Below the pieces are notes generated by a model. It had not been told where the DNA came from, made no database searches, and saw nothing but the letters and a program-made list of their open reading frames with translations. Positions 1 to 36,870 of a stretch of 36,870 nucleotides of DNA are shown piece after piece. Source of the DNA: an uncultured Anaerolineales bacterium. GTDB lineage: Bacteria; Chloroflexota; Anaerolineae; Anaerolineales; Villigracilaceae. Within the stretch, counting starts at the first letter, position 1. Each line of letters starts with the position of its first letter. The stretch lies in contig CAISEG010000003.1 in NCBI GenBank assembly GCA_903884265.1, forward strand, positions 1 to 36,870, written 5' to 3'. Position numbers and translations under genes: made by a program.

Positions 1-82
1 AAGCCAATCCCATCAAAACAAGCAAAACAACGACCAGCGGTTTGAGTTGGAAGCGCGGATGGACAGCAATTTTCACTTTCAT
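1..82 (-). CDS. Partial membrane protein, probable quinone-interacting (NrfD/PsrC-like) subunit
   Basis: Only the first 27 codons are in the window, reading leftward from an ATG at 82 and leaving the window at base 1. The peptide starts MKVKIAVHPRFQLKPL and runs into a hydrophobic stretch rich in V and L, so it begins a transmembrane helix. Its ATG overlaps the TGA of the ferredoxin gene (ATGA, 82-79), and a GGAGGAG Shine-Dalgarno lies just upstream inside that gene, so the two are translationally coupled. In polysulfide and thiosulfate reductase operons the gene after the ferredoxin subunit normally encodes the NrfD/PsrC quinol-oxidising anchor. That identity is inferred from context, because too little sequence is visible for a motif. 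A different short anchor protein is possible. Confidence 0.55.
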   Translation of the reverse strand, partial: MKVKIAVHPRFQLKPLVVVLLVLMGLA

Positions 83-870
83 TTTGTCTCCTCCGTTTGT
101 GGTTCGGGAGCTTCAAGCTTTTTAGCATCCGCTTCTTTTTTCTGGTTATATATATGCACGCCAGCCGCCAGACTGGTCAATACGGCACCCCAACCGAGGG
201 CAAAGGGAATGGTAAATCCCATCACCTCTTCGCTGACCTCCTTGACCGGGCGGGATGGAACCGCGGGCAGGCCCAGTTCTCCGAAGGGTGCGTGCGAAAG
301 GATCAGATAAGAGGTGCCGCCATTTTCGTTTTCCCCGTAGACATGATTGAGATAACGCACCGGTTGGGCAACCAGGCGGTTGTGGGCGTAATTCAGGAGT
401 TCATCCCGTTCCCCAAACATGAGCGCATCGGTCGGACAGGTGGCAACGCAGGCGGGCTTCAAGCCAATGTCGATGCGCTGGGTGCACATGGTGCATTTAT
501 CGATGAACGCACCGTCGATCAGGCCCTTGTCATAATCAAAGTGGGGCACGCCGAACGGGCAGGCGTTCATGCAGTAGCGGCAGCCGATGCACTTTTTAGA
601 GTCGTAAATCACCGGGCCATCTGCGCGCTTGCTATAAGCACCTACAGGGCAAGCCGACAGGCAATCCGGTTCGTTGCAGTGCATGCAGTGATAGACCATC
701 GAGGTGCGCTCCAGGTTTGGATACTCGCCTTTCAATCCAACCCCTGCCACCCAGATGCGTGTCTTATTCATGGGGATCTTGTTTTCGACACTGCAGGCCA
801 CCATGCAGGCCCGGCAGTCGATGCAGCGGGTGGCGTCGAACAGGAAGGTTTTATCTTTGATTTCAGGCAT
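79..870 (-). CDS. Ferredoxin-type iron-sulfur subunit of a molybdopterin oxidoreductase (PsrB/PhsB-like)
   Basis: This 263-residue electron-transfer subunit would carry electrons between a membrane quinol subunit and the molybdenum subunit encoded just upstream. Sixteen cysteines form four cluster-binding groups: C16/19/22/26, C62/65/70/74, C94/97/100/104 and C126/129/141/145. This is the pattern of the DmsB/PsrB/NrfC family with four [4Fe-4S] clusters. A hydrophobic segment near residues 216-240, followed by a charged tail, looks like a C-terminal membrane anchor, as in HybA/FdnH-type subunits, whereas simple PsrB proteins are soluble. It has no signal peptide, as expected for a subunit exported with a Tat-carrying partner. 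It follows the molybdenum gene by 15 bases and overlaps the next gene by 4. The substrate of the complex cannot be read from this subunit. Confidence 0.92.
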   Translation of the reverse strand: MPEIKDKTFLFDATRCIDCRACMVACSVENKIPMNKTRIWVAGVGLKGEYPNLERTSMVYHCMHCNEPDCLSACPVGAYSKRADGPVIYDSKKCIGCRYCMNACPFGVPHFDYDKGLIDGAFIDKCTMCTQRIDIGLKPACVATCPTDALMFGERDELLNYAHNRLVAQPVRYLNHVYGENENGGTSYLILSHAPFGELGLPAVPSRPVKEVSEEVMGFTIPFALGWGAVLTSLAAGVHIYNQKKEADAKKLEAPEPQTEETK

Positions 871-885
871 GATTCGACTCCCGTC

Positions 886-3060
886 TTAGATCTTCTTTAC
901 CGTTACAAAAGTCTGGCTGAGCGCCTGCCCGCCGCTGATGGGGTCTGTATAGGTCACATGCAGATCGGAGTCGCTGGCGCCGATGCCATAAGCTGTAGTC
1001 AGACCCTTGGAAAGATGCCCGTATCCGGGGGTCAGGTAGACACAATCCGGGCGGATGGCCTGCGTGGCTTCCAGCTTGATGTGGATGCTGCCGGCGCTGC
1101 TGGCTACTTCGACCAGGTCATAATCGGCCAGCCCCAGGGTCTGTGCGGTTTTCACATTCATCCACAGGCGCGGTTCATCCGAATACTTGTGCAGGAGCTG
1201 GTTGTTTTGGGTGCCGAACTGGGTGGACTGGGCTACCTTACCGGTCAGCAAGTAGAACTGCCCCGCCGGGGGCGCCGGAGGTTCCTCCCACTGCGGCACG
1301 GCGGCAAAGCCGCCCTGGTCGAGGGTGGTCGAAAACAATTCGATCTTGCTGCTGGGAGTGTTCCAGGCAGGTTCGGAAAAATCGGGGCCTTCGCCGGGTA
1401 ATTCCACGTAACCTTTCTGGCGGACCTGGTCGAGAGAGACTCCCAGGGGAGCCAGCTGCTGCTTGAGGTAATCCTCTTCGTCAGCATACTGGAAGAAGTC
1501 GCCCAGCCCCAGACGGGTGCCGAGTTCCTTGTAGATCCACAGGGAGGATTTCCCTTCCCCTTGCGCCTCGATCACGGGCTGCCGAATGAAGGCTTTGCTG
1601 CCAACGATATTGAGCGGGTCGTAGCGCTCCAGGTAGGAGGCTTCGGGGAGTACCACATCCGAGAACCAGGCGGTGTCGTTCATGAGAATGTCGATGGTGG
1701 CGATGAAATCCATCTTGCCGAATGCTTCCAGGGTCCGGCCGCGGTCCGGCAGTGACATGGCCGGATTCTGGCGGGAAATGAACCAGCCATGGGCCTGGTA
1801 AGGCGTGCCGCTTAAAACCGCTTCGCGCATTTCCTGGAACACACCGATCTTGAGCGGGACGAACGGGTATTTCCAGGGCACACCGTCAAGTCGTTGGGCC
1901 GAAACGCGCGGGTAAGCCGGCTGCGGCGGAGCGCCAAGCACTCCGCTCTCCTCCCCGGAGGCCGGAAACATCGCTACACCCCAGTTCCCCACCAGAGCAT
2001 TCAGGATGGCGATAGCCCGCTCGGTCTGGAAGGAGTTGACGAAATTGGAGGTCCGCCAGCCATTGTGGGCCAGCGCATAAGGCGCGGCGTGGGCAAACTC
2101 ACGTGCAATCCGCCGGATATTATCGGCTGGGATGTCAGTGATGGCAGCAGCCCACTCCGGAGTGTATTGAGGCATCGCGCTCGCCAGCTTGTCAAAACCG
2201 GAAGTATTGTTGTTTACTGATCTAAAACTATAAAGCCGCTCGCTGATGATGACATTGATCAACGCCAGGTGGAAGGCCAGATCGGTACCCGGTCGGATGG
2301 CCAGCCACTCGGAGGATTTCGCGGCCGTCTTGGTAAAACGAGGATCCAGGGTGACAACCTTGACACCTCGATCGATGGCCTGGCTCAGGGCGGAGGTCTC
2401 GGAGGTGGAAATGGCCTCCATTAGATTCCGCCCGGTCAGGATGATGTACTTGAGGTCGTCATACTTGCGGGCGGGTTCTTCCATGCCATACGTGACCAGG
2501 TTGGCCACGATCATGGCATTGAAACATAAACTGCGCTGGGTGCCATAGTTCGGCGAGCCATAGGCATTGAGCAGATTTTCGAATTGGAACTGGCTCAGGC
2601 AGTGCGTGGTCGAAAAGAGCATCGCTTCCGGGCCATATTTTTGCTGGATGTCGAGCATGTTTTGAGCCACCAGGTCCAGGGCTTCCTCCCAGGCGGCTTT
2701 GCGGAACAATCCCTCGCCACGTTTGCCAACCCGGATGAGGGGGGTCAGCACCCGGTCGGGGTCGTAAGTGTTCATCAGGCCGGATTGACCGCGTGGACAC
2801 AGCTTGCCATTGGAATGGGGATGTTCGGGGTTGCCTTCCAGCTTGACCACGCGTCCCCCATCAACTTTTGCCAGCAGACCGCAGCGCCAGACGCACATTT
2901 CGCACATGCTGGGGATATATCCGCTGTTTGTGGCATCCAGCAATCCATTTACCCGGGCAGCTTCAGCCACCTGGGGCGGTATGAACTGCCCGATGAGCAC
3001 GGCGCCAACTGTTGCGCCACCGACCTTGAGAAAATCGCGGCGGGATATTGTAGATGGCAT
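886..3060 (-). CDS. Tat-exported molybdopterin catalytic subunit, polysulfide/thiosulfate reductase type (PsrA/PhsA-like)
   Basis: The 724-residue protein is a DMSO-reductase superfamily catalytic subunit. The start is placed at the ATG at 3060, because a GGAG ribosome site lies before it and the N-terminus then shows a Tat signal (SRRDFLK, residues 6-12, plus a hydrophobic stretch ending near VAEAA). The upstream in-frame extension lacks these features. Cysteines 53, 56, 60 and 88 bind the N-terminal [4Fe-4S] cluster. Cys179, in RSLCFNA, sits where the family places its molybdenum ligand and points to the Cys-ligated branch (PsrA, PhsA and relatives) and away from Ser (DMSO reductase) or SeCys forms. 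Flanking sulfur-transporter and cytochrome genes support a sulfur oxyanion or polysulfide substrate. Tetrathionate is also possible. It would act outside the cytoplasmic membrane. Confidence 0.9.
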   Translation of the reverse strand: MPSTISRRDFLKVGGATVGAVLIGQFIPPQVAEAARVNGLLDATNSGYIPSMCEMCVWRCGLLAKVDGGRVVKLEGNPEHPHSNGKLCPRGQSGLMNTYDPDRVLTPLIRVGKRGEGLFRKAAWEEALDLVAQNMLDIQQKYGPEAMLFSTTHCLSQFQFENLLNAYGSPNYGTQRSLCFNAMIVANLVTYGMEEPARKYDDLKYIILTGRNLMEAISTSETSALSQAIDRGVKVVTLDPRFTKTAAKSSEWLAIRPGTDLAFHLALINVIISERLYSFRSVNNNTSGFDKLASAMPQYTPEWAAAITDIPADNIRRIAREFAHAAPYALAHNGWRTSNFVNSFQTERAIAILNALVGNWGVAMFPASGEESGVLGAPPQPAYPRVSAQRLDGVPWKYPFVPLKIGVFQEMREAVLSGTPYQAHGWFISRQNPAMSLPDRGRTLEAFGKMDFIATIDILMNDTAWFSDVVLPEASYLERYDPLNIVGSKAFIRQPVIEAQGEGKSSLWIYKELGTRLGLGDFFQYADEEDYLKQQLAPLGVSLDQVRQKGYVELPGEGPDFSEPAWNTPSSKIELFSTTLDQGGFAAVPQWEEPPAPPAGQFYLLTGKVAQSTQFGTQNNQLLHKYSDEPRLWMNVKTAQTLGLADYDLVEVASSAGSIHIKLEATQAIRPDCVYLTPGYGHLSKGLTTAYGIGASDSDLHVTYTDPISGGQALSQTFVTVKKI

Positions 3061-3078
3061 AACTATCTCCAGATAATT

Positions 3079-3118
3079 GCCGTCCATGCGAGGCAGGAAC
3101 ACCCCTCGCATGGACGGC
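3079..3118 (-). other. Perfect 15-bp intergenic hairpin before the molybdenum subunit
   Basis: Bases 3079-3093 (GCCGTCCATGCGAGG) and 3104-3118 are exact reverse complements separated by a 10-base loop. The hairpin lies between the YedE-like stop (3131) and the molybdenum-subunit start (3060), about 18 bases upstream of that start codon on the minus strand. No T-run follows it on the minus strand, so it is not a standard intrinsic terminator. It could protect the upstream mRNA end, act as a processing site, or modulate translation of the catalytic subunit. The pairing is seen directly; the role is inferred. Confidence 0.75.
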
Positions 3119-3130
3119 ATCGGGTTAATA

Positions 3131-3694
3131 CTAATCCTTCTTTTCCTTGCGATGCATACCCACACGATCGATCAAATAGAAGAGCACTAATGCCATCAAG
3201 GCAAAAACAAAAACTGCCAGGTATGGGCTGATGTGCCACAGGTCGGGCAGAACAACATTGCCATAATTTCCAATCGCCTTGAGCTGGGGCATGAAGCTCG
3301 AATAGGTCAGCCCAAAAAGTACCGCGCCGGTCAGGAAGCCGAGCAGGCCGGGGACGATATAATCCCATTTGCCTTCACCTGCGCCAGCCATGGCCGTACC
3401 CGGGCAGAAACCAGCCAGGGCCATGCCCACGCCGAAGACCAGGCCGCCGACCAGGTTCCCAAGGACATAAGTCTCGGGAATGGCCGGGAAGGTGATAACG
3501 CCCAGCTCTCGTAAAGGATACACACCGATCATGGTGACCACCAGGGCGGTCATCATGAACTTCAAAACGGTAAAATCAGTCAGGCGGAACTGGTTGACAA
3601 TTTTATGGTATTTGGTCAAACCGGCTTTGTTGAGGGCAAAGCCGAACAAAACGCCGAGGAAAAGAGCGATAACAATCATTTTTACGGATAGCAT
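3131..3694 (-). CDS. YeeE/YedE family sulfur-compound transporter, C-terminal-type half
   Basis: This 187-residue membrane protein is one of a split pair of YeeE/YedE (DUF395) transporters. The signature GFCPGT motif is at residues 95-100, with the conserved Cys97 that relays thiosulfate or another sulfur species in characterised YeeE proteins. Several hydrophobic segments span the length (residues 5-22, 44-60, 78-95, 112-130 and 158-175). The start is supported by AGGAGG five bases before the ATG. It lies 12 bases after the companion half at 3707-4231, and together they equal one full-length transporter, as in PmpA/PmpB-like pairs. Its place between the cytochrome and the molybdenum reductase suggests it supplies or removes a sulfur substrate or product. 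The transported species is not determinable here. Confidence 0.88.
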   Translation of the reverse strand: MLSVKMIVIALFLGVLFGFALNKAGLTKYHKIVNQFRLTDFTVLKFMMTALVVTMIGVYPLRELGVITFPAIPETYVLGNLVGGLVFGVGMALAGFCPGTAMAGAGEGKWDYIVPGLLGFLTGAVLFGLTYSSFMPQLKAIGNYGNVVLPDLWHISPYLAVFVFALMALVLFYLIDRVGMHRKEKKD

Positions 3695-3706
3695 GGCATC
3701 CTCCTT

Positions 3707-4231
3707 TTAATATTTCTTTCCATAGACGATCAGGGCTGTAACAATCCCCGAGGCGAACATTCCGCCAATGAACAGGAAGGCCGCCGGAGCGAGCAGCATG
3801 CCGCCCGAAATGGCCAGACCGCTGGTGCATCCGCCTGCGACCCCGGCGGCGAATTCCACGATGATCCCGCCCACGAAGAGCAGCAGCCAGCGCTTCCAGG
3901 TCTGCTTGCCGTAGGCCTTCTTCCACTGTTCACTGTCCATCGTGCGAAATTTGAATGTGCCGCTGGAAAGTGCTCCCAGCATCCCGCCGAAGAAAATACC
4001 GACCAGCAGGATGACCGGATAGGTGATCTCCGCTTTCATCATAAAATTGAAGTACATGTTATTGGGGCTGATTGCCTTGCCGATATAAGCTGCCAGGTTC
4101 TCAAAACCTCCCGATGCGCCTAGGAGCGCGTGGGCCAGAACAACGGTGAGGATGCCGACGATGCCGAGCAGGGCGCCCGCAACGTAGGGTGACCACAATT
4201 CCTTGTTGATTTGTTGCTTGAGCCAGTTCAT
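3707..4231 (-). CDS. YeeE/YedE family sulfur-compound transporter, N-terminal-type half
   Basis: This 174-residue membrane protein is the companion half of the YeeE/YedE pair. The start at 4231 (MNWLKQQINK) is chosen because GGAGAAG precedes it at good spacing, whereas the longer in-frame extension is polar and has no ribosome site. The family motif AGGCTSG, with Cys135, is present at about residues 132-138. Hydrophobic segments fall near residues 17-38, 70-90, 115-135 and 145-168. The gene follows the cytochrome by 31 bases and precedes the other half by 12 bases. In E. coli YeeE, conserved cysteines pass thiosulfate through the membrane, so Cys135 here and Cys97 of the partner are the likely equivalents. 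Thiosulfate import is inferred from the family. Confidence 0.87.
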   Translation of the reverse strand: MNWLKQQINKELWSPYVAGALLGIVGILTVVLAHALLGASGGFENLAAYIGKAISPNNMYFNFMMKAEITYPVILLVGIFFGGMLGALSSGTFKFRTMDSEQWKKAYGKQTWKRWLLLFVGGIIVEFAAGVAGGCTSGLAISGGMLLAPAAFLFIGGMFASGIVTALIVYGKKY

Positions 4232-4262
4232 ATCTTCTCCTTTTCTGAAATTGGTTGAAAGA

Positions 4263-5105
4263 TTATTCTTTTTGGTCTTCAGGGGCTTGATCTGCAGCCG
4301 GTTCTTCATGGATGAGCTTGTCGATCGAAGCCAGCAGGTCAGCAGCCACCTGGGGTTTGGCCAGGATATTTTTCAGGATGCGACGGGAAGCGGGCTTTAA
4401 ACGACTGACATCCGAAAGCATTTCCACCACGTCAGCAGGATACTTTTTCTGGACAGGAACGCGCTTTGGATCCTCAAAAGAGATGTTGACCAGGCCCTCT
4501 CTTTTCAGGACGAAGAAGCCGCCTCCGAGGACGATCAACGCTAAAATGACGATCAGGATGATGTTGCCGATGTTGGTGGGAGTTTTGCCGAGGGCCACGG
4601 CATCGTATCTCTGGGAGTAATCCACCATGTCTGCAGCCGGGACAACTACTGCTGGAGCGGCCTCTGTCGTTATCGGGGCAGTGGACGAGGCAGGCTGGCT
4701 GGTCGCCGCCGCTGTCGCGCTTGCGCCGGTGCCAATCTGCTGGCCGAGGGTGGTTGCATAGATCTGAGCTTTTGCCTGGGTGTCGGAGGGGTGGCAGCTT
4801 TTACAGCTGGCGTTAATATCCGCCAACGGAGCCACCATCCCGGTGTGGGCAGCGACCTTATCAGTGGCCTGGTTGTTTCCGGCGTGACACAGGTAGCAAA
4901 AATCGCCAAAGTTGTGCTGGGTGTGCCAGGCGGTACCGTCAGTATTGACAGGCTTCTGGGCCTGCGTTTCGTGGCAGTTCTTACAGGATGAAGCCTGTGA
5001 TCCGCATTGGGCCTTCGCTGGCGTGGCGGTCATCAGGAAAACGCTGGCCACTACGAGCAGTATGCCAAGGGCCACGAACAAGAAAGTGATCCTTTTTTGA
5101 TTCAT
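4263..5105 (-). CDS. Membrane-anchored triheme cytochrome c with a cytosolic tail
   Basis: The 280-residue protein starts at 5105, where GAGGTG precedes the ATG and a Sec signal follows (residues 1-33, ending AKA). Three heme c sites are visible: CKNCH (41-45), CYLCH (70-74) and CKSCH (101-105). A low-complexity Ala/Thr/Ser/Pro linker (about 115-160) leads to a transmembrane helix at 180-200. A charged tail of about 80 residues follows and, by topology, would be in the cytoplasm. The tail resembles no domain I recognise. It is first after the ArsR gene and upstream of the transporter and reductase genes, so it probably passes electrons to or from the exported molybdenum enzyme. Extra His residues in the heme domain (H61, H64 and H87) could be second axial ligands. 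Confidence 0.85.
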   Translation of the reverse strand: MNQKRITFLFVALGILLVVASVFLMTATPAKAQCGSQASSCKNCHETQAQKPVNTDGTAWHTQHNFGDFCYLCHAGNNQATDKVAAHTGMVAPLADINASCKSCHPSDTQAKAQIYATTLGQQIGTGASATAAATSQPASSTAPITTEAAPAVVVPAADMVDYSQRYDAVALGKTPTNIGNIILIVILALIVLGGGFFVLKREGLVNISFEDPKRVPVQKKYPADVVEMLSDVSRLKPASRRILKNILAKPQVAADLLASIDKLIHEEPAADQAPEDQKE

Positions 5106-5148
5106 TTGCACCTCGTTCGAATGGATTGAAAAAAAATAATATTGGGGT

Positions 5149-5490
5149 TTATGCAGGGATGAATTCATCCATGAGATCCGCGTGATGCTGGATCTGCTCG
5201 CGCAGGACACTGCGCAGTAAATCCAGGGCTTCAATCACACGGTGGTCGGTCAGTTCATACTGGACAGAGGTTCCCAGTCGGGTGGCTTTTACCAAGCCGC
5301 CCTCCCGCAACACTTTAAGGTGGCGCGATACGGTCGACTGGGGGACTTCCAGTTCCTGGGTCAATTCAGTGACATTACGGGGCTGATCTGAAAGGGCATA
5401 CAGCAGGATGAGCCGGGTTGAATCTGCCAGAGCTGAGCACAGATCTGCATGGAGGTGGGCAATTTCTTGGGTGAGGGATGAAGTTATCAT
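5149..5490 (-). CDS. ArsR-family transcriptional repressor
   Basis: This 113-residue protein is a winged-helix regulator of the ArsR/SmtB type. The helix-turn-helix covers about residues 37-62 (NVTELTQELEVPQSTVSRHL) and the wing about 65-80 (LVKATRLGTSVQYEL). It lacks the CxC metal-binding pair of ArsR and also the two-cysteine persulfide switch of BigR/SqrR. The only cysteine is Cys18, so the sensing chemistry is unclear. It is the first gene of the leftward sulfur operon, 43 bases before the cytochrome, so it most likely represses that operon together with itself. The upstream spacer (5491-5580) is AT-rich with TATA-like boxes and carries a weak copy of the Crp-type motif seen at 6000-6014. 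A sulfur-related inducer is inferred only from context. Confidence 0.9.
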   Translation of the reverse strand: MITSSLTQEIAHLHADLCSALADSTRLILLYALSDQPRNVTELTQELEVPQSTVSRHLKVLREGGLVKATRLGTSVQYELTDHRVIEALDLLRSVLREQIQHHADLMDEFIPA

Positions 5491-5518
5491 ATGACCTTAT
5501 TCGGATAATCGCATATTC

Positions 5519-5573
5519 AGTATAAAATATAATACTCTTGTGAAGAATGGCACATATAGTGTGCTTTGTCATA
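5519..5573 (-). promoter_or_regulatory. Candidate promoter region of the arsR-led sulfur operon
   Basis: On the minus strand this AT-rich stretch contains TATTAT (5534-5529) and TATACT (5524-5519) as possible -10 boxes, with no good -35 box. Upstream at 5573-5559 is TATGACAAAGCACAC, which resembles the left half and spacer of the Crp-type palindrome at 6000-6014. It overlaps a GCACA-tatag-TGTGC inverted repeat (5550-5564). An activator-dependent promoter would explain the missing -35 box. The right half-site is degenerate, so this is tentative. Confidence 0.35.
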
Positions 5574-5636
5574 ATAAAACGGGTGTAATGTCATACCGAG
5601 CGCGAAGGGAAATGCAACTACTAAACCATAGAAGAA

Positions 5637-5664
5637 AGAGCCCCTGGTTTTAGCCAGGGGCTCT
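5637..5664 (-). terminator. Intrinsic terminator after the DUF2892-like gene
   Basis: AGAGCCCCTGG (5637-5647) pairs perfectly with 5654-5664 around a six-base loop. On the minus strand the stem is followed by a T-rich tract (TTTCTTCT). It lies between the DUF2892-like stop (5706) and the arsR promoter, so it insulates the sulfur operon from the upstream transcript. Confidence 0.8.
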
Positions 5665-5705
5665 TCTGATTTGAGACAAGTGTGAAAAGGGAAAGTCCCA
5701 AGACA

Positions 5706-5933
5706 TCACTTGCCTGCGCGGATCTTCGGGCCGCTCATTGGAGCACCAAAGAGCGGGGCGAAGACACAGAAATCGAACAGCCCGGCCAGCAGCGGTACCA
5801 GACCGACCACGGCCAGGACGGTACCGCCCACGCCGTGGATGACCAACAGTCCCAAGGCGACGAGGACGATGCCTGCCACAACACGGGTGATGCGGCCAGC
5901 GGGGGAAGCCATGAATTTTACGAAGGGGTTCAT
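5706..5933 (-). CDS. Small DUF2892-like inner-membrane protein
   Basis: This 75-residue protein has two hydrophobic helices (about residues 17-33 and 37-56) followed by a cysteine-containing segment (FDFCVFAPLFGAP). This is the layout of DUF2892/YgaP-membrane-domain proteins, whose usual ending is a C-P-x-x-x-x-L-G motif. Such proteins often occur beside rhodaneses and YeeE transporters, and that fits this neighbourhood. The start is backed by GGAGAAA before the ATG. A TATACT -10 box and a Crp-type palindrome centred near -41 lie upstream, and a strong terminator follows, so it appears to be a single-gene transcript. A role in sulfur handling or membrane persulfide transfer is inferred from association only. 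Confidence 0.78.
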   Translation of the reverse strand: MNPFVKFMASPAGRITRVVAGIVLVALGLLVIHGVGGTVLAVVGLVPLLAGLFDFCVFAPLFGAPMSGPKIRAGK

Positions 5934-5972
5934 TTTATTTCTCCTATTAGGTTTGAATTGGTTTGTATCCCC

Positions 5973-5978
5973 AGTATA
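5973..5978 (-). promoter_or_regulatory. -10 box of the DUF2892-like gene
   Basis: TATACT on the minus strand predicts transcription starting near 5966, about 33 bases before the ATG at 5933. No recognisable -35 box is present; its place is taken by the palindrome at 6000-6014, which suggests an activated promoter. Confidence 0.5.
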
Positions 5979-5999
5979 TGAGTATTAAGTGATCCTGTC

Positions 6000-6014
6000 T
6001 GTGACAAAGTCACA
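6000..6014. promoter_or_regulatory. Crp/Fnr-type operator palindrome
   Basis: TGTGACAAAGTCACA is a perfect palindrome around AAA, and its centre (6007) is about 41 bases before the predicted start of the DUF2892-like transcript. That is the class II activator position. It also overlaps the stop codon of the Crp-type regulator gene (6010-6012). The half-site TGTGA is what Crp recognises with Arg, Glu and Arg in its recognition helix. The neighbouring regulator has R187, E188 and R192 at those places. Confidence 0.65.
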
Positions 6015-6684
6015 CAACCGACCGGGTTTGTAAAGCCTCTCTTTCCAATATCTTGATGCTTCCCCGGGATACTTCGACCATTCCCTGAGCAGAAAAATCC
6101 TCCAGGATGCGGCTGACGACCTCACGCGAGCTGCCCAATTCAGCGGCGATCTCCTGGTGAGTGATGCGGATCGGATCCTCTCTCAGACCTCGTCCAGTAA
6201 GCAGAGAGGCGACACGGACGTCCAGGCGATGGAAGGCCACTTCTTCAACGATCTCCATCACGGAGGAAAGTCGTTGGGAGAGCAATTCGAAGACAAATTC
6301 ACGCCACAGGTCATAACGCCGGACCCAATCCCGAAAGGTATCCGCCGGAATCATAACTGCTTCGGCTTCCTTCTCCACTGTGGCAACCGCGGGGAAACTC
6401 TTCTGGCTGAGGATGGCATTGGCGGTCAGGATGCAGGATTCACCGTTCCCGAAACGGTAAAGGGTAATCTCCCGCCCTGTCTCGCCGATTTTGTAAACAC
6501 GAACGACACCAGAGATTAAAAGCGCAATTGCGTCGACCTGGTCTCCCTCGATAAATACATCGCGCCCCCTGGGAATCCGGGCGAAGGAAGCTGTCTGCTG
6601 GAATTCGCGCAGGAGTCCGGGGTCAGCATGTTCAAGGATGGGTAAGGCCTGGACAATTCGTTCGAATTGTTGTGTGGTGATCAT
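6010..6684 (-). CDS. Crp/Fnr-family transcriptional regulator
   Basis: The 224-residue protein has an N-terminal cyclic-nucleotide-binding-type beta barrel (about residues 15-115), a dimerisation helix (about 118-150) and a C-terminal Crp helix-turn-helix (174-211). The recognition helix GSSREVVSRIL keeps the Arg-Glu-x-x-x-Arg pattern of E. coli Crp, predicting a TGTGA half-site, and that half-site is found in a palindrome next door. There is no N-terminal Fnr iron-sulfur cysteine set; Cys84, in GESCILT, is the only cysteine. The effector is therefore unknown, and a redox or sulfur signal is possible from the setting. GGAGG supports the start. A TGTGACA half-site in its own upstream region (6729-6743) hints at autoregulation. 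Confidence 0.92.
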   Translation of the reverse strand: MITTQQFERIVQALPILEHADPGLLREFQQTASFARIPRGRDVFIEGDQVDAIALLISGVVRVYKIGETGREITLYRFGNGESCILTANAILSQKSFPAVATVEKEAEAVMIPADTFRDWVRRYDLWREFVFELLSQRLSSVMEIVEEVAFHRLDVRVASLLTGRGLREDPIRITHQEIAAELGSSREVVSRILEDFSAQGMVEVSRGSIKILEREALQTRSVV

Positions 6685-6728
6685 CTTTTTCCTCCTGACC
6701 TCGAAGGTAATTTCGAGCGAACCTTGAG

Positions 6729-6743
6729 CGGCACAATGTCACA
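6729..6743 (-). promoter_or_regulatory. Possible half-palindromic Crp-type site upstream of the regulator gene
   Basis: On the minus strand the sequence reads TGTGACATTGTGCCG, with one complete TGTGAC half-site and a poor second half. Its centre is about 52 bases before the regulator ATG. It shares TTATTGTGACA-type flanks with the element before arsR. Autoregulation is plausible but weakly supported. Confidence 0.35.
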
Positions 6744-6766
6744 ATAAACAGGAATTTATTGGACTA

Positions 6767-7579
6767 TCAAAGTCCCAGTTGAACCAATTCAGACGCAGTC
6801 AAATCCATGTCCGCCGCGACGAGGTTCTCGGCCTGATGTTGCGGATCGAATGACATAGGTATGGCGATGACGCGAGGCTGGCTGACGAGCCATGCCAGTG
6901 CAATCTGCTGGGACGAGACTCCCCGAGCCTTTCCAAGCGCCTGTAAAGGCTTATTCCCCCTGATAAACCGGCGCTTCACAGGGGAATATGCGGTCAGCAG
7001 GATGTCATTTTTTTGGCAGTAAGCCAGCACGCCATTTTTCACACAAGTGCGATCTGGCAAACTGTTAGACACCTGGTTGGTAAAAAGCGCTGTTGCTGAC
7101 AAAGCCACTGCATCTTCGAGTAGTTTGAGGTTGAAATTACTTACTCCCAAGTGGCGGACCCTGCCCTCTGCAACCAGCTGGTTGAGGGCGCGAAAGGTTT
7201 CAGCCAATTCCATCTCCCGCGCAGGCCAGTGGATCAAATACAGGTCGATATAATCCATGCCAAGACGACGCAAACTGTTTTCACAAGAATGCAGGACATC
7301 AGCGTTGCCCAAGTGCCCGGGACTGACTTTGGAGGTGATGAACAATGTTTCGCGAGCCAGACCCGAGGCGCGGATCGCCCGTCCAAGCAATTCTTCGGCA
7401 TGGCCCGCGGCATAGATTTCAGCAGTATCAAAAAGAGTGTAGCCCTGTTCCAACCCCGAGAGCAGTGCGGCCAGCGAACGCGCATCCTGGGCATCATCGG
7501 CGCAGCTCTTGCCACCAATCGTCCAGGTTCCAAATCCAATTTTAGGGATGTGTAAATCATGAAGGGTTTCGTATCTCAT
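6767..7579 (-). CDS. Aldo/keto reductase
   Basis: This 270-residue protein is an NADPH-dependent carbonyl reductase of the AKR superfamily with the usual (beta/alpha)8 barrel. The catalytic tetrad is visible: Asp51 and Tyr56 in LFDTAEIY, Lys84 in ITSKVS and His117 in LIHWP. The C-terminal cofactor region includes the AIPMS segment typical of the phosphate-binding loop. It is slightly short compared with most members, which have about 275-330 residues, because the variable C-terminal loop that sets substrate choice is brief. The substrate cannot be inferred. TATAAT ends seven bases before the ATG and no Shine-Dalgarno is present, so the message is probably leaderless. It may be cotranscribed with the Crp-type gene 82 bases downstream. 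Confidence 0.93.
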   Translation of the reverse strand: MRYETLHDLHIPKIGFGTWTIGGKSCADDAQDARSLAALLSGLEQGYTLFDTAEIYAAGHAEELLGRAIRASGLARETLFITSKVSPGHLGNADVLHSCENSLRRLGMDYIDLYLIHWPAREMELAETFRALNQLVAEGRVRHLGVSNFNLKLLEDAVALSATALFTNQVSNSLPDRTCVKNGVLAYCQKNDILLTAYSPVKRRFIRGNKPLQALGKARGVSSQQIALAWLVSQPRVIAIPMSFDPQHQAENLVAADMDLTASELVQLGL

Positions 7580-7586
7580 AACTAAA

Positions 7587-7592
7587 ATTATA
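7587..7592 (-). promoter_or_regulatory. -10 box implying a leaderless aldo/keto reductase mRNA
   Basis: Consensus TATAAT on the minus strand is followed by seven bases and then the ATG at 7579. Transcription would start at or one base before the start codon. No Shine-Dalgarno is visible and the -35 region is weak. Confidence 0.55.
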
Positions 7593-8052
7593 GCATCATG
7601 GGTAAAAAACTGGTTCTTGCCGAGGTGGGGTTATTACCCATGACCTTCCTTGCGATCTGCGCTTGGGGGAGGATCTCAGCAAAGGAGCCCAGAATTACAG
7701 GCATAAGCCGGTTTTGCTCCATCATCTCGATAAGAACTTATTCATTATATGGGGGTTAAGTTATCAAATCCCTATCCATTCTCTATCAAACCGACGGCCT
7801 ATAATATTTGAGTGTATAATGCCGACAAGTTTGATGAAATTTGACGATGCTCATCGCAGCCTAATGCCCGCTTCCTCAGACTTCTTTCAGGAAACCGGTG
7901 AAGGGGAAAAGTTTAGAACGGTTCGTCAATATTGGCCTGGTGGTTGCAATTCGCCAATCCGTTTGATCATTTGATTAGAAACACCTGTTCTCGAACCGCT
8001 TTGAAAACAGCCGGAGAGCAGACTTTATTAATGTTACATTTTGGAGGTTGCA
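7593..8052 (+). other. Gene-poor spacer with a possible hemL-like remnant
   Basis: This 460-base stretch separates the divergent aldo/keto reductase and radical SAM genes. It holds two TATAAT boxes (7800-7805 and 7815-7820). A short plus-strand reading frame begins with the ATG at 7819 and ends at 7974. Its last residues include YWPGGCNSPIRLI, which resembles the N-terminal PGGVNSPVRAF motif of glutamate-1-semialdehyde aminotransferase. Nothing further of that enzyme follows, so a decayed fragment or chance resemblance is more likely than a gene. Confidence 0.3.
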
Positions 8053-9534
8053 ATGAAGATCCTGTTAATCTACCCGGAATTTCCCGATACATTTTGGAGT
8101 TTCAAGCATGCCCTGAAATTTATCCGAAAGAAGGCCTCCACCCCACCACTTGGTTTGCTGACGGTAGCTGCCATGCTGCCGGCGGAATGGGAAAAGCGCG
8201 TCGTGGATCTGAACGTAAGAACGCTTAAAGATAAGGATCTAGCCTGGGCCGATTATGCTTTCGTGAGTGCGATGGTCGTTCAGAAGGAATCCACCCATCA
8301 GGTGATCGGCCGCTGTAAAGCCGCCGGGTTGACAGTGGTGGCCGGGGGACCGCTCTTCACTGCCGAATACGAGCAGTTCCCGGATGTGGCGCATTTCGTT
8401 CTGAACGAGGCCGAGATGACTCTGGCGCCATTCTTACGGGATCTTGAGCGGGGCCAGGCTCAACGCATCTACACCTCAGATGAATTCCCCGACATCCAGC
8501 AAACGCCTGCCCCACTCTGGGAACTGGCGGACCGGAGCCGTTACGCCACCATGTCGATCCAGTATTCGCGCGGCTGCCCCTTTGACTGTGAGTTCTGCAA
8601 TATCACCACGCTATTTGGACACCTACCGCGGGTCAAGACATCCTCACAAATTATCCGCGAATTGGACGGATTGTACCAGCTTGGCTGGCGCGAGCCGGTC
8701 TTTTTTGTTGACGATAACCTGATCGGCAACAAAAAACATCTCCGGGAGGATCTGCTTCCGGCTTTGATCGAATGGCGGAAGGGCAAGAAAGGCATGCCTT
8801 TCAATACCGAGATCTCGATCAATATTGCCGACGATGACACTTTAATGTATATGATGACCCAGGCTGGTTTCGACACTGTTTTTATCGGGGTTGAGACACC
8901 AGACGACGACAGTCTGGCTGAGTGCAACAAGAAGCAAAACCTGCATCGCGACCTGGTGGCGGATGTAAAGCGTATCCAGCGCGCCGGGCTACAGGTCCAG
9001 GGCGGTTTCATCATCGGATTTGACAATGATACCCCGTCCACTTTCCAACGACAGATCGATTTCATTCAGAAAAGCGGAATCGTGACTGCCATGGTCGGGC
9101 TGTTGCAGGCTCCCGTTGGAACCCGGCTCTATAAACGTATGGAAAAGGACAGGCGGCTGGTCGGATCGTTCTCAGGCGATAACGTGGACGGGGCGACGAA
9201 TATCATTCCGAAGGAAATGAGTATTGATGTGCTCGAGAAGGGTTACCGGGCTGTGGTGAGGACCCTGTATACCCCCAAGAATTATTATGCACGCGTTAAA
9301 ACCTTTCTGAAAGAATATAAAGCACCCAAGATCACAATCCCTTTGAATGGGGAGTATATCCGGGCATTTTTTCGTTCTGTCCTGCGGTTGGGGATTATTG
9401 GCAAGGAACGCGTCCAATATTGGAAGCTTCTTTTCTGGACGCTTTTCCGCCGGCCGGAACTCTTTGCGCTGGCGATCACATTCGCGATCTATGGGTATCA
9501 CTTCCGCCAGGTAATGGACTTGCACCTGCTCTGA
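8053..9534 (+). CDS. B12-binding-domain radical SAM protein (HpnP-like, DUF4070 type)
   Basis: This 493-residue enzyme belongs to the class B radical SAM group, which uses S-adenosylmethionine plus cobalamin, often to methylate unactivated carbons. The start is the ATG after GGAGG (8043-8047). An N-terminal B12-binding Rossmann-like domain spans about residues 1-140 and contains AGGP near 97-100. The [4Fe-4S] radical SAM motif is CPFDCEFC (C175, C179, C182), followed by VFFVDDN and GGFIIGFD segments. The C-terminal region matches the DUF4070 extension found in HpnP (hopanoid 2-methylase) and its many paralogues. The opening YPEFPDTFWSFKHALKFI is typical of that group. No hopanoid genes are nearby, so lipid methylation is only one possibility. 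It seems to be a single-gene unit. Confidence 0.88.
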   Translation: MKILLIYPEFPDTFWSFKHALKFIRKKASTPPLGLLTVAAMLPAEWEKRVVDLNVRTLKDKDLAWADYAFVSAMVVQKESTHQVIGRCKAAGLTVVAGGPLFTAEYEQFPDVAHFVLNEAEMTLAPFLRDLERGQAQRIYTSDEFPDIQQTPAPLWELADRSRYATMSIQYSRGCPFDCEFCNITTLFGHLPRVKTSSQIIRELDGLYQLGWREPVFFVDDNLIGNKKHLREDLLPALIEWRKGKKGMPFNTEISINIADDDTLMYMMTQAGFDTVFIGVETPDDDSLAECNKKQNLHRDLVADVKRIQRAGLQVQGGFIIGFDNDTPSTFQRQIDFIQKSGIVTAMVGLLQAPVGTRLYKRMEKDRRLVGSFSGDNVDGATNIIPKEMSIDVLEKGYRAVVRTLYTPKNYYARVKTFLKEYKAPKITIPLNGEYIRAFFRSVLRLGIIGKERVQYWKLLFWTLFRRPELFALAITFAIYGYHFRQVMDLHLL

Positions 9535-9899
9535 TCCGATCGGAGGTTTCATACATCCAATAAACCGATGTTTGGAAACTCAACAAGGTCTCTGGAACAA
9601 ATTCGCGTGCGGATGCAGCCCGAGTTTTTCCCTCTTTATAAAACAGCCGCAGGGTTTCCCGCTTTACTCGTAGCGGATATTACCCATCCCTTCCTTCCCT
9701 GGAATAATAAAAACTCCTTCTGTTCTTTTTTTTCTGACAGAAGGGACTTTCTATTTCGTGTCTCGCTTAAAGGGTGAAGTTCATAAAGAAGTTTTCTTGC
9801 TAAAAATTTGAGCCTTATCGAGGTTCATCTTGCCAGCACTCTTCCGCGAAGGTCTTCTCCATTCCTATTCTCTGCCTCTCTGCCCTCTGTTCTTCGTTC
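9535..9899 (+). other. Non-coding spacer
   Basis: I see no convincing gene in this stretch. It contains an 8-bp stem (CCTTCTGT at 9716-9723 with 9737-9744) whose loop, not its tail, holds the T-run, so it is an imperfect terminator candidate for the radical SAM gene. Near 9850-9900 there is a C/T-rich low-complexity tract of the kind common in Anaerolineae intergenic DNA. Confidence 0.4.
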
Positions 9900-9927
9900 T
9901 TGGAATCGGCCCGGATTGCGCTATAAT
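9900..9927 (+). promoter_or_regulatory. Promoter of the SH3-like lipoprotein gene
   Basis: TTGGAA (9900-9905), 16 bases, then a consensus TATAAT (9922-9927). The start codon at 9974 follows with a GGAG ribosome site at 9962-9965, giving a leader of about 40 bases. Confidence 0.6.
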
Positions 9928-9973
9928 CTTGTAACAATAAGGCTCCTAGGAGTCTAGAAAAGGAGTGGACTGT

Positions 9974-10606
9974 ATGAACCGGAAATCAATTGCGATCCTG
10001 TTTCTTATTCTTTTGGGTCTTTCCGCCTGTTCCCTGGGCGGGACGCCAACCGTCATGCCTCCCAGCGCGACTCCGACGCACGCCCCCACCCCCAGCCGGA
10101 CATTGCCAGCGGCGACAGTGGTCCCAACCGTGACCCCGCTCCCACCGGTGCCCAGCTCCACGGCCACGCTTGGTCCGGCCATGCTTATTCTGAGCATAGA
10201 CCATTTATGTAACATCGGCCCGGGGGCCAATTACATCGACGTGGTGGAAATTCCATCCGGGACGGTCCTACCGATCATCGGTACCAACGGTAGCGGCTGG
10301 TGGCTGGTGCAGATCAACGACCCGCGTACGCCTTACCTCCAATGCTGGATCGGTGGCGGGACACCTACGGGCGATACGAAGCACCTACCGGTGCCTGCGC
10401 CAGGCTTGTATGTGCCGGTGCACGATGAATCTCACTGGGCGACCCTCTTCTATATGGACTGTTCCAGCCTGGAGAGGTTTACCTGGGTCTGGAACGGGTC
10501 CGGGAGCGGGATGTACGTGACTGATACCAAGTTCCACGGGATCACGGGCCGGCCGACGATCTTTTACGACGAGTGGATCGGGTTGTGCCCGTCATTCAGG
10601 CCGTAA
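9974..10606 (+). CDS. Lipoprotein with Thr/Pro-rich linker and SH3-like domain
   Basis: This 210-residue secreted lipoprotein has a signal peptide with the lipobox LSAC at residues 16-19. A Thr/Pro/Ala-rich linker (about 24-65) follows, then a domain with the SH3b pattern: C-N-I-G-P-G-A-N-Y, then a VVEIPSGT turn, then WWLVQI and CWIGGG. SH3b domains of this layout are common in Chloroflexota surface proteins and bind peptidoglycan or mediate protein contacts. The last 70 residues (YMDCSSLERFTWVWNG onward) are not recognised and contain two more cysteines that could form a disulfide. ATG 9974 is preferred over the GTG nine bases earlier because GGAG sits eight bases before it. The gene stands alone between a promoter and a terminator. 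Function unknown. Confidence 0.82.
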   Translation: MNRKSIAILFLILLGLSACSLGGTPTVMPPSATPTHAPTPSRTLPAATVVPTVTPLPPVPSSTATLGPAMLILSIDHLCNIGPGANYIDVVEIPSGTVLPIIGTNGSGWWLVQINDPRTPYLQCWIGGGTPTGDTKHLPVPAPGLYVPVHDESHWATLFYMDCSSLERFTWVWNGSGSGMYVTDTKFHGITGRPTIFYDEWIGLCPSFRP

Positions 10607-10637
10607 AAGAGGTTTTTCCATGAATGGCGCGAATAGG

Positions 10638-10756
10638 CACGAAGAAAGAAAAAAAGTGAAGAGAATTAACCACGACCCCCAGATTCTGCTCATTTCGGTG
10701 ATGGCTCGCGAGGGGTGGGCGAACCACCAAGGAAGAAAAAGAGCGAAGAGGGTTAA
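10638..10756 (+). repeat. Imperfect direct repeat pair, A/G-rich
   Basis: Two 32-base units, at 10638-10669 and 10725-10756, match at about 26 positions and share the order CAC-AAG-AAGAAAAA-GAAGAG-TTAA. They are 87 bases apart in the spacer after the lipoprotein gene. A related fragment (TTAACCACGGAGGGCAGCAA) occurs near 33607. They look like members of a dispersed intergenic repeat and have no coding sense. Confidence 0.55.
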
Positions 10757-10784
10757 GTAACGAGATTATAGAGACCCCCAAAAA

Positions 10785-10824
10785 GGCCCTAAAGGTTTTA
10801 GATACCTTTAAGGTCTTTTTTTTT
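10785..10824 (+). terminator. Intrinsic terminator before the purine operon
   Basis: GGCCCTAAAGGT pairs with ACCTTTAAGGTC around a short AT loop, with one bulge, followed by nine Ts (10816-10824). An A-run on the left side means it could work in both directions. It ends the lipoprotein transcript and isolates the purine operon promoter at 10834. Confidence 0.8.
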
Positions 10825-10833
10825 AAGTAAAGT

Positions 10834-10862
10834 TTGACAATCCCCTCTTTTTTTGTTAAACT
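10834..10862 (+). promoter_or_regulatory. Promoter of the purine-catabolism operon
   Basis: A perfect TTGACA (10834-10839) is followed after 17 bases by TAAACT (10857-10862). Transcription should start near 10869, three bases before the palindromic operator. The first gene starts at 10906 with no clear Shine-Dalgarno in the 37-base leader. Confidence 0.7.
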
Positions 10863-10871
10863 AGTGGTATA

Positions 10872-10884
10872 GTTGTCAGACAAC
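10872..10884. promoter_or_regulatory. GntR-type operator, copy 1
   Basis: GTTGTCAGACAAC is a perfect palindrome around a single central base. It starts about three bases after the predicted transcription start, where bound repressor would block initiation. The core T-GTC-n-GAC-A fits the GT/AC-type palindromes bound by GntR-family proteins, and a GntR gene lies in the same operon. The exact reverse complement recurs at 36681-36693. Confidence 0.8.
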
Positions 10885-10905
10885 CTGTTCGAACCCCGGA
10901 TTTAG

Positions 10906-12294
10906 ATGACCACTCTTTTGATCAAGAATGCCACAGTTCTTGTCACCATGGACGACCGCCAGCGGGAGATTCCCGAGGGTGGTCTTTTTATACGGGACGG
11001 GTTCATCGAACAAGTCAGCCCGACAGATGAACTGCCGCAGGCGGCGGACGAAGTGCTCGACCTGCGCGGCCACCTACTCCTGCCAGGGCTGGTCAACACG
11101 CACCATCATTTCTACCAGACTCTCACGCGCGCTGTGCCGGCCGCGCAGAACGCCAACCTGTTCCACTGGCTCAAGACGCTCTATCCCATCTGGGCGCGCC
11201 TGACCCCCGACGACATTTTTATTTCGACCCAGACTGCCCTGGCGGAACTGGCGCTTTCAGGTTGCACTACAGCCGCCGATCACCTGTACCTGTTCCCGAA
11301 CGGTTCCCGTCTCGACGATGAGATCACCGCGGCACAGGAGATGGGGATGCGCGTCCAGGCCAGCCGCGGCTCAATGAGCCTGGGTGAATCGAACGGCGGG
11401 CTCCCGCCTGACTCGGTGGTGGACACGGAAGAGGCCATCCTGAAGGATTCTCAGCGCCTGATCCAAAGATACCACGACCCAAAGGCGGGGGCCTTTGTAC
11501 AGATCGTGCTGGCGCCTTGCTCGCCCTTCTCGGTGAGTGGTGAGTTGATGAAGCAGTCGGCAGCGCTGGCGCGCGAAACCGGCGTGCACCTGCACACACA
11601 TCTGGCGGAGACCGAAGACGAGCAGGAGTTCTGCCTGCAGAAATTTGGTTACCGTCCCGTGCCATACATGCAGTCGGTGGACTGGGTGGGGGAGGACGTC
11701 TGGTTCGCGCACGCAGTATACGTGGACAACGATGAAGTAAAGACCTTTGCCAGGCACGGCTGCGGCGTAGCACATTGTCCCAGCTCGAACATGCGCCTGG
11801 CTTCTGGGATCGCCCCGGTCAAAGAGTACCTGGCGGCGGGTGTGAAGGTAGGCTTGGGTGTGGACGGGTCGGCTTCGAACGACAGTTCGCACATGCTCGG
11901 TGAAGCGCGCCAGGCAATGCTTTTATCCAGACTACGGGAAGGGATTAGCGGGTTCTCCCTTTCGAACGATCCAGATCGCAAGCTAATAACGGCGCGCGAG
12001 GTCTTGAAGCTGGCAACGCGCGGCGGGGCGGCGGTGCTGGGACGCGGCGATATTGGTAGTCTCGAGCCTGGGAAATGCGCTGATTTCTTCGCGATAGATC
12101 TGAACCGCCTGGAATACGCCGGGGCGCTGCACGACCCTGTGGCTGCGGCGGTATTCTGCCACCCGGTGCGCGCCGACTACACCTATGTCGGCGGCAGGCC
12201 GGTGGTGCGAGCAGGGCGACTGGTGAACGTGGATGAAACCAAGCTGGTGGAAAAGCACAACCGGGCAGCCAAACGCTTGCTGGAGAACCAATGA
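10906..12294 (+). CDS. 8-oxoguanine deaminase (amidohydrolase superfamily)
   Basis: This 462-residue zinc amidohydrolase matches the cluster once called hydroxydechloroatrazine ethylaminohydrolase and later shown, for some members, to deaminate 8-oxoguanine to urate. Visible signatures are NTHHHFYQTLTRAV (metal ligands His66 and His68), HLAETEDE around the third histidine, CPSSNMRL and GVDGSASND with the catalytic Asp. Its length matches the family. It is the first gene of the purine operon, directly behind the GntR-type operator, and overlaps the next gene by four bases (ATGA at 12291). In this operon its product would join urate made by xanthine dehydrogenase. Related SsnA and guanine deaminases are alternatives, but the TLTRAVPAAQ and CSPFSVS segments favour the 8-oxoguanine branch. 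Confidence 0.9.
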   Translation: MTTLLIKNATVLVTMDDRQREIPEGGLFIRDGFIEQVSPTDELPQAADEVLDLRGHLLLPGLVNTHHHFYQTLTRAVPAAQNANLFHWLKTLYPIWARLTPDDIFISTQTALAELALSGCTTAADHLYLFPNGSRLDDEITAAQEMGMRVQASRGSMSLGESNGGLPPDSVVDTEEAILKDSQRLIQRYHDPKAGAFVQIVLAPCSPFSVSGELMKQSAALARETGVHLHTHLAETEDEQEFCLQKFGYRPVPYMQSVDWVGEDVWFAHAVYVDNDEVKTFARHGCGVAHCPSSNMRLASGIAPVKEYLAAGVKVGLGVDGSASNDSSHMLGEARQAMLLSRLREGISGFSLSNDPDRKLITAREVLKLATRGGAAVLGRGDIGSLEPGKCADFFAIDLNRLEYAGALHDPVAAAVFCHPVRADYTYVGGRPVVRAGRLVNVDETKLVEKHNRAAKRLLENQ

Positions 12295-12791
12295 CCGCGG
12301 TGGAAGAGATGCTGCTCGAAAAATATCTAAAGCTCCCTGACCAACTGGAGGCTGCCATTGCCGGGCTGGATGAGGACCAGCTCGACCTGAATCTTGGCAA
12401 GGGCTGGTCGATCCGGCAGTACGTGCATCACACCGTCGAAGGTGAGGTGATGTGGCAACTATTCCTGCGGGCCATTCTGGGCCAGGATGGGATCGAGTTC
12501 CCGATCCAATGGTATTTTGCCATTTCCCAGGATGAATGGGCCGAGCGTTGGGCCTCCGGGAAGAGGCTTGTTGGCCCGACCCTGGCGCTCTTCCGCGGCA
12601 GCACTGCCAGCCTGGCCGAACTGCTGCACAACATGCCGGCCAAAGCCTGGGATCATTTTGGGCGTGTGACTTGGCCAGGCAGCGACAAGGAAACCCACCT
12701 GACGGTAAGGGACATCGTCCGGATGCACCTTGGCCACACAGAGCATCACACTGCTGATATCCAGGCCATCCGGAAGGCGCACGATGTATAA
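12291..12791 (+). CDS. DinB/YfiT-family putative metalloenzyme
   Basis: This 166-residue protein has the DinB four-helix-bundle layout with a histidine metal site: H46/H47 in YVHHTVEGE and the pair H149 and H153 in HLGHTEHHTADI. Members of this superfamily include thiol-S-transferases and many uncharacterised hydrolases. The start overlaps the stop of the 8-oxoguanine deaminase, so they are translationally coupled. No function in purine breakdown is established for this family. Conserved coupling would suggest a hydrolytic or repair role, but that is speculation. The confidence applies to the family call, not to the function. Confidence 0.88.
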   Translation: MTAVEEMLLEKYLKLPDQLEAAIAGLDEDQLDLNLGKGWSIRQYVHHTVEGEVMWQLFLRAILGQDGIEFPIQWYFAISQDEWAERWASGKRLVGPTLALFRGSTASLAELLHNMPAKAWDHFGRVTWPGSDKETHLTVRDIVRMHLGHTEHHTADIQAIRKAHDV

Positions 12792-12861
12792 ATGCAAGAA
12801 TCTCATGCTTAAGGTGCGGAAGCTTCTCGAAAGACTAAAGTCGTTACAACAATAGGATAGC

Positions 12862-13173
12862 ATGTCGGATATCTGGGTGCTAATCATTTTCGGCTGGCCG
12901 GCAATCCTTCTTTCGTTGGTGACTTCAGTGATCGGAGTGCTGAAAAAATGGCCTTGGATAGTGATGACTGCCGGGGTGGTAGCCATGCCATTCAGCCTGT
13001 ATTTCAGCGGATATGCAATTTTCTATTACACCCCTTTCCTGCTGCCGTTCTTCCTGTTTGGTGCAGCCTGGGCCGTGAGGGCCAAACGCAAGATCCTACC
13101 CTGGATCCTGCTGGTCCCCCTGACCGGCTTTGCTATCATCCTAGCAATTCTTGTGCATACCCAAAATGGATAA
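12862..13173 (+). CDS. Small multi-pass membrane protein, function unknown
   Basis: This 103-residue protein is almost wholly hydrophobic, with helices near residues 4-24, 31-50, 52-71 and 80-98 separated by short basic loops (KKW, RAKRK). I recognise no family. A weak AGGA lies before the ATG. It ends eight bases before adenine deaminase and is read in the same direction, so it belongs to the operon. A small accessory transport or membrane role is possible but unsupported. Confidence 0.65.
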   Translation: MSDIWVLIIFGWPAILLSLVTSVIGVLKKWPWIVMTAGVVAMPFSLYFSGYAIFYYTPFLLPFFLFGAAWAVRAKRKILPWILLVPLTGFAIILAILVHTQNG

Positions 13174-13181
13174 ATAAAACC

Positions 13182-14972
13182 ATGCCTTTACCCATCCAAC
13201 TGACCGCCAATTTAATCGACGTGGCCATGGGCCGCAAACCGGCCGACCTGGTGTTACGCAATGGTATTTGGGTATGCGTGCAATCGGGCGAGTTTATCCC
13301 CGATACAGACGTGGCTATCAAGGACGGGCGCATTGCCTACGTTGGCCCAGACGCTTCGCACACTATCACGAAGGACACGCGGGTGGTCAACGCCGAAGGC
13401 AAGTACCTAGTACCGGGCCTGATCGACGGGCACACACACGTCGAATCGGGCATGTTGACGGTTACTGAGTTCGTGCGGGCAGTGCTACCGCACGGCACGA
13501 CCGGGATGGTCATCGACCCGCACGAGATCGCCAACGTCTTCGGGCTAAAGGGCGTCAAGCTGATGGCGGACGAAGCCGCCCGCCAGCCCATTCATATCTG
13601 GGTGGAAGTACCCTCCTGCGTGCCATCCTCGCCCGCGCTGGAGACAGCCGGAGCCGAAATCACACTTGCGGATGTGGAAGAAGCCATCCAGTGGGACAAC
13701 GTGATTGGCCTGGGCGAAATGATGAACTACACAGGTGTGGCGGCGGGGGATCCAAAGATGCTGGCTGAAATGGAGACGACCCGGCGAGCCGGGAAGGTGA
13801 TCAGCGGGCACTATGCCTCGCTGGACCTCGGGCCGGCGTTCCATGCTTACGTGGCTGGCGGCCCCGAAGACGACCACGAGGGCACCCGCCTCGAAGACGC
13901 GGTGGTGCGCGTCCGCCAGGGGATGTGGGCCATGCTGCGCTACAGCTCAGCCTGGCACGACGTAGCCGCCCAGTTACCGGCCATCACCAAGCTCGGAATG
14001 GACGCGCGGCGCTTCATCCTCTGCACCGATGATTCGCATGCCGGGACGCTGGTTAACGATGGGCACATGGACCGCATCTTGCGGCATGCCATCGCTGAAG
14101 GCCTCGCTCCCATGCTCGCGGTACAGATGGCTACGCTCAACCCGGCGGAACATTTTGGCGTCAGCCGCGAGGTGGGCATGATCGCCCCTGGGCGTTGGGC
14201 CGATATCCTGTTGGTGAAAGACCTGAAGGATTTCCATGCTGAACTGGTGCTTGTGCGCGGGCAGCAGGCAGCCGAGAATGGCAAGCTGCGCATCGACCTA
14301 CCGAAGGTGGAATACCCAGCCTGGGCGACGCAGTCCATCCATCTCAAGCATGCCTTGTCTCGGAATGATTTCCGCCTGCGAACTGCATTGAAAGCCAACC
14401 AGGTCAGCTGTAACGTCATTGGCATCATCGAGAACCAGGCGCCCACGAAACTTTTAAAGCTTGCCGTATCAGTCAAAGACGGTGAGCTCCAACTTCCGGC
14501 GGGGCTGGCCAAGCTGGCGCTGGTCGAACGGCATGCGAAGACCGGTGTGATACAGCTCGGACTGGTGAGAGGCTTCGGTCTCAGCGAAGGATGCGCCATC
14601 GCTTCCACCGTGGCTCACGACTGTCACCACATGCTGGTGATCGGGACGAGTGATGAAGATATGGCCACCGCTGCCAACAAGCTGGCTGAAACCGGCGGCG
14701 GGCAGGTGGTGGTGAAAAATGGCAAGGTGATCGGCCTGGTGGAATTAACCATCGGCGGGTTGATGTCTACCGAGCGGGCTGACGCGGTAGCTAAAAAGGC
14801 CAATACCATTCTGGAAGGCTTCCGCGCCAGCGGATGTATCATCAACAACCCGAATATGACCATGAGCCTGCTGGCTCTGCCTGTCATCCCGGAACTGCGC
14901 CTCACCGACAAGGGCCTGGTGGACGTCGCCCAAGTCAAAATCAGGCCGGTCATCGAAGGCCCAGCGGCATAG
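13182..14972 (+). CDS. ade: Adenine deaminase
   Basis: The 596-residue amidohydrolase converts adenine to hypoxanthine and ammonia. The start at 13182 (MPLPIQLTANLIDVAMG) matches the family N-terminus; a longer in-frame extension would overlap the membrane-protein gene and is rejected. Signatures are IDGHTHVES (His84, His86), IDPHEIANVFG, GLGEMMNY, CTDDSHAG with Asp283/Asp284, and the C-terminal domain with HDCHHM and a GGLMS segment. Its size fits bacterial Ade (about 560-600 residues). It is followed after nine bases by the GntR regulator. In this operon it feeds hypoxanthine to the xanthine dehydrogenase at 24203-27884. Confidence 0.95.
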   Translation: MPLPIQLTANLIDVAMGRKPADLVLRNGIWVCVQSGEFIPDTDVAIKDGRIAYVGPDASHTITKDTRVVNAEGKYLVPGLIDGHTHVESGMLTVTEFVRAVLPHGTTGMVIDPHEIANVFGLKGVKLMADEAARQPIHIWVEVPSCVPSSPALETAGAEITLADVEEAIQWDNVIGLGEMMNYTGVAAGDPKMLAEMETTRRAGKVISGHYASLDLGPAFHAYVAGGPEDDHEGTRLEDAVVRVRQGMWAMLRYSSAWHDVAAQLPAITKLGMDARRFILCTDDSHAGTLVNDGHMDRILRHAIAEGLAPMLAVQMATLNPAEHFGVSREVGMIAPGRWADILLVKDLKDFHAELVLVRGQQAAENGKLRIDLPKVEYPAWATQSIHLKHALSRNDFRLRTALKANQVSCNVIGIIENQAPTKLLKLAVSVKDGELQLPAGLAKLALVERHAKTGVIQLGLVRGFGLSEGCAIASTVAHDCHHMLVIGTSDEDMATAANKLAETGGGQVVVKNGKVIGLVELTIGGLMSTERADAVAKKANTILEGFRASGCIINNPNMTMSLLALPVIPELRLTDKGLVDVAQVKIRPVIEGPAA

Positions 14973-14981
14973 GAGTATGAT

Positions 14982-15695
14982 ATGAGTCCTTATCCATTCC
15001 GGCGCTTGCAAATTGAACTGGCAGAACTGATCCATTCGCTACCGGCTGAAGCCCGCCTGCCTTCGGAACCACTCCTGGCGAAGCAGATGGGTGTCTCACG
15101 TGCCACGCTGCGGGAGGCCATGCGCACCTTCGAGGGGCAGGGGTTAATCCGCCGCCGCCAGGGGGTTGGCACCTTCGTGGCTCCCAAGGTGCCAGTGATG
15201 GATACTGGCTTGGAGGTGCTGGAGAGTCTCGAAACAATCGCCCTGCGTTCCGGCATGACGGTCCGGATGGGCGAACTGCAGGTGGAGAAGGTTGCAGCCG
15301 ACGAAAGCCTGGCGAAGCTACTGAACCTGGAGGTGGAGGCGGAACTGACGTGCGTGACGCGCATCATCTTTACCGAACAACGCCCGGTCGCTTACCTGGT
15401 GGACACCCTACCGTTGGACATCCTGGGGGTAGAAGAGCTCGAGTCCGGTTTCACCGGTTCGGTACTGGACCTGTTACTGAAGCGCGGTGCCCCAAAGTTG
15501 ACCCAGTCGCGCACCGAGATCAAGGCCATCGGGGCTACTTCGGAAGTGGCGCGCGCCCTGCAGATCCAGCGCGACGCGGTCCTGCTCCACTTCGCAGCCC
15601 AGCTCTATGATGAGGACAGCCGCGTGGTGGACTATTCAGATAGTTATTTCCTGCCCGGTTATTTCCGCTTTCACGTGGTGAGACGGGTAGGTTAA
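14982..15695 (+). CDS. GntR-family (HutC/UTRA type) transcriptional regulator
   Basis: The 237-residue protein has an N-terminal winged helix (about residues 5-68), including LPSEPLLAKQMGVSRATLRE and the wing QGLIRRRQGVGTFV. Its UTRA ligand domain (about 85-235) ends YFRFHVVRR, as is usual for HutC-type members. AGGAG precedes the ATG by six bases. It is embedded between adenine deaminase and the carbamoyltransferase. The best target is the palindrome GTTGTCAGACAAC at 10872 and its inverse copy at 36681. No copy lies directly before this gene, so it would be autoregulated through the operon promoter. The effector is probably a purine or a breakdown product (inference). Confidence 0.92.
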   Translation: MSPYPFRRLQIELAELIHSLPAEARLPSEPLLAKQMGVSRATLREAMRTFEGQGLIRRRQGVGTFVAPKVPVMDTGLEVLESLETIALRSGMTVRMGELQVEKVAADESLAKLLNLEVEAELTCVTRIIFTEQRPVAYLVDTLPLDILGVEELESGFTGSVLDLLLKRGAPKLTQSRTEIKAIGATSEVARALQIQRDAVLLHFAAQLYDEDSRVVDYSDSYFLPGYFRFHVVRRVG

Positions 15696-15774
15696 TGTAA
15701 AACGTAAGTCGTAAAGCGCCATTGGCGCCTTATGATCTACGAAACCATTTTCTCTAATCACGGAGGTTTTTAAT

Positions 15775-16731
15775 ATGCGTAGTTTTGCTGGCCGGGACAT
15801 CCTGTCCCTCAAAGATTTCGAAAGGCAAGAATTCTTTCATGTTTTCGATGTAGCGGCTGAACTCGAGCCGATTGCCGTCAGCCGCCGTAATAGCGACCTT
15901 CTGGCTGAAAAAACCCTGGTGACGGCTTTCTACCAGCCATCCACCCGCACACGCTTAGCACACGAAGCGGCCATGCACCGCCTGGGCGGCCATGTGACCG
16001 GTTTCGCGGATGCCAAGATGACGCGCGCCGGTGACTTCTACCAGGAGTCGATCAAGGATACGGTAAAGATGCTGGAGTTCTATGGCGATGTAATTGTGAT
16101 GCGCCACTTCACCCAGGGCGCGCCAGCCGAAGCAGCCAAGTGGGCTTCGATCCCGATCATCAACGGCGGCGACGGCTGGGGCGAACACCCAACCCAGATC
16201 CTGACCGACTTGTACACCGTGCTGAAGGAAAAAGGCACCATCGACGGTCTTACCTGGCTGGCAGTGGGCGATATGCGCATGCGCACGATGCATTCACTGG
16301 GTTATGCGCTCAGCCAATTTGACTGCCCGATCACATTCGTTTCCCCGCCGGACATGTCGTTGACCGAGGAGTTTAAAGCCGAGCTCAAGCAATTCAGCGT
16401 CAATTTCCGTGAAGTGGAACACGTGGAGCAGGCCATAGCTGAAGCGGATGTCATCCTGGTGGAGCCGGTCGTCCAGCCGGACTATACCAAGAGCCGTGAC
16501 GAACGCGCCGGGAAAGACGTGGGCATGACCCCTGCCAACTACAAGATCACGCGCGAATTGCTCGAGACGAAGGCCAAGTCGGATGCCATTCTGCTGCACT
16601 CCCTGCCGCGCATGGACGAGGTGCCGACGGATGTGGATATCACCCGCTGGTCACGCTACTGGCAGGAAGCCTTTAACGGCGTGGTCATGCGCATGGCGCT
16701 GCTGGCATTGGTTCTGGGAGCAATGGAATAG
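15775..16731 (+). CDS. ATCase-like carbamoyltransferase with altered amino-acid-substrate site
   Basis: The 318-residue protein looks like the aspartate carbamoyltransferase catalytic chain. The carbamoyl-phosphate site is intact: STRTR (56-60), Arg110 in VMRH, and HPTQ (138-141). Arg170, in MRMRTMHSL, matches E. coli Arg167. However, the loop holding aspartate-binding Lys84 in E. coli reads TRAGDFYQES here with no lysine, and the segment equal to TRVQKER (Arg229, Gln231) reads VEPVVQP. The HPLPR motif is HSLPR (275-279). A substrate other than aspartate is therefore likely. GGAGG supports the start. Position before a second carbamoyltransferase and carbamate kinase suggests catabolic use: phosphorolysis of a carbamoylated purine breakdown product to carbamoyl phosphate. 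Calling it pyrB would be premature. Confidence 0.85.
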   Translation: MRSFAGRDILSLKDFERQEFFHVFDVAAELEPIAVSRRNSDLLAEKTLVTAFYQPSTRTRLAHEAAMHRLGGHVTGFADAKMTRAGDFYQESIKDTVKMLEFYGDVIVMRHFTQGAPAEAAKWASIPIINGGDGWGEHPTQILTDLYTVLKEKGTIDGLTWLAVGDMRMRTMHSLGYALSQFDCPITFVSPPDMSLTEEFKAELKQFSVNFREVEHVEQAIAEADVILVEPVVQPDYTKSRDERAGKDVGMTPANYKITRELLETKAKSDAILLHSLPRMDEVPTDVDITRWSRYWQEAFNGVVMRMALLALVLGAME

Positions 16732-16791
16732 AATTATTAGTAGGAGCACGAAACATTGTGTCCCTATTAGTCAGATTTCGGAGATAAAAAT

Positions 16792-17772
16792 ATGCAAACC
16801 TTTTTACATGGCCGTGACTTGATCGGCGACTTGGATTTTACGAAAGAAGAAGTTGAAACCGTCCTGGACGTGGCATTCGACCTGAAGCGCAAGCGCGCCT
16901 TGAACGAGCCACATCCTTACCTGCGTGACAAGGTGCTGGCGATGCTATTCTTCTTCTCGTCCACCCGCACGCGCGGTTCGTTCGAAGCTGGCATGGCCCA
17001 ATTGGGCGGTCACGGTGCGTTCATCGAAAGCAAGTCCACACAGATCTCACACGGCGACACACCCAAAGAGATCGGGGAAATTTTCGGCCGGTACTACGAT
17101 GGCATCGCCATCCGCCACGTTGACTGGGGCATCGGCAACAGCTATCTCAACGCGGTCGCCAAGGCCTCGCGGGTCCCGGTGCTCAACATGCAATGCGACA
17201 TCTACCATCCCTTCCAATGTCTGGCCGACCTGATGACCATCGTTGAGAAAAAAGGCCGCGACCTGCGGCGTAAGAAGATGGTGGTTTCGTGGGCCTACGC
17301 GGCTTCGTACCAGAAGCCGATGTCGGTGCCGCAGTCGCTGATCCTGCAAATGCCGCGCTTTGGCCTGGACGTGGTACTGGCGCACCCGCCCGAATTCAGG
17401 TTGATGCCTGAGATCATGGAGCAGGCCCAGGAACAGGCCCGCAAGTTCGGAGCCGGTTTTGAGGTCACGGATGACATGGAAGCCGCTTTCAAGGATGCGG
17501 ACATCGTCTATGCCAAATCTTGGGGCGCAATGGTCCACACTCCTGACCCGGAAGAGGGCGCCAAGATCATCAAGAAGTATTCGCACTGGATCACCGACGA
17601 AAAGAAGATGAAGCTTGCCAAACCGGATGCCATCTACATGCACCCGCTGCCAGCCGACCGCAACATCGAGGTCACGGATGGTGTGATGGACGGGCCACAG
17701 TCGGTGGTGTACGATGAGGCTGAGAACCGCATGCATGCCCAGAAGGCTGTTATGGCCCTGACGATGGGCTAG
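16792..17772 (+). CDS. Knotted-group carbamoyltransferase, N-acetylornithine-carbamoyltransferase/YgeW-like
   Basis: The 326-residue protein has STRTR (57-61), HPFQ (139-142) and a C-terminal half strikingly like acetylornithine carbamoyltransferase: VYAKSWGA, then DGVMDGP and DEAENRMHAQKAVMA. The proline-containing segment WAYAASYQKPMSVPQS (167-182) resembles the loop of the knotted AOTCase/SOTCase/YgeW group. The usual HCLP substrate motif is HPLP (284-287), so the second substrate probably differs from ornithine derivatives. GGAG precedes the ATG. YgeW sits in urate-degradation clusters of enteric and gut anaerobes beside carbamate kinase. This gene is 12 bases before carbamate kinase and in the same purine setting, so a comparable role is the favoured inference. 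YgeW is longer (about 396 residues). Confidence 0.82.
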   Translation: MQTFLHGRDLIGDLDFTKEEVETVLDVAFDLKRKRALNEPHPYLRDKVLAMLFFFSSTRTRGSFEAGMAQLGGHGAFIESKSTQISHGDTPKEIGEIFGRYYDGIAIRHVDWGIGNSYLNAVAKASRVPVLNMQCDIYHPFQCLADLMTIVEKKGRDLRRKKMVVSWAYAASYQKPMSVPQSLILQMPRFGLDVVLAHPPEFRLMPEIMEQAQEQARKFGAGFEVTDDMEAAFKDADIVYAKSWGAMVHTPDPEEGAKIIKKYSHWITDEKKMKLAKPDAIYMHPLPADRNIEVTDGVMDGPQSVVYDEAENRMHAQKAVMALTMG

Positions 17773-17784
17773 GAGATGGAAGGC

Positions 17785-18738
17785 ATGAGTAAAAAAGTTG
17801 CTGTTATTGCCGTCGGCGGGAATTCCCTGATCAAAGACCCGAAGAACGTGACGGTCGAGGACCAGGAAGTGGCTCTGCGCGAGACATCCCATCACATCGC
17901 CGACATGATCGAAGCCGGCTGGGATGTGGCCATCGGGCACGGGAACGGCCCGCAGGTTGGGTACATCCTGCGCCGGTCCGAGATCGCTGCGAAAGTGGAG
18001 GGCATGCACGAGGTGCCGCTGGACGTGTGCGGCGCGGACAGCCAGGGTGCGATCGGCTACGAGTTCCAGCAGGCGATGCAGAACGAACTGCATCACCGTG
18101 GAATTAAAAAGAATGTTTGCACCATAGTTACCCAGACCTTGGTGGACCAGAACGACAAAGCCTTCAAGAATCCTACCAAACCGATCGGCGGGTTCATGGA
18201 TGAGACCGAGGCCAAACGGCGTGAGAAGGAGATGGGCTGGTCGGTGGTGGAAGATGCCGGTCGCGGCTGGCGGCGCGTGGTGGCCTCCCCAATGCCAAAG
18301 GAGATCGTTGAGTTCGACTCGGTCAAGACCTTGATCGATTCCGGCGTGGTCGTAATCACGGTTGGCGGGGGCGGCATCCCGGTCATCGACGCGGGGCATG
18401 GCGAATACCGCGGAACCGCGGCGGTGATCGATAAGGACTTTGCCTCCAGCCTTCTGGCGCAGAACATCCATGCCGACCTGTTCCTGATCGCCACGGCGGT
18501 GGAGAAAGTTGCCATTAATTTCGGCAAACCCGACCAGAAATGGATCGACCGGATGACCCTGGCTGAAGCTAAAAAATATCTGGCCGAGGGCATCCACTTT
18601 GCCAAGGGTTCGATGGCTCCCAAGATCCAGGCCATCATCTGGTACCTCGAAACGGGCGGCAAGGTCGCCCTCATTACCAATCCTGAGAATATCGGGCGCG
18701 CCCTCAAAGGCGAGACCGGTACCTGGATAGTGCCGTAG
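17785..18738 (+). CDS. arcC: Carbamate kinase
   Basis: This 317-residue enzyme makes ATP from carbamoyl phosphate and ADP, releasing carbamate that decays to ammonia and CO2. Signatures are AVGGNSLI near the N-terminus, GHGNGPQVG, VEFDSVKTLIDSGVVVITVG and AVIDKDFASSLLA. The second ATG (17785) is chosen, because AGGAG at 17771-17775 sits nine bases before it and touches the first ATG (17776). The gene follows the carbamoyltransferase by 12 bases. It has no arginine deiminase or arginine/ornithine antiporter neighbour, so the carbamoyl phosphate is unlikely to come from arginine. It would be the energy-yielding end of purine catabolism here. Confidence 0.95.
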   Translation: MSKKVAVIAVGGNSLIKDPKNVTVEDQEVALRETSHHIADMIEAGWDVAIGHGNGPQVGYILRRSEIAAKVEGMHEVPLDVCGADSQGAIGYEFQQAMQNELHHRGIKKNVCTIVTQTLVDQNDKAFKNPTKPIGGFMDETEAKRREKEMGWSVVEDAGRGWRRVVASPMPKEIVEFDSVKTLIDSGVVVITVGGGGIPVIDAGHGEYRGTAAVIDKDFASSLLAQNIHADLFLIATAVEKVAINFGKPDQKWIDRMTLAEAKKYLAEGIHFAKGSMAPKIQAIIWYLETGGKVALITNPENIGRALKGETGTWIVP

Positions 18739-18800
18739 TTTTTAAGATTGGCTGTCGTGATAGAATGGATTTACACGAATCGCCTTGGTATAAGCAATGG

Positions 18801-18844
18801 AAGGAGGTGAGTTGCGGATTAAGATGATCATAGGCTCTACCTAA
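18801..18844 (+). other. Possible leader mini-ORF with consensus Shine-Dalgarno
   Basis: AAGGAGGTGA (18801-18810) is a full match to the 16S anti-Shine-Dalgarno complement, the best in the window. It is followed after one base by TTG at 18812 and an 11-codon frame ending TAA at 18844. The BMP lipoprotein starts 45 bases later with its own GAGGAGG. A translated leader peptide or a ribosome-standby site is possible; chance cannot be excluded. Confidence 0.3.
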
Positions 18845-18889
18845 TTAATAATCAACTCTTTCTATCTTAATTCTGAGGAGGATTACTGT

Positions 18890-20149
18890 ATGTTTCGCAA
18901 AATCGCTTTGCGTGTCACCATAATCTCGATTATTCTTGTTATGATCGCGGCGTCTTGCACGCCAAAGCCAGTGACTAACGCCACGACGGTACCAGTGACT
19001 ATCGCCACGACGGTACCAGAGACTGTTGGCGGTTTCCAAATCCCGGAGGTCGAGCAAGGCAAGTTTAATATTGCCGCAGTCTTAATTGGCCCACATGACG
19101 ACGGCGGTTGGTCCCAGGCCCATTACGAGGGGCTGGTCTATGTTGAGCAGAATGTCCCCAATGTGCATGTGTCATATATCGAGAATGTTCCCGAAGGTGC
19201 CGATTCTGAGCAGGTTTTCCGCAGTCTAGCCCGCAAGGGATTCAACCTGATCATCGGGACCTCCTTCGGTTACATGGACCCGATGGCCACCGTGGCAGAG
19301 GAATACCCGGATATCACGTTCATCCATATCAGCGGCTACAAGTCCAACATGAAGAACTTTGGCAACCTGTTTGGCTCCATGGAAGATATGAAGTACCTGG
19401 CCGGGATGCTGGCCGGCTCACGGGCCAAATTGGATGGCAATCCCAAGCTCGGTTACATGGCGACCTTCCCCATTCCAGAGGAATTGCGCCTGGGTAATGC
19501 TTTTGCGCTCGGGATGAGAAAGACCTGCCCGGAGTGCACGATGGATGTACGCTGGATCAGCACCTGGCACGATCCTGTGGCTGAGAAAGATGCGGCAGCC
19601 TCGCTCTTTGATGCCGGCGCCCAGGTTGTCCTGACCGGCGCGGATACACCGGCAGTGGCGGATGTTGCTCAAACGAAGGGCAAATGGGGCATCACCTATG
19701 ACTATATTGGTTCCTGCAAAGTGGAGCGCTGCCTGACCACGATCTATTGGAACTGGGGTCCCATTTATGCCAAAGTCGCCCAGGGCGTGATCGCCAAGAC
19801 CTACAAGCCAGGCTTCGATTATTTCGATGCCGATAGCGGCAGCCTGGGACTGTATGGCTTCATGCAAGGACAAACCCTGACCACAGGCGAAGCTGCTCTG
19901 CCAGCAGCTGATATCCAGATGGTCAGAGACATTCTGGCACAAATGCTGGCGGGCACGTTCAACCGCTTCGATGTCTTTTCCGGCCCGATCAATGACAACA
20001 AGGGCAATGTGATTGTTGCGGCTGGCGAGAAATTCGTCCAGGCAGACCTCGACCAGTTCCCGCCCGGAGCACCCGGATTGGAATGCACCCACTGCATGTA
20101 CTGGTGGGCTGAGGGCATCACCGCCGAACTTCCTTCGCTAACTCCGTAA
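18890..20149 (+). CDS. BMP-family purine-nucleoside-binding lipoprotein of an ABC importer
   Basis: The 419-residue protein has a lipoprotein signal (IAASC, lipid cysteine 23), a Thr/Val-rich linker containing a two-unit eight-residue repeat, and then the BMP (PnrA/NupN) fold beginning FNIAAVLIGP near residue 60. DDGGWSQAHYEG and the FGYMDPM region are characteristic of the family. Characterised members bind guanosine, inosine, adenosine or related nucleosides for ABC import. GAGGAGG precedes the ATG by nine bases. The ATPase and two permeases follow, separated by a strong hairpin that could keep this subunit's message in excess. Its place in a purine-degradation operon supports purine nucleosides, or possibly nucleobases or urate, as cargo. 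Confidence 0.9.
   Translation: MFRKIALRVTIISIILVMIAASCTPKPVTNATTVPVTIATTVPETVGGFQIPEVEQGKFNIAAVLIGPHDDGGWSQAHYEGLVYVEQNVPNVHVSYIENVPEGADSEQVFRSLARKGFNLIIGTSFGYMDPMATVAEEYPDITFIHISGYKSNMKNFGNLFGSMEDMKYLAGMLAGSRAKLDGNPKLGYMATFPIPEELRLGNAFALGMRKTCPECTMDVRWISTWHDPVAEKDAAASLFDAGAQVVLTGADTPAVADVAQTKGKWGITYDYIGSCKVERCLTTIYWNWGPIYAKVAQGVIAKTYKPGFDYFDADSGSLGLYGFMQGQTLTTGEAALPAADIQMVRDILAQMLAGTFNRFDVFSGPINDNKGNVIVAAGEKFVQADLDQFPPGAPGLECTHCMYWWAEGITAELPSLTP
18971..19018 (+). repeat. 24-bp tandem duplication in the lipoprotein linker
   Basis: Two adjacent 24-base units (18971-18994 and 18995-19018) differ at one position and encode VTNATTVP and VTIATTVP. They lie in the flexible linker between the lipid-anchored cysteine and the binding domain, where slippage would change tether length without breaking the reading frame. 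Confidence 0.85.
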
Positions 20150-20173
20150 GCTTCCATCAACAACAAGTAAATG

Positions 20174-20201
20174 GGGCCAGAATCCTTCAGGATTCTGGCC
20201 C
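20174..20201 (+). other. Strong hairpin between lipoprotein and ATPase genes
   Basis: GGGCCAGAATCC (20174-20185) pairs perfectly with 20190-20201 around a TTCA tetraloop. No T-run follows directly, so it may be a leaky terminator or a 3' stabiliser. Such structures commonly let a binding-protein message accumulate above that of the membrane components. Confidence 0.8.
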
Positions 20202-20287
20202 TACCCTGTCATTATTTCTATTCTTATTACTGCACTTGGGTGAGATTACCAACGAGTTGAGACTTGGCTCGCCGCAGGAGCGACAAA

Positions 20288-21895
20288 GTGGAAATCAATC
20301 AAACGGAAACAACCATTCCGTCCATTGAAGAGAAGGGCTCCCTGTTTGTGGAGATGCACAGCATTGTCAAACGCTTTCCGGGCGTGCTGGCAAACGATCA
20401 TATGGATTTCGATGTGCGCCATAGCGAAATCCATGCCCTGCTGGGTGAAAATGGGGCGGGCAAGAGCACTTTGATGAATATACTGGCCGGACTCTACCAA
20501 CCTGAATCCGGTGTGATCAAAGTCAAAGGAAACGAAGTTAAATTTACCTCCCCGCGGGATGCCATCCAGGCTGGCATCGGGATGGTGCACCAGCACTTCA
20601 TGCTGGTACAAACGCAGACAGTCACCGAAAACATCCAGCTTGGATTGGACAAACCCCGCTTTTTCATGAATCTGCGCGAATTAGATCGTGAAGTAGCGGG
20701 ATTAAGCGAACGGTTTGGGTTGAAAGTGGATCCACGCGCCAAGATCTGGCAGTTATCTGTTGGAGAACAACAACGCGTCGAGATCCTGAAAATGCTTTAT
20801 CGCGGTACAGACATTCTGATCATGGATGAACCCACCGCGGTCCTGGCCCCGCAGGAGATCAACGATTTGTTCAAGACCCTGCGGGCAATGGTGGTAGAGG
20901 GGAAGTCAATCATCTTTATCAGCCATAAATTACAAGAGGTTATGGCCATCGCAGACCGTATCACAGTACTCCGCAAGGGCAGGGTAACCGCGGCGGGGTT
21001 GGACGCCAAACAAACTACTCGCCCGGAGTTGGCCCGGCAAATGGTGGGTCGGGAAGTGATTTTTCAGCTGGACAAGAAACCAAAAGAGCCCGGCAAAACG
21101 GTATTGCAGGTTAATGATATACACGCAGAGAACGATAAAGGTCTGCACGCCTTGAACGGTGTGTCGTTGAATGTATGCGCGGGAGAGATCGTTGGTGTGG
21201 CGGGCGTGGCGGGCAATGGCCAGCGGGAACTTGCCCAGGTCATCACCGGTTTACGCAAATGTACGAGCGGGGAAATCTCGCTCAGCGGAGAAAAGCTGAC
21301 CAATCGTTCGGCCCTTTTTGGAATCCTGCGGGGTATTGCGCATGTGCCGGAAGACAGGACCCGTGTTGGTACTGCGCCTGATTTGAGCGTGACCGACAAT
21401 GTCATCATGAAACAGTATCGCCTGCCTCCAATCGCACGGCACGGGATGTTAAGCATGCCGGTTGCAACCAAGTTCGCCAACCAGTTGAAGGCAGACTATG
21501 ACATCATCGTTCCGAACGTTGAGACCCCGGTCCGGTTGCTTTCGGGTGGAAACCTGCAAAGGGTAATCCTGGCACGCGAGATTTCAGGCCAACCTTCCTT
21601 ACTAGTGGCCGTACAACCAACTCGCGGGTTGGATGTTGGCGCAATCGAAGGAGTACACCGGCTCCTGTTGGCACAACGGGAGGCAGGGGCAGCCATCCTG
21701 CTCATTTCGGAAGAGCTGGAAGAACTACTGTCGCTCAGTGATCGCGTTTTCGTGATCTATGAAGGGCGCATAATGGGTGAAATCAATATCAGAACGAGCG
21801 AAACGACCGATGAACTGATCGAAACGGTTGGCCTGATGATGACCGGAACCCCGCTGGACCAGATCCACACAGGAGAAGCTGTAAGAAATGTCTGA
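20288..21895 (+). CDS. ABC importer ATPase, nucleoside type (NupO/YufO-like, tandem ATPase domains)
   Basis: The 535-residue protein has two ABC domains in one chain, as in importers with BMP-family binding proteins. The first domain has Walker A GENGAGKST (residues 53-61), signature LSVGEQQ and Walker B ILIMDEPTA. The second has the degenerate nucleotide loop GVAGNGQREL, signature LLSGGNLQR and a Walker-B-like segment LLVAVQPTRGLD in which the usual Asp-Glu pair is absent, as is common in this subfamily. GTG at 20288 is chosen because GGAG precedes it by seven bases, whereas the upstream TTG has no ribosome site. The gene overlaps the first permease by eight bases. It powers purine nucleoside uptake. 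Confidence 0.92.
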   Translation: MEINQTETTIPSIEEKGSLFVEMHSIVKRFPGVLANDHMDFDVRHSEIHALLGENGAGKSTLMNILAGLYQPESGVIKVKGNEVKFTSPRDAIQAGIGMVHQHFMLVQTQTVTENIQLGLDKPRFFMNLRELDREVAGLSERFGLKVDPRAKIWQLSVGEQQRVEILKMLYRGTDILIMDEPTAVLAPQEINDLFKTLRAMVVEGKSIIFISHKLQEVMAIADRITVLRKGRVTAAGLDAKQTTRPELARQMVGREVIFQLDKKPKEPGKTVLQVNDIHAENDKGLHALNGVSLNVCAGEIVGVAGVAGNGQRELAQVITGLRKCTSGEISLSGEKLTNRSALFGILRGIAHVPEDRTRVGTAPDLSVTDNVIMKQYRLPPIARHGMLSMPVATKFANQLKADYDIIVPNVETPVRLLSGGNLQRVILAREISGQPSLLVAVQPTRGLDVGAIEGVHRLLLAQREAGAAILLISEELEELLSLSDRVFVIYEGRIMGEINIRTSETTDELIETVGLMMTGTPLDQIHTGEAVRNV

Positions 21896-23030
21896 GACCT
21901 TGCCAATTCAAACTCCCCTTCGAAACAAACGCTTCCCTTTTCACCTGAATATCGAACCACGCTTGAGCGAACCGCCGCGTTGGTATCCGGTTGCGGTTTC
22001 CCTGGGAGCCATTCTTGTGGCGCTCATCATCGGTGGCATCATGATCGCTTTTGCCGGAGGGGATCCATTCCGTTCCTACCTCCATATTGCGGAAGCTTCT
22101 TTTGGCAGTATTGGCGTCCTGTCGGATACCATTGTCAAAGCGACACCAATCCTTCTGACGAGCCTGGCGTGTTCGATCGCGTTCCGCATGCGCTTGTGGA
22201 ACATCGGTGCGGAAGGCCAGTTCATCATGGGGGCATTTGGAGCCAGCGCCATTGTATTGACCCCGATCCTGCCTGAAAATACACCCGCCTGGATCTTCAT
22301 CCCTGTCATGATCCTGGCTGGGATGCTGGCGGGCGCATTATGGGGTTTGATCCCTGGATTATTAAAGGCGTTCTTGAATGTGAACGAAATCATCAGTTCC
22401 CTGATGATGAACTACATTGCCATCGCGTGGGTCAACTTCTTCGTCTTTGCGGTATGGACGGAGGGCGGGTTCCAGATGACACACCAGTTTGCCAGGAACG
22501 CATGGCTCCCCCGTCTCCTGGATTATGCAAGTACCATCCCGGTGTTGCGAGGCCTGACAACCCACCTGGGATTTGTTTTTGGGGTCGTGGCGGCGGTGAT
22601 CCTATGGATCATCATTTATCGCAGCCGCTGGGGGTATGAAATCCGCCTGATCGGAGACAATAAACACGCCGCCCAATACGCCGGCATTAACATTACCAGC
22701 AATATCGTACTTGTCATGATGGTTTCGGGTGCGCTGGCTGGGCTGGGGGGCATGTCCGAGGTGGCAGGCGTGGTACATCGTCTACAAACATCCCCTGTTG
22801 CGGCAGGTTATGGCTTTACCGGGATCATTGTTGCTTGGCTGGCGAAGTTGAACCCACTCGTGGCCATCCTGGTGTCGATATTGTTCGGTGCCCTGATACT
22901 TGCCGGGCGGGAAATCCAACCATCCGGCGTTCCCAAAATGATCCAAGGGGTTATTCTAGTATGCCTGATCGCCAGTGACTACTTACTGCGTTATCGAGTT
23001 ACCATCGTGCGCACCGGAAAGGAAGCCTGA
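21888..23030 (+). CDS. ABC importer permease 1 (NupP/YufP-like)
   Basis: This 380-residue integral membrane protein belongs to the BPD_transp_2 (LivH/RbsC-like) fold used by nucleoside importers. After a polar N-terminus (about 33 residues) there are roughly nine hydrophobic helices. Family landmarks are LWNIGAEGQFIMGAFGA (about residues 104-120), NEIISSLMMNYIA and YGFTGIIVAWLAKLNP. The start overlaps the ATPase stop by eight bases, and the second permease begins four bases after its stop, so all three are translated together. It would form half of the membrane channel with the product of 23034-24005. Confidence 0.93.
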   Translation: MSETLPIQTPLRNKRFPFHLNIEPRLSEPPRWYPVAVSLGAILVALIIGGIMIAFAGGDPFRSYLHIAEASFGSIGVLSDTIVKATPILLTSLACSIAFRMRLWNIGAEGQFIMGAFGASAIVLTPILPENTPAWIFIPVMILAGMLAGALWGLIPGLLKAFLNVNEIISSLMMNYIAIAWVNFFVFAVWTEGGFQMTHQFARNAWLPRLLDYASTIPVLRGLTTHLGFVFGVVAAVILWIIIYRSRWGYEIRLIGDNKHAAQYAGINITSNIVLVMMVSGALAGLGGMSEVAGVVHRLQTSPVAAGYGFTGIIVAWLAKLNPLVAILVSILFGALILAGREIQPSGVPKMIQGVILVCLIASDYLLRYRVTIVRTGKEA

Positions 23031-23033
23031 GAC

Positions 23034-24005
23034 ATGCAAGCAATCATCAATATCCTGCAGGCAGGTGTGGCGTCAGGTACGGTGCTCTTGTTCGCAACCG
23101 TTGGTGAACTCTTCGCTGAACGTTCCGGTGTGATGAATCTGGGAGTGGAGGGGATGATGCTGATGGGGGCGATGAGCGCGTACAACGTAGCGGTCGCTAC
23201 GGGAAATCCATGGCTGGGGGTATTGGTAGCGATGCTCGCGGCGGGTCTGCTCAGTCAGGTGCATGCCTTCATTACCATCACCTTGCATGCCGACCAGGTG
23301 GTGAGCGGGCTCTCACTGACTTTCCTGGGAACCGGCATCAGCCTGGTACTGGGTGAAGGCTTAAGCAAGGCTGGGACGGTATCCCTTCTATCCTCCTTTT
23401 CAATACCACTGCTCGCCCAAATTCCGGTGCTTGGGCCTATTTTCTTTGCAGATCAGAGTGTAATGGTATATATCGGTTATTTGTTGATCCCACTGGCTTG
23501 GTATTACATCAATCGCACCCGGCCGGGTATGCACCTTCGTGCGGTGGGTGAACACCCGGCAGCCGCCGACGCCCTGGGAATCAACGTGTCTCTCCTGCGC
23601 TATTTCTATGTGTTCGTTGGCGGTTTACTGGCAGGCCTGGCGGGAGCCACGATCAGCCTGGCGGTTTCTCCGGGATGGTTCAGCGAACTGACCACCGGCG
23701 GACAGGGCTGGATCGCGGTCGGTCTGGTCATCTTCGCCCAGTGGAACCCTATGCGTGCTGCAGTTGGATCCTATACGTTTGGTGCACTGCGACGCCTGAT
23801 CCTCGATATTCAAGGACCCACAACCCTGCTTGGCATGCGCAACCCTTTTTATTACAATCCTTACTGGGGTTTCTTCCTGCAGATGATCCCGTATGCCTTT
23901 ACCATCATTGTGCTGGTAATTGGTTCGCGGGAGGCCATGCGCAAGCGCCTGGGAGCACCGGCAGCATTGGGGACTCCTTACATCCGGGGTGAGAGAGGCT
24001 TGTAA
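23034..24005 (+). CDS. ABC importer permease 2 (NupQ/YufQ-like)
   Basis: This 323-residue membrane protein is the second BPD_transp_2 permease of the nucleoside importer. The N-terminal segment GELFAERSGVMNLGVEGMMLMGA (split across helices 1 and 2) is the hallmark of the YufQ branch, followed by about eight more helices. The motif GEHPAAADALGINV in a cytoplasmic loop is the likely coupling-helix region that contacts the ATPase. The gene starts four bases after permease 1. The spacer after it (24006-24202) separates it from the xanthine dehydrogenase genes and may hold a second promoter. Confidence 0.93.
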   Translation: MQAIINILQAGVASGTVLLFATVGELFAERSGVMNLGVEGMMLMGAMSAYNVAVATGNPWLGVLVAMLAAGLLSQVHAFITITLHADQVVSGLSLTFLGTGISLVLGEGLSKAGTVSLLSSFSIPLLAQIPVLGPIFFADQSVMVYIGYLLIPLAWYYINRTRPGMHLRAVGEHPAAADALGINVSLLRYFYVFVGGLLAGLAGATISLAVSPGWFSELTTGGQGWIAVGLVIFAQWNPMRAAVGSYTFGALRRLILDIQGPTTLLGMRNPFYYNPYWGFFLQMIPYAFTIIVLVIGSREAMRKRLGAPAALGTPYIRGERGL

Positions 24006-24179
24006 GGTTTCGCGTGCCATCATCTTTCATGGGGGAGTGGGATTTCCATTGTTGATCCATACACCTCGAAGAATGAGGTTGCATAGGTTCGGTAGTTGTT
24101 GCAGCGAAACAATTCCCCTTTGCAAAGTCGTTGGGTTGTGAACTTTTCGAAACGGGCCACCGGCCCATCAATTATCAGG

Positions 24180-24185
24180 TAGAAT
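24180..24185 (+). promoter_or_regulatory. Candidate -10 box before the xanthine dehydrogenase genes
   Basis: TAGAAT would start transcription near 24192, leaving about ten bases before the ATG at 24203, where no Shine-Dalgarno is visible. No clear -35 box is seen. A small GGGCC-acc-GGCCC stem lies upstream at 24154-24166. The pair may have its own promoter or be read from the ABC genes. Confidence 0.35.
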
Positions 24186-24202
24186 ATTTTAACCAAGAAT
24201 TT

Positions 24203-25075
24203 ATGAACCTTTGGCAGCAATACCTTCGCCCACGTAGCCTAACGGAAGCCCTCCAGGTACTTCATTCTGCCCCCAGCCCAGTGCGGGTCATTGCAGGCGG
24301 GACTGACCTCATGCTGGATCTGAAACAGGGTCGTCTGCCACCTGTCCACACGCTGGTGGATCTCACCGGTATTTCTGAGATGAACGTGATCGAAATTCGG
24401 GGGAAGGAGCTGTTTATCGGGGCGGCTACACCGCTCAGCCAGATTGCCACCTCACCGCTGGTGGAGGAACATGCCCGGGCACTGACAGAAGCCTGCGGCC
24501 TGATCGCTGGTCCCCAGGTTCGCAACGTGGCGACGCTGGGTGGGAATGTTGCCCATGCCCTCCCGGCGGCAGATGGGACGATCGCCCTTACCGCCCTGGG
24601 CACGCAGGCGCTCATCGTGGACCTTAATGGTCGACGGCGCCTTCCCCTGGCCGAGCTCTTCCTAGGGCCGGGAGAGACCGCGCTCAAGGTTGGCCAGGAA
24701 CTCCTGGAAGGGTTCTACCTGCCTTTGTGCAGTACCGGCCAGGCTTCAGCCTTTAATCGGGTAATGCGCGTCCAGGGAATTGCCCTGCCCATCCTGAACC
24801 TGGCAATCTGGCTGGAAAGGAAAAACGGCAACATTTCGCAGATCCACATTTCTGCCGGACCTTCCGGTCCGACCCCGCGGCGGTTCCCAAAGACTGAAGA
24901 AGCCCTGTGCAGGCAACCTTTTACCTCCGAATTCTGCGAGCGTGCCCTGGTTATCATGCTGGACGAAGTGCATTTCCGGGCCAGCCCTCACCGCGCCAGT
25001 TCTGAGTACCGCCAGCATCTGGCCGCAGTTCTACTGCAGGATACCCTGAAGACTGTCTGGCAGCGAGCGAGATAA
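24203..25075 (+). CDS. Xanthine dehydrogenase FAD-binding subunit
   Basis: This 290-residue protein is the FAD subunit of a molybdenum hydroxylase (CoxM/XdhB type). ATG at 24203 (MNLWQQYLRPRSLTEAL) fits the family start; upstream residues in frame look random. FAD-binding motifs are VIAGGTDLMLDLKQGR (about residues 32-47) and the region PQVRNVATLGGNVAHALPAADG (split around residue 112), followed by the C-terminal CO_deh_flav domain. It accepts electrons from the iron-sulfur/molybdenum chain encoded 10 bases downstream and passes them to NAD or another acceptor. No Shine-Dalgarno is visible, so near-leaderless translation is possible. Purine specificity is inferred from the operon. Confidence 0.9.
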   Translation: MNLWQQYLRPRSLTEALQVLHSAPSPVRVIAGGTDLMLDLKQGRLPPVHTLVDLTGISEMNVIEIRGKELFIGAATPLSQIATSPLVEEHARALTEACGLIAGPQVRNVATLGGNVAHALPAADGTIALTALGTQALIVDLNGRRRLPLAELFLGPGETALKVGQELLEGFYLPLCSTGQASAFNRVMRVQGIALPILNLAIWLERKNGNISQIHISAGPSGPTPRRFPKTEEALCRQPFTSEFCERALVIMLDEVHFRASPHRASSEYRQHLAAVLLQDTLKTVWQRAR

Positions 25076-25085
25076 CAGGAATTTC

Positions 25086-27884
<2,799 letters not shown>

Positions 27885-27978
27885 CTAAAGTCATTGGGTG
27901 AAAAGACGCGCTACGATATACAGGAGAGAACCACAATCACATGCCCGGTGTCGTTGCTATAAGAGGTAAGCTCGATCA

Positions 27979-28510
27979 TCAAGCTGTATGATAAAAAAGT
28001 AACGCTATGATTAGCCTGGCTTCTACTACCAGCGAAACTTGTTGCAGGGGGATTATTAAAGCCCAGAGCGGAGGCCAGACCTTGATAGAACTGGCGACCT
28101 GATCGAGAACAGCGGCAATATAGCTATAGATATTCGCATTGAACTCCTGCGGCGCGGTGGCATTCGGCATGACCGGTACGGCGGGTCAGTTTGAAAGGGG
28201 CATACCGACGGGATGGAAGTACTGTGAGATGCCTGCTAGGAAGCCCATGGAACCAATATGGGCTGCAAGGATCATGGAGCAGATCGGGCATTACAGAAGC
28301 AGTCGTGGGTGTTCCGGTTGGGTTTTAGGTGGGCGTAGCTGTTATTGAAGGCACGCCGGCGGTAGCAACCTGCGGTGAATTGGTGGCTGTCCCCAGCAGA
28401 GTTTGGGAAGGGAGGGGAGCTTGCGTGGTGGGGATGGACTGCGAGAACAGGTTCCACGCCAACGACAGAAATCCAATCGAACCCAGAAAAGGTTTTCTAA
28501 TATTTAGCAT
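27979..28510 (-). pseudogene. Decayed secreted or membrane protein gene
   Basis: A minus-strand ATG at 28510 has AAGGAGAA seven bases before it and opens a signal-like peptide (MLNIRKPFLGSIGFLSLAW) with a Thr/Pro/Ser-rich linker. The frame hits TAA at 28325 inside that linker, yet the same frame carries on with Asn-Pro-Thr-Gly-Thr-Pro-Thr-Thr. That pattern suggests a nonsense mutation. Farther on, another frame gives a peptide with hydrophobic segments ending at 27979, interrupted by one more stop, so frameshifts are likely too. I do not recognise the protein. The alternative is a genuine 61-residue secreted peptide at 28325-28510. Confidence 0.35.
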
Positions 28511-28658
28511 AGACTTCTCCTTTCTGAAACCTTTATTACGATAATTCTAAATGATGAGAGGTCCATGAAATTTCAGTCACGAATTAATATGTGCCATTGC
28601 GGGATCGTTGGCATGGGTTTTACCCCAAAATAAGGCGGTAACGAACTTCTCCCTACGT

Positions 28659-28664
28659 TATAAT
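28659..28664 (+). promoter_or_regulatory. -10 box implying leaderless threonine synthase mRNA
   Basis: Consensus TATAAT is followed by six bases and then the ATG at 28671, so transcription would begin at or next to the start codon. No Shine-Dalgarno exists. The -35 region is weak. Confidence 0.55.
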
Positions 28665-28670
28665 TGGTAT

Positions 28671-29936
28671 ATGACGATATTTATTGGCTATCGCTGTTCG
28701 CTCTGCAATACCGAGTACCTGCCTGGCCAGGTCACCTATACCTGCCCGAAGGACGGGGGCAACCTGGACGTGGTACTTGATTACGATGCCATCCGCCAGA
28801 AATTCCAACCCGAAGATCTAAACTCGCGCGCCGAGGACTCGCTTTGGCGTTACCTGCCACTTTTACCCGTTCCTGACCCAGGCGGGGAAGGGACTCCCCT
28901 GCGAGCAGCAGGCTGGACGCCGGTCTTCACTCTTTCACGCTTGGCGGAGAAACTTGGTCTTGAGCATATCTGGCTCAAGGACGAGAGCCGCAACCCGACG
29001 GCTTCCTTCAAAGACCGTGCCAGTGCAGTGGTAGTGGCGCGGGCGCGTGAGATCGGTGCGGAAGTGGTTGTTACGGCTTCCACTGGCAATGCCGGAGCGG
29101 CTTTGGCGGGCATGGCAGCCGCCGTTGGGCAAAAGGCGGTCATCTTTGCACCGAAATCCGCACCCCAGGCAAAAGTGGCCCAACTGCTCGTTTATGGTGC
29201 CAAGGTCATCCTGGTGGATGGCACTTACGACGAGGCTTTCGATCTGACCATCCTGGCGGCGCAGGAATTTGGCTGGTACTGTCGTAACACAGGTTACAAC
29301 CCGTTCACAGCTGAAGGGAAAAAGACCGCTGGGCTGGAGATCTGGGATTGGTATACCCAGAAAAAGGGATGGATGACGGAACACGGAGAGTCTGTCAGTG
29401 AGACTCCGCTGACCGTTTTCGTTTCGGTGGGCGATGGGAATATCATCTCTGGCATCCATAAAGGGTTCAAGGATCTGATGGCTTTGGGATGGATGGAGCA
29501 AATGCCCCGGATCATTGGCGTACAGGCCGAAGGATCCGCAGCGATCGCAAATGCATTTCACGCTGGTACGGAAAAGATCGTTCCCGTCCTTGCCAAAACG
29601 ATTGCCGACAGCATCTCGGTTGACCTACCACGGGATGGCGTGCGGGCCGTGCGGGCAGCCCGTGAGACCGGCGGCACGTATATTAAAGTCAGCGATGATG
29701 AGATACTGAAAGCCATTGCGACACTTGGCCCGCTGGGGATCTTCGCCGAACCCGCTGGCGCAACGGCCTATGCAGGCCTGGTGCGGGCCGCAGGTCAGGA
29801 GATCGTCAAGGCAGGCGACCCGGTGCTGGTGATTAATACAGGTTCGGGGTTGAAGGACGTGCGAGCAGCCATGCAGGCAGTGGTCGCGGCTCCGGTGATC
29901 GAACCGACGCTGGAGGCGGTCAAGCGAGTTCTATGA
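28671..29936 (+). CDS. thrC: Threonine synthase
   Basis: The 421-residue PLP enzyme converts O-phosphohomoserine to threonine. A short N-terminal zinc-ribbon-like segment (C9-x2-C12 and C25) precedes the catalytic domain, as in many bacterial threonine synthases. The PLP lysine is Lys114 in NPTASFKDRAS; the phosphate-binding loop is SVGDGNIISGI and a TGSGLKD segment lies near the C-terminus. The ATG at 28671 is chosen over the longer frame because it matches the family start and sits behind TATAAT. The gene overlaps the permease-like gene after it by four bases (ATGA), and the glycosyltransferase follows, forming a three-gene unit with no obvious functional link. Confidence 0.93.
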   Translation: MTIFIGYRCSLCNTEYLPGQVTYTCPKDGGNLDVVLDYDAIRQKFQPEDLNSRAEDSLWRYLPLLPVPDPGGEGTPLRAAGWTPVFTLSRLAEKLGLEHIWLKDESRNPTASFKDRASAVVVARAREIGAEVVVTASTGNAGAALAGMAAAVGQKAVIFAPKSAPQAKVAQLLVYGAKVILVDGTYDEAFDLTILAAQEFGWYCRNTGYNPFTAEGKKTAGLEIWDWYTQKKGWMTEHGESVSETPLTVFVSVGDGNIISGIHKGFKDLMALGWMEQMPRIIGVQAEGSAAIANAFHAGTEKIVPVLAKTIADSISVDLPRDGVRAVRAARETGGTYIKVSDDEILKAIATLGPLGIFAEPAGATAYAGLVRAAGQEIVKAGDPVLVINTGSGLKDVRAAMQAVVAAPVIEPTLEAVKRVL

Positions 29937-31105
29937 AAGAGCATATGCGTCCCTGGAGCCTTTCGGTCCGGTACCTGGTCTTTGCAGCCTTATTCATCCT
30001 GTTGGCGGCGGGACTTTGGGCCATCCGCAGCGTTCTGGAACCGTTGGTCATTGCAGCGTTCATTGCCTATCTCATCCATCCCGCGGTTAATTATTTAACC
30101 AGGCGGACGAGCCTAGCGCGCACTGCGGCGGTCAACCTGGTCTATTTCATTACCCTGGCAGTGCTGATCGGCACGCCATCCACTCTGACGCCATTGTTTT
30201 TCGATGAATTCAAGCAGGTGATCACCGACGTGCTTAATCTATTTGATCAGCTTATTGTCTGGTTGGTGAAACCACACATCATCCCCGGTCTTCCGATCGA
30301 CTTTGGGCAATGGGCCAACCGGTTAACCCAGTTCCGCTCCACCTTTCTATCGTCCCTGCCGGACCAGGCACTGCAACTATTGGGCAAAACCTCCGTGACC
30401 GCCCTGTGGCTGCTGGTGATCCTGACGGCGGTCTATTATTTCCTTGCTGAGTGGCCGCGCCTGCGCAGTGGTTTTGTTGACTCCTTCCCTGAGGGGTACC
30501 ACGCTGAACTCAACGAGCTATACCAGCGGGTTCGCAGCATCTGGTTGAACTATTTGCGCGGCCAATTATTGTTGATGGCCATCGTCGGCGTAGCCTTCAC
30601 GATCGCCTGGACAGTGATCGGCATTCCCGGAGCCCTGGTTCTGGGGGTTGTGGCGGGTTTCCTAACCTTGATCCCGGATGTTGGCCCATTCCTGGCAGCG
30701 ATGCTGGCAATCGGCGTAGCGCTGCTCGAAGGGTCGAACTGGAGATGGATGCCAGCCTCCAATTTCATTGTGGCATTAATTGCCCTGGCAGTCTATCTGA
30801 TCCTGATCGCGATCAAAAACTTCTGGCTGAGGCCCTTCATCATGGGCCGCAGTGTGCACATGCACGAGGCACTGGTCTTGATATCCATTATCCTCTCAAC
30901 GATCCTGTGGGGCATCCTGGGCGCCCTGCTCGTGGTACCAGTACTGGCTACGCTTGGCGTAGTCTTTGATTACCTGCGCCGCCGTATTTTGGGAATGCCT
31001 CCTTTCCCTCTGACGGAATCGTTCGTACTGGAAGCCCCAATGGTTTCCGGACAGGAAAAGGTGGCGGCTTTGAAATCCAAGATCTCCAGAAAGAAGAAGG
31101 AATAG
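29933..31105 (+). CDS. AI-2E family (PerM/YhhQ-like) membrane transporter
   Basis: This 390-residue protein has the AI-2E exporter-family profile: paired N-terminal helices (about residues 12-45, LEPLVIAAFIAYLIHP), a periplasmic amphipathic stretch, and a C-terminal helix cluster with LVLGVVAGFLTLIPDVGPFLAA and GALLVVPVLATL. Family members include TqsA and Na+/H+ antiporter-like proteins, so the cargo cannot be assigned. It is translationally coupled to threonine synthase. The C-terminus is basic and rich in lysine. The next gene begins one base after its stop. Confidence 0.88.
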   Translation: MKEHMRPWSLSVRYLVFAALFILLAAGLWAIRSVLEPLVIAAFIAYLIHPAVNYLTRRTSLARTAAVNLVYFITLAVLIGTPSTLTPLFFDEFKQVITDVLNLFDQLIVWLVKPHIIPGLPIDFGQWANRLTQFRSTFLSSLPDQALQLLGKTSVTALWLLVILTAVYYFLAEWPRLRSGFVDSFPEGYHAELNELYQRVRSIWLNYLRGQLLLMAIVGVAFTIAWTVIGIPGALVLGVVAGFLTLIPDVGPFLAAMLAIGVALLEGSNWRWMPASNFIVALIALAVYLILIAIKNFWLRPFIMGRSVHMHEALVLISIILSTILWGILGALLVVPVLATLGVVFDYLRRRILGMPPFPLTESFVLEAPMVSGQEKVAALKSKISRKKKE

Positions 31106-31106
31106 C

Positions 31107-32036
31107 ATGCCGGTCACATTTTCGATCGTTGCTCCGATCTTTAATGAATTGGACAACCTGCCCGAACTCCACCGCCGTGTGCGGGATGTAATGGTCGCCA
31201 CGGGCGAGACCTGGGAACTGGTGCTCGTGGACGATGGCTCGACCGACGGTTCGACAGAAAGGATTCTCGAACTGGCGAAGCAGGATGAACGCGTGCGCCC
31301 GGTGATCTTTGCGCGCAACTTCGGACACCAACCGGCGATCACAGCTGGCTGGGACTTTGCACTTGGCGATGCAGTGGTCATTATCGATGCGGACTTGCAG
31401 GACCCGCCTGAGGCCATTCCGGATCTGATCGCAAAATGGCGCGAGGGATTCGAAGTGGTCTACGCGATTCGGGCTGAACGTGATGGGGAAACTTGGTTCA
31501 AGAAGACCACCGCAGCTCTGTTCTACCGGATCGTCCAGCGCATTACCGATGTCAAGATCCCGGTGGATACTGGCGATTTTCGCCTGATGGACCGCAAGGT
31601 GGTGGAAGTGCTGAAAACAATGCACGAGAGGCACCGTTTCCCGCGCGGCATGTCAGCGTGGGTGGGCTTCCGGCAGATCGGTGTACCGTATAAACGCGCT
31701 GCCCGTTACGCCGGTGTGACCAAGTATCCCTTCAGCAAGATGCTCAAACTGGCGCTGAATGCCATCACCGGTTTTTCGTATTTTCCCCTTCAATTGGCAA
31801 CATATTTCGGGTTTGTCGCAGCGGGTCTGGCGATCATCGCCATTCCGGTGGTCATCATCATGCGCGTGGTGGGGCATGGGGCTTTCCTCGGGCAAGCCAC
31901 CACGCTGATTGCTGTGCTGTTCCTGGGCGGGGTGCAATTGATCTCGCTGGGTGTGTTGGGCGAATACCTGGGTCGGATCTATGACGAGGTGAAGGGGAGA
32001 CCTCTTTATATCGTGCGTGAGGGACCGAAAAAATAA
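31107..32036 (+). CDS. GT-A glycosyltransferase family 2, polyprenyl-phosphate type (GtrB/DPMS-like)
   Basis: The 309-residue membrane enzyme has an N-terminal GT-A domain with VDDGSTDGS (about residues 41-49) and DADLQDPP (about 93-100), the nucleotide-sugar and metal-binding motifs. The segment DTGDFRLMDRKV is typical of the GtrB/ArnC/dolichol-phosphate-mannose-synthase branch. Two C-terminal transmembrane helices (about 230-256 and 265-285) follow, as in GtrB. It would transfer a sugar to polyprenyl phosphate for envelope glycan assembly. It lies one base after the AI-2E gene. A hairpin with a T-run follows its stop, so it probably ends the threonine synthase operon. Confidence 0.92.
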   Translation: MPVTFSIVAPIFNELDNLPELHRRVRDVMVATGETWELVLVDDGSTDGSTERILELAKQDERVRPVIFARNFGHQPAITAGWDFALGDAVVIIDADLQDPPEAIPDLIAKWREGFEVVYAIRAERDGETWFKKTTAALFYRIVQRITDVKIPVDTGDFRLMDRKVVEVLKTMHERHRFPRGMSAWVGFRQIGVPYKRAARYAGVTKYPFSKMLKLALNAITGFSYFPLQLATYFGFVAAGLAIIAIPVVIIMRVVGHGAFLGQATTLIAVLFLGGVQLISLGVLGEYLGRIYDEVKGRPLYIVREGPKK

Positions 32037-32042
32037 ATTTCC

Positions 32043-32088
32043 AGGGCGGAGGCCACCTTAATAGGATAGTTTCCGCCCTTGTGTTTTT
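32043..32088 (+). terminator. Candidate terminator after the glycosyltransferase gene
   Basis: AGGGCGGA (32043-32050) pairs with TCCGCCCT (32072-32079) across a 21-base loop and is followed by GTGTTTTT. It lies only ten bases before the PatB start codon, overlapping its leader, so it may also influence PatB expression. Confidence 0.55.
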
Positions 32089-32097
32089 GGAGAAGAA

Positions 32098-33303
32098 ATG
32101 ACTTTCGATTTTGAGCGTATGATCGACCGCACTAATACCAATTCCATTAAATGGCATCAATACCCGGAAGACGTGCTGCCTCTTTGGGTGGCGGATATGG
32201 ATTTGGCCGCTCCCGAACCGGTGCAAGAGGCCCTGTGCCGCGCCGTGGAACACGGTATTTTTGGGTACGAATTCCCCAACAAGGTACTGCTCGAGACAGT
32301 GGCTGCCCGGATGGACAACTTATACGGCTGGCAGGTATCGCCCGACACGGTGGTGGCCATACCGGGGGTGATTGCCGGTTTCACTGCAGCGGCGCGGACG
32401 GTCTGCACGGCGGGGCAGGGAATCCTGGTCCAGCCGCCAGTCTACCCGCCCTTCCTGTCGGTCCATAAGAGCAGCGCGCTGGTGAGGCAAGATGCCCCAC
32501 TCAGGATGACTGCGGAGGGGGCGCGCTTGCATTACTTTGTGGATATGGATATGTTCAAGGAAGCAGTCCATTCAGGCGGTGCACAGACTGGCATGTTCCT
32601 GCTTTGCAATCCCCAAAACCCCACCGGGCAGGTCTATTCGCACGACGACCTGACCCGCATGGCAGAAATCTGCCAACGCAATAATATCTACATCTGTTCG
32701 GATGAAATCCACAGCGAACTCCTGCTGGGCGAAGGGCCGGCCTGCGGCCAGGGGGCGGGACGACACATCCCGATCGCCTCGCTCGGTCTTGAAATTGCGG
32801 ACCGTACGATCACCCTCATTGCCCCAAGTAAAACATTCAACGTACCCGGCCTGTTCTGCGGGTTTGCCATCATCACCAACCAGGACCTGCTCAAACGTTA
32901 TAAGGAAACCGTCGAACAGATGTCGTTGCATGTCAACAGCCTGGGGCTGACGGCCGCGCAGGCGGCCTTCTCGGGTATGTGCGATGACTGGCTGGCAGCT
33001 TTGCGCGTCCACCTGACGGGAAACCGGGATTTCCTTGTCGATATCGTTAAACGGGAATTCAAAGGCATGCGGGTCACGGTTCCGGAAGCCACGTACCTGG
33101 CCTGGCTGGACTGCAACGAACTAGTGCGAGCCAGTAGGATTACAGGCACCCCGTACGAGTTCTTCCTGAAAAAGGCCAAAGTGGCCTTGAACGAAGGCAA
33201 AGCGTTTGGTATCGGCGGGGATGGGTTCGTGCGCTTGAACTTTGGTTGTCCGAGAAAAACGCTGGAAGAAGCGCTGGAACGGATGAAGGCTGCCCTGGCT
33301 TGA
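32098..33303 (+). CDS. patB: PatB/MalY-type PLP-dependent C-S lyase (aminotransferase fold I)
   Basis: The 401-residue enzyme is a fold-type I PLP protein of the MalY/PatB group, which cleaves cystathionine, cysteine conjugates or related C-S bonds to pyruvate, ammonia and a thiol. Signatures are LPLWVADMD near the N-terminus, NPQNPTG (171-177), SDEIHSEL (201-208) and the PLP lysine Lys245 in APSKTFN. GGAGAAG lies before the ATG. It is a separate unit flanked by hairpins. It could supply thiols or homocysteine; a broader aminotransferase activity cannot be ruled out. No maltose regulon is near, so the malY name is not used. Confidence 0.9.
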   Translation: MTFDFERMIDRTNTNSIKWHQYPEDVLPLWVADMDLAAPEPVQEALCRAVEHGIFGYEFPNKVLLETVAARMDNLYGWQVSPDTVVAIPGVIAGFTAAARTVCTAGQGILVQPPVYPPFLSVHKSSALVRQDAPLRMTAEGARLHYFVDMDMFKEAVHSGGAQTGMFLLCNPQNPTGQVYSHDDLTRMAEICQRNNIYICSDEIHSELLLGEGPACGQGAGRHIPIASLGLEIADRTITLIAPSKTFNVPGLFCGFAIITNQDLLKRYKETVEQMSLHVNSLGLTAAQAAFSGMCDDWLAALRVHLTGNRDFLVDIVKREFKGMRVTVPEATYLAWLDCNELVRASRITGTPYEFFLKKAKVALNEGKAFGIGGDGFVRLNFGCPRKTLEEALERMKAALA

Positions 33304-33313
33304 GAAACGTAAA

Positions 33314-33338
33314 GGCGGATGGAGGTCATCCATCCGCC
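33314..33338 (+). terminator. Hairpin terminator after patB
   Basis: GGCGGATGGA (33314-33323) pairs perfectly with TCCATCCGCC (33329-33338) around a five-base loop, 11 bases after the patB stop. The run after it is mixed (AGGCGGTTATTT), so termination may be partial. Confidence 0.6.
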
Positions 33339-33711
33339 AGGCGGTTATTTCCGAGGAAAGAGCGGGAAAAATCAAGGTTCGTCATACAAGACGTCTGGCT
33401 CGGGCATGGGAGCCTTCGGCCAGGATCGAATCACCCGGTCTTTCCTCCTACGCAGTACTCATCGATGTTTCTAAGCATGTTGCTCGGTGGGCACCTCCTT
33501 CCGGCCTGATTACGGCCTGACTCCATCATACAACGGATTCGATAAAAATTACATTAGAAATAACTATCATTTTGGTTATAGGTTATGCAGACAAAACAGG
33601 GTGCCGTTAACCACGGAGGGCAGCAAAAGGTACACAGTAAAAACGTCCAGGCGAAGCACTTGTTTCCAGCACCATACAAAAGCGTAATGACTGGCAGAAT
33701 AGTTATGAGGA
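33339..33711 (+). other. Non-coding spacer
   Basis: I see no supported gene here. The stretch contains a short repeat (CGGCCTGATTACGGCCTGA, near 33503-33521) and a fragment near 33607 that resembles the A/G-rich dispersed repeats at 10638-10756. The promoter of the next gene is at its right end. Confidence 0.4.
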
Positions 33712-33717
33712 TATAAT
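33712..33717 (+). promoter_or_regulatory. -10 box of the hypothetical gene at 33751
   Basis: Consensus TATAAT lies 33 bases before the ATG at 33751, with GGAGG just before that ATG. The -35 region is weak. Confidence 0.5.
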
Positions 33718-33750
33718 CTTTTAAATTCAAGTTGTTATCGTGGAGGAAAA

Positions 33751-34272
33751 ATGTATTCGCTTGCTTCCGATGAAAAGGCTTGCGGTGTAATGATCTATAC
33801 TCAAAATACGCTAATCTGTGGCGATGCAGTGACCAAGCAAAGCAACCGCGTTAGCGTCTGGTTGAGGACCGAGGGCGCACCGGAATATATCCATCTTCTC
33901 AAGTCGCAGGTGTTCAATTTAGGCGGAAGCGCGGTGAAGATATCGAGTTATTCAGAAATGTACATCCCCACAACAAAGATCATCGGTTTTCACCGGACGC
34001 CTCCAGCTCACGACCCTATGGATTATGACGAGACCGAAAAGAATCGCAAGATGCAGCCGATCACTGTGCTGGTTGGCACGTTCGTATTCAACGGCGGAAT
34101 CCGTATCTCCACCCAGGTGGATCTAGGAACAAGCATCATCTCCGGGCGATCTGTCTGGATGTCCATCTACAATGTAAAAATCTCCAACCCACATCTGTCA
34201 CATATGGAAGAGCTGCTAGTACCAATGCTGGTGGTGCGGCCAGGGCAGGTCAGTTTTTGCTTGAGCAGGTGA
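33751..34272 (+). CDS. Conserved-looking hypothetical protein
   Basis: This 173-residue protein has a promoter (TATAAT at 33712) and GGAGG seven bases before its ATG, so it is likely expressed. There is no signal peptide or membrane helix. The sequence alternates hydrophobic and polar residues (VSVWLRT, ITVLVGTFVFN, VWMSIYNVKI), consistent with a mostly beta fold. The central segment FHRTPPAHDPMDYDE is acidic and proline-containing. I do not recognise a family with certainty. It is convergent with the small membrane-protein gene on the other strand, 36 bases away. Confidence 0.75.
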   Translation: MYSLASDEKACGVMIYTQNTLICGDAVTKQSNRVSVWLRTEGAPEYIHLLKSQVFNLGGSAVKISSYSEMYIPTTKIIGFHRTPPAHDPMDYDETEKNRKMQPITVLVGTFVFNGGIRISTQVDLGTSIISGRSVWMSIYNVKISNPHLSHMEELLVPMLVVRPGQVSFCLSR

Positions 34273-34308
34273 TCCGGCAGTTGAATAAAGCAGATGGCGG
34301 TGCAACGA

Positions 34309-34674
34309 TCAAGGTCGGCCGAGGGAAGGCTGCTTCTTGAACAAGGCCGGGAGATAATAGCCAAGGATGGCCCCGACCAGCGGATAGATCGCCTTGATAA
34401 ACCCCATCGCTGGGGTGACCAACAGCAGCAGCACTCCCAGAAAGCTGACAACCAGCGTGGTGCCCAGACGGACCCATTGGCTGTTTCCGAGGGAAGCCTT
34501 ACGCAGGCAGGACGTCAGCACGCCAGTACCCCATACTCCCAGGGTATAACCAAGCGCGAACACTACTAGTTCCCAGCCATTCCCCACTCCCAGCACGATC
34601 GCCCCAGCAAATCCGAGCAGGGATCCGACAATCAATTGCAGGATAACAATAAGAAGGTCAGCAAGCATTTTCAT
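34309..34674 (-). CDS. Small four-helix membrane protein, function unknown
   Basis: This 121-residue protein starts at 34674, where GGAGG precedes the ATG. The longer in-frame extension is unlike a membrane N-terminus and is rejected. Four hydrophobic segments lie near residues 6-26, 29-48, 64-84 and 88-107, with glycine-rich helices (LGFAGAIVLGVG) and a basic C-terminus (KKQPSLGRP). I recognise no family. It is read toward the hypothetical gene at 33751 and away from the epimerase gene. Confidence 0.7.
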   Translation of the reverse strand: MKMLADLLIVILQLIVGSLLGFAGAIVLGVGNGWELVVFALGYTLGVWGTGVLTSCLRKASLGNSQWVRLGTTLVVSFLGVLLLLVTPAMGFIKAIYPLVGAILGYYLPALFKKQPSLGRP

Positions 34675-34878
34675 TGTAAAGCCTCCTGATAATGCGACAA
34701 AAATAGTCATAATATTGAACGGGTTATAATCCAAATTGTGGAAAAATTCAAGAGGCTGGAAACCGAGTGGGAGGGGAGACAGCCAGGCTAAACTGTGAGG
34801 AAGTAGTGCTGGCCAGGCTGGCAAGCTGGCGGCTATTTACATCAATAAACGCGTGACCTTTGGAATAGGAGACTACAA

Positions 34879-35892
34879 ATGAAAATCTTGTTTATCGGCG
34901 GGACCGGCCTGATCAGTTCGGCCTGCTCTGAGCTGGCTGTGAGGCGCGGCCGGGAACTCTATATTCTCAACCGCGGCGAGTCGAAGAAATATCCCGTTCC
35001 AGAAGGCGCACAGCTGCTGGTCAGCGATGTACATGGCGACCCCGCCAGCCTTGCGGAGCTACTTGAGGGGCAGCATTTCGACACTGTGGTGGATTGGATC
35101 GCTTACACCGTGGACGATATCGAGAGGGATATCCGCCTGTTCAGCGGGAAAACCAGCCAATTCGTTTTTATCAGTTCTGCCAGCGCCTACCAGAAACCAC
35201 CCATCCATTACATTATCACCGAAGAAACCCCATTGGTGAACCCCTTCTGGGAATACTCGGCCAACAAGATCGCATGTGAAGAACGCCTGATGCGCGAATA
35301 CCAAGAGAGCGGATTCCCCGTCACCATCGTGCGCCCGTCGCATACCTACGGGCCGTCACAAATCCCTTTCTGCGTGGATAGCTGGCAGCATCCCTGGACA
35401 GTGATCGACCGGATTAAGAGCGGACGGAAAGTGATCATCCCCGGCGATGGCACATCGCTGTGGGTGTTGACCTGGAACGGTGACTTTGCATTGGGGTTCC
35501 TCGGCTTGCTGGGCCGCGCACAAACGATAGGCCAAGCCTTCCATATAACTTCTGATGAGGTTCTGACCTGGAACCAGATCTACCGGGAAGTAGGGCAGGC
35601 GCTCAACCTGGACCTGGAAATTGTGCATATCCCATCCGATTTGATCGCCACCTACGATCCGGAGGCCACTGGCAGCCTGATCGGCGACAAGGCCAACAGC
35701 GCCGTGTTCGATAACCGCAAAATCAAGGAACTGGTTCCGGAATTTACCTGCAGCGTTCCATGGGCGGAGGGAGTGCGCCGGGCAATCGCCTGGCACGAAG
35801 CCGACCCGGCCCGCCGCACTATTGACGAGCAAGCCAACCACCGCTGGGATACGATCCTCGCTGCTTATGAGCGGGCATTTCCCGGAAAATAA
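34879..35892 (+). CDS. NAD-dependent epimerase/dehydratase (extended SDR, CSP41-like)
   Basis: This 337-residue protein has an N-terminal Rossmann motif (FIGGTGLIS, G7-G8-x-G10), an SSASAY segment and the catalytic pair Tyr126 and Lys130 in YSANK. It belongs to the extended or atypical short-chain dehydrogenases that act on nucleotide sugars; the pattern LNRGESK resembles the CSP41/isoflavone-reductase-like group and differs from classic GalE. The substrate is unknown. AGGAG precedes the ATG. The HEAT-like gene follows after 11 bases, so the two form an operon. Confidence 0.9.
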   Translation: MKILFIGGTGLISSACSELAVRRGRELYILNRGESKKYPVPEGAQLLVSDVHGDPASLAELLEGQHFDTVVDWIAYTVDDIERDIRLFSGKTSQFVFISSASAYQKPPIHYIITEETPLVNPFWEYSANKIACEERLMREYQESGFPVTIVRPSHTYGPSQIPFCVDSWQHPWTVIDRIKSGRKVIIPGDGTSLWVLTWNGDFALGFLGLLGRAQTIGQAFHITSDEVLTWNQIYREVGQALNLDLEIVHIPSDLIATYDPEATGSLIGDKANSAVFDNRKIKELVPEFTCSVPWAEGVRRAIAWHEADPARRTIDEQANHRWDTILAAYERAFPGK

Positions 35893-35903
35893 GCAGAGCC
35901 CGG

Positions 35904-36641
35904 ATGAACAAGGCTGACAGTTACCGCCAGGTATTGAAAACACTTGCAGATTGGGAGCCATTCCTGTTACAGGAATCCGGACTGCCTGGCCCGCGCGGGA
36001 ATCTGGAATTGGCGCAGGTGGTGGCTGATGAAGGCAGGCGGGAGCTGTTCGAGCATTTCCTGGAATTCACGCCTGAAGTCGCCCCAGTCAATTCGCCGCA
36101 GGAGTTCCTGGCTTTTTGCGGCGTGGTGGGACTGGGGAGATTCCTGGCGGAAGGGGACGATAGCATTTTAAAGGTGCTGCGCCCTTATGCCTCCGATCCG
36201 CGCTGGCGGACGCGGGAAGGGGTTGCTATGGCACTCCAACGGCTGGGAAAAACAAACATGGGTAGCCTTCTGGAGGCGATGGAAGGGTGGAGCACAGGGA
36301 ACTGGTACGAAAAACGTGCCGCGGCGGCTACCCTGGCAGAACCGGTGTTGTTAAAAAACAAAACCGATGCAGTCCGGGCGCTCCATATACTGGATGGGAT
36401 AAGTGTCTCGATGGAAGGGTCCGCAGAGGCCCGCAATGTAGGTTTTAAGGTCTTGCAACAAGGTATGAGTTATTGCTGGAGCGTGGTGGTGGCAGCTGCA
36501 CCCGCCGAAGGCAAGAAGTTGATGGAAAAATGGCTCACCTGCGACGATCACATCCTCCGGAAGGTGATGCAGGAGAACCTGAAGAAAAACCGCCTGGTGC
36601 GTATGGACCCGGATTGGGTGGAAAAGTGGAGGAAAGTTTGA
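35904..36641 (+). CDS. HEAT-like repeat protein (DNA-alkylation-repair-like fold)
   Basis: This 245-residue all-alpha protein has repeated helical pairs with the HEAT pattern, for example DPRWRTREGVAMALQRLG and TGNWYEKRAAAATLAEP (about residues 92-142). This layout is seen in AlkD-like and other HEAT proteins. I see no clear AlkD catalytic set, and the family is often annotated only as HEAT-repeat or DNA-alkylation-repair-like. No signal peptide or membrane helix is present. It is cotranscribed with the SDR gene. A scaffolding or binding role is the safest reading. Confidence 0.72.
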   Translation: MNKADSYRQVLKTLADWEPFLLQESGLPGPRGNLELAQVVADEGRRELFEHFLEFTPEVAPVNSPQEFLAFCGVVGLGRFLAEGDDSILKVLRPYASDPRWRTREGVAMALQRLGKTNMGSLLEAMEGWSTGNWYEKRAAAATLAEPVLLKNKTDAVRALHILDGISVSMEGSAEARNVGFKVLQQGMSYCWSVVVAAAPAEGKKLMEKWLTCDDHILRKVMQENLKKNRLVRMDPDWVEKWRKV

Positions 36642-36671
36642 CGTAAATGCGTCGCTTTTTAATTTTCGCGA

Positions 36672-36677
36672 TATAAT
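36672..36677 (+). promoter_or_regulatory. -10 box of the PLP-enzyme gene
   Basis: Consensus TATAAT ends three bases before the second operator copy, so transcription would start inside the operator. The -35 region is weak. The ATG follows at 36726 with AAGGAG at 36709-36714. Confidence 0.6.
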
Positions 36678-36680
36678 CAA

Positions 36681-36693
36681 GTTGTCTGACAAC
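36681..36693. promoter_or_regulatory. GntR-type operator, copy 2
   Basis: GTTGTCTGACAAC is the exact reverse complement of the site at 10872-10884. With its flanks the palindrome extends to 17 bases (36679-36695). It overlaps the expected transcription start of the PLP-enzyme gene, the geometry also seen at the purine operon. Two identical 13-base palindromes, each directly after a -10 box, strongly imply one shared regulator. Confidence 0.8.
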
Positions 36694-36725
36694 TTCCCCT
36701 TTTACCCGCAAGGAGTTTCCCGAAA

Positions 36726-36870
36726 ATGACTTCAATCGACCTGAGCCTGCATAAAGACCGCCGCGCCCGCGCCATCCAGCGCGCCCGCGAGCAAAAGATC
36801 GTCATCCCCACCTTCGCCCAGATGAAAGACCCGGCAAAGATCCCGGCCAAAGTAAAAGAAACGCTTACTG
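36726..36870 (+). CDS. Partial PLP-dependent (cysteine-synthase-like, fold type II) enzyme
   Basis: The first 48 codons are present and the gene leaves the window. The N-terminus (MTSIDLSLHKDRRARA, then IVIPTFAQMKDPAKIP) matches what I recall of a group annotated as pyridoxal-phosphate-dependent protein subunit beta, a TrpB/cysteine-synthase-fold family related in fold to diaminopropionate ammonia-lyase. The PLP lysine lies beyond the window, so this rests on the N-terminal pattern. AAGGAG supports the start. The shared operator at 36681 ties it to the purine operon. In gut urate degraders a PLP ammonia-lyase (YgeX) handles 2,3-diaminopropionate, so this gene could fill a similar step; that is inference. 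Confidence 0.7.
   Translation, partial: MTSIDLSLHKDRRARAIQRAREQKIVIPTFAQMKDPAKIPAKVKETLT

Follow-up and report, generated by a model that had tools for sequence, protein, structure and literature searches.

The two halves of a split YeeE/YedE-type transporter are conserved neighbours of the catalytic gene of a Psr/Phs-family molybdopterin enzyme in Anaerolineae, and the codon for one of the transporter's two relay cysteines alternates among relatives between cysteine codons and TGA. The window, by which we mean the whole stretch of DNA analysed, is an entire contig of 36,870 bases in a genome assembly that is 70.9% complete and comprises 194 contigs. The catalytic subunit is supported as belonging among the sulfur-handling enzymes of the Psr/Phs clade, apart from the arsenate enzymes ArrA/ArxA, and the TGA codon appears to be read as selenocysteine in about half of the relatives.

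Organization of the operon

Six genes on the minus strand read from right to left, from position 5490 to 79 (Table 1), with gaps of 43, 31, 12, 70 and 15 bp in order from ArsR; such small gaps are consistent with a single transcript. A seventh, NrfD-type gene begins at base 82, and the end of the contig truncates it: bases 82-2 encode its first 27 residues, which are 63% identical (E 1e-4) to the NrfD of a related locus, L032, itself a PF03916 protein at 100.7 bits. The rest of the operon was sought in the remaining contigs of the same genome (71% complete), with no match. By Pfam, locus L032 encodes NrfD, cytochrome b, Rieske and FmdE proteins, and the multihaem c proteins of relatives' loci carry 8 or 9 CxxCH motifs. 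Pfam matches above cut-off within the operon were Sulf_transp (both YeeE halves), Molybdopterin, Molydop_binding, Fer4_11 and HTH_5.

Table 1. Features of the operon in the window and occurrence of each gene in 55 related loci (present / absent with sufficient DNA / cut by contig end)
Feature	Coordinates	Strand	Description	55 loci
Operator-like core CGNNTATNCG, putative	5502..5511	-	just upstream of arsR; recurs in relatives	
ArsR/SmtB-family repressor	5149..5490	-	113 aa, one Cys (Cys18); PF01022, HTH_metalloreg	35/9/11
Membrane-anchored triheme c cytochrome	4263..5105	-	280 aa; three CxxCH	48/1/6
YeeE/YedE-type transporter, C-terminal half	3707..4231	-	174 aa; PF04143; GGC-TSG motif, Cys135	46/3/6
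YeeE/YedE-type transporter, N-terminal half	3131..3694	-	187 aa; PF04143; GFC-PGT motif, Cys97	48/3/4
Psr/Phs-family molybdopterin catalytic subunit	886..3060	-	724 aa; probable Tat-type signal (SRRDFLK), Cys179	
HmcB/HybA-like Fe-S subunit	79..870	-	263 aa; 16 Cys, C-terminal hydrophobic helix	49/0/6
NrfD/PsrC-type quinone-binding membrane subunit, start only	1..82	-	27 residues, match to L032 NrfD	44/2/9
Cytochrome b				27/11/17
Multihaem c				30/5/20
Rieske				25/9/21

The original prediction, an ArsR-led operon uniting a split YeeE with a Cys-ligated molybdenum enzyme, is borne out: all six genes lie on the minus strand, within the range it gave. The Cys135, Cys97 and three haem motifs it named are exact, each YeeE half having that one cysteine only, and the coordinates bear out its placing of the halves between the triheme cytochrome and the PsrA/PhsA-like enzyme. 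It had further called the combination uncommon, which is true of the published descriptions that could be found but not of its occurrence in Anaerolineae. Its reading, in which sulfur transport is coupled to the reduction or oxidation of extracellular sulfur compounds, is partly supported, namely as to the clade of the enzyme, its probable place outside the cytoplasm and the conserved adjacency of the transporter halves; a mechanistic coupling would be a possibility. The further genes of the set in relatives and the Cys-to-Sec exchange at Cys97 were beyond its view.

The triheme cytochrome has its CxxCH motifs at residues 41, 70 and 101, and all 45 rows of its profile keep three; hydrophobic helices lie at the N-terminal and C-terminal ends. 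All its Pfam matches fall below cut-off, including a weak one to Cytochrome_C7. Structure models of this cytochrome and of the YeeE C-half (mean pLDDT 58.8 and 53.9) were too poor for use. The models nearest to the Fe-S subunit, both below cut-off, are HmcB (221.7 bits, cut-off 420) and HybA (185.8 bits, cut-off 263), a likeness that the original prediction did not name.

Distribution and conservation of gene order

Among 150 genomes of the same family, 56 match the catalytic subunit at 1e-60 or better and 44 at an identity of at least 70%. Phylum-wide, the group occurs in 6 of 301 genomes, all of them among the 18 belonging to the window's family, and the best match outside has 40% identity. 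The nearest catalytic subunit outside the family (G409) has a rhodanese lipoprotein gene close by (L122), a point in favour of the sulfur reading proposed below. Scanning a single genome from each species, which reaches close relatives only, yielded 55 loci, all Chloroflexota by title (Anaerolineales, Anaerolineae, Anaerolineaceae, Chloroflexi and other Chloroflexota). No plasmid matched the catalytic subunit at an identity of at least 60%.

The same order and gene identity are repeated in dozens of genomes, and the operon is therefore not a product of chance. Three loci (L047, L050 and L053) have the enzyme and the triheme cytochrome without YeeE, so the enzyme does not strictly depend on the transporter; since they form a single clade, they point to one loss of YeeE.

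Affiliation of the catalytic subunit

The best NCBIfam model for the catalytic subunit is PhsA (563 bits), followed by Fdh (254), ArrA (146) and TtrA (75). The PhsA equivalog cut-off of 694 bits is not reached, and the protein is accordingly not classed as a PhsA. Its full-length match to Thermus Psr (2vpw, which is labelled thiosulfate reductase) scores 424 bits, against 129 for ArrA. In a tree of 37 rows, which had no row for Wolinella PsrA, SrdA, SreA or SoeA, the subunit groups with Thermus Psr, a Chloroflexota Psr (L092) and E. coli PhsA with support of 99/97, and ArrA and the Sulfuricella enzyme, which we take to be ArxA, partly from its gene order, are placed elsewhere. The arsenate-clade placement that the original prediction had set against its own sulfur reading thus did not appear, and an enzyme of the arsenate/arsenite type was rejected in view of the HMM scores and the tree position. 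The branching order among PhsA, Psr and the window group is weakly supported (82/48), and the window group sits on a long branch of its own (0.84). A search for ArrA in the 301 Chloroflexota genomes gave no match, but its controls gave no signal either, and the result carries no weight.

Cys179 aligns to Thermus residue 173, in the Mo-ligand column, and the codon is TGC or TGT in all 88 loci with the motif, never TGA. The stretches PG[WH]R and GW[FI]xSR[QH]N are shared with E. coli PhsA but not with Thermus Psr, which they resemble less; the roles of these two stretches and of the Cys179 column are presumed. Judged by its probable Tat-type signal, the subunit is probably extracytoplasmic: the SRRDFLK motif is present, and PF10518 scores 22.5 bits, marginally below its cut-off of 22.7.

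The split transporter

The two YeeE halves jointly span positions 10-308 of PF04143, the N-half covering 10-150 (79.5 bits) and the C-half 168-308 (54.9 bits), both above the cut-off of 27. Against the TsuA model they score 38.8 and 24.2 bits, below its cut-off of 645, and for the N-half the TsuA model is in a near-tie with the YedE/FdhT (selenium) model at 38.2 bits. No YeeD/TusA partner gene was found among the operon genes. In the transporter of Spirochaeta thermophila (StYeeE), C293, C91 and C22 are described as three conserved cysteines on the thiosulfate path in the available text of PMC11073785. The window halves contain two of these three relay cysteines, Cys135 and Cys97, and the third is absent. 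The N-half matches StYeeE chains in phmmer (E 1e-5), with Cys97 aligned to Cys91. Cys135 would be the counterpart of C293 judging by profile order; a direct alignment search gave no such pairing. Its codon is TGC or TGT in 72 of the 72 loci with the motif, never TGA.

Cysteine and apparent selenocysteine at the Cys97 codon

The reading frame of the YeeE N-half looked broken in many relatives. Among the 48 loci with the motif, the Cys97 codon is TGA in 22, TGC in 25 and TGT in 1, so that this relay-cysteine site holds nothing but Cys codons or TGA in 48/48 relatives. The TGA always falls at the same codon, with the frame intact on either side; the window itself has the Cys form. Seven further loci, which bring the total to 55, lack the motif: four are cut by the start of their contig, and three have no YeeE. 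An alternative genetic code was rejected, since TGA also serves as the stop codon of many genes there.

A SECIS-like hairpin in register with the codon is complete in 25/27 Sec forms against 4/27 Cys forms, with a loop of GGU, GGC or GGUC located 18-19 nt after TGA; a control with random synonymous codons gave a mean of 7.6/27 and a maximum of 13/27. The registered hairpin fits the bSECIS rules as given in the available part of PMC13188914. It alone discriminates: a loose SECIS scan separates the forms poorly (median best energy -14.9 for Sec and -13.1 for Cys, p 0.007), and 26/27 Cys forms also fold something. An Rfam search at the Sec codon of one locus (L034) gave no match. The PsrA tree implies about 11 exchanges between Cys and Sec. 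Across 10 independent pairs the hairpin goes with Sec in an average of 7.5 pairs and against it in 0.2 (median p 0.016, range 0.008-0.125). A tRNA-Sec of at least 61 bits is present in 13 of 14 Sec-form genomes (missing in G125) and in 7 of 8 Cys-form genomes (missing in G000, the window's own), and SelB exceeds its cut-off in 137/150 family genomes.

All 27 Sec forms have a cysteine four residues after Sec (U-PGT-C). As a companion specific to Sec this residue was rejected: it occurs in 19/19 Sec and 16/24 Cys rows, with a median p of 0.25 over independent pairs.

A YeeE/YedE selenoprotein of PF04143 with the motif GUxSG (WP_012471001.1) is listed in the available text of PMC13188914. That motif fits the C-half site (GGC-TSG), so the N-half site looks new as judged by the published motif. 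The repeated exchange at the site of StYeeE Cys91 suggests that the residue performs thiol/selenol chemistry; the roughly 11 changes amount to a natural mutagenesis experiment, and they bear directly on whether YeeE relays thiosulfate through hydrogen bonding or through a covalent transfer of sulfur. In practice, standard gene calling would break the YeeE N-half into two pieces in roughly half of the loci.

The regulator and its putative operator

The ArsR protein scores 65 bits on PF01022 and 79.7 bits on NCBIfam HTH_metalloreg (cut-off 55), and lies below the cut-offs of the models BigR (44.3 bits, cut-off 155) and TsoR (58 bits, cut-off 115). It has a single conserved cysteine column, occupied in 37 of 39 aligned relatives (the next-best columns in 6/39 and 5/39); the two-cysteine pair of known sulfane-sulfur ArsR sensors (BigR/SqrR/SoxR) was not found among these 39. 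The element CGNNTATNCG occurs upstream of arsR in 15/34 regions, against a mean of 0.24 and a maximum of 2 in mononucleotide shuffles, and is an operator-like candidate for ArsR binding.

Proposed function and alternatives

Menaquinone-linked Psr/Phs enzymes may run in either direction; starting from menaquinol, thiosulfate reduction is uphill, and sulfide oxidation is downhill. We lean, with modest confidence, towards an ArsR-controlled, outward-facing sulfur-compound:menaquinone oxidoreductase with its own YeeE transporter and triheme cytochrome, running in the oxidative direction. The catalytic subunit, the HmcB/HybA-like Fe-S subunit and the NrfD-type anchor would form a membrane-bound Psr/Phs enzyme, whose molybdenum centre would interconvert thiosulfate or polysulfide with sulfide (and sulfite) outside the membrane. 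Electrons would pass from the Fe-S subunit through NrfD to menaquinone and, in loci that have the downstream genes, onward to a Rieske/cytochrome b/multihaem c complex. The YeeE pair may carry sulfur through the membrane, as an anion or as sulfane sulfur, presumably by import rather than export, in a relay over Cys135 and Cys97. Transport would be coupled to the enzyme, and the ArsR repressor may respond to the transported species.

The quinol-oxidising Rieske/b/c set behind the enzyme in most loci with sufficient DNA favours oxidation, short of proof, and makes it somewhat likelier than reduction. Several points run against the proposed scheme: cytochrome b is absent from 11 loci with sufficient DNA and YeeE from three, the ArsR lacks the cysteine pair of known sulfane-sulfur sensors, and the order of PhsA, Psr and the window group is weakly supported. 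Three further pointers to direction were dropped, carriers of the operon being enriched for none of them: haem-copper oxidase (35/44 carriers, 93/106 non-carriers), TusA (17/44 and 56/106) and DsrA (3/44 and 2/106) show no significant association. Within the window's genus a COX1 match was found in only one of seven carriers, which puts the proposed electron sink in doubt there. The six carriers lacking it would suit a respiratory reductase, possible but rather doubtful, in which NrfD oxidises menaquinol, thiosulfate or polysulfide is reduced outside, and YeeE takes up residual thiosulfate or sulfane sulfur, to be used in assimilation or in signalling. The enzyme's nearest relatives by name are indeed reductases (2vpw, PhsA), and the two stretches it has in common with PhsA are not shared with Thermus Psr; such a reductase would, however, compete for quinol with the Rieske/cytochrome b/multihaem c set of most loci and would have to drive the uphill reaction noted above. 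It is also conceivable, if doubtful, that two separate modules are merely co-regulated by sulfur, YeeE and the cytochrome serving stress or assimilation and the molybdenum enzyme serving energy. The loci with cytochrome and enzyme but no YeeE, together with the missing TusA link, would fit such a division, yet in 46-48 loci the YeeE halves immediately precede the catalytic gene, against 3 absences each, and those absences trace to the single loss.

A sulfur substrate appears much likelier than any other. Other oxyanions too can be substrates of Psr-like enzymes, as in the case of SrdA, and the ArsR is a generic metalloregulator match above cut-off; with the even scores of the YeeE N-half on the sulfur and selenium transporter models, these points would accommodate an enzyme for arsenate, arsenite, selenate or antimonate under a metalloid sensor, with YeeE merely supplying sulfur or selenium. 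We consider this improbable, given that ArrA/ArxA occupy a different region of the tree and that the ArrA model scores so far below PhsA. In an unlikely extension of the scheme, the YeeE pair would be a redox-active sulfur translocase rather than a simple relay: a thiol or selenol at the Cys97 site would bind the sulfur cargo covalently in an S-S or Se-S intermediate, the triheme cytochrome and the Psr/Phs complex would exchange its electrons, and in the Sec forms the selenol would be backed by the cysteine four residues on. Were this so, Sec could stand in for either relay cysteine of the family, for one in the published GUxSG form and for the other at the N-half.

Relation to known systems

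No published description of the operon or of the N-half Sec site was found in searches of the literature on YeeE, Anaerolineae sulfur reductases and selenoproteins, and YeeE is absent from the main text of PMC2398784, PMC12013277 and PMC5029168. A sulfur transporter and a molybdenum sulfur enzyme in one conserved operon would point to a possible sulfur-cycling role for Anaerolineae known mostly from metagenomes.

The set resembles PsrABC/PhsABC in the clade of its catalytic subunit, the probable Tat-type signal, the Cys ligand column and the Fe-S and NrfD partners. It differs in that its Fe-S subunit is of the HmcB/HybA type and has a membrane helix, and in that the triheme cytochrome, the split YeeE and the ArsR precede the enzyme; in relatives, genes for cytochrome b, multihaem c and Rieske proteins follow it. 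With YeeE/TsuA of Spirochaeta thermophila and E. coli the transporter shares PF04143 and two relay cysteines, but it is encoded by two genes, that of the C-half preceding that of the N-half, lacks the third cysteine, has no YeeD/TusA in the operon, and carries TGA (Sec) for Cys97 in about half of relatives. According to the available text of PMC12423496, a BigR-type ArsR accompanies PmpAB (YeeE family) and the SoxT1A/SoxT1B of Hyphomicrobium; there, as here, the repressor adjoins YeeE-family transporters of sulfur metabolism. The window ArsR has one conserved cysteine in place of the Cys50/Cys116 pair described in that text, and its operon has no Sox, sHdr or persulfide dioxygenase gene. Sulfur disproportionators carry the YTD cluster (yedE, tusA, dsrE), and, as far as the available parts of PMC8780430 and PMC13047784 report, a YeeE-type transporter likewise occurs there in genomes that also encode Psr/Phs; unlike that cluster, the present operon has no TusA or DsrE and joins YeeE and the molybdenum enzyme in one unit. 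With the YeeE/YedE selenoprotein in the available text of PMC13188914 the relatives share Sec in a YeeE-family transporter, but place it at the U-PGT-C site of the N-half and not at the C-half GGC-TSG site to which GUxSG corresponds.

Predicted selenocysteine form of the YeeE N-half

The codon for Cys97, the relay cysteine of the YeeE N-half, is an in-frame TGA accompanied by a SECIS-like hairpin in four of the loci compared from relatives (L032, L034, L036 and L069) and in 18 more. The TGA-bearing N-half is predicted to be a selenoprotein form, with the motif U-PGT-C.

Coordinates of features in the window and in loci of relatives
Feature	Locus	Position	Strand
In-frame TGA at Cys97 codon	L032	7635
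In-frame TGA at Cys97 codon	L034	3469
In-frame TGA at Cys97 codon	L036	7671
In-frame TGA at Cys97 codon	L069	7680
Large rhodanese-domain protein gene	L049	2233-3849
Fe-S and NrfD subunits	L049	10179-12163
Inverted repeat	window	5636-5665
B12-binding radical SAM protein with DUF4070	window	8041-9534
Amidohydrolase, adenine deaminase, GntR regulator, Bmp-type ABC transporter, xanthine-dehydrogenase-type Mo protein	window	10906-27884	+

Surroundings of the operon in the window

Between arsR and the YgaP-like gene lies an inverted repeat whose two 12-bp arms pair without mismatch around a loop of 6 nt. The repeat looks like a terminator; a terminator scan of the window made no call at this position. 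The gene group that includes adenine deaminase looks like one for purine catabolism.

Operon variants and neighbouring modules

The operon lacks YeeE in L047, L050 and L053, which form a single clade, and the catalytic gene is there immediately preceded by the triheme cytochrome. Compared by eye with their counterparts in L032 and L075, the Fe-S and NrfD subunits of L049 seem to be of another subtype, and they sit behind the same catalytic subunit as in these two loci.

A multihaem c and FmdE-like module is found close by, on the opposite strand, in L039, L052, L064 and L081; it includes Rieske in the first three, where it replaces the usual downstream genes, and ArsR in L039, L052 and L081. 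Genes for large rhodanese-domain proteins occur near the operon in L049, L050, L053 and L073, adjoined in L049 and L073 by an additional ArsR gene. A Psr-type enzyme of 40% identity, from another family within the class, is encoded in L121 and L122 (genomes G345 and G409), and in L122 a rhodanese lipoprotein gene lies near it.

Follow-up and report, generated by a model that had tools for sequence, protein, structure and literature searches.

A conserved palindrome as the probable operator of a UTRA-type GntR regulator of purine catabolism in Anaerolineales

According to Suvorova et al. 2015 (PMC4494728), GT and AC are 3 nt apart in the majority of FadR-type GntR operators and 4 nt apart in the majority of HutC-type ones, the latter spacing being typical rather than strictly defining, with known exceptions in the subfamily. 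No HutC-type regulators from Chloroflexi were among those analysed in that comparative study. The regulator described here resembles the GntR/HutC repressors NagR/YvoA and DasR in its GntR winged HTH and its UTRA domain. These proteins are reported to repress a catabolic regulon by operator occupancy (PMC4333415, PMC4918961), which is the likely case here as well. Differences concern the spacing, which is mostly 4 nt in HutC sites and 3 nt in the Anaerolineales site, and the regulated process, with amino-sugar use there and purine catabolism here. PdhR, LldR and GlcC of the FadR subfamily share the GT-N3-AC operator (PMC4494728), and PdhR provides the closest solved HTH to the N-terminus of the regulator; however, these proteins carry an FCD-type C-terminal domain instead of UTRA.

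With regard to gene content, the closest described system is the reductive uric acid pathway cluster of E. coli (xdhD-ygfK-ssnA-hyuA-ygeW-ygeY-ygeX), in which the PLP lyase YgeX is the last enzyme of the pathway (PMC12507026). Common to such clusters and the Anaerolineales loci are a xanthine-dehydrogenase-type enzyme, carbamoyltransferases and carbamate kinase, furthermore YgeY, which adjoins gntR in many relatives, and, in one genome (G048), a dihydropyrimidinase encoded close to the PLP gene. In contrast, none of 61 genomes contains a YgeX above the cut-off of NF006058 (276 bits), an unassigned PLP enzyme is co-regulated instead, and regulation in Anaerolineales probably involves a UTRA GntR. 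An earlier description of an Anaerolineales purine regulon was not found in the open-licence literature, and the present analysis offers a specific, testable one for a mostly uncultured bacterial order.

The palindrome and its promoters in the window

The window, i.e. the whole stretch of 36,870 nt that was analysed, is one contig (C3) of a MAG comprising 1,657,884 bases in 194 contigs (71% complete). The relevant features are as follows:

10834..10862, + strand: promoter P1, read directly, with -35 TTGACA (10834-10839), a 17-nt spacer and -10 TAAACT (10857-10862)
10872-10884, no strand assigned: operator O1, GTTGTCAGACAAC, over or just past the expected +1 of P1
10906..12294, + strand: 8-oxoguanine deaminase, first gene of the operon (NF006055, 683 bits, cut-off 532)
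12291..12791, + strand: DinB/YfiT-like protein (PF12867)
13182..14972, + strand: adenine deaminase (TIGR01178, 528 bits, cut-off 472)
14982..15695, + strand: GntR regulator with HTH and UTRA domains (PF00392, PF07702), proposed binder of O1 and O2
15775..18738, + strand: aspartate-carbamoyltransferase-like, ornithine-carbamoyltransferase-like and carbamate kinase genes (TIGR00670, PRK00779, TIGR00746)
18890..24005, + strand: BMP-type (nucleoside-like) ABC importer with binding protein, ATPase and two permeases (PF02608; best matches NF047930, NF047929 and NF047928, under cut-off)
24131..27884, + strand: xanthine-dehydrogenase-type molybdenum hydroxylase, FAD subunit followed by a fused Fe-S/Mo subunit (XdhB- and XdhA/PucD-type matches under equivalog cut-offs)
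36672..36677, + strand: -10 box TATAAT of promoter P2, nearly invariant among relatives
36681-36693, no strand assigned: operator O2, GTTGTCTGACAAC, 3 nt past the -10 TATAAT
36726..36870, + strand: 5' end of a fold type II PLP enzyme gene, cut by the contig end (about 488 aa in relatives)

O1 heads a co-directional run of purine-catabolic genes, gntR, carbamoyl genes, the importer and the xanthine-dehydrogenase-type enzyme, with a small ORF between the DinB-like and the adenine deaminase gene, while O2 lies in the short gap before the PLP gene. At the other end of the window (79-5234), a divergent cluster encodes an Fe-S protein, a Tat-signal molybdopterin oxidoreductase and two YeeE-type sulphur transport proteins.

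The first-pass annotation had reported identical palindromes at 10872 and 36681, and both copies proved to be exact and located at these coordinates. A pattern search of the assembly for GTTGTCnGACAAC (GTTGTCwGACAAC) revealed exactly two exact copies, both inside the window, compared to 0.09 copies per genome and 0.002 per window expected from the base composition, which gives a probability of about 2e-6 for at least two copies in the window. With two mismatches allowed, 46 sites were found genome-wide compared to 91 for the reversed control, i.e. no over-representation. Accordingly, near-exact sites alone are informative, and a site with two mismatches at 33245, within a PatB-like gene, was dismissed as chance.

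Each palindrome had also been described as following a -10 box by a few bases. This was confirmed, O2 beginning 3 nt past its -10 box and O1 9 nt past the TAAACT of P1; an alternative -10 box, TATAGT at 10868, runs into O1. The TTGACA...TAAACT/TACACT arrangement of P1 recurs in named relatives. In the aligned promoters of relatives two layouts were observed, with the operator either right after the -10 box and thus over the +1, or across the -35 box (TTGTCTGACAATTGAC). The latter replaces the position at +1 in some genera (Bellilinea, Anaerolinea), while the promoters of several relatives comprise both positions together. The centre base of the operator is nearly always A or T. A location next to the -10 box or across the -35 box is where a steric repressor sits.

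Conservation of the palindrome at its two targets

The comparison covered 80 loci (1.34 Mb) of named Anaerolineales genomes, with gntR homology as the sole criterion of selection; Bellilinea caldifistulae, Anaerolinea thermolimosa, Thermanaerothrix daxensis and Ornatilinea apprima were among the sources. Within these loci, each of the 1,024 odd palindromes with arms of five bases was counted. TTGTCnGACAA ranked first with 77 sites in 67 of the 80 loci, the runner-up occurring in 21 loci, and permutations of the TTGTC half-site gave between 0 and 17 sites each. All but one of the 77 sites precede the first gene, that of 8-oxoguanine deaminase, by 20-160 bp. In these 76 cases the operator precedes the operon that encodes the regulator, as expected of autoregulation.

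In an exact-match scan of 61 genomes, almost every member of the genus to which the MAG belongs had sites, and in relatives these repeatedly lie at the same two targets with a -10 box just upstream. The scan of the genome and its relatives proposed in the first-pass annotation thus yielded two exact copies in the own genome and recurrence at the same two targets elsewhere. The motif is not frequent and unrelated to promoters, the outcome named there as refuting the proposal; it is rare and promoter-linked, and different genera and families keep it at the same two genes. In two genomes of family f7 (G042 and G055) the site precedes the 8-oxoguanine deaminase gene, yet a gntR ortholog was not found. 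Their contigs stop at or within adenine deaminase, just short of the usual place of gntR, and the missing gene may be due to an assembly gap. Some core sites of relatives lie within coding sequence, namely in genes for XerC-like recombinases (L085, L088, L097, L104), which counts against the proposed role; these sites were set aside.

Orthologs of the PLP gene, the second target, were found in 47 of the 61 genomes. The exact 11-bp core occurs upstream of it in 28 of 37 genomes with gntR compared to 0 of 9 genomes without gntR (Fisher P 4e-5, a value that overstates independence, as the genomes are related and phylogeny is uncorrected). In the one family member that possesses the PLP gene without a gntR ortholog (G015), a decayed site, TTTGTCTGAAAAA, follows the TATAAT. 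The gene order could account for two of the genomes with gntR in which the PLP gene has no operator of its own: in G048 and G049 it comes directly behind the purine/importer run, preceded by the importer genes, a threonine-synthase-like gene and a glycosyltransferase gene, and in G048 no gap after the ATPase gene exceeds 41 bp. The same order was found in G040 on a contig without gntR. The core is also absent from the PLP gene in G012, G011, G030 and G053. In the window, G013 and G027, other genes split the PLP gene from the purine operon, and it has its own operator. Altogether, there is a tendency for the PLP gene either to belong to the operon or to have an operator of its own, and this speaks for a genuine functional link.

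Two relatives (G002, L086/L150; G004, L096/L158) contain a second copy of promoter and operator upstream of the PLP gene, representing a local duplication, which in G002 also includes a short 5' gene fragment.

The regulator and the rival explanations

The gene at 14982-15695 encodes an N-terminal GntR winged HTH (PF00392, 4.9e-14) and a C-terminal UTRA effector domain (PF07702, 2e-23), both above cut-off, while an HMM scan of the protein gave no match to the FCD domain of the FadR subfamily. The HMM scans of window proteins revealed no further GntR gene, in agreement with the earlier statement that the only one of the window lies in the first operon. The nearest PDB match to the HTH is that of PdhR, whereas over the full length YvoA matches best. 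The recognition segment, S-R-x-x-L-R-E-A, does not vary among 35 GntR orthologs.

Based on these data, the palindrome is a real operator and very likely belongs to the GntR of the window, the attribution made in the first-pass annotation. This attribution is well supported by the autoregulatory position, by the co-occurrence of the core with gntR at the PLP gene and by the lack of FCD-type proteins in three site-bearing genomes. Two aspects had been missed: the wider regulon in relatives and the mismatch between spacing and UTRA domain. The conserved site, GT-CNG-AC, shows the 3-nt spacing of the FadR type and not the 4 nt typical of HutC/UTRA regulators (PMC4494728), which speaks against the GntR as binder. 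If it does bind, it would be a UTRA regulator with FadR-type spacing, consistent with its PdhR-like HTH, and would provide a case in which operator spacing tracks the DNA-binding domain and not the effector domain.

The same mismatch could be taken to mean that the operator is real and bound by another regulator, for example an FCD/FadR-type GntR, since GT-N3-AC is the spacing of that subfamily (PMC4494728). FCD proteins were found in 54 of the 61 genomes, including two in the own genome, and the f7 genomes G042 and G055 carry the site without a detected gntR ortholog. On the other hand, FCD proteins were not detectable in G002, G007 and G056, all of which bear the site, and in nearly every locus the site precedes the operon that holds gntR. 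The UTRA GntR itself has a PdhR/FadR-like HTH with the invariant recognition segment. An FCD-type binder is therefore disfavoured and considered unlikely. The Crp-like regulator of the window (6010-6684) was rejected as well, since none of the 80 loci contains a relative of it.

Accordingly, the preferred explanation is still the GntR of the window, and GTTGTCwGACAAC is probably the operator through which it represses, as a dimer, its own purine operon and the PLP gene until a purine metabolite releases it. Without inducer, a dimer on each palindrome would block RNA polymerase where transcription of the two units begins, or at the -35 box in those genera in which the operator lies there. Both the operon encoding GntR, by negative autoregulation, and the PLP gene at 36726 would thus be repressed. 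Binding of a metabolite of purine breakdown to the UTRA domain would then release the repressor.

Repression rather than activation is suggested by the position of the sites, since a protein bound across -35 or +1 should keep the polymerase off the promoter, and by the good -35 and -10 boxes of the promoters, which need no activator. The position across -35 instead of +1 in Bellilinea and Anaerolinea could be cited for an activator or dual regulator, but such a role is judged highly improbable. That the identical palindromes are chance or a repeat without regulatory role, to which the lack of enrichment of the two-mismatch motif could point, is a practically negligible explanation, refuted by the expected counts, the ranking in the 80 loci and the site positions, as the same promoters keep the palindrome across families while their flanks diverge.

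The PLP enzyme and further probable targets in relatives

The complete PLP orthologs (G002 and others) comprise about 488 aa of fold type II, and in an alignment of 27 sequences the identity to the first one is 69-93%. Their best profile matches are cysteine synthase (CysK)/CBS-type, far under the equivalog cut-offs. An identity as YgeX (2,3-diaminopropionate ammonia-lyase) was therefore rejected. YgeY gave no match above cut-off in the own MAG, which is 71% complete. By analogy to the uric acid clusters, it could be guessed that the PLP enzyme fills the YgeX step or acts on serine, but the threonine-synthase-like neighbour is another candidate. A more far-reaching reading, given here as a tentative idea with a small chance of being correct, would be that a chimera-like GntR, in which FadR-type 3-nt recognition is combined with a UTRA sensor of the HutC type, responds to an intermediate of purine catabolism and couples the degradation of purine bases in Anaerolineales to a highly conserved, previously unassigned fold-type-II PLP enzyme that replaces YgeX (diaminopropionate or serine to pyruvate and ammonia). 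The operator data link an uncharacterised PLP enzyme family, with about 70-90% identity across relatives, to nucleobase breakdown. Remoter homologs of the enzyme and its orthologs (L150, L290, L291), with 37-52% identity, occur in other Chloroflexota families.

In eight well-assembled relatives, a genome-wide search for the core TTGTCwGACAA gave 54 sites compared to 9 for the reversed control. The core was observed before pyrimidine-nucleoside phosphorylase in three genera (L331, L337, L344), in a serA-like/serC divergon in two genera (L325, L345), and upstream of SHMT or an SHMT-GcvT fusion (G034, G043, G053; L110, L108, L313), the fusion protein comprising 983 aa in L110. Other promoter-proximal targets are carbamate kinase, lipoproteins resembling importer binding proteins, a GltD-like Fe-S reductase, YgeY and a class-V aminotransferase. 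The additional targets in relatives are thus nucleoside, glycine/serine (one-carbon) and ureide functions.

The own genome contains a third exact core site on another contig (C56, 18293; L142), located 24 bp before trmD and across its likely -35 box, and the same arrangement was found in G027 (L329). In G023 (contig C10, L326), the core also lies upstream of another UTRA-type GntR gene, at a distance of about 12 kb to the gntR of the purine operon.
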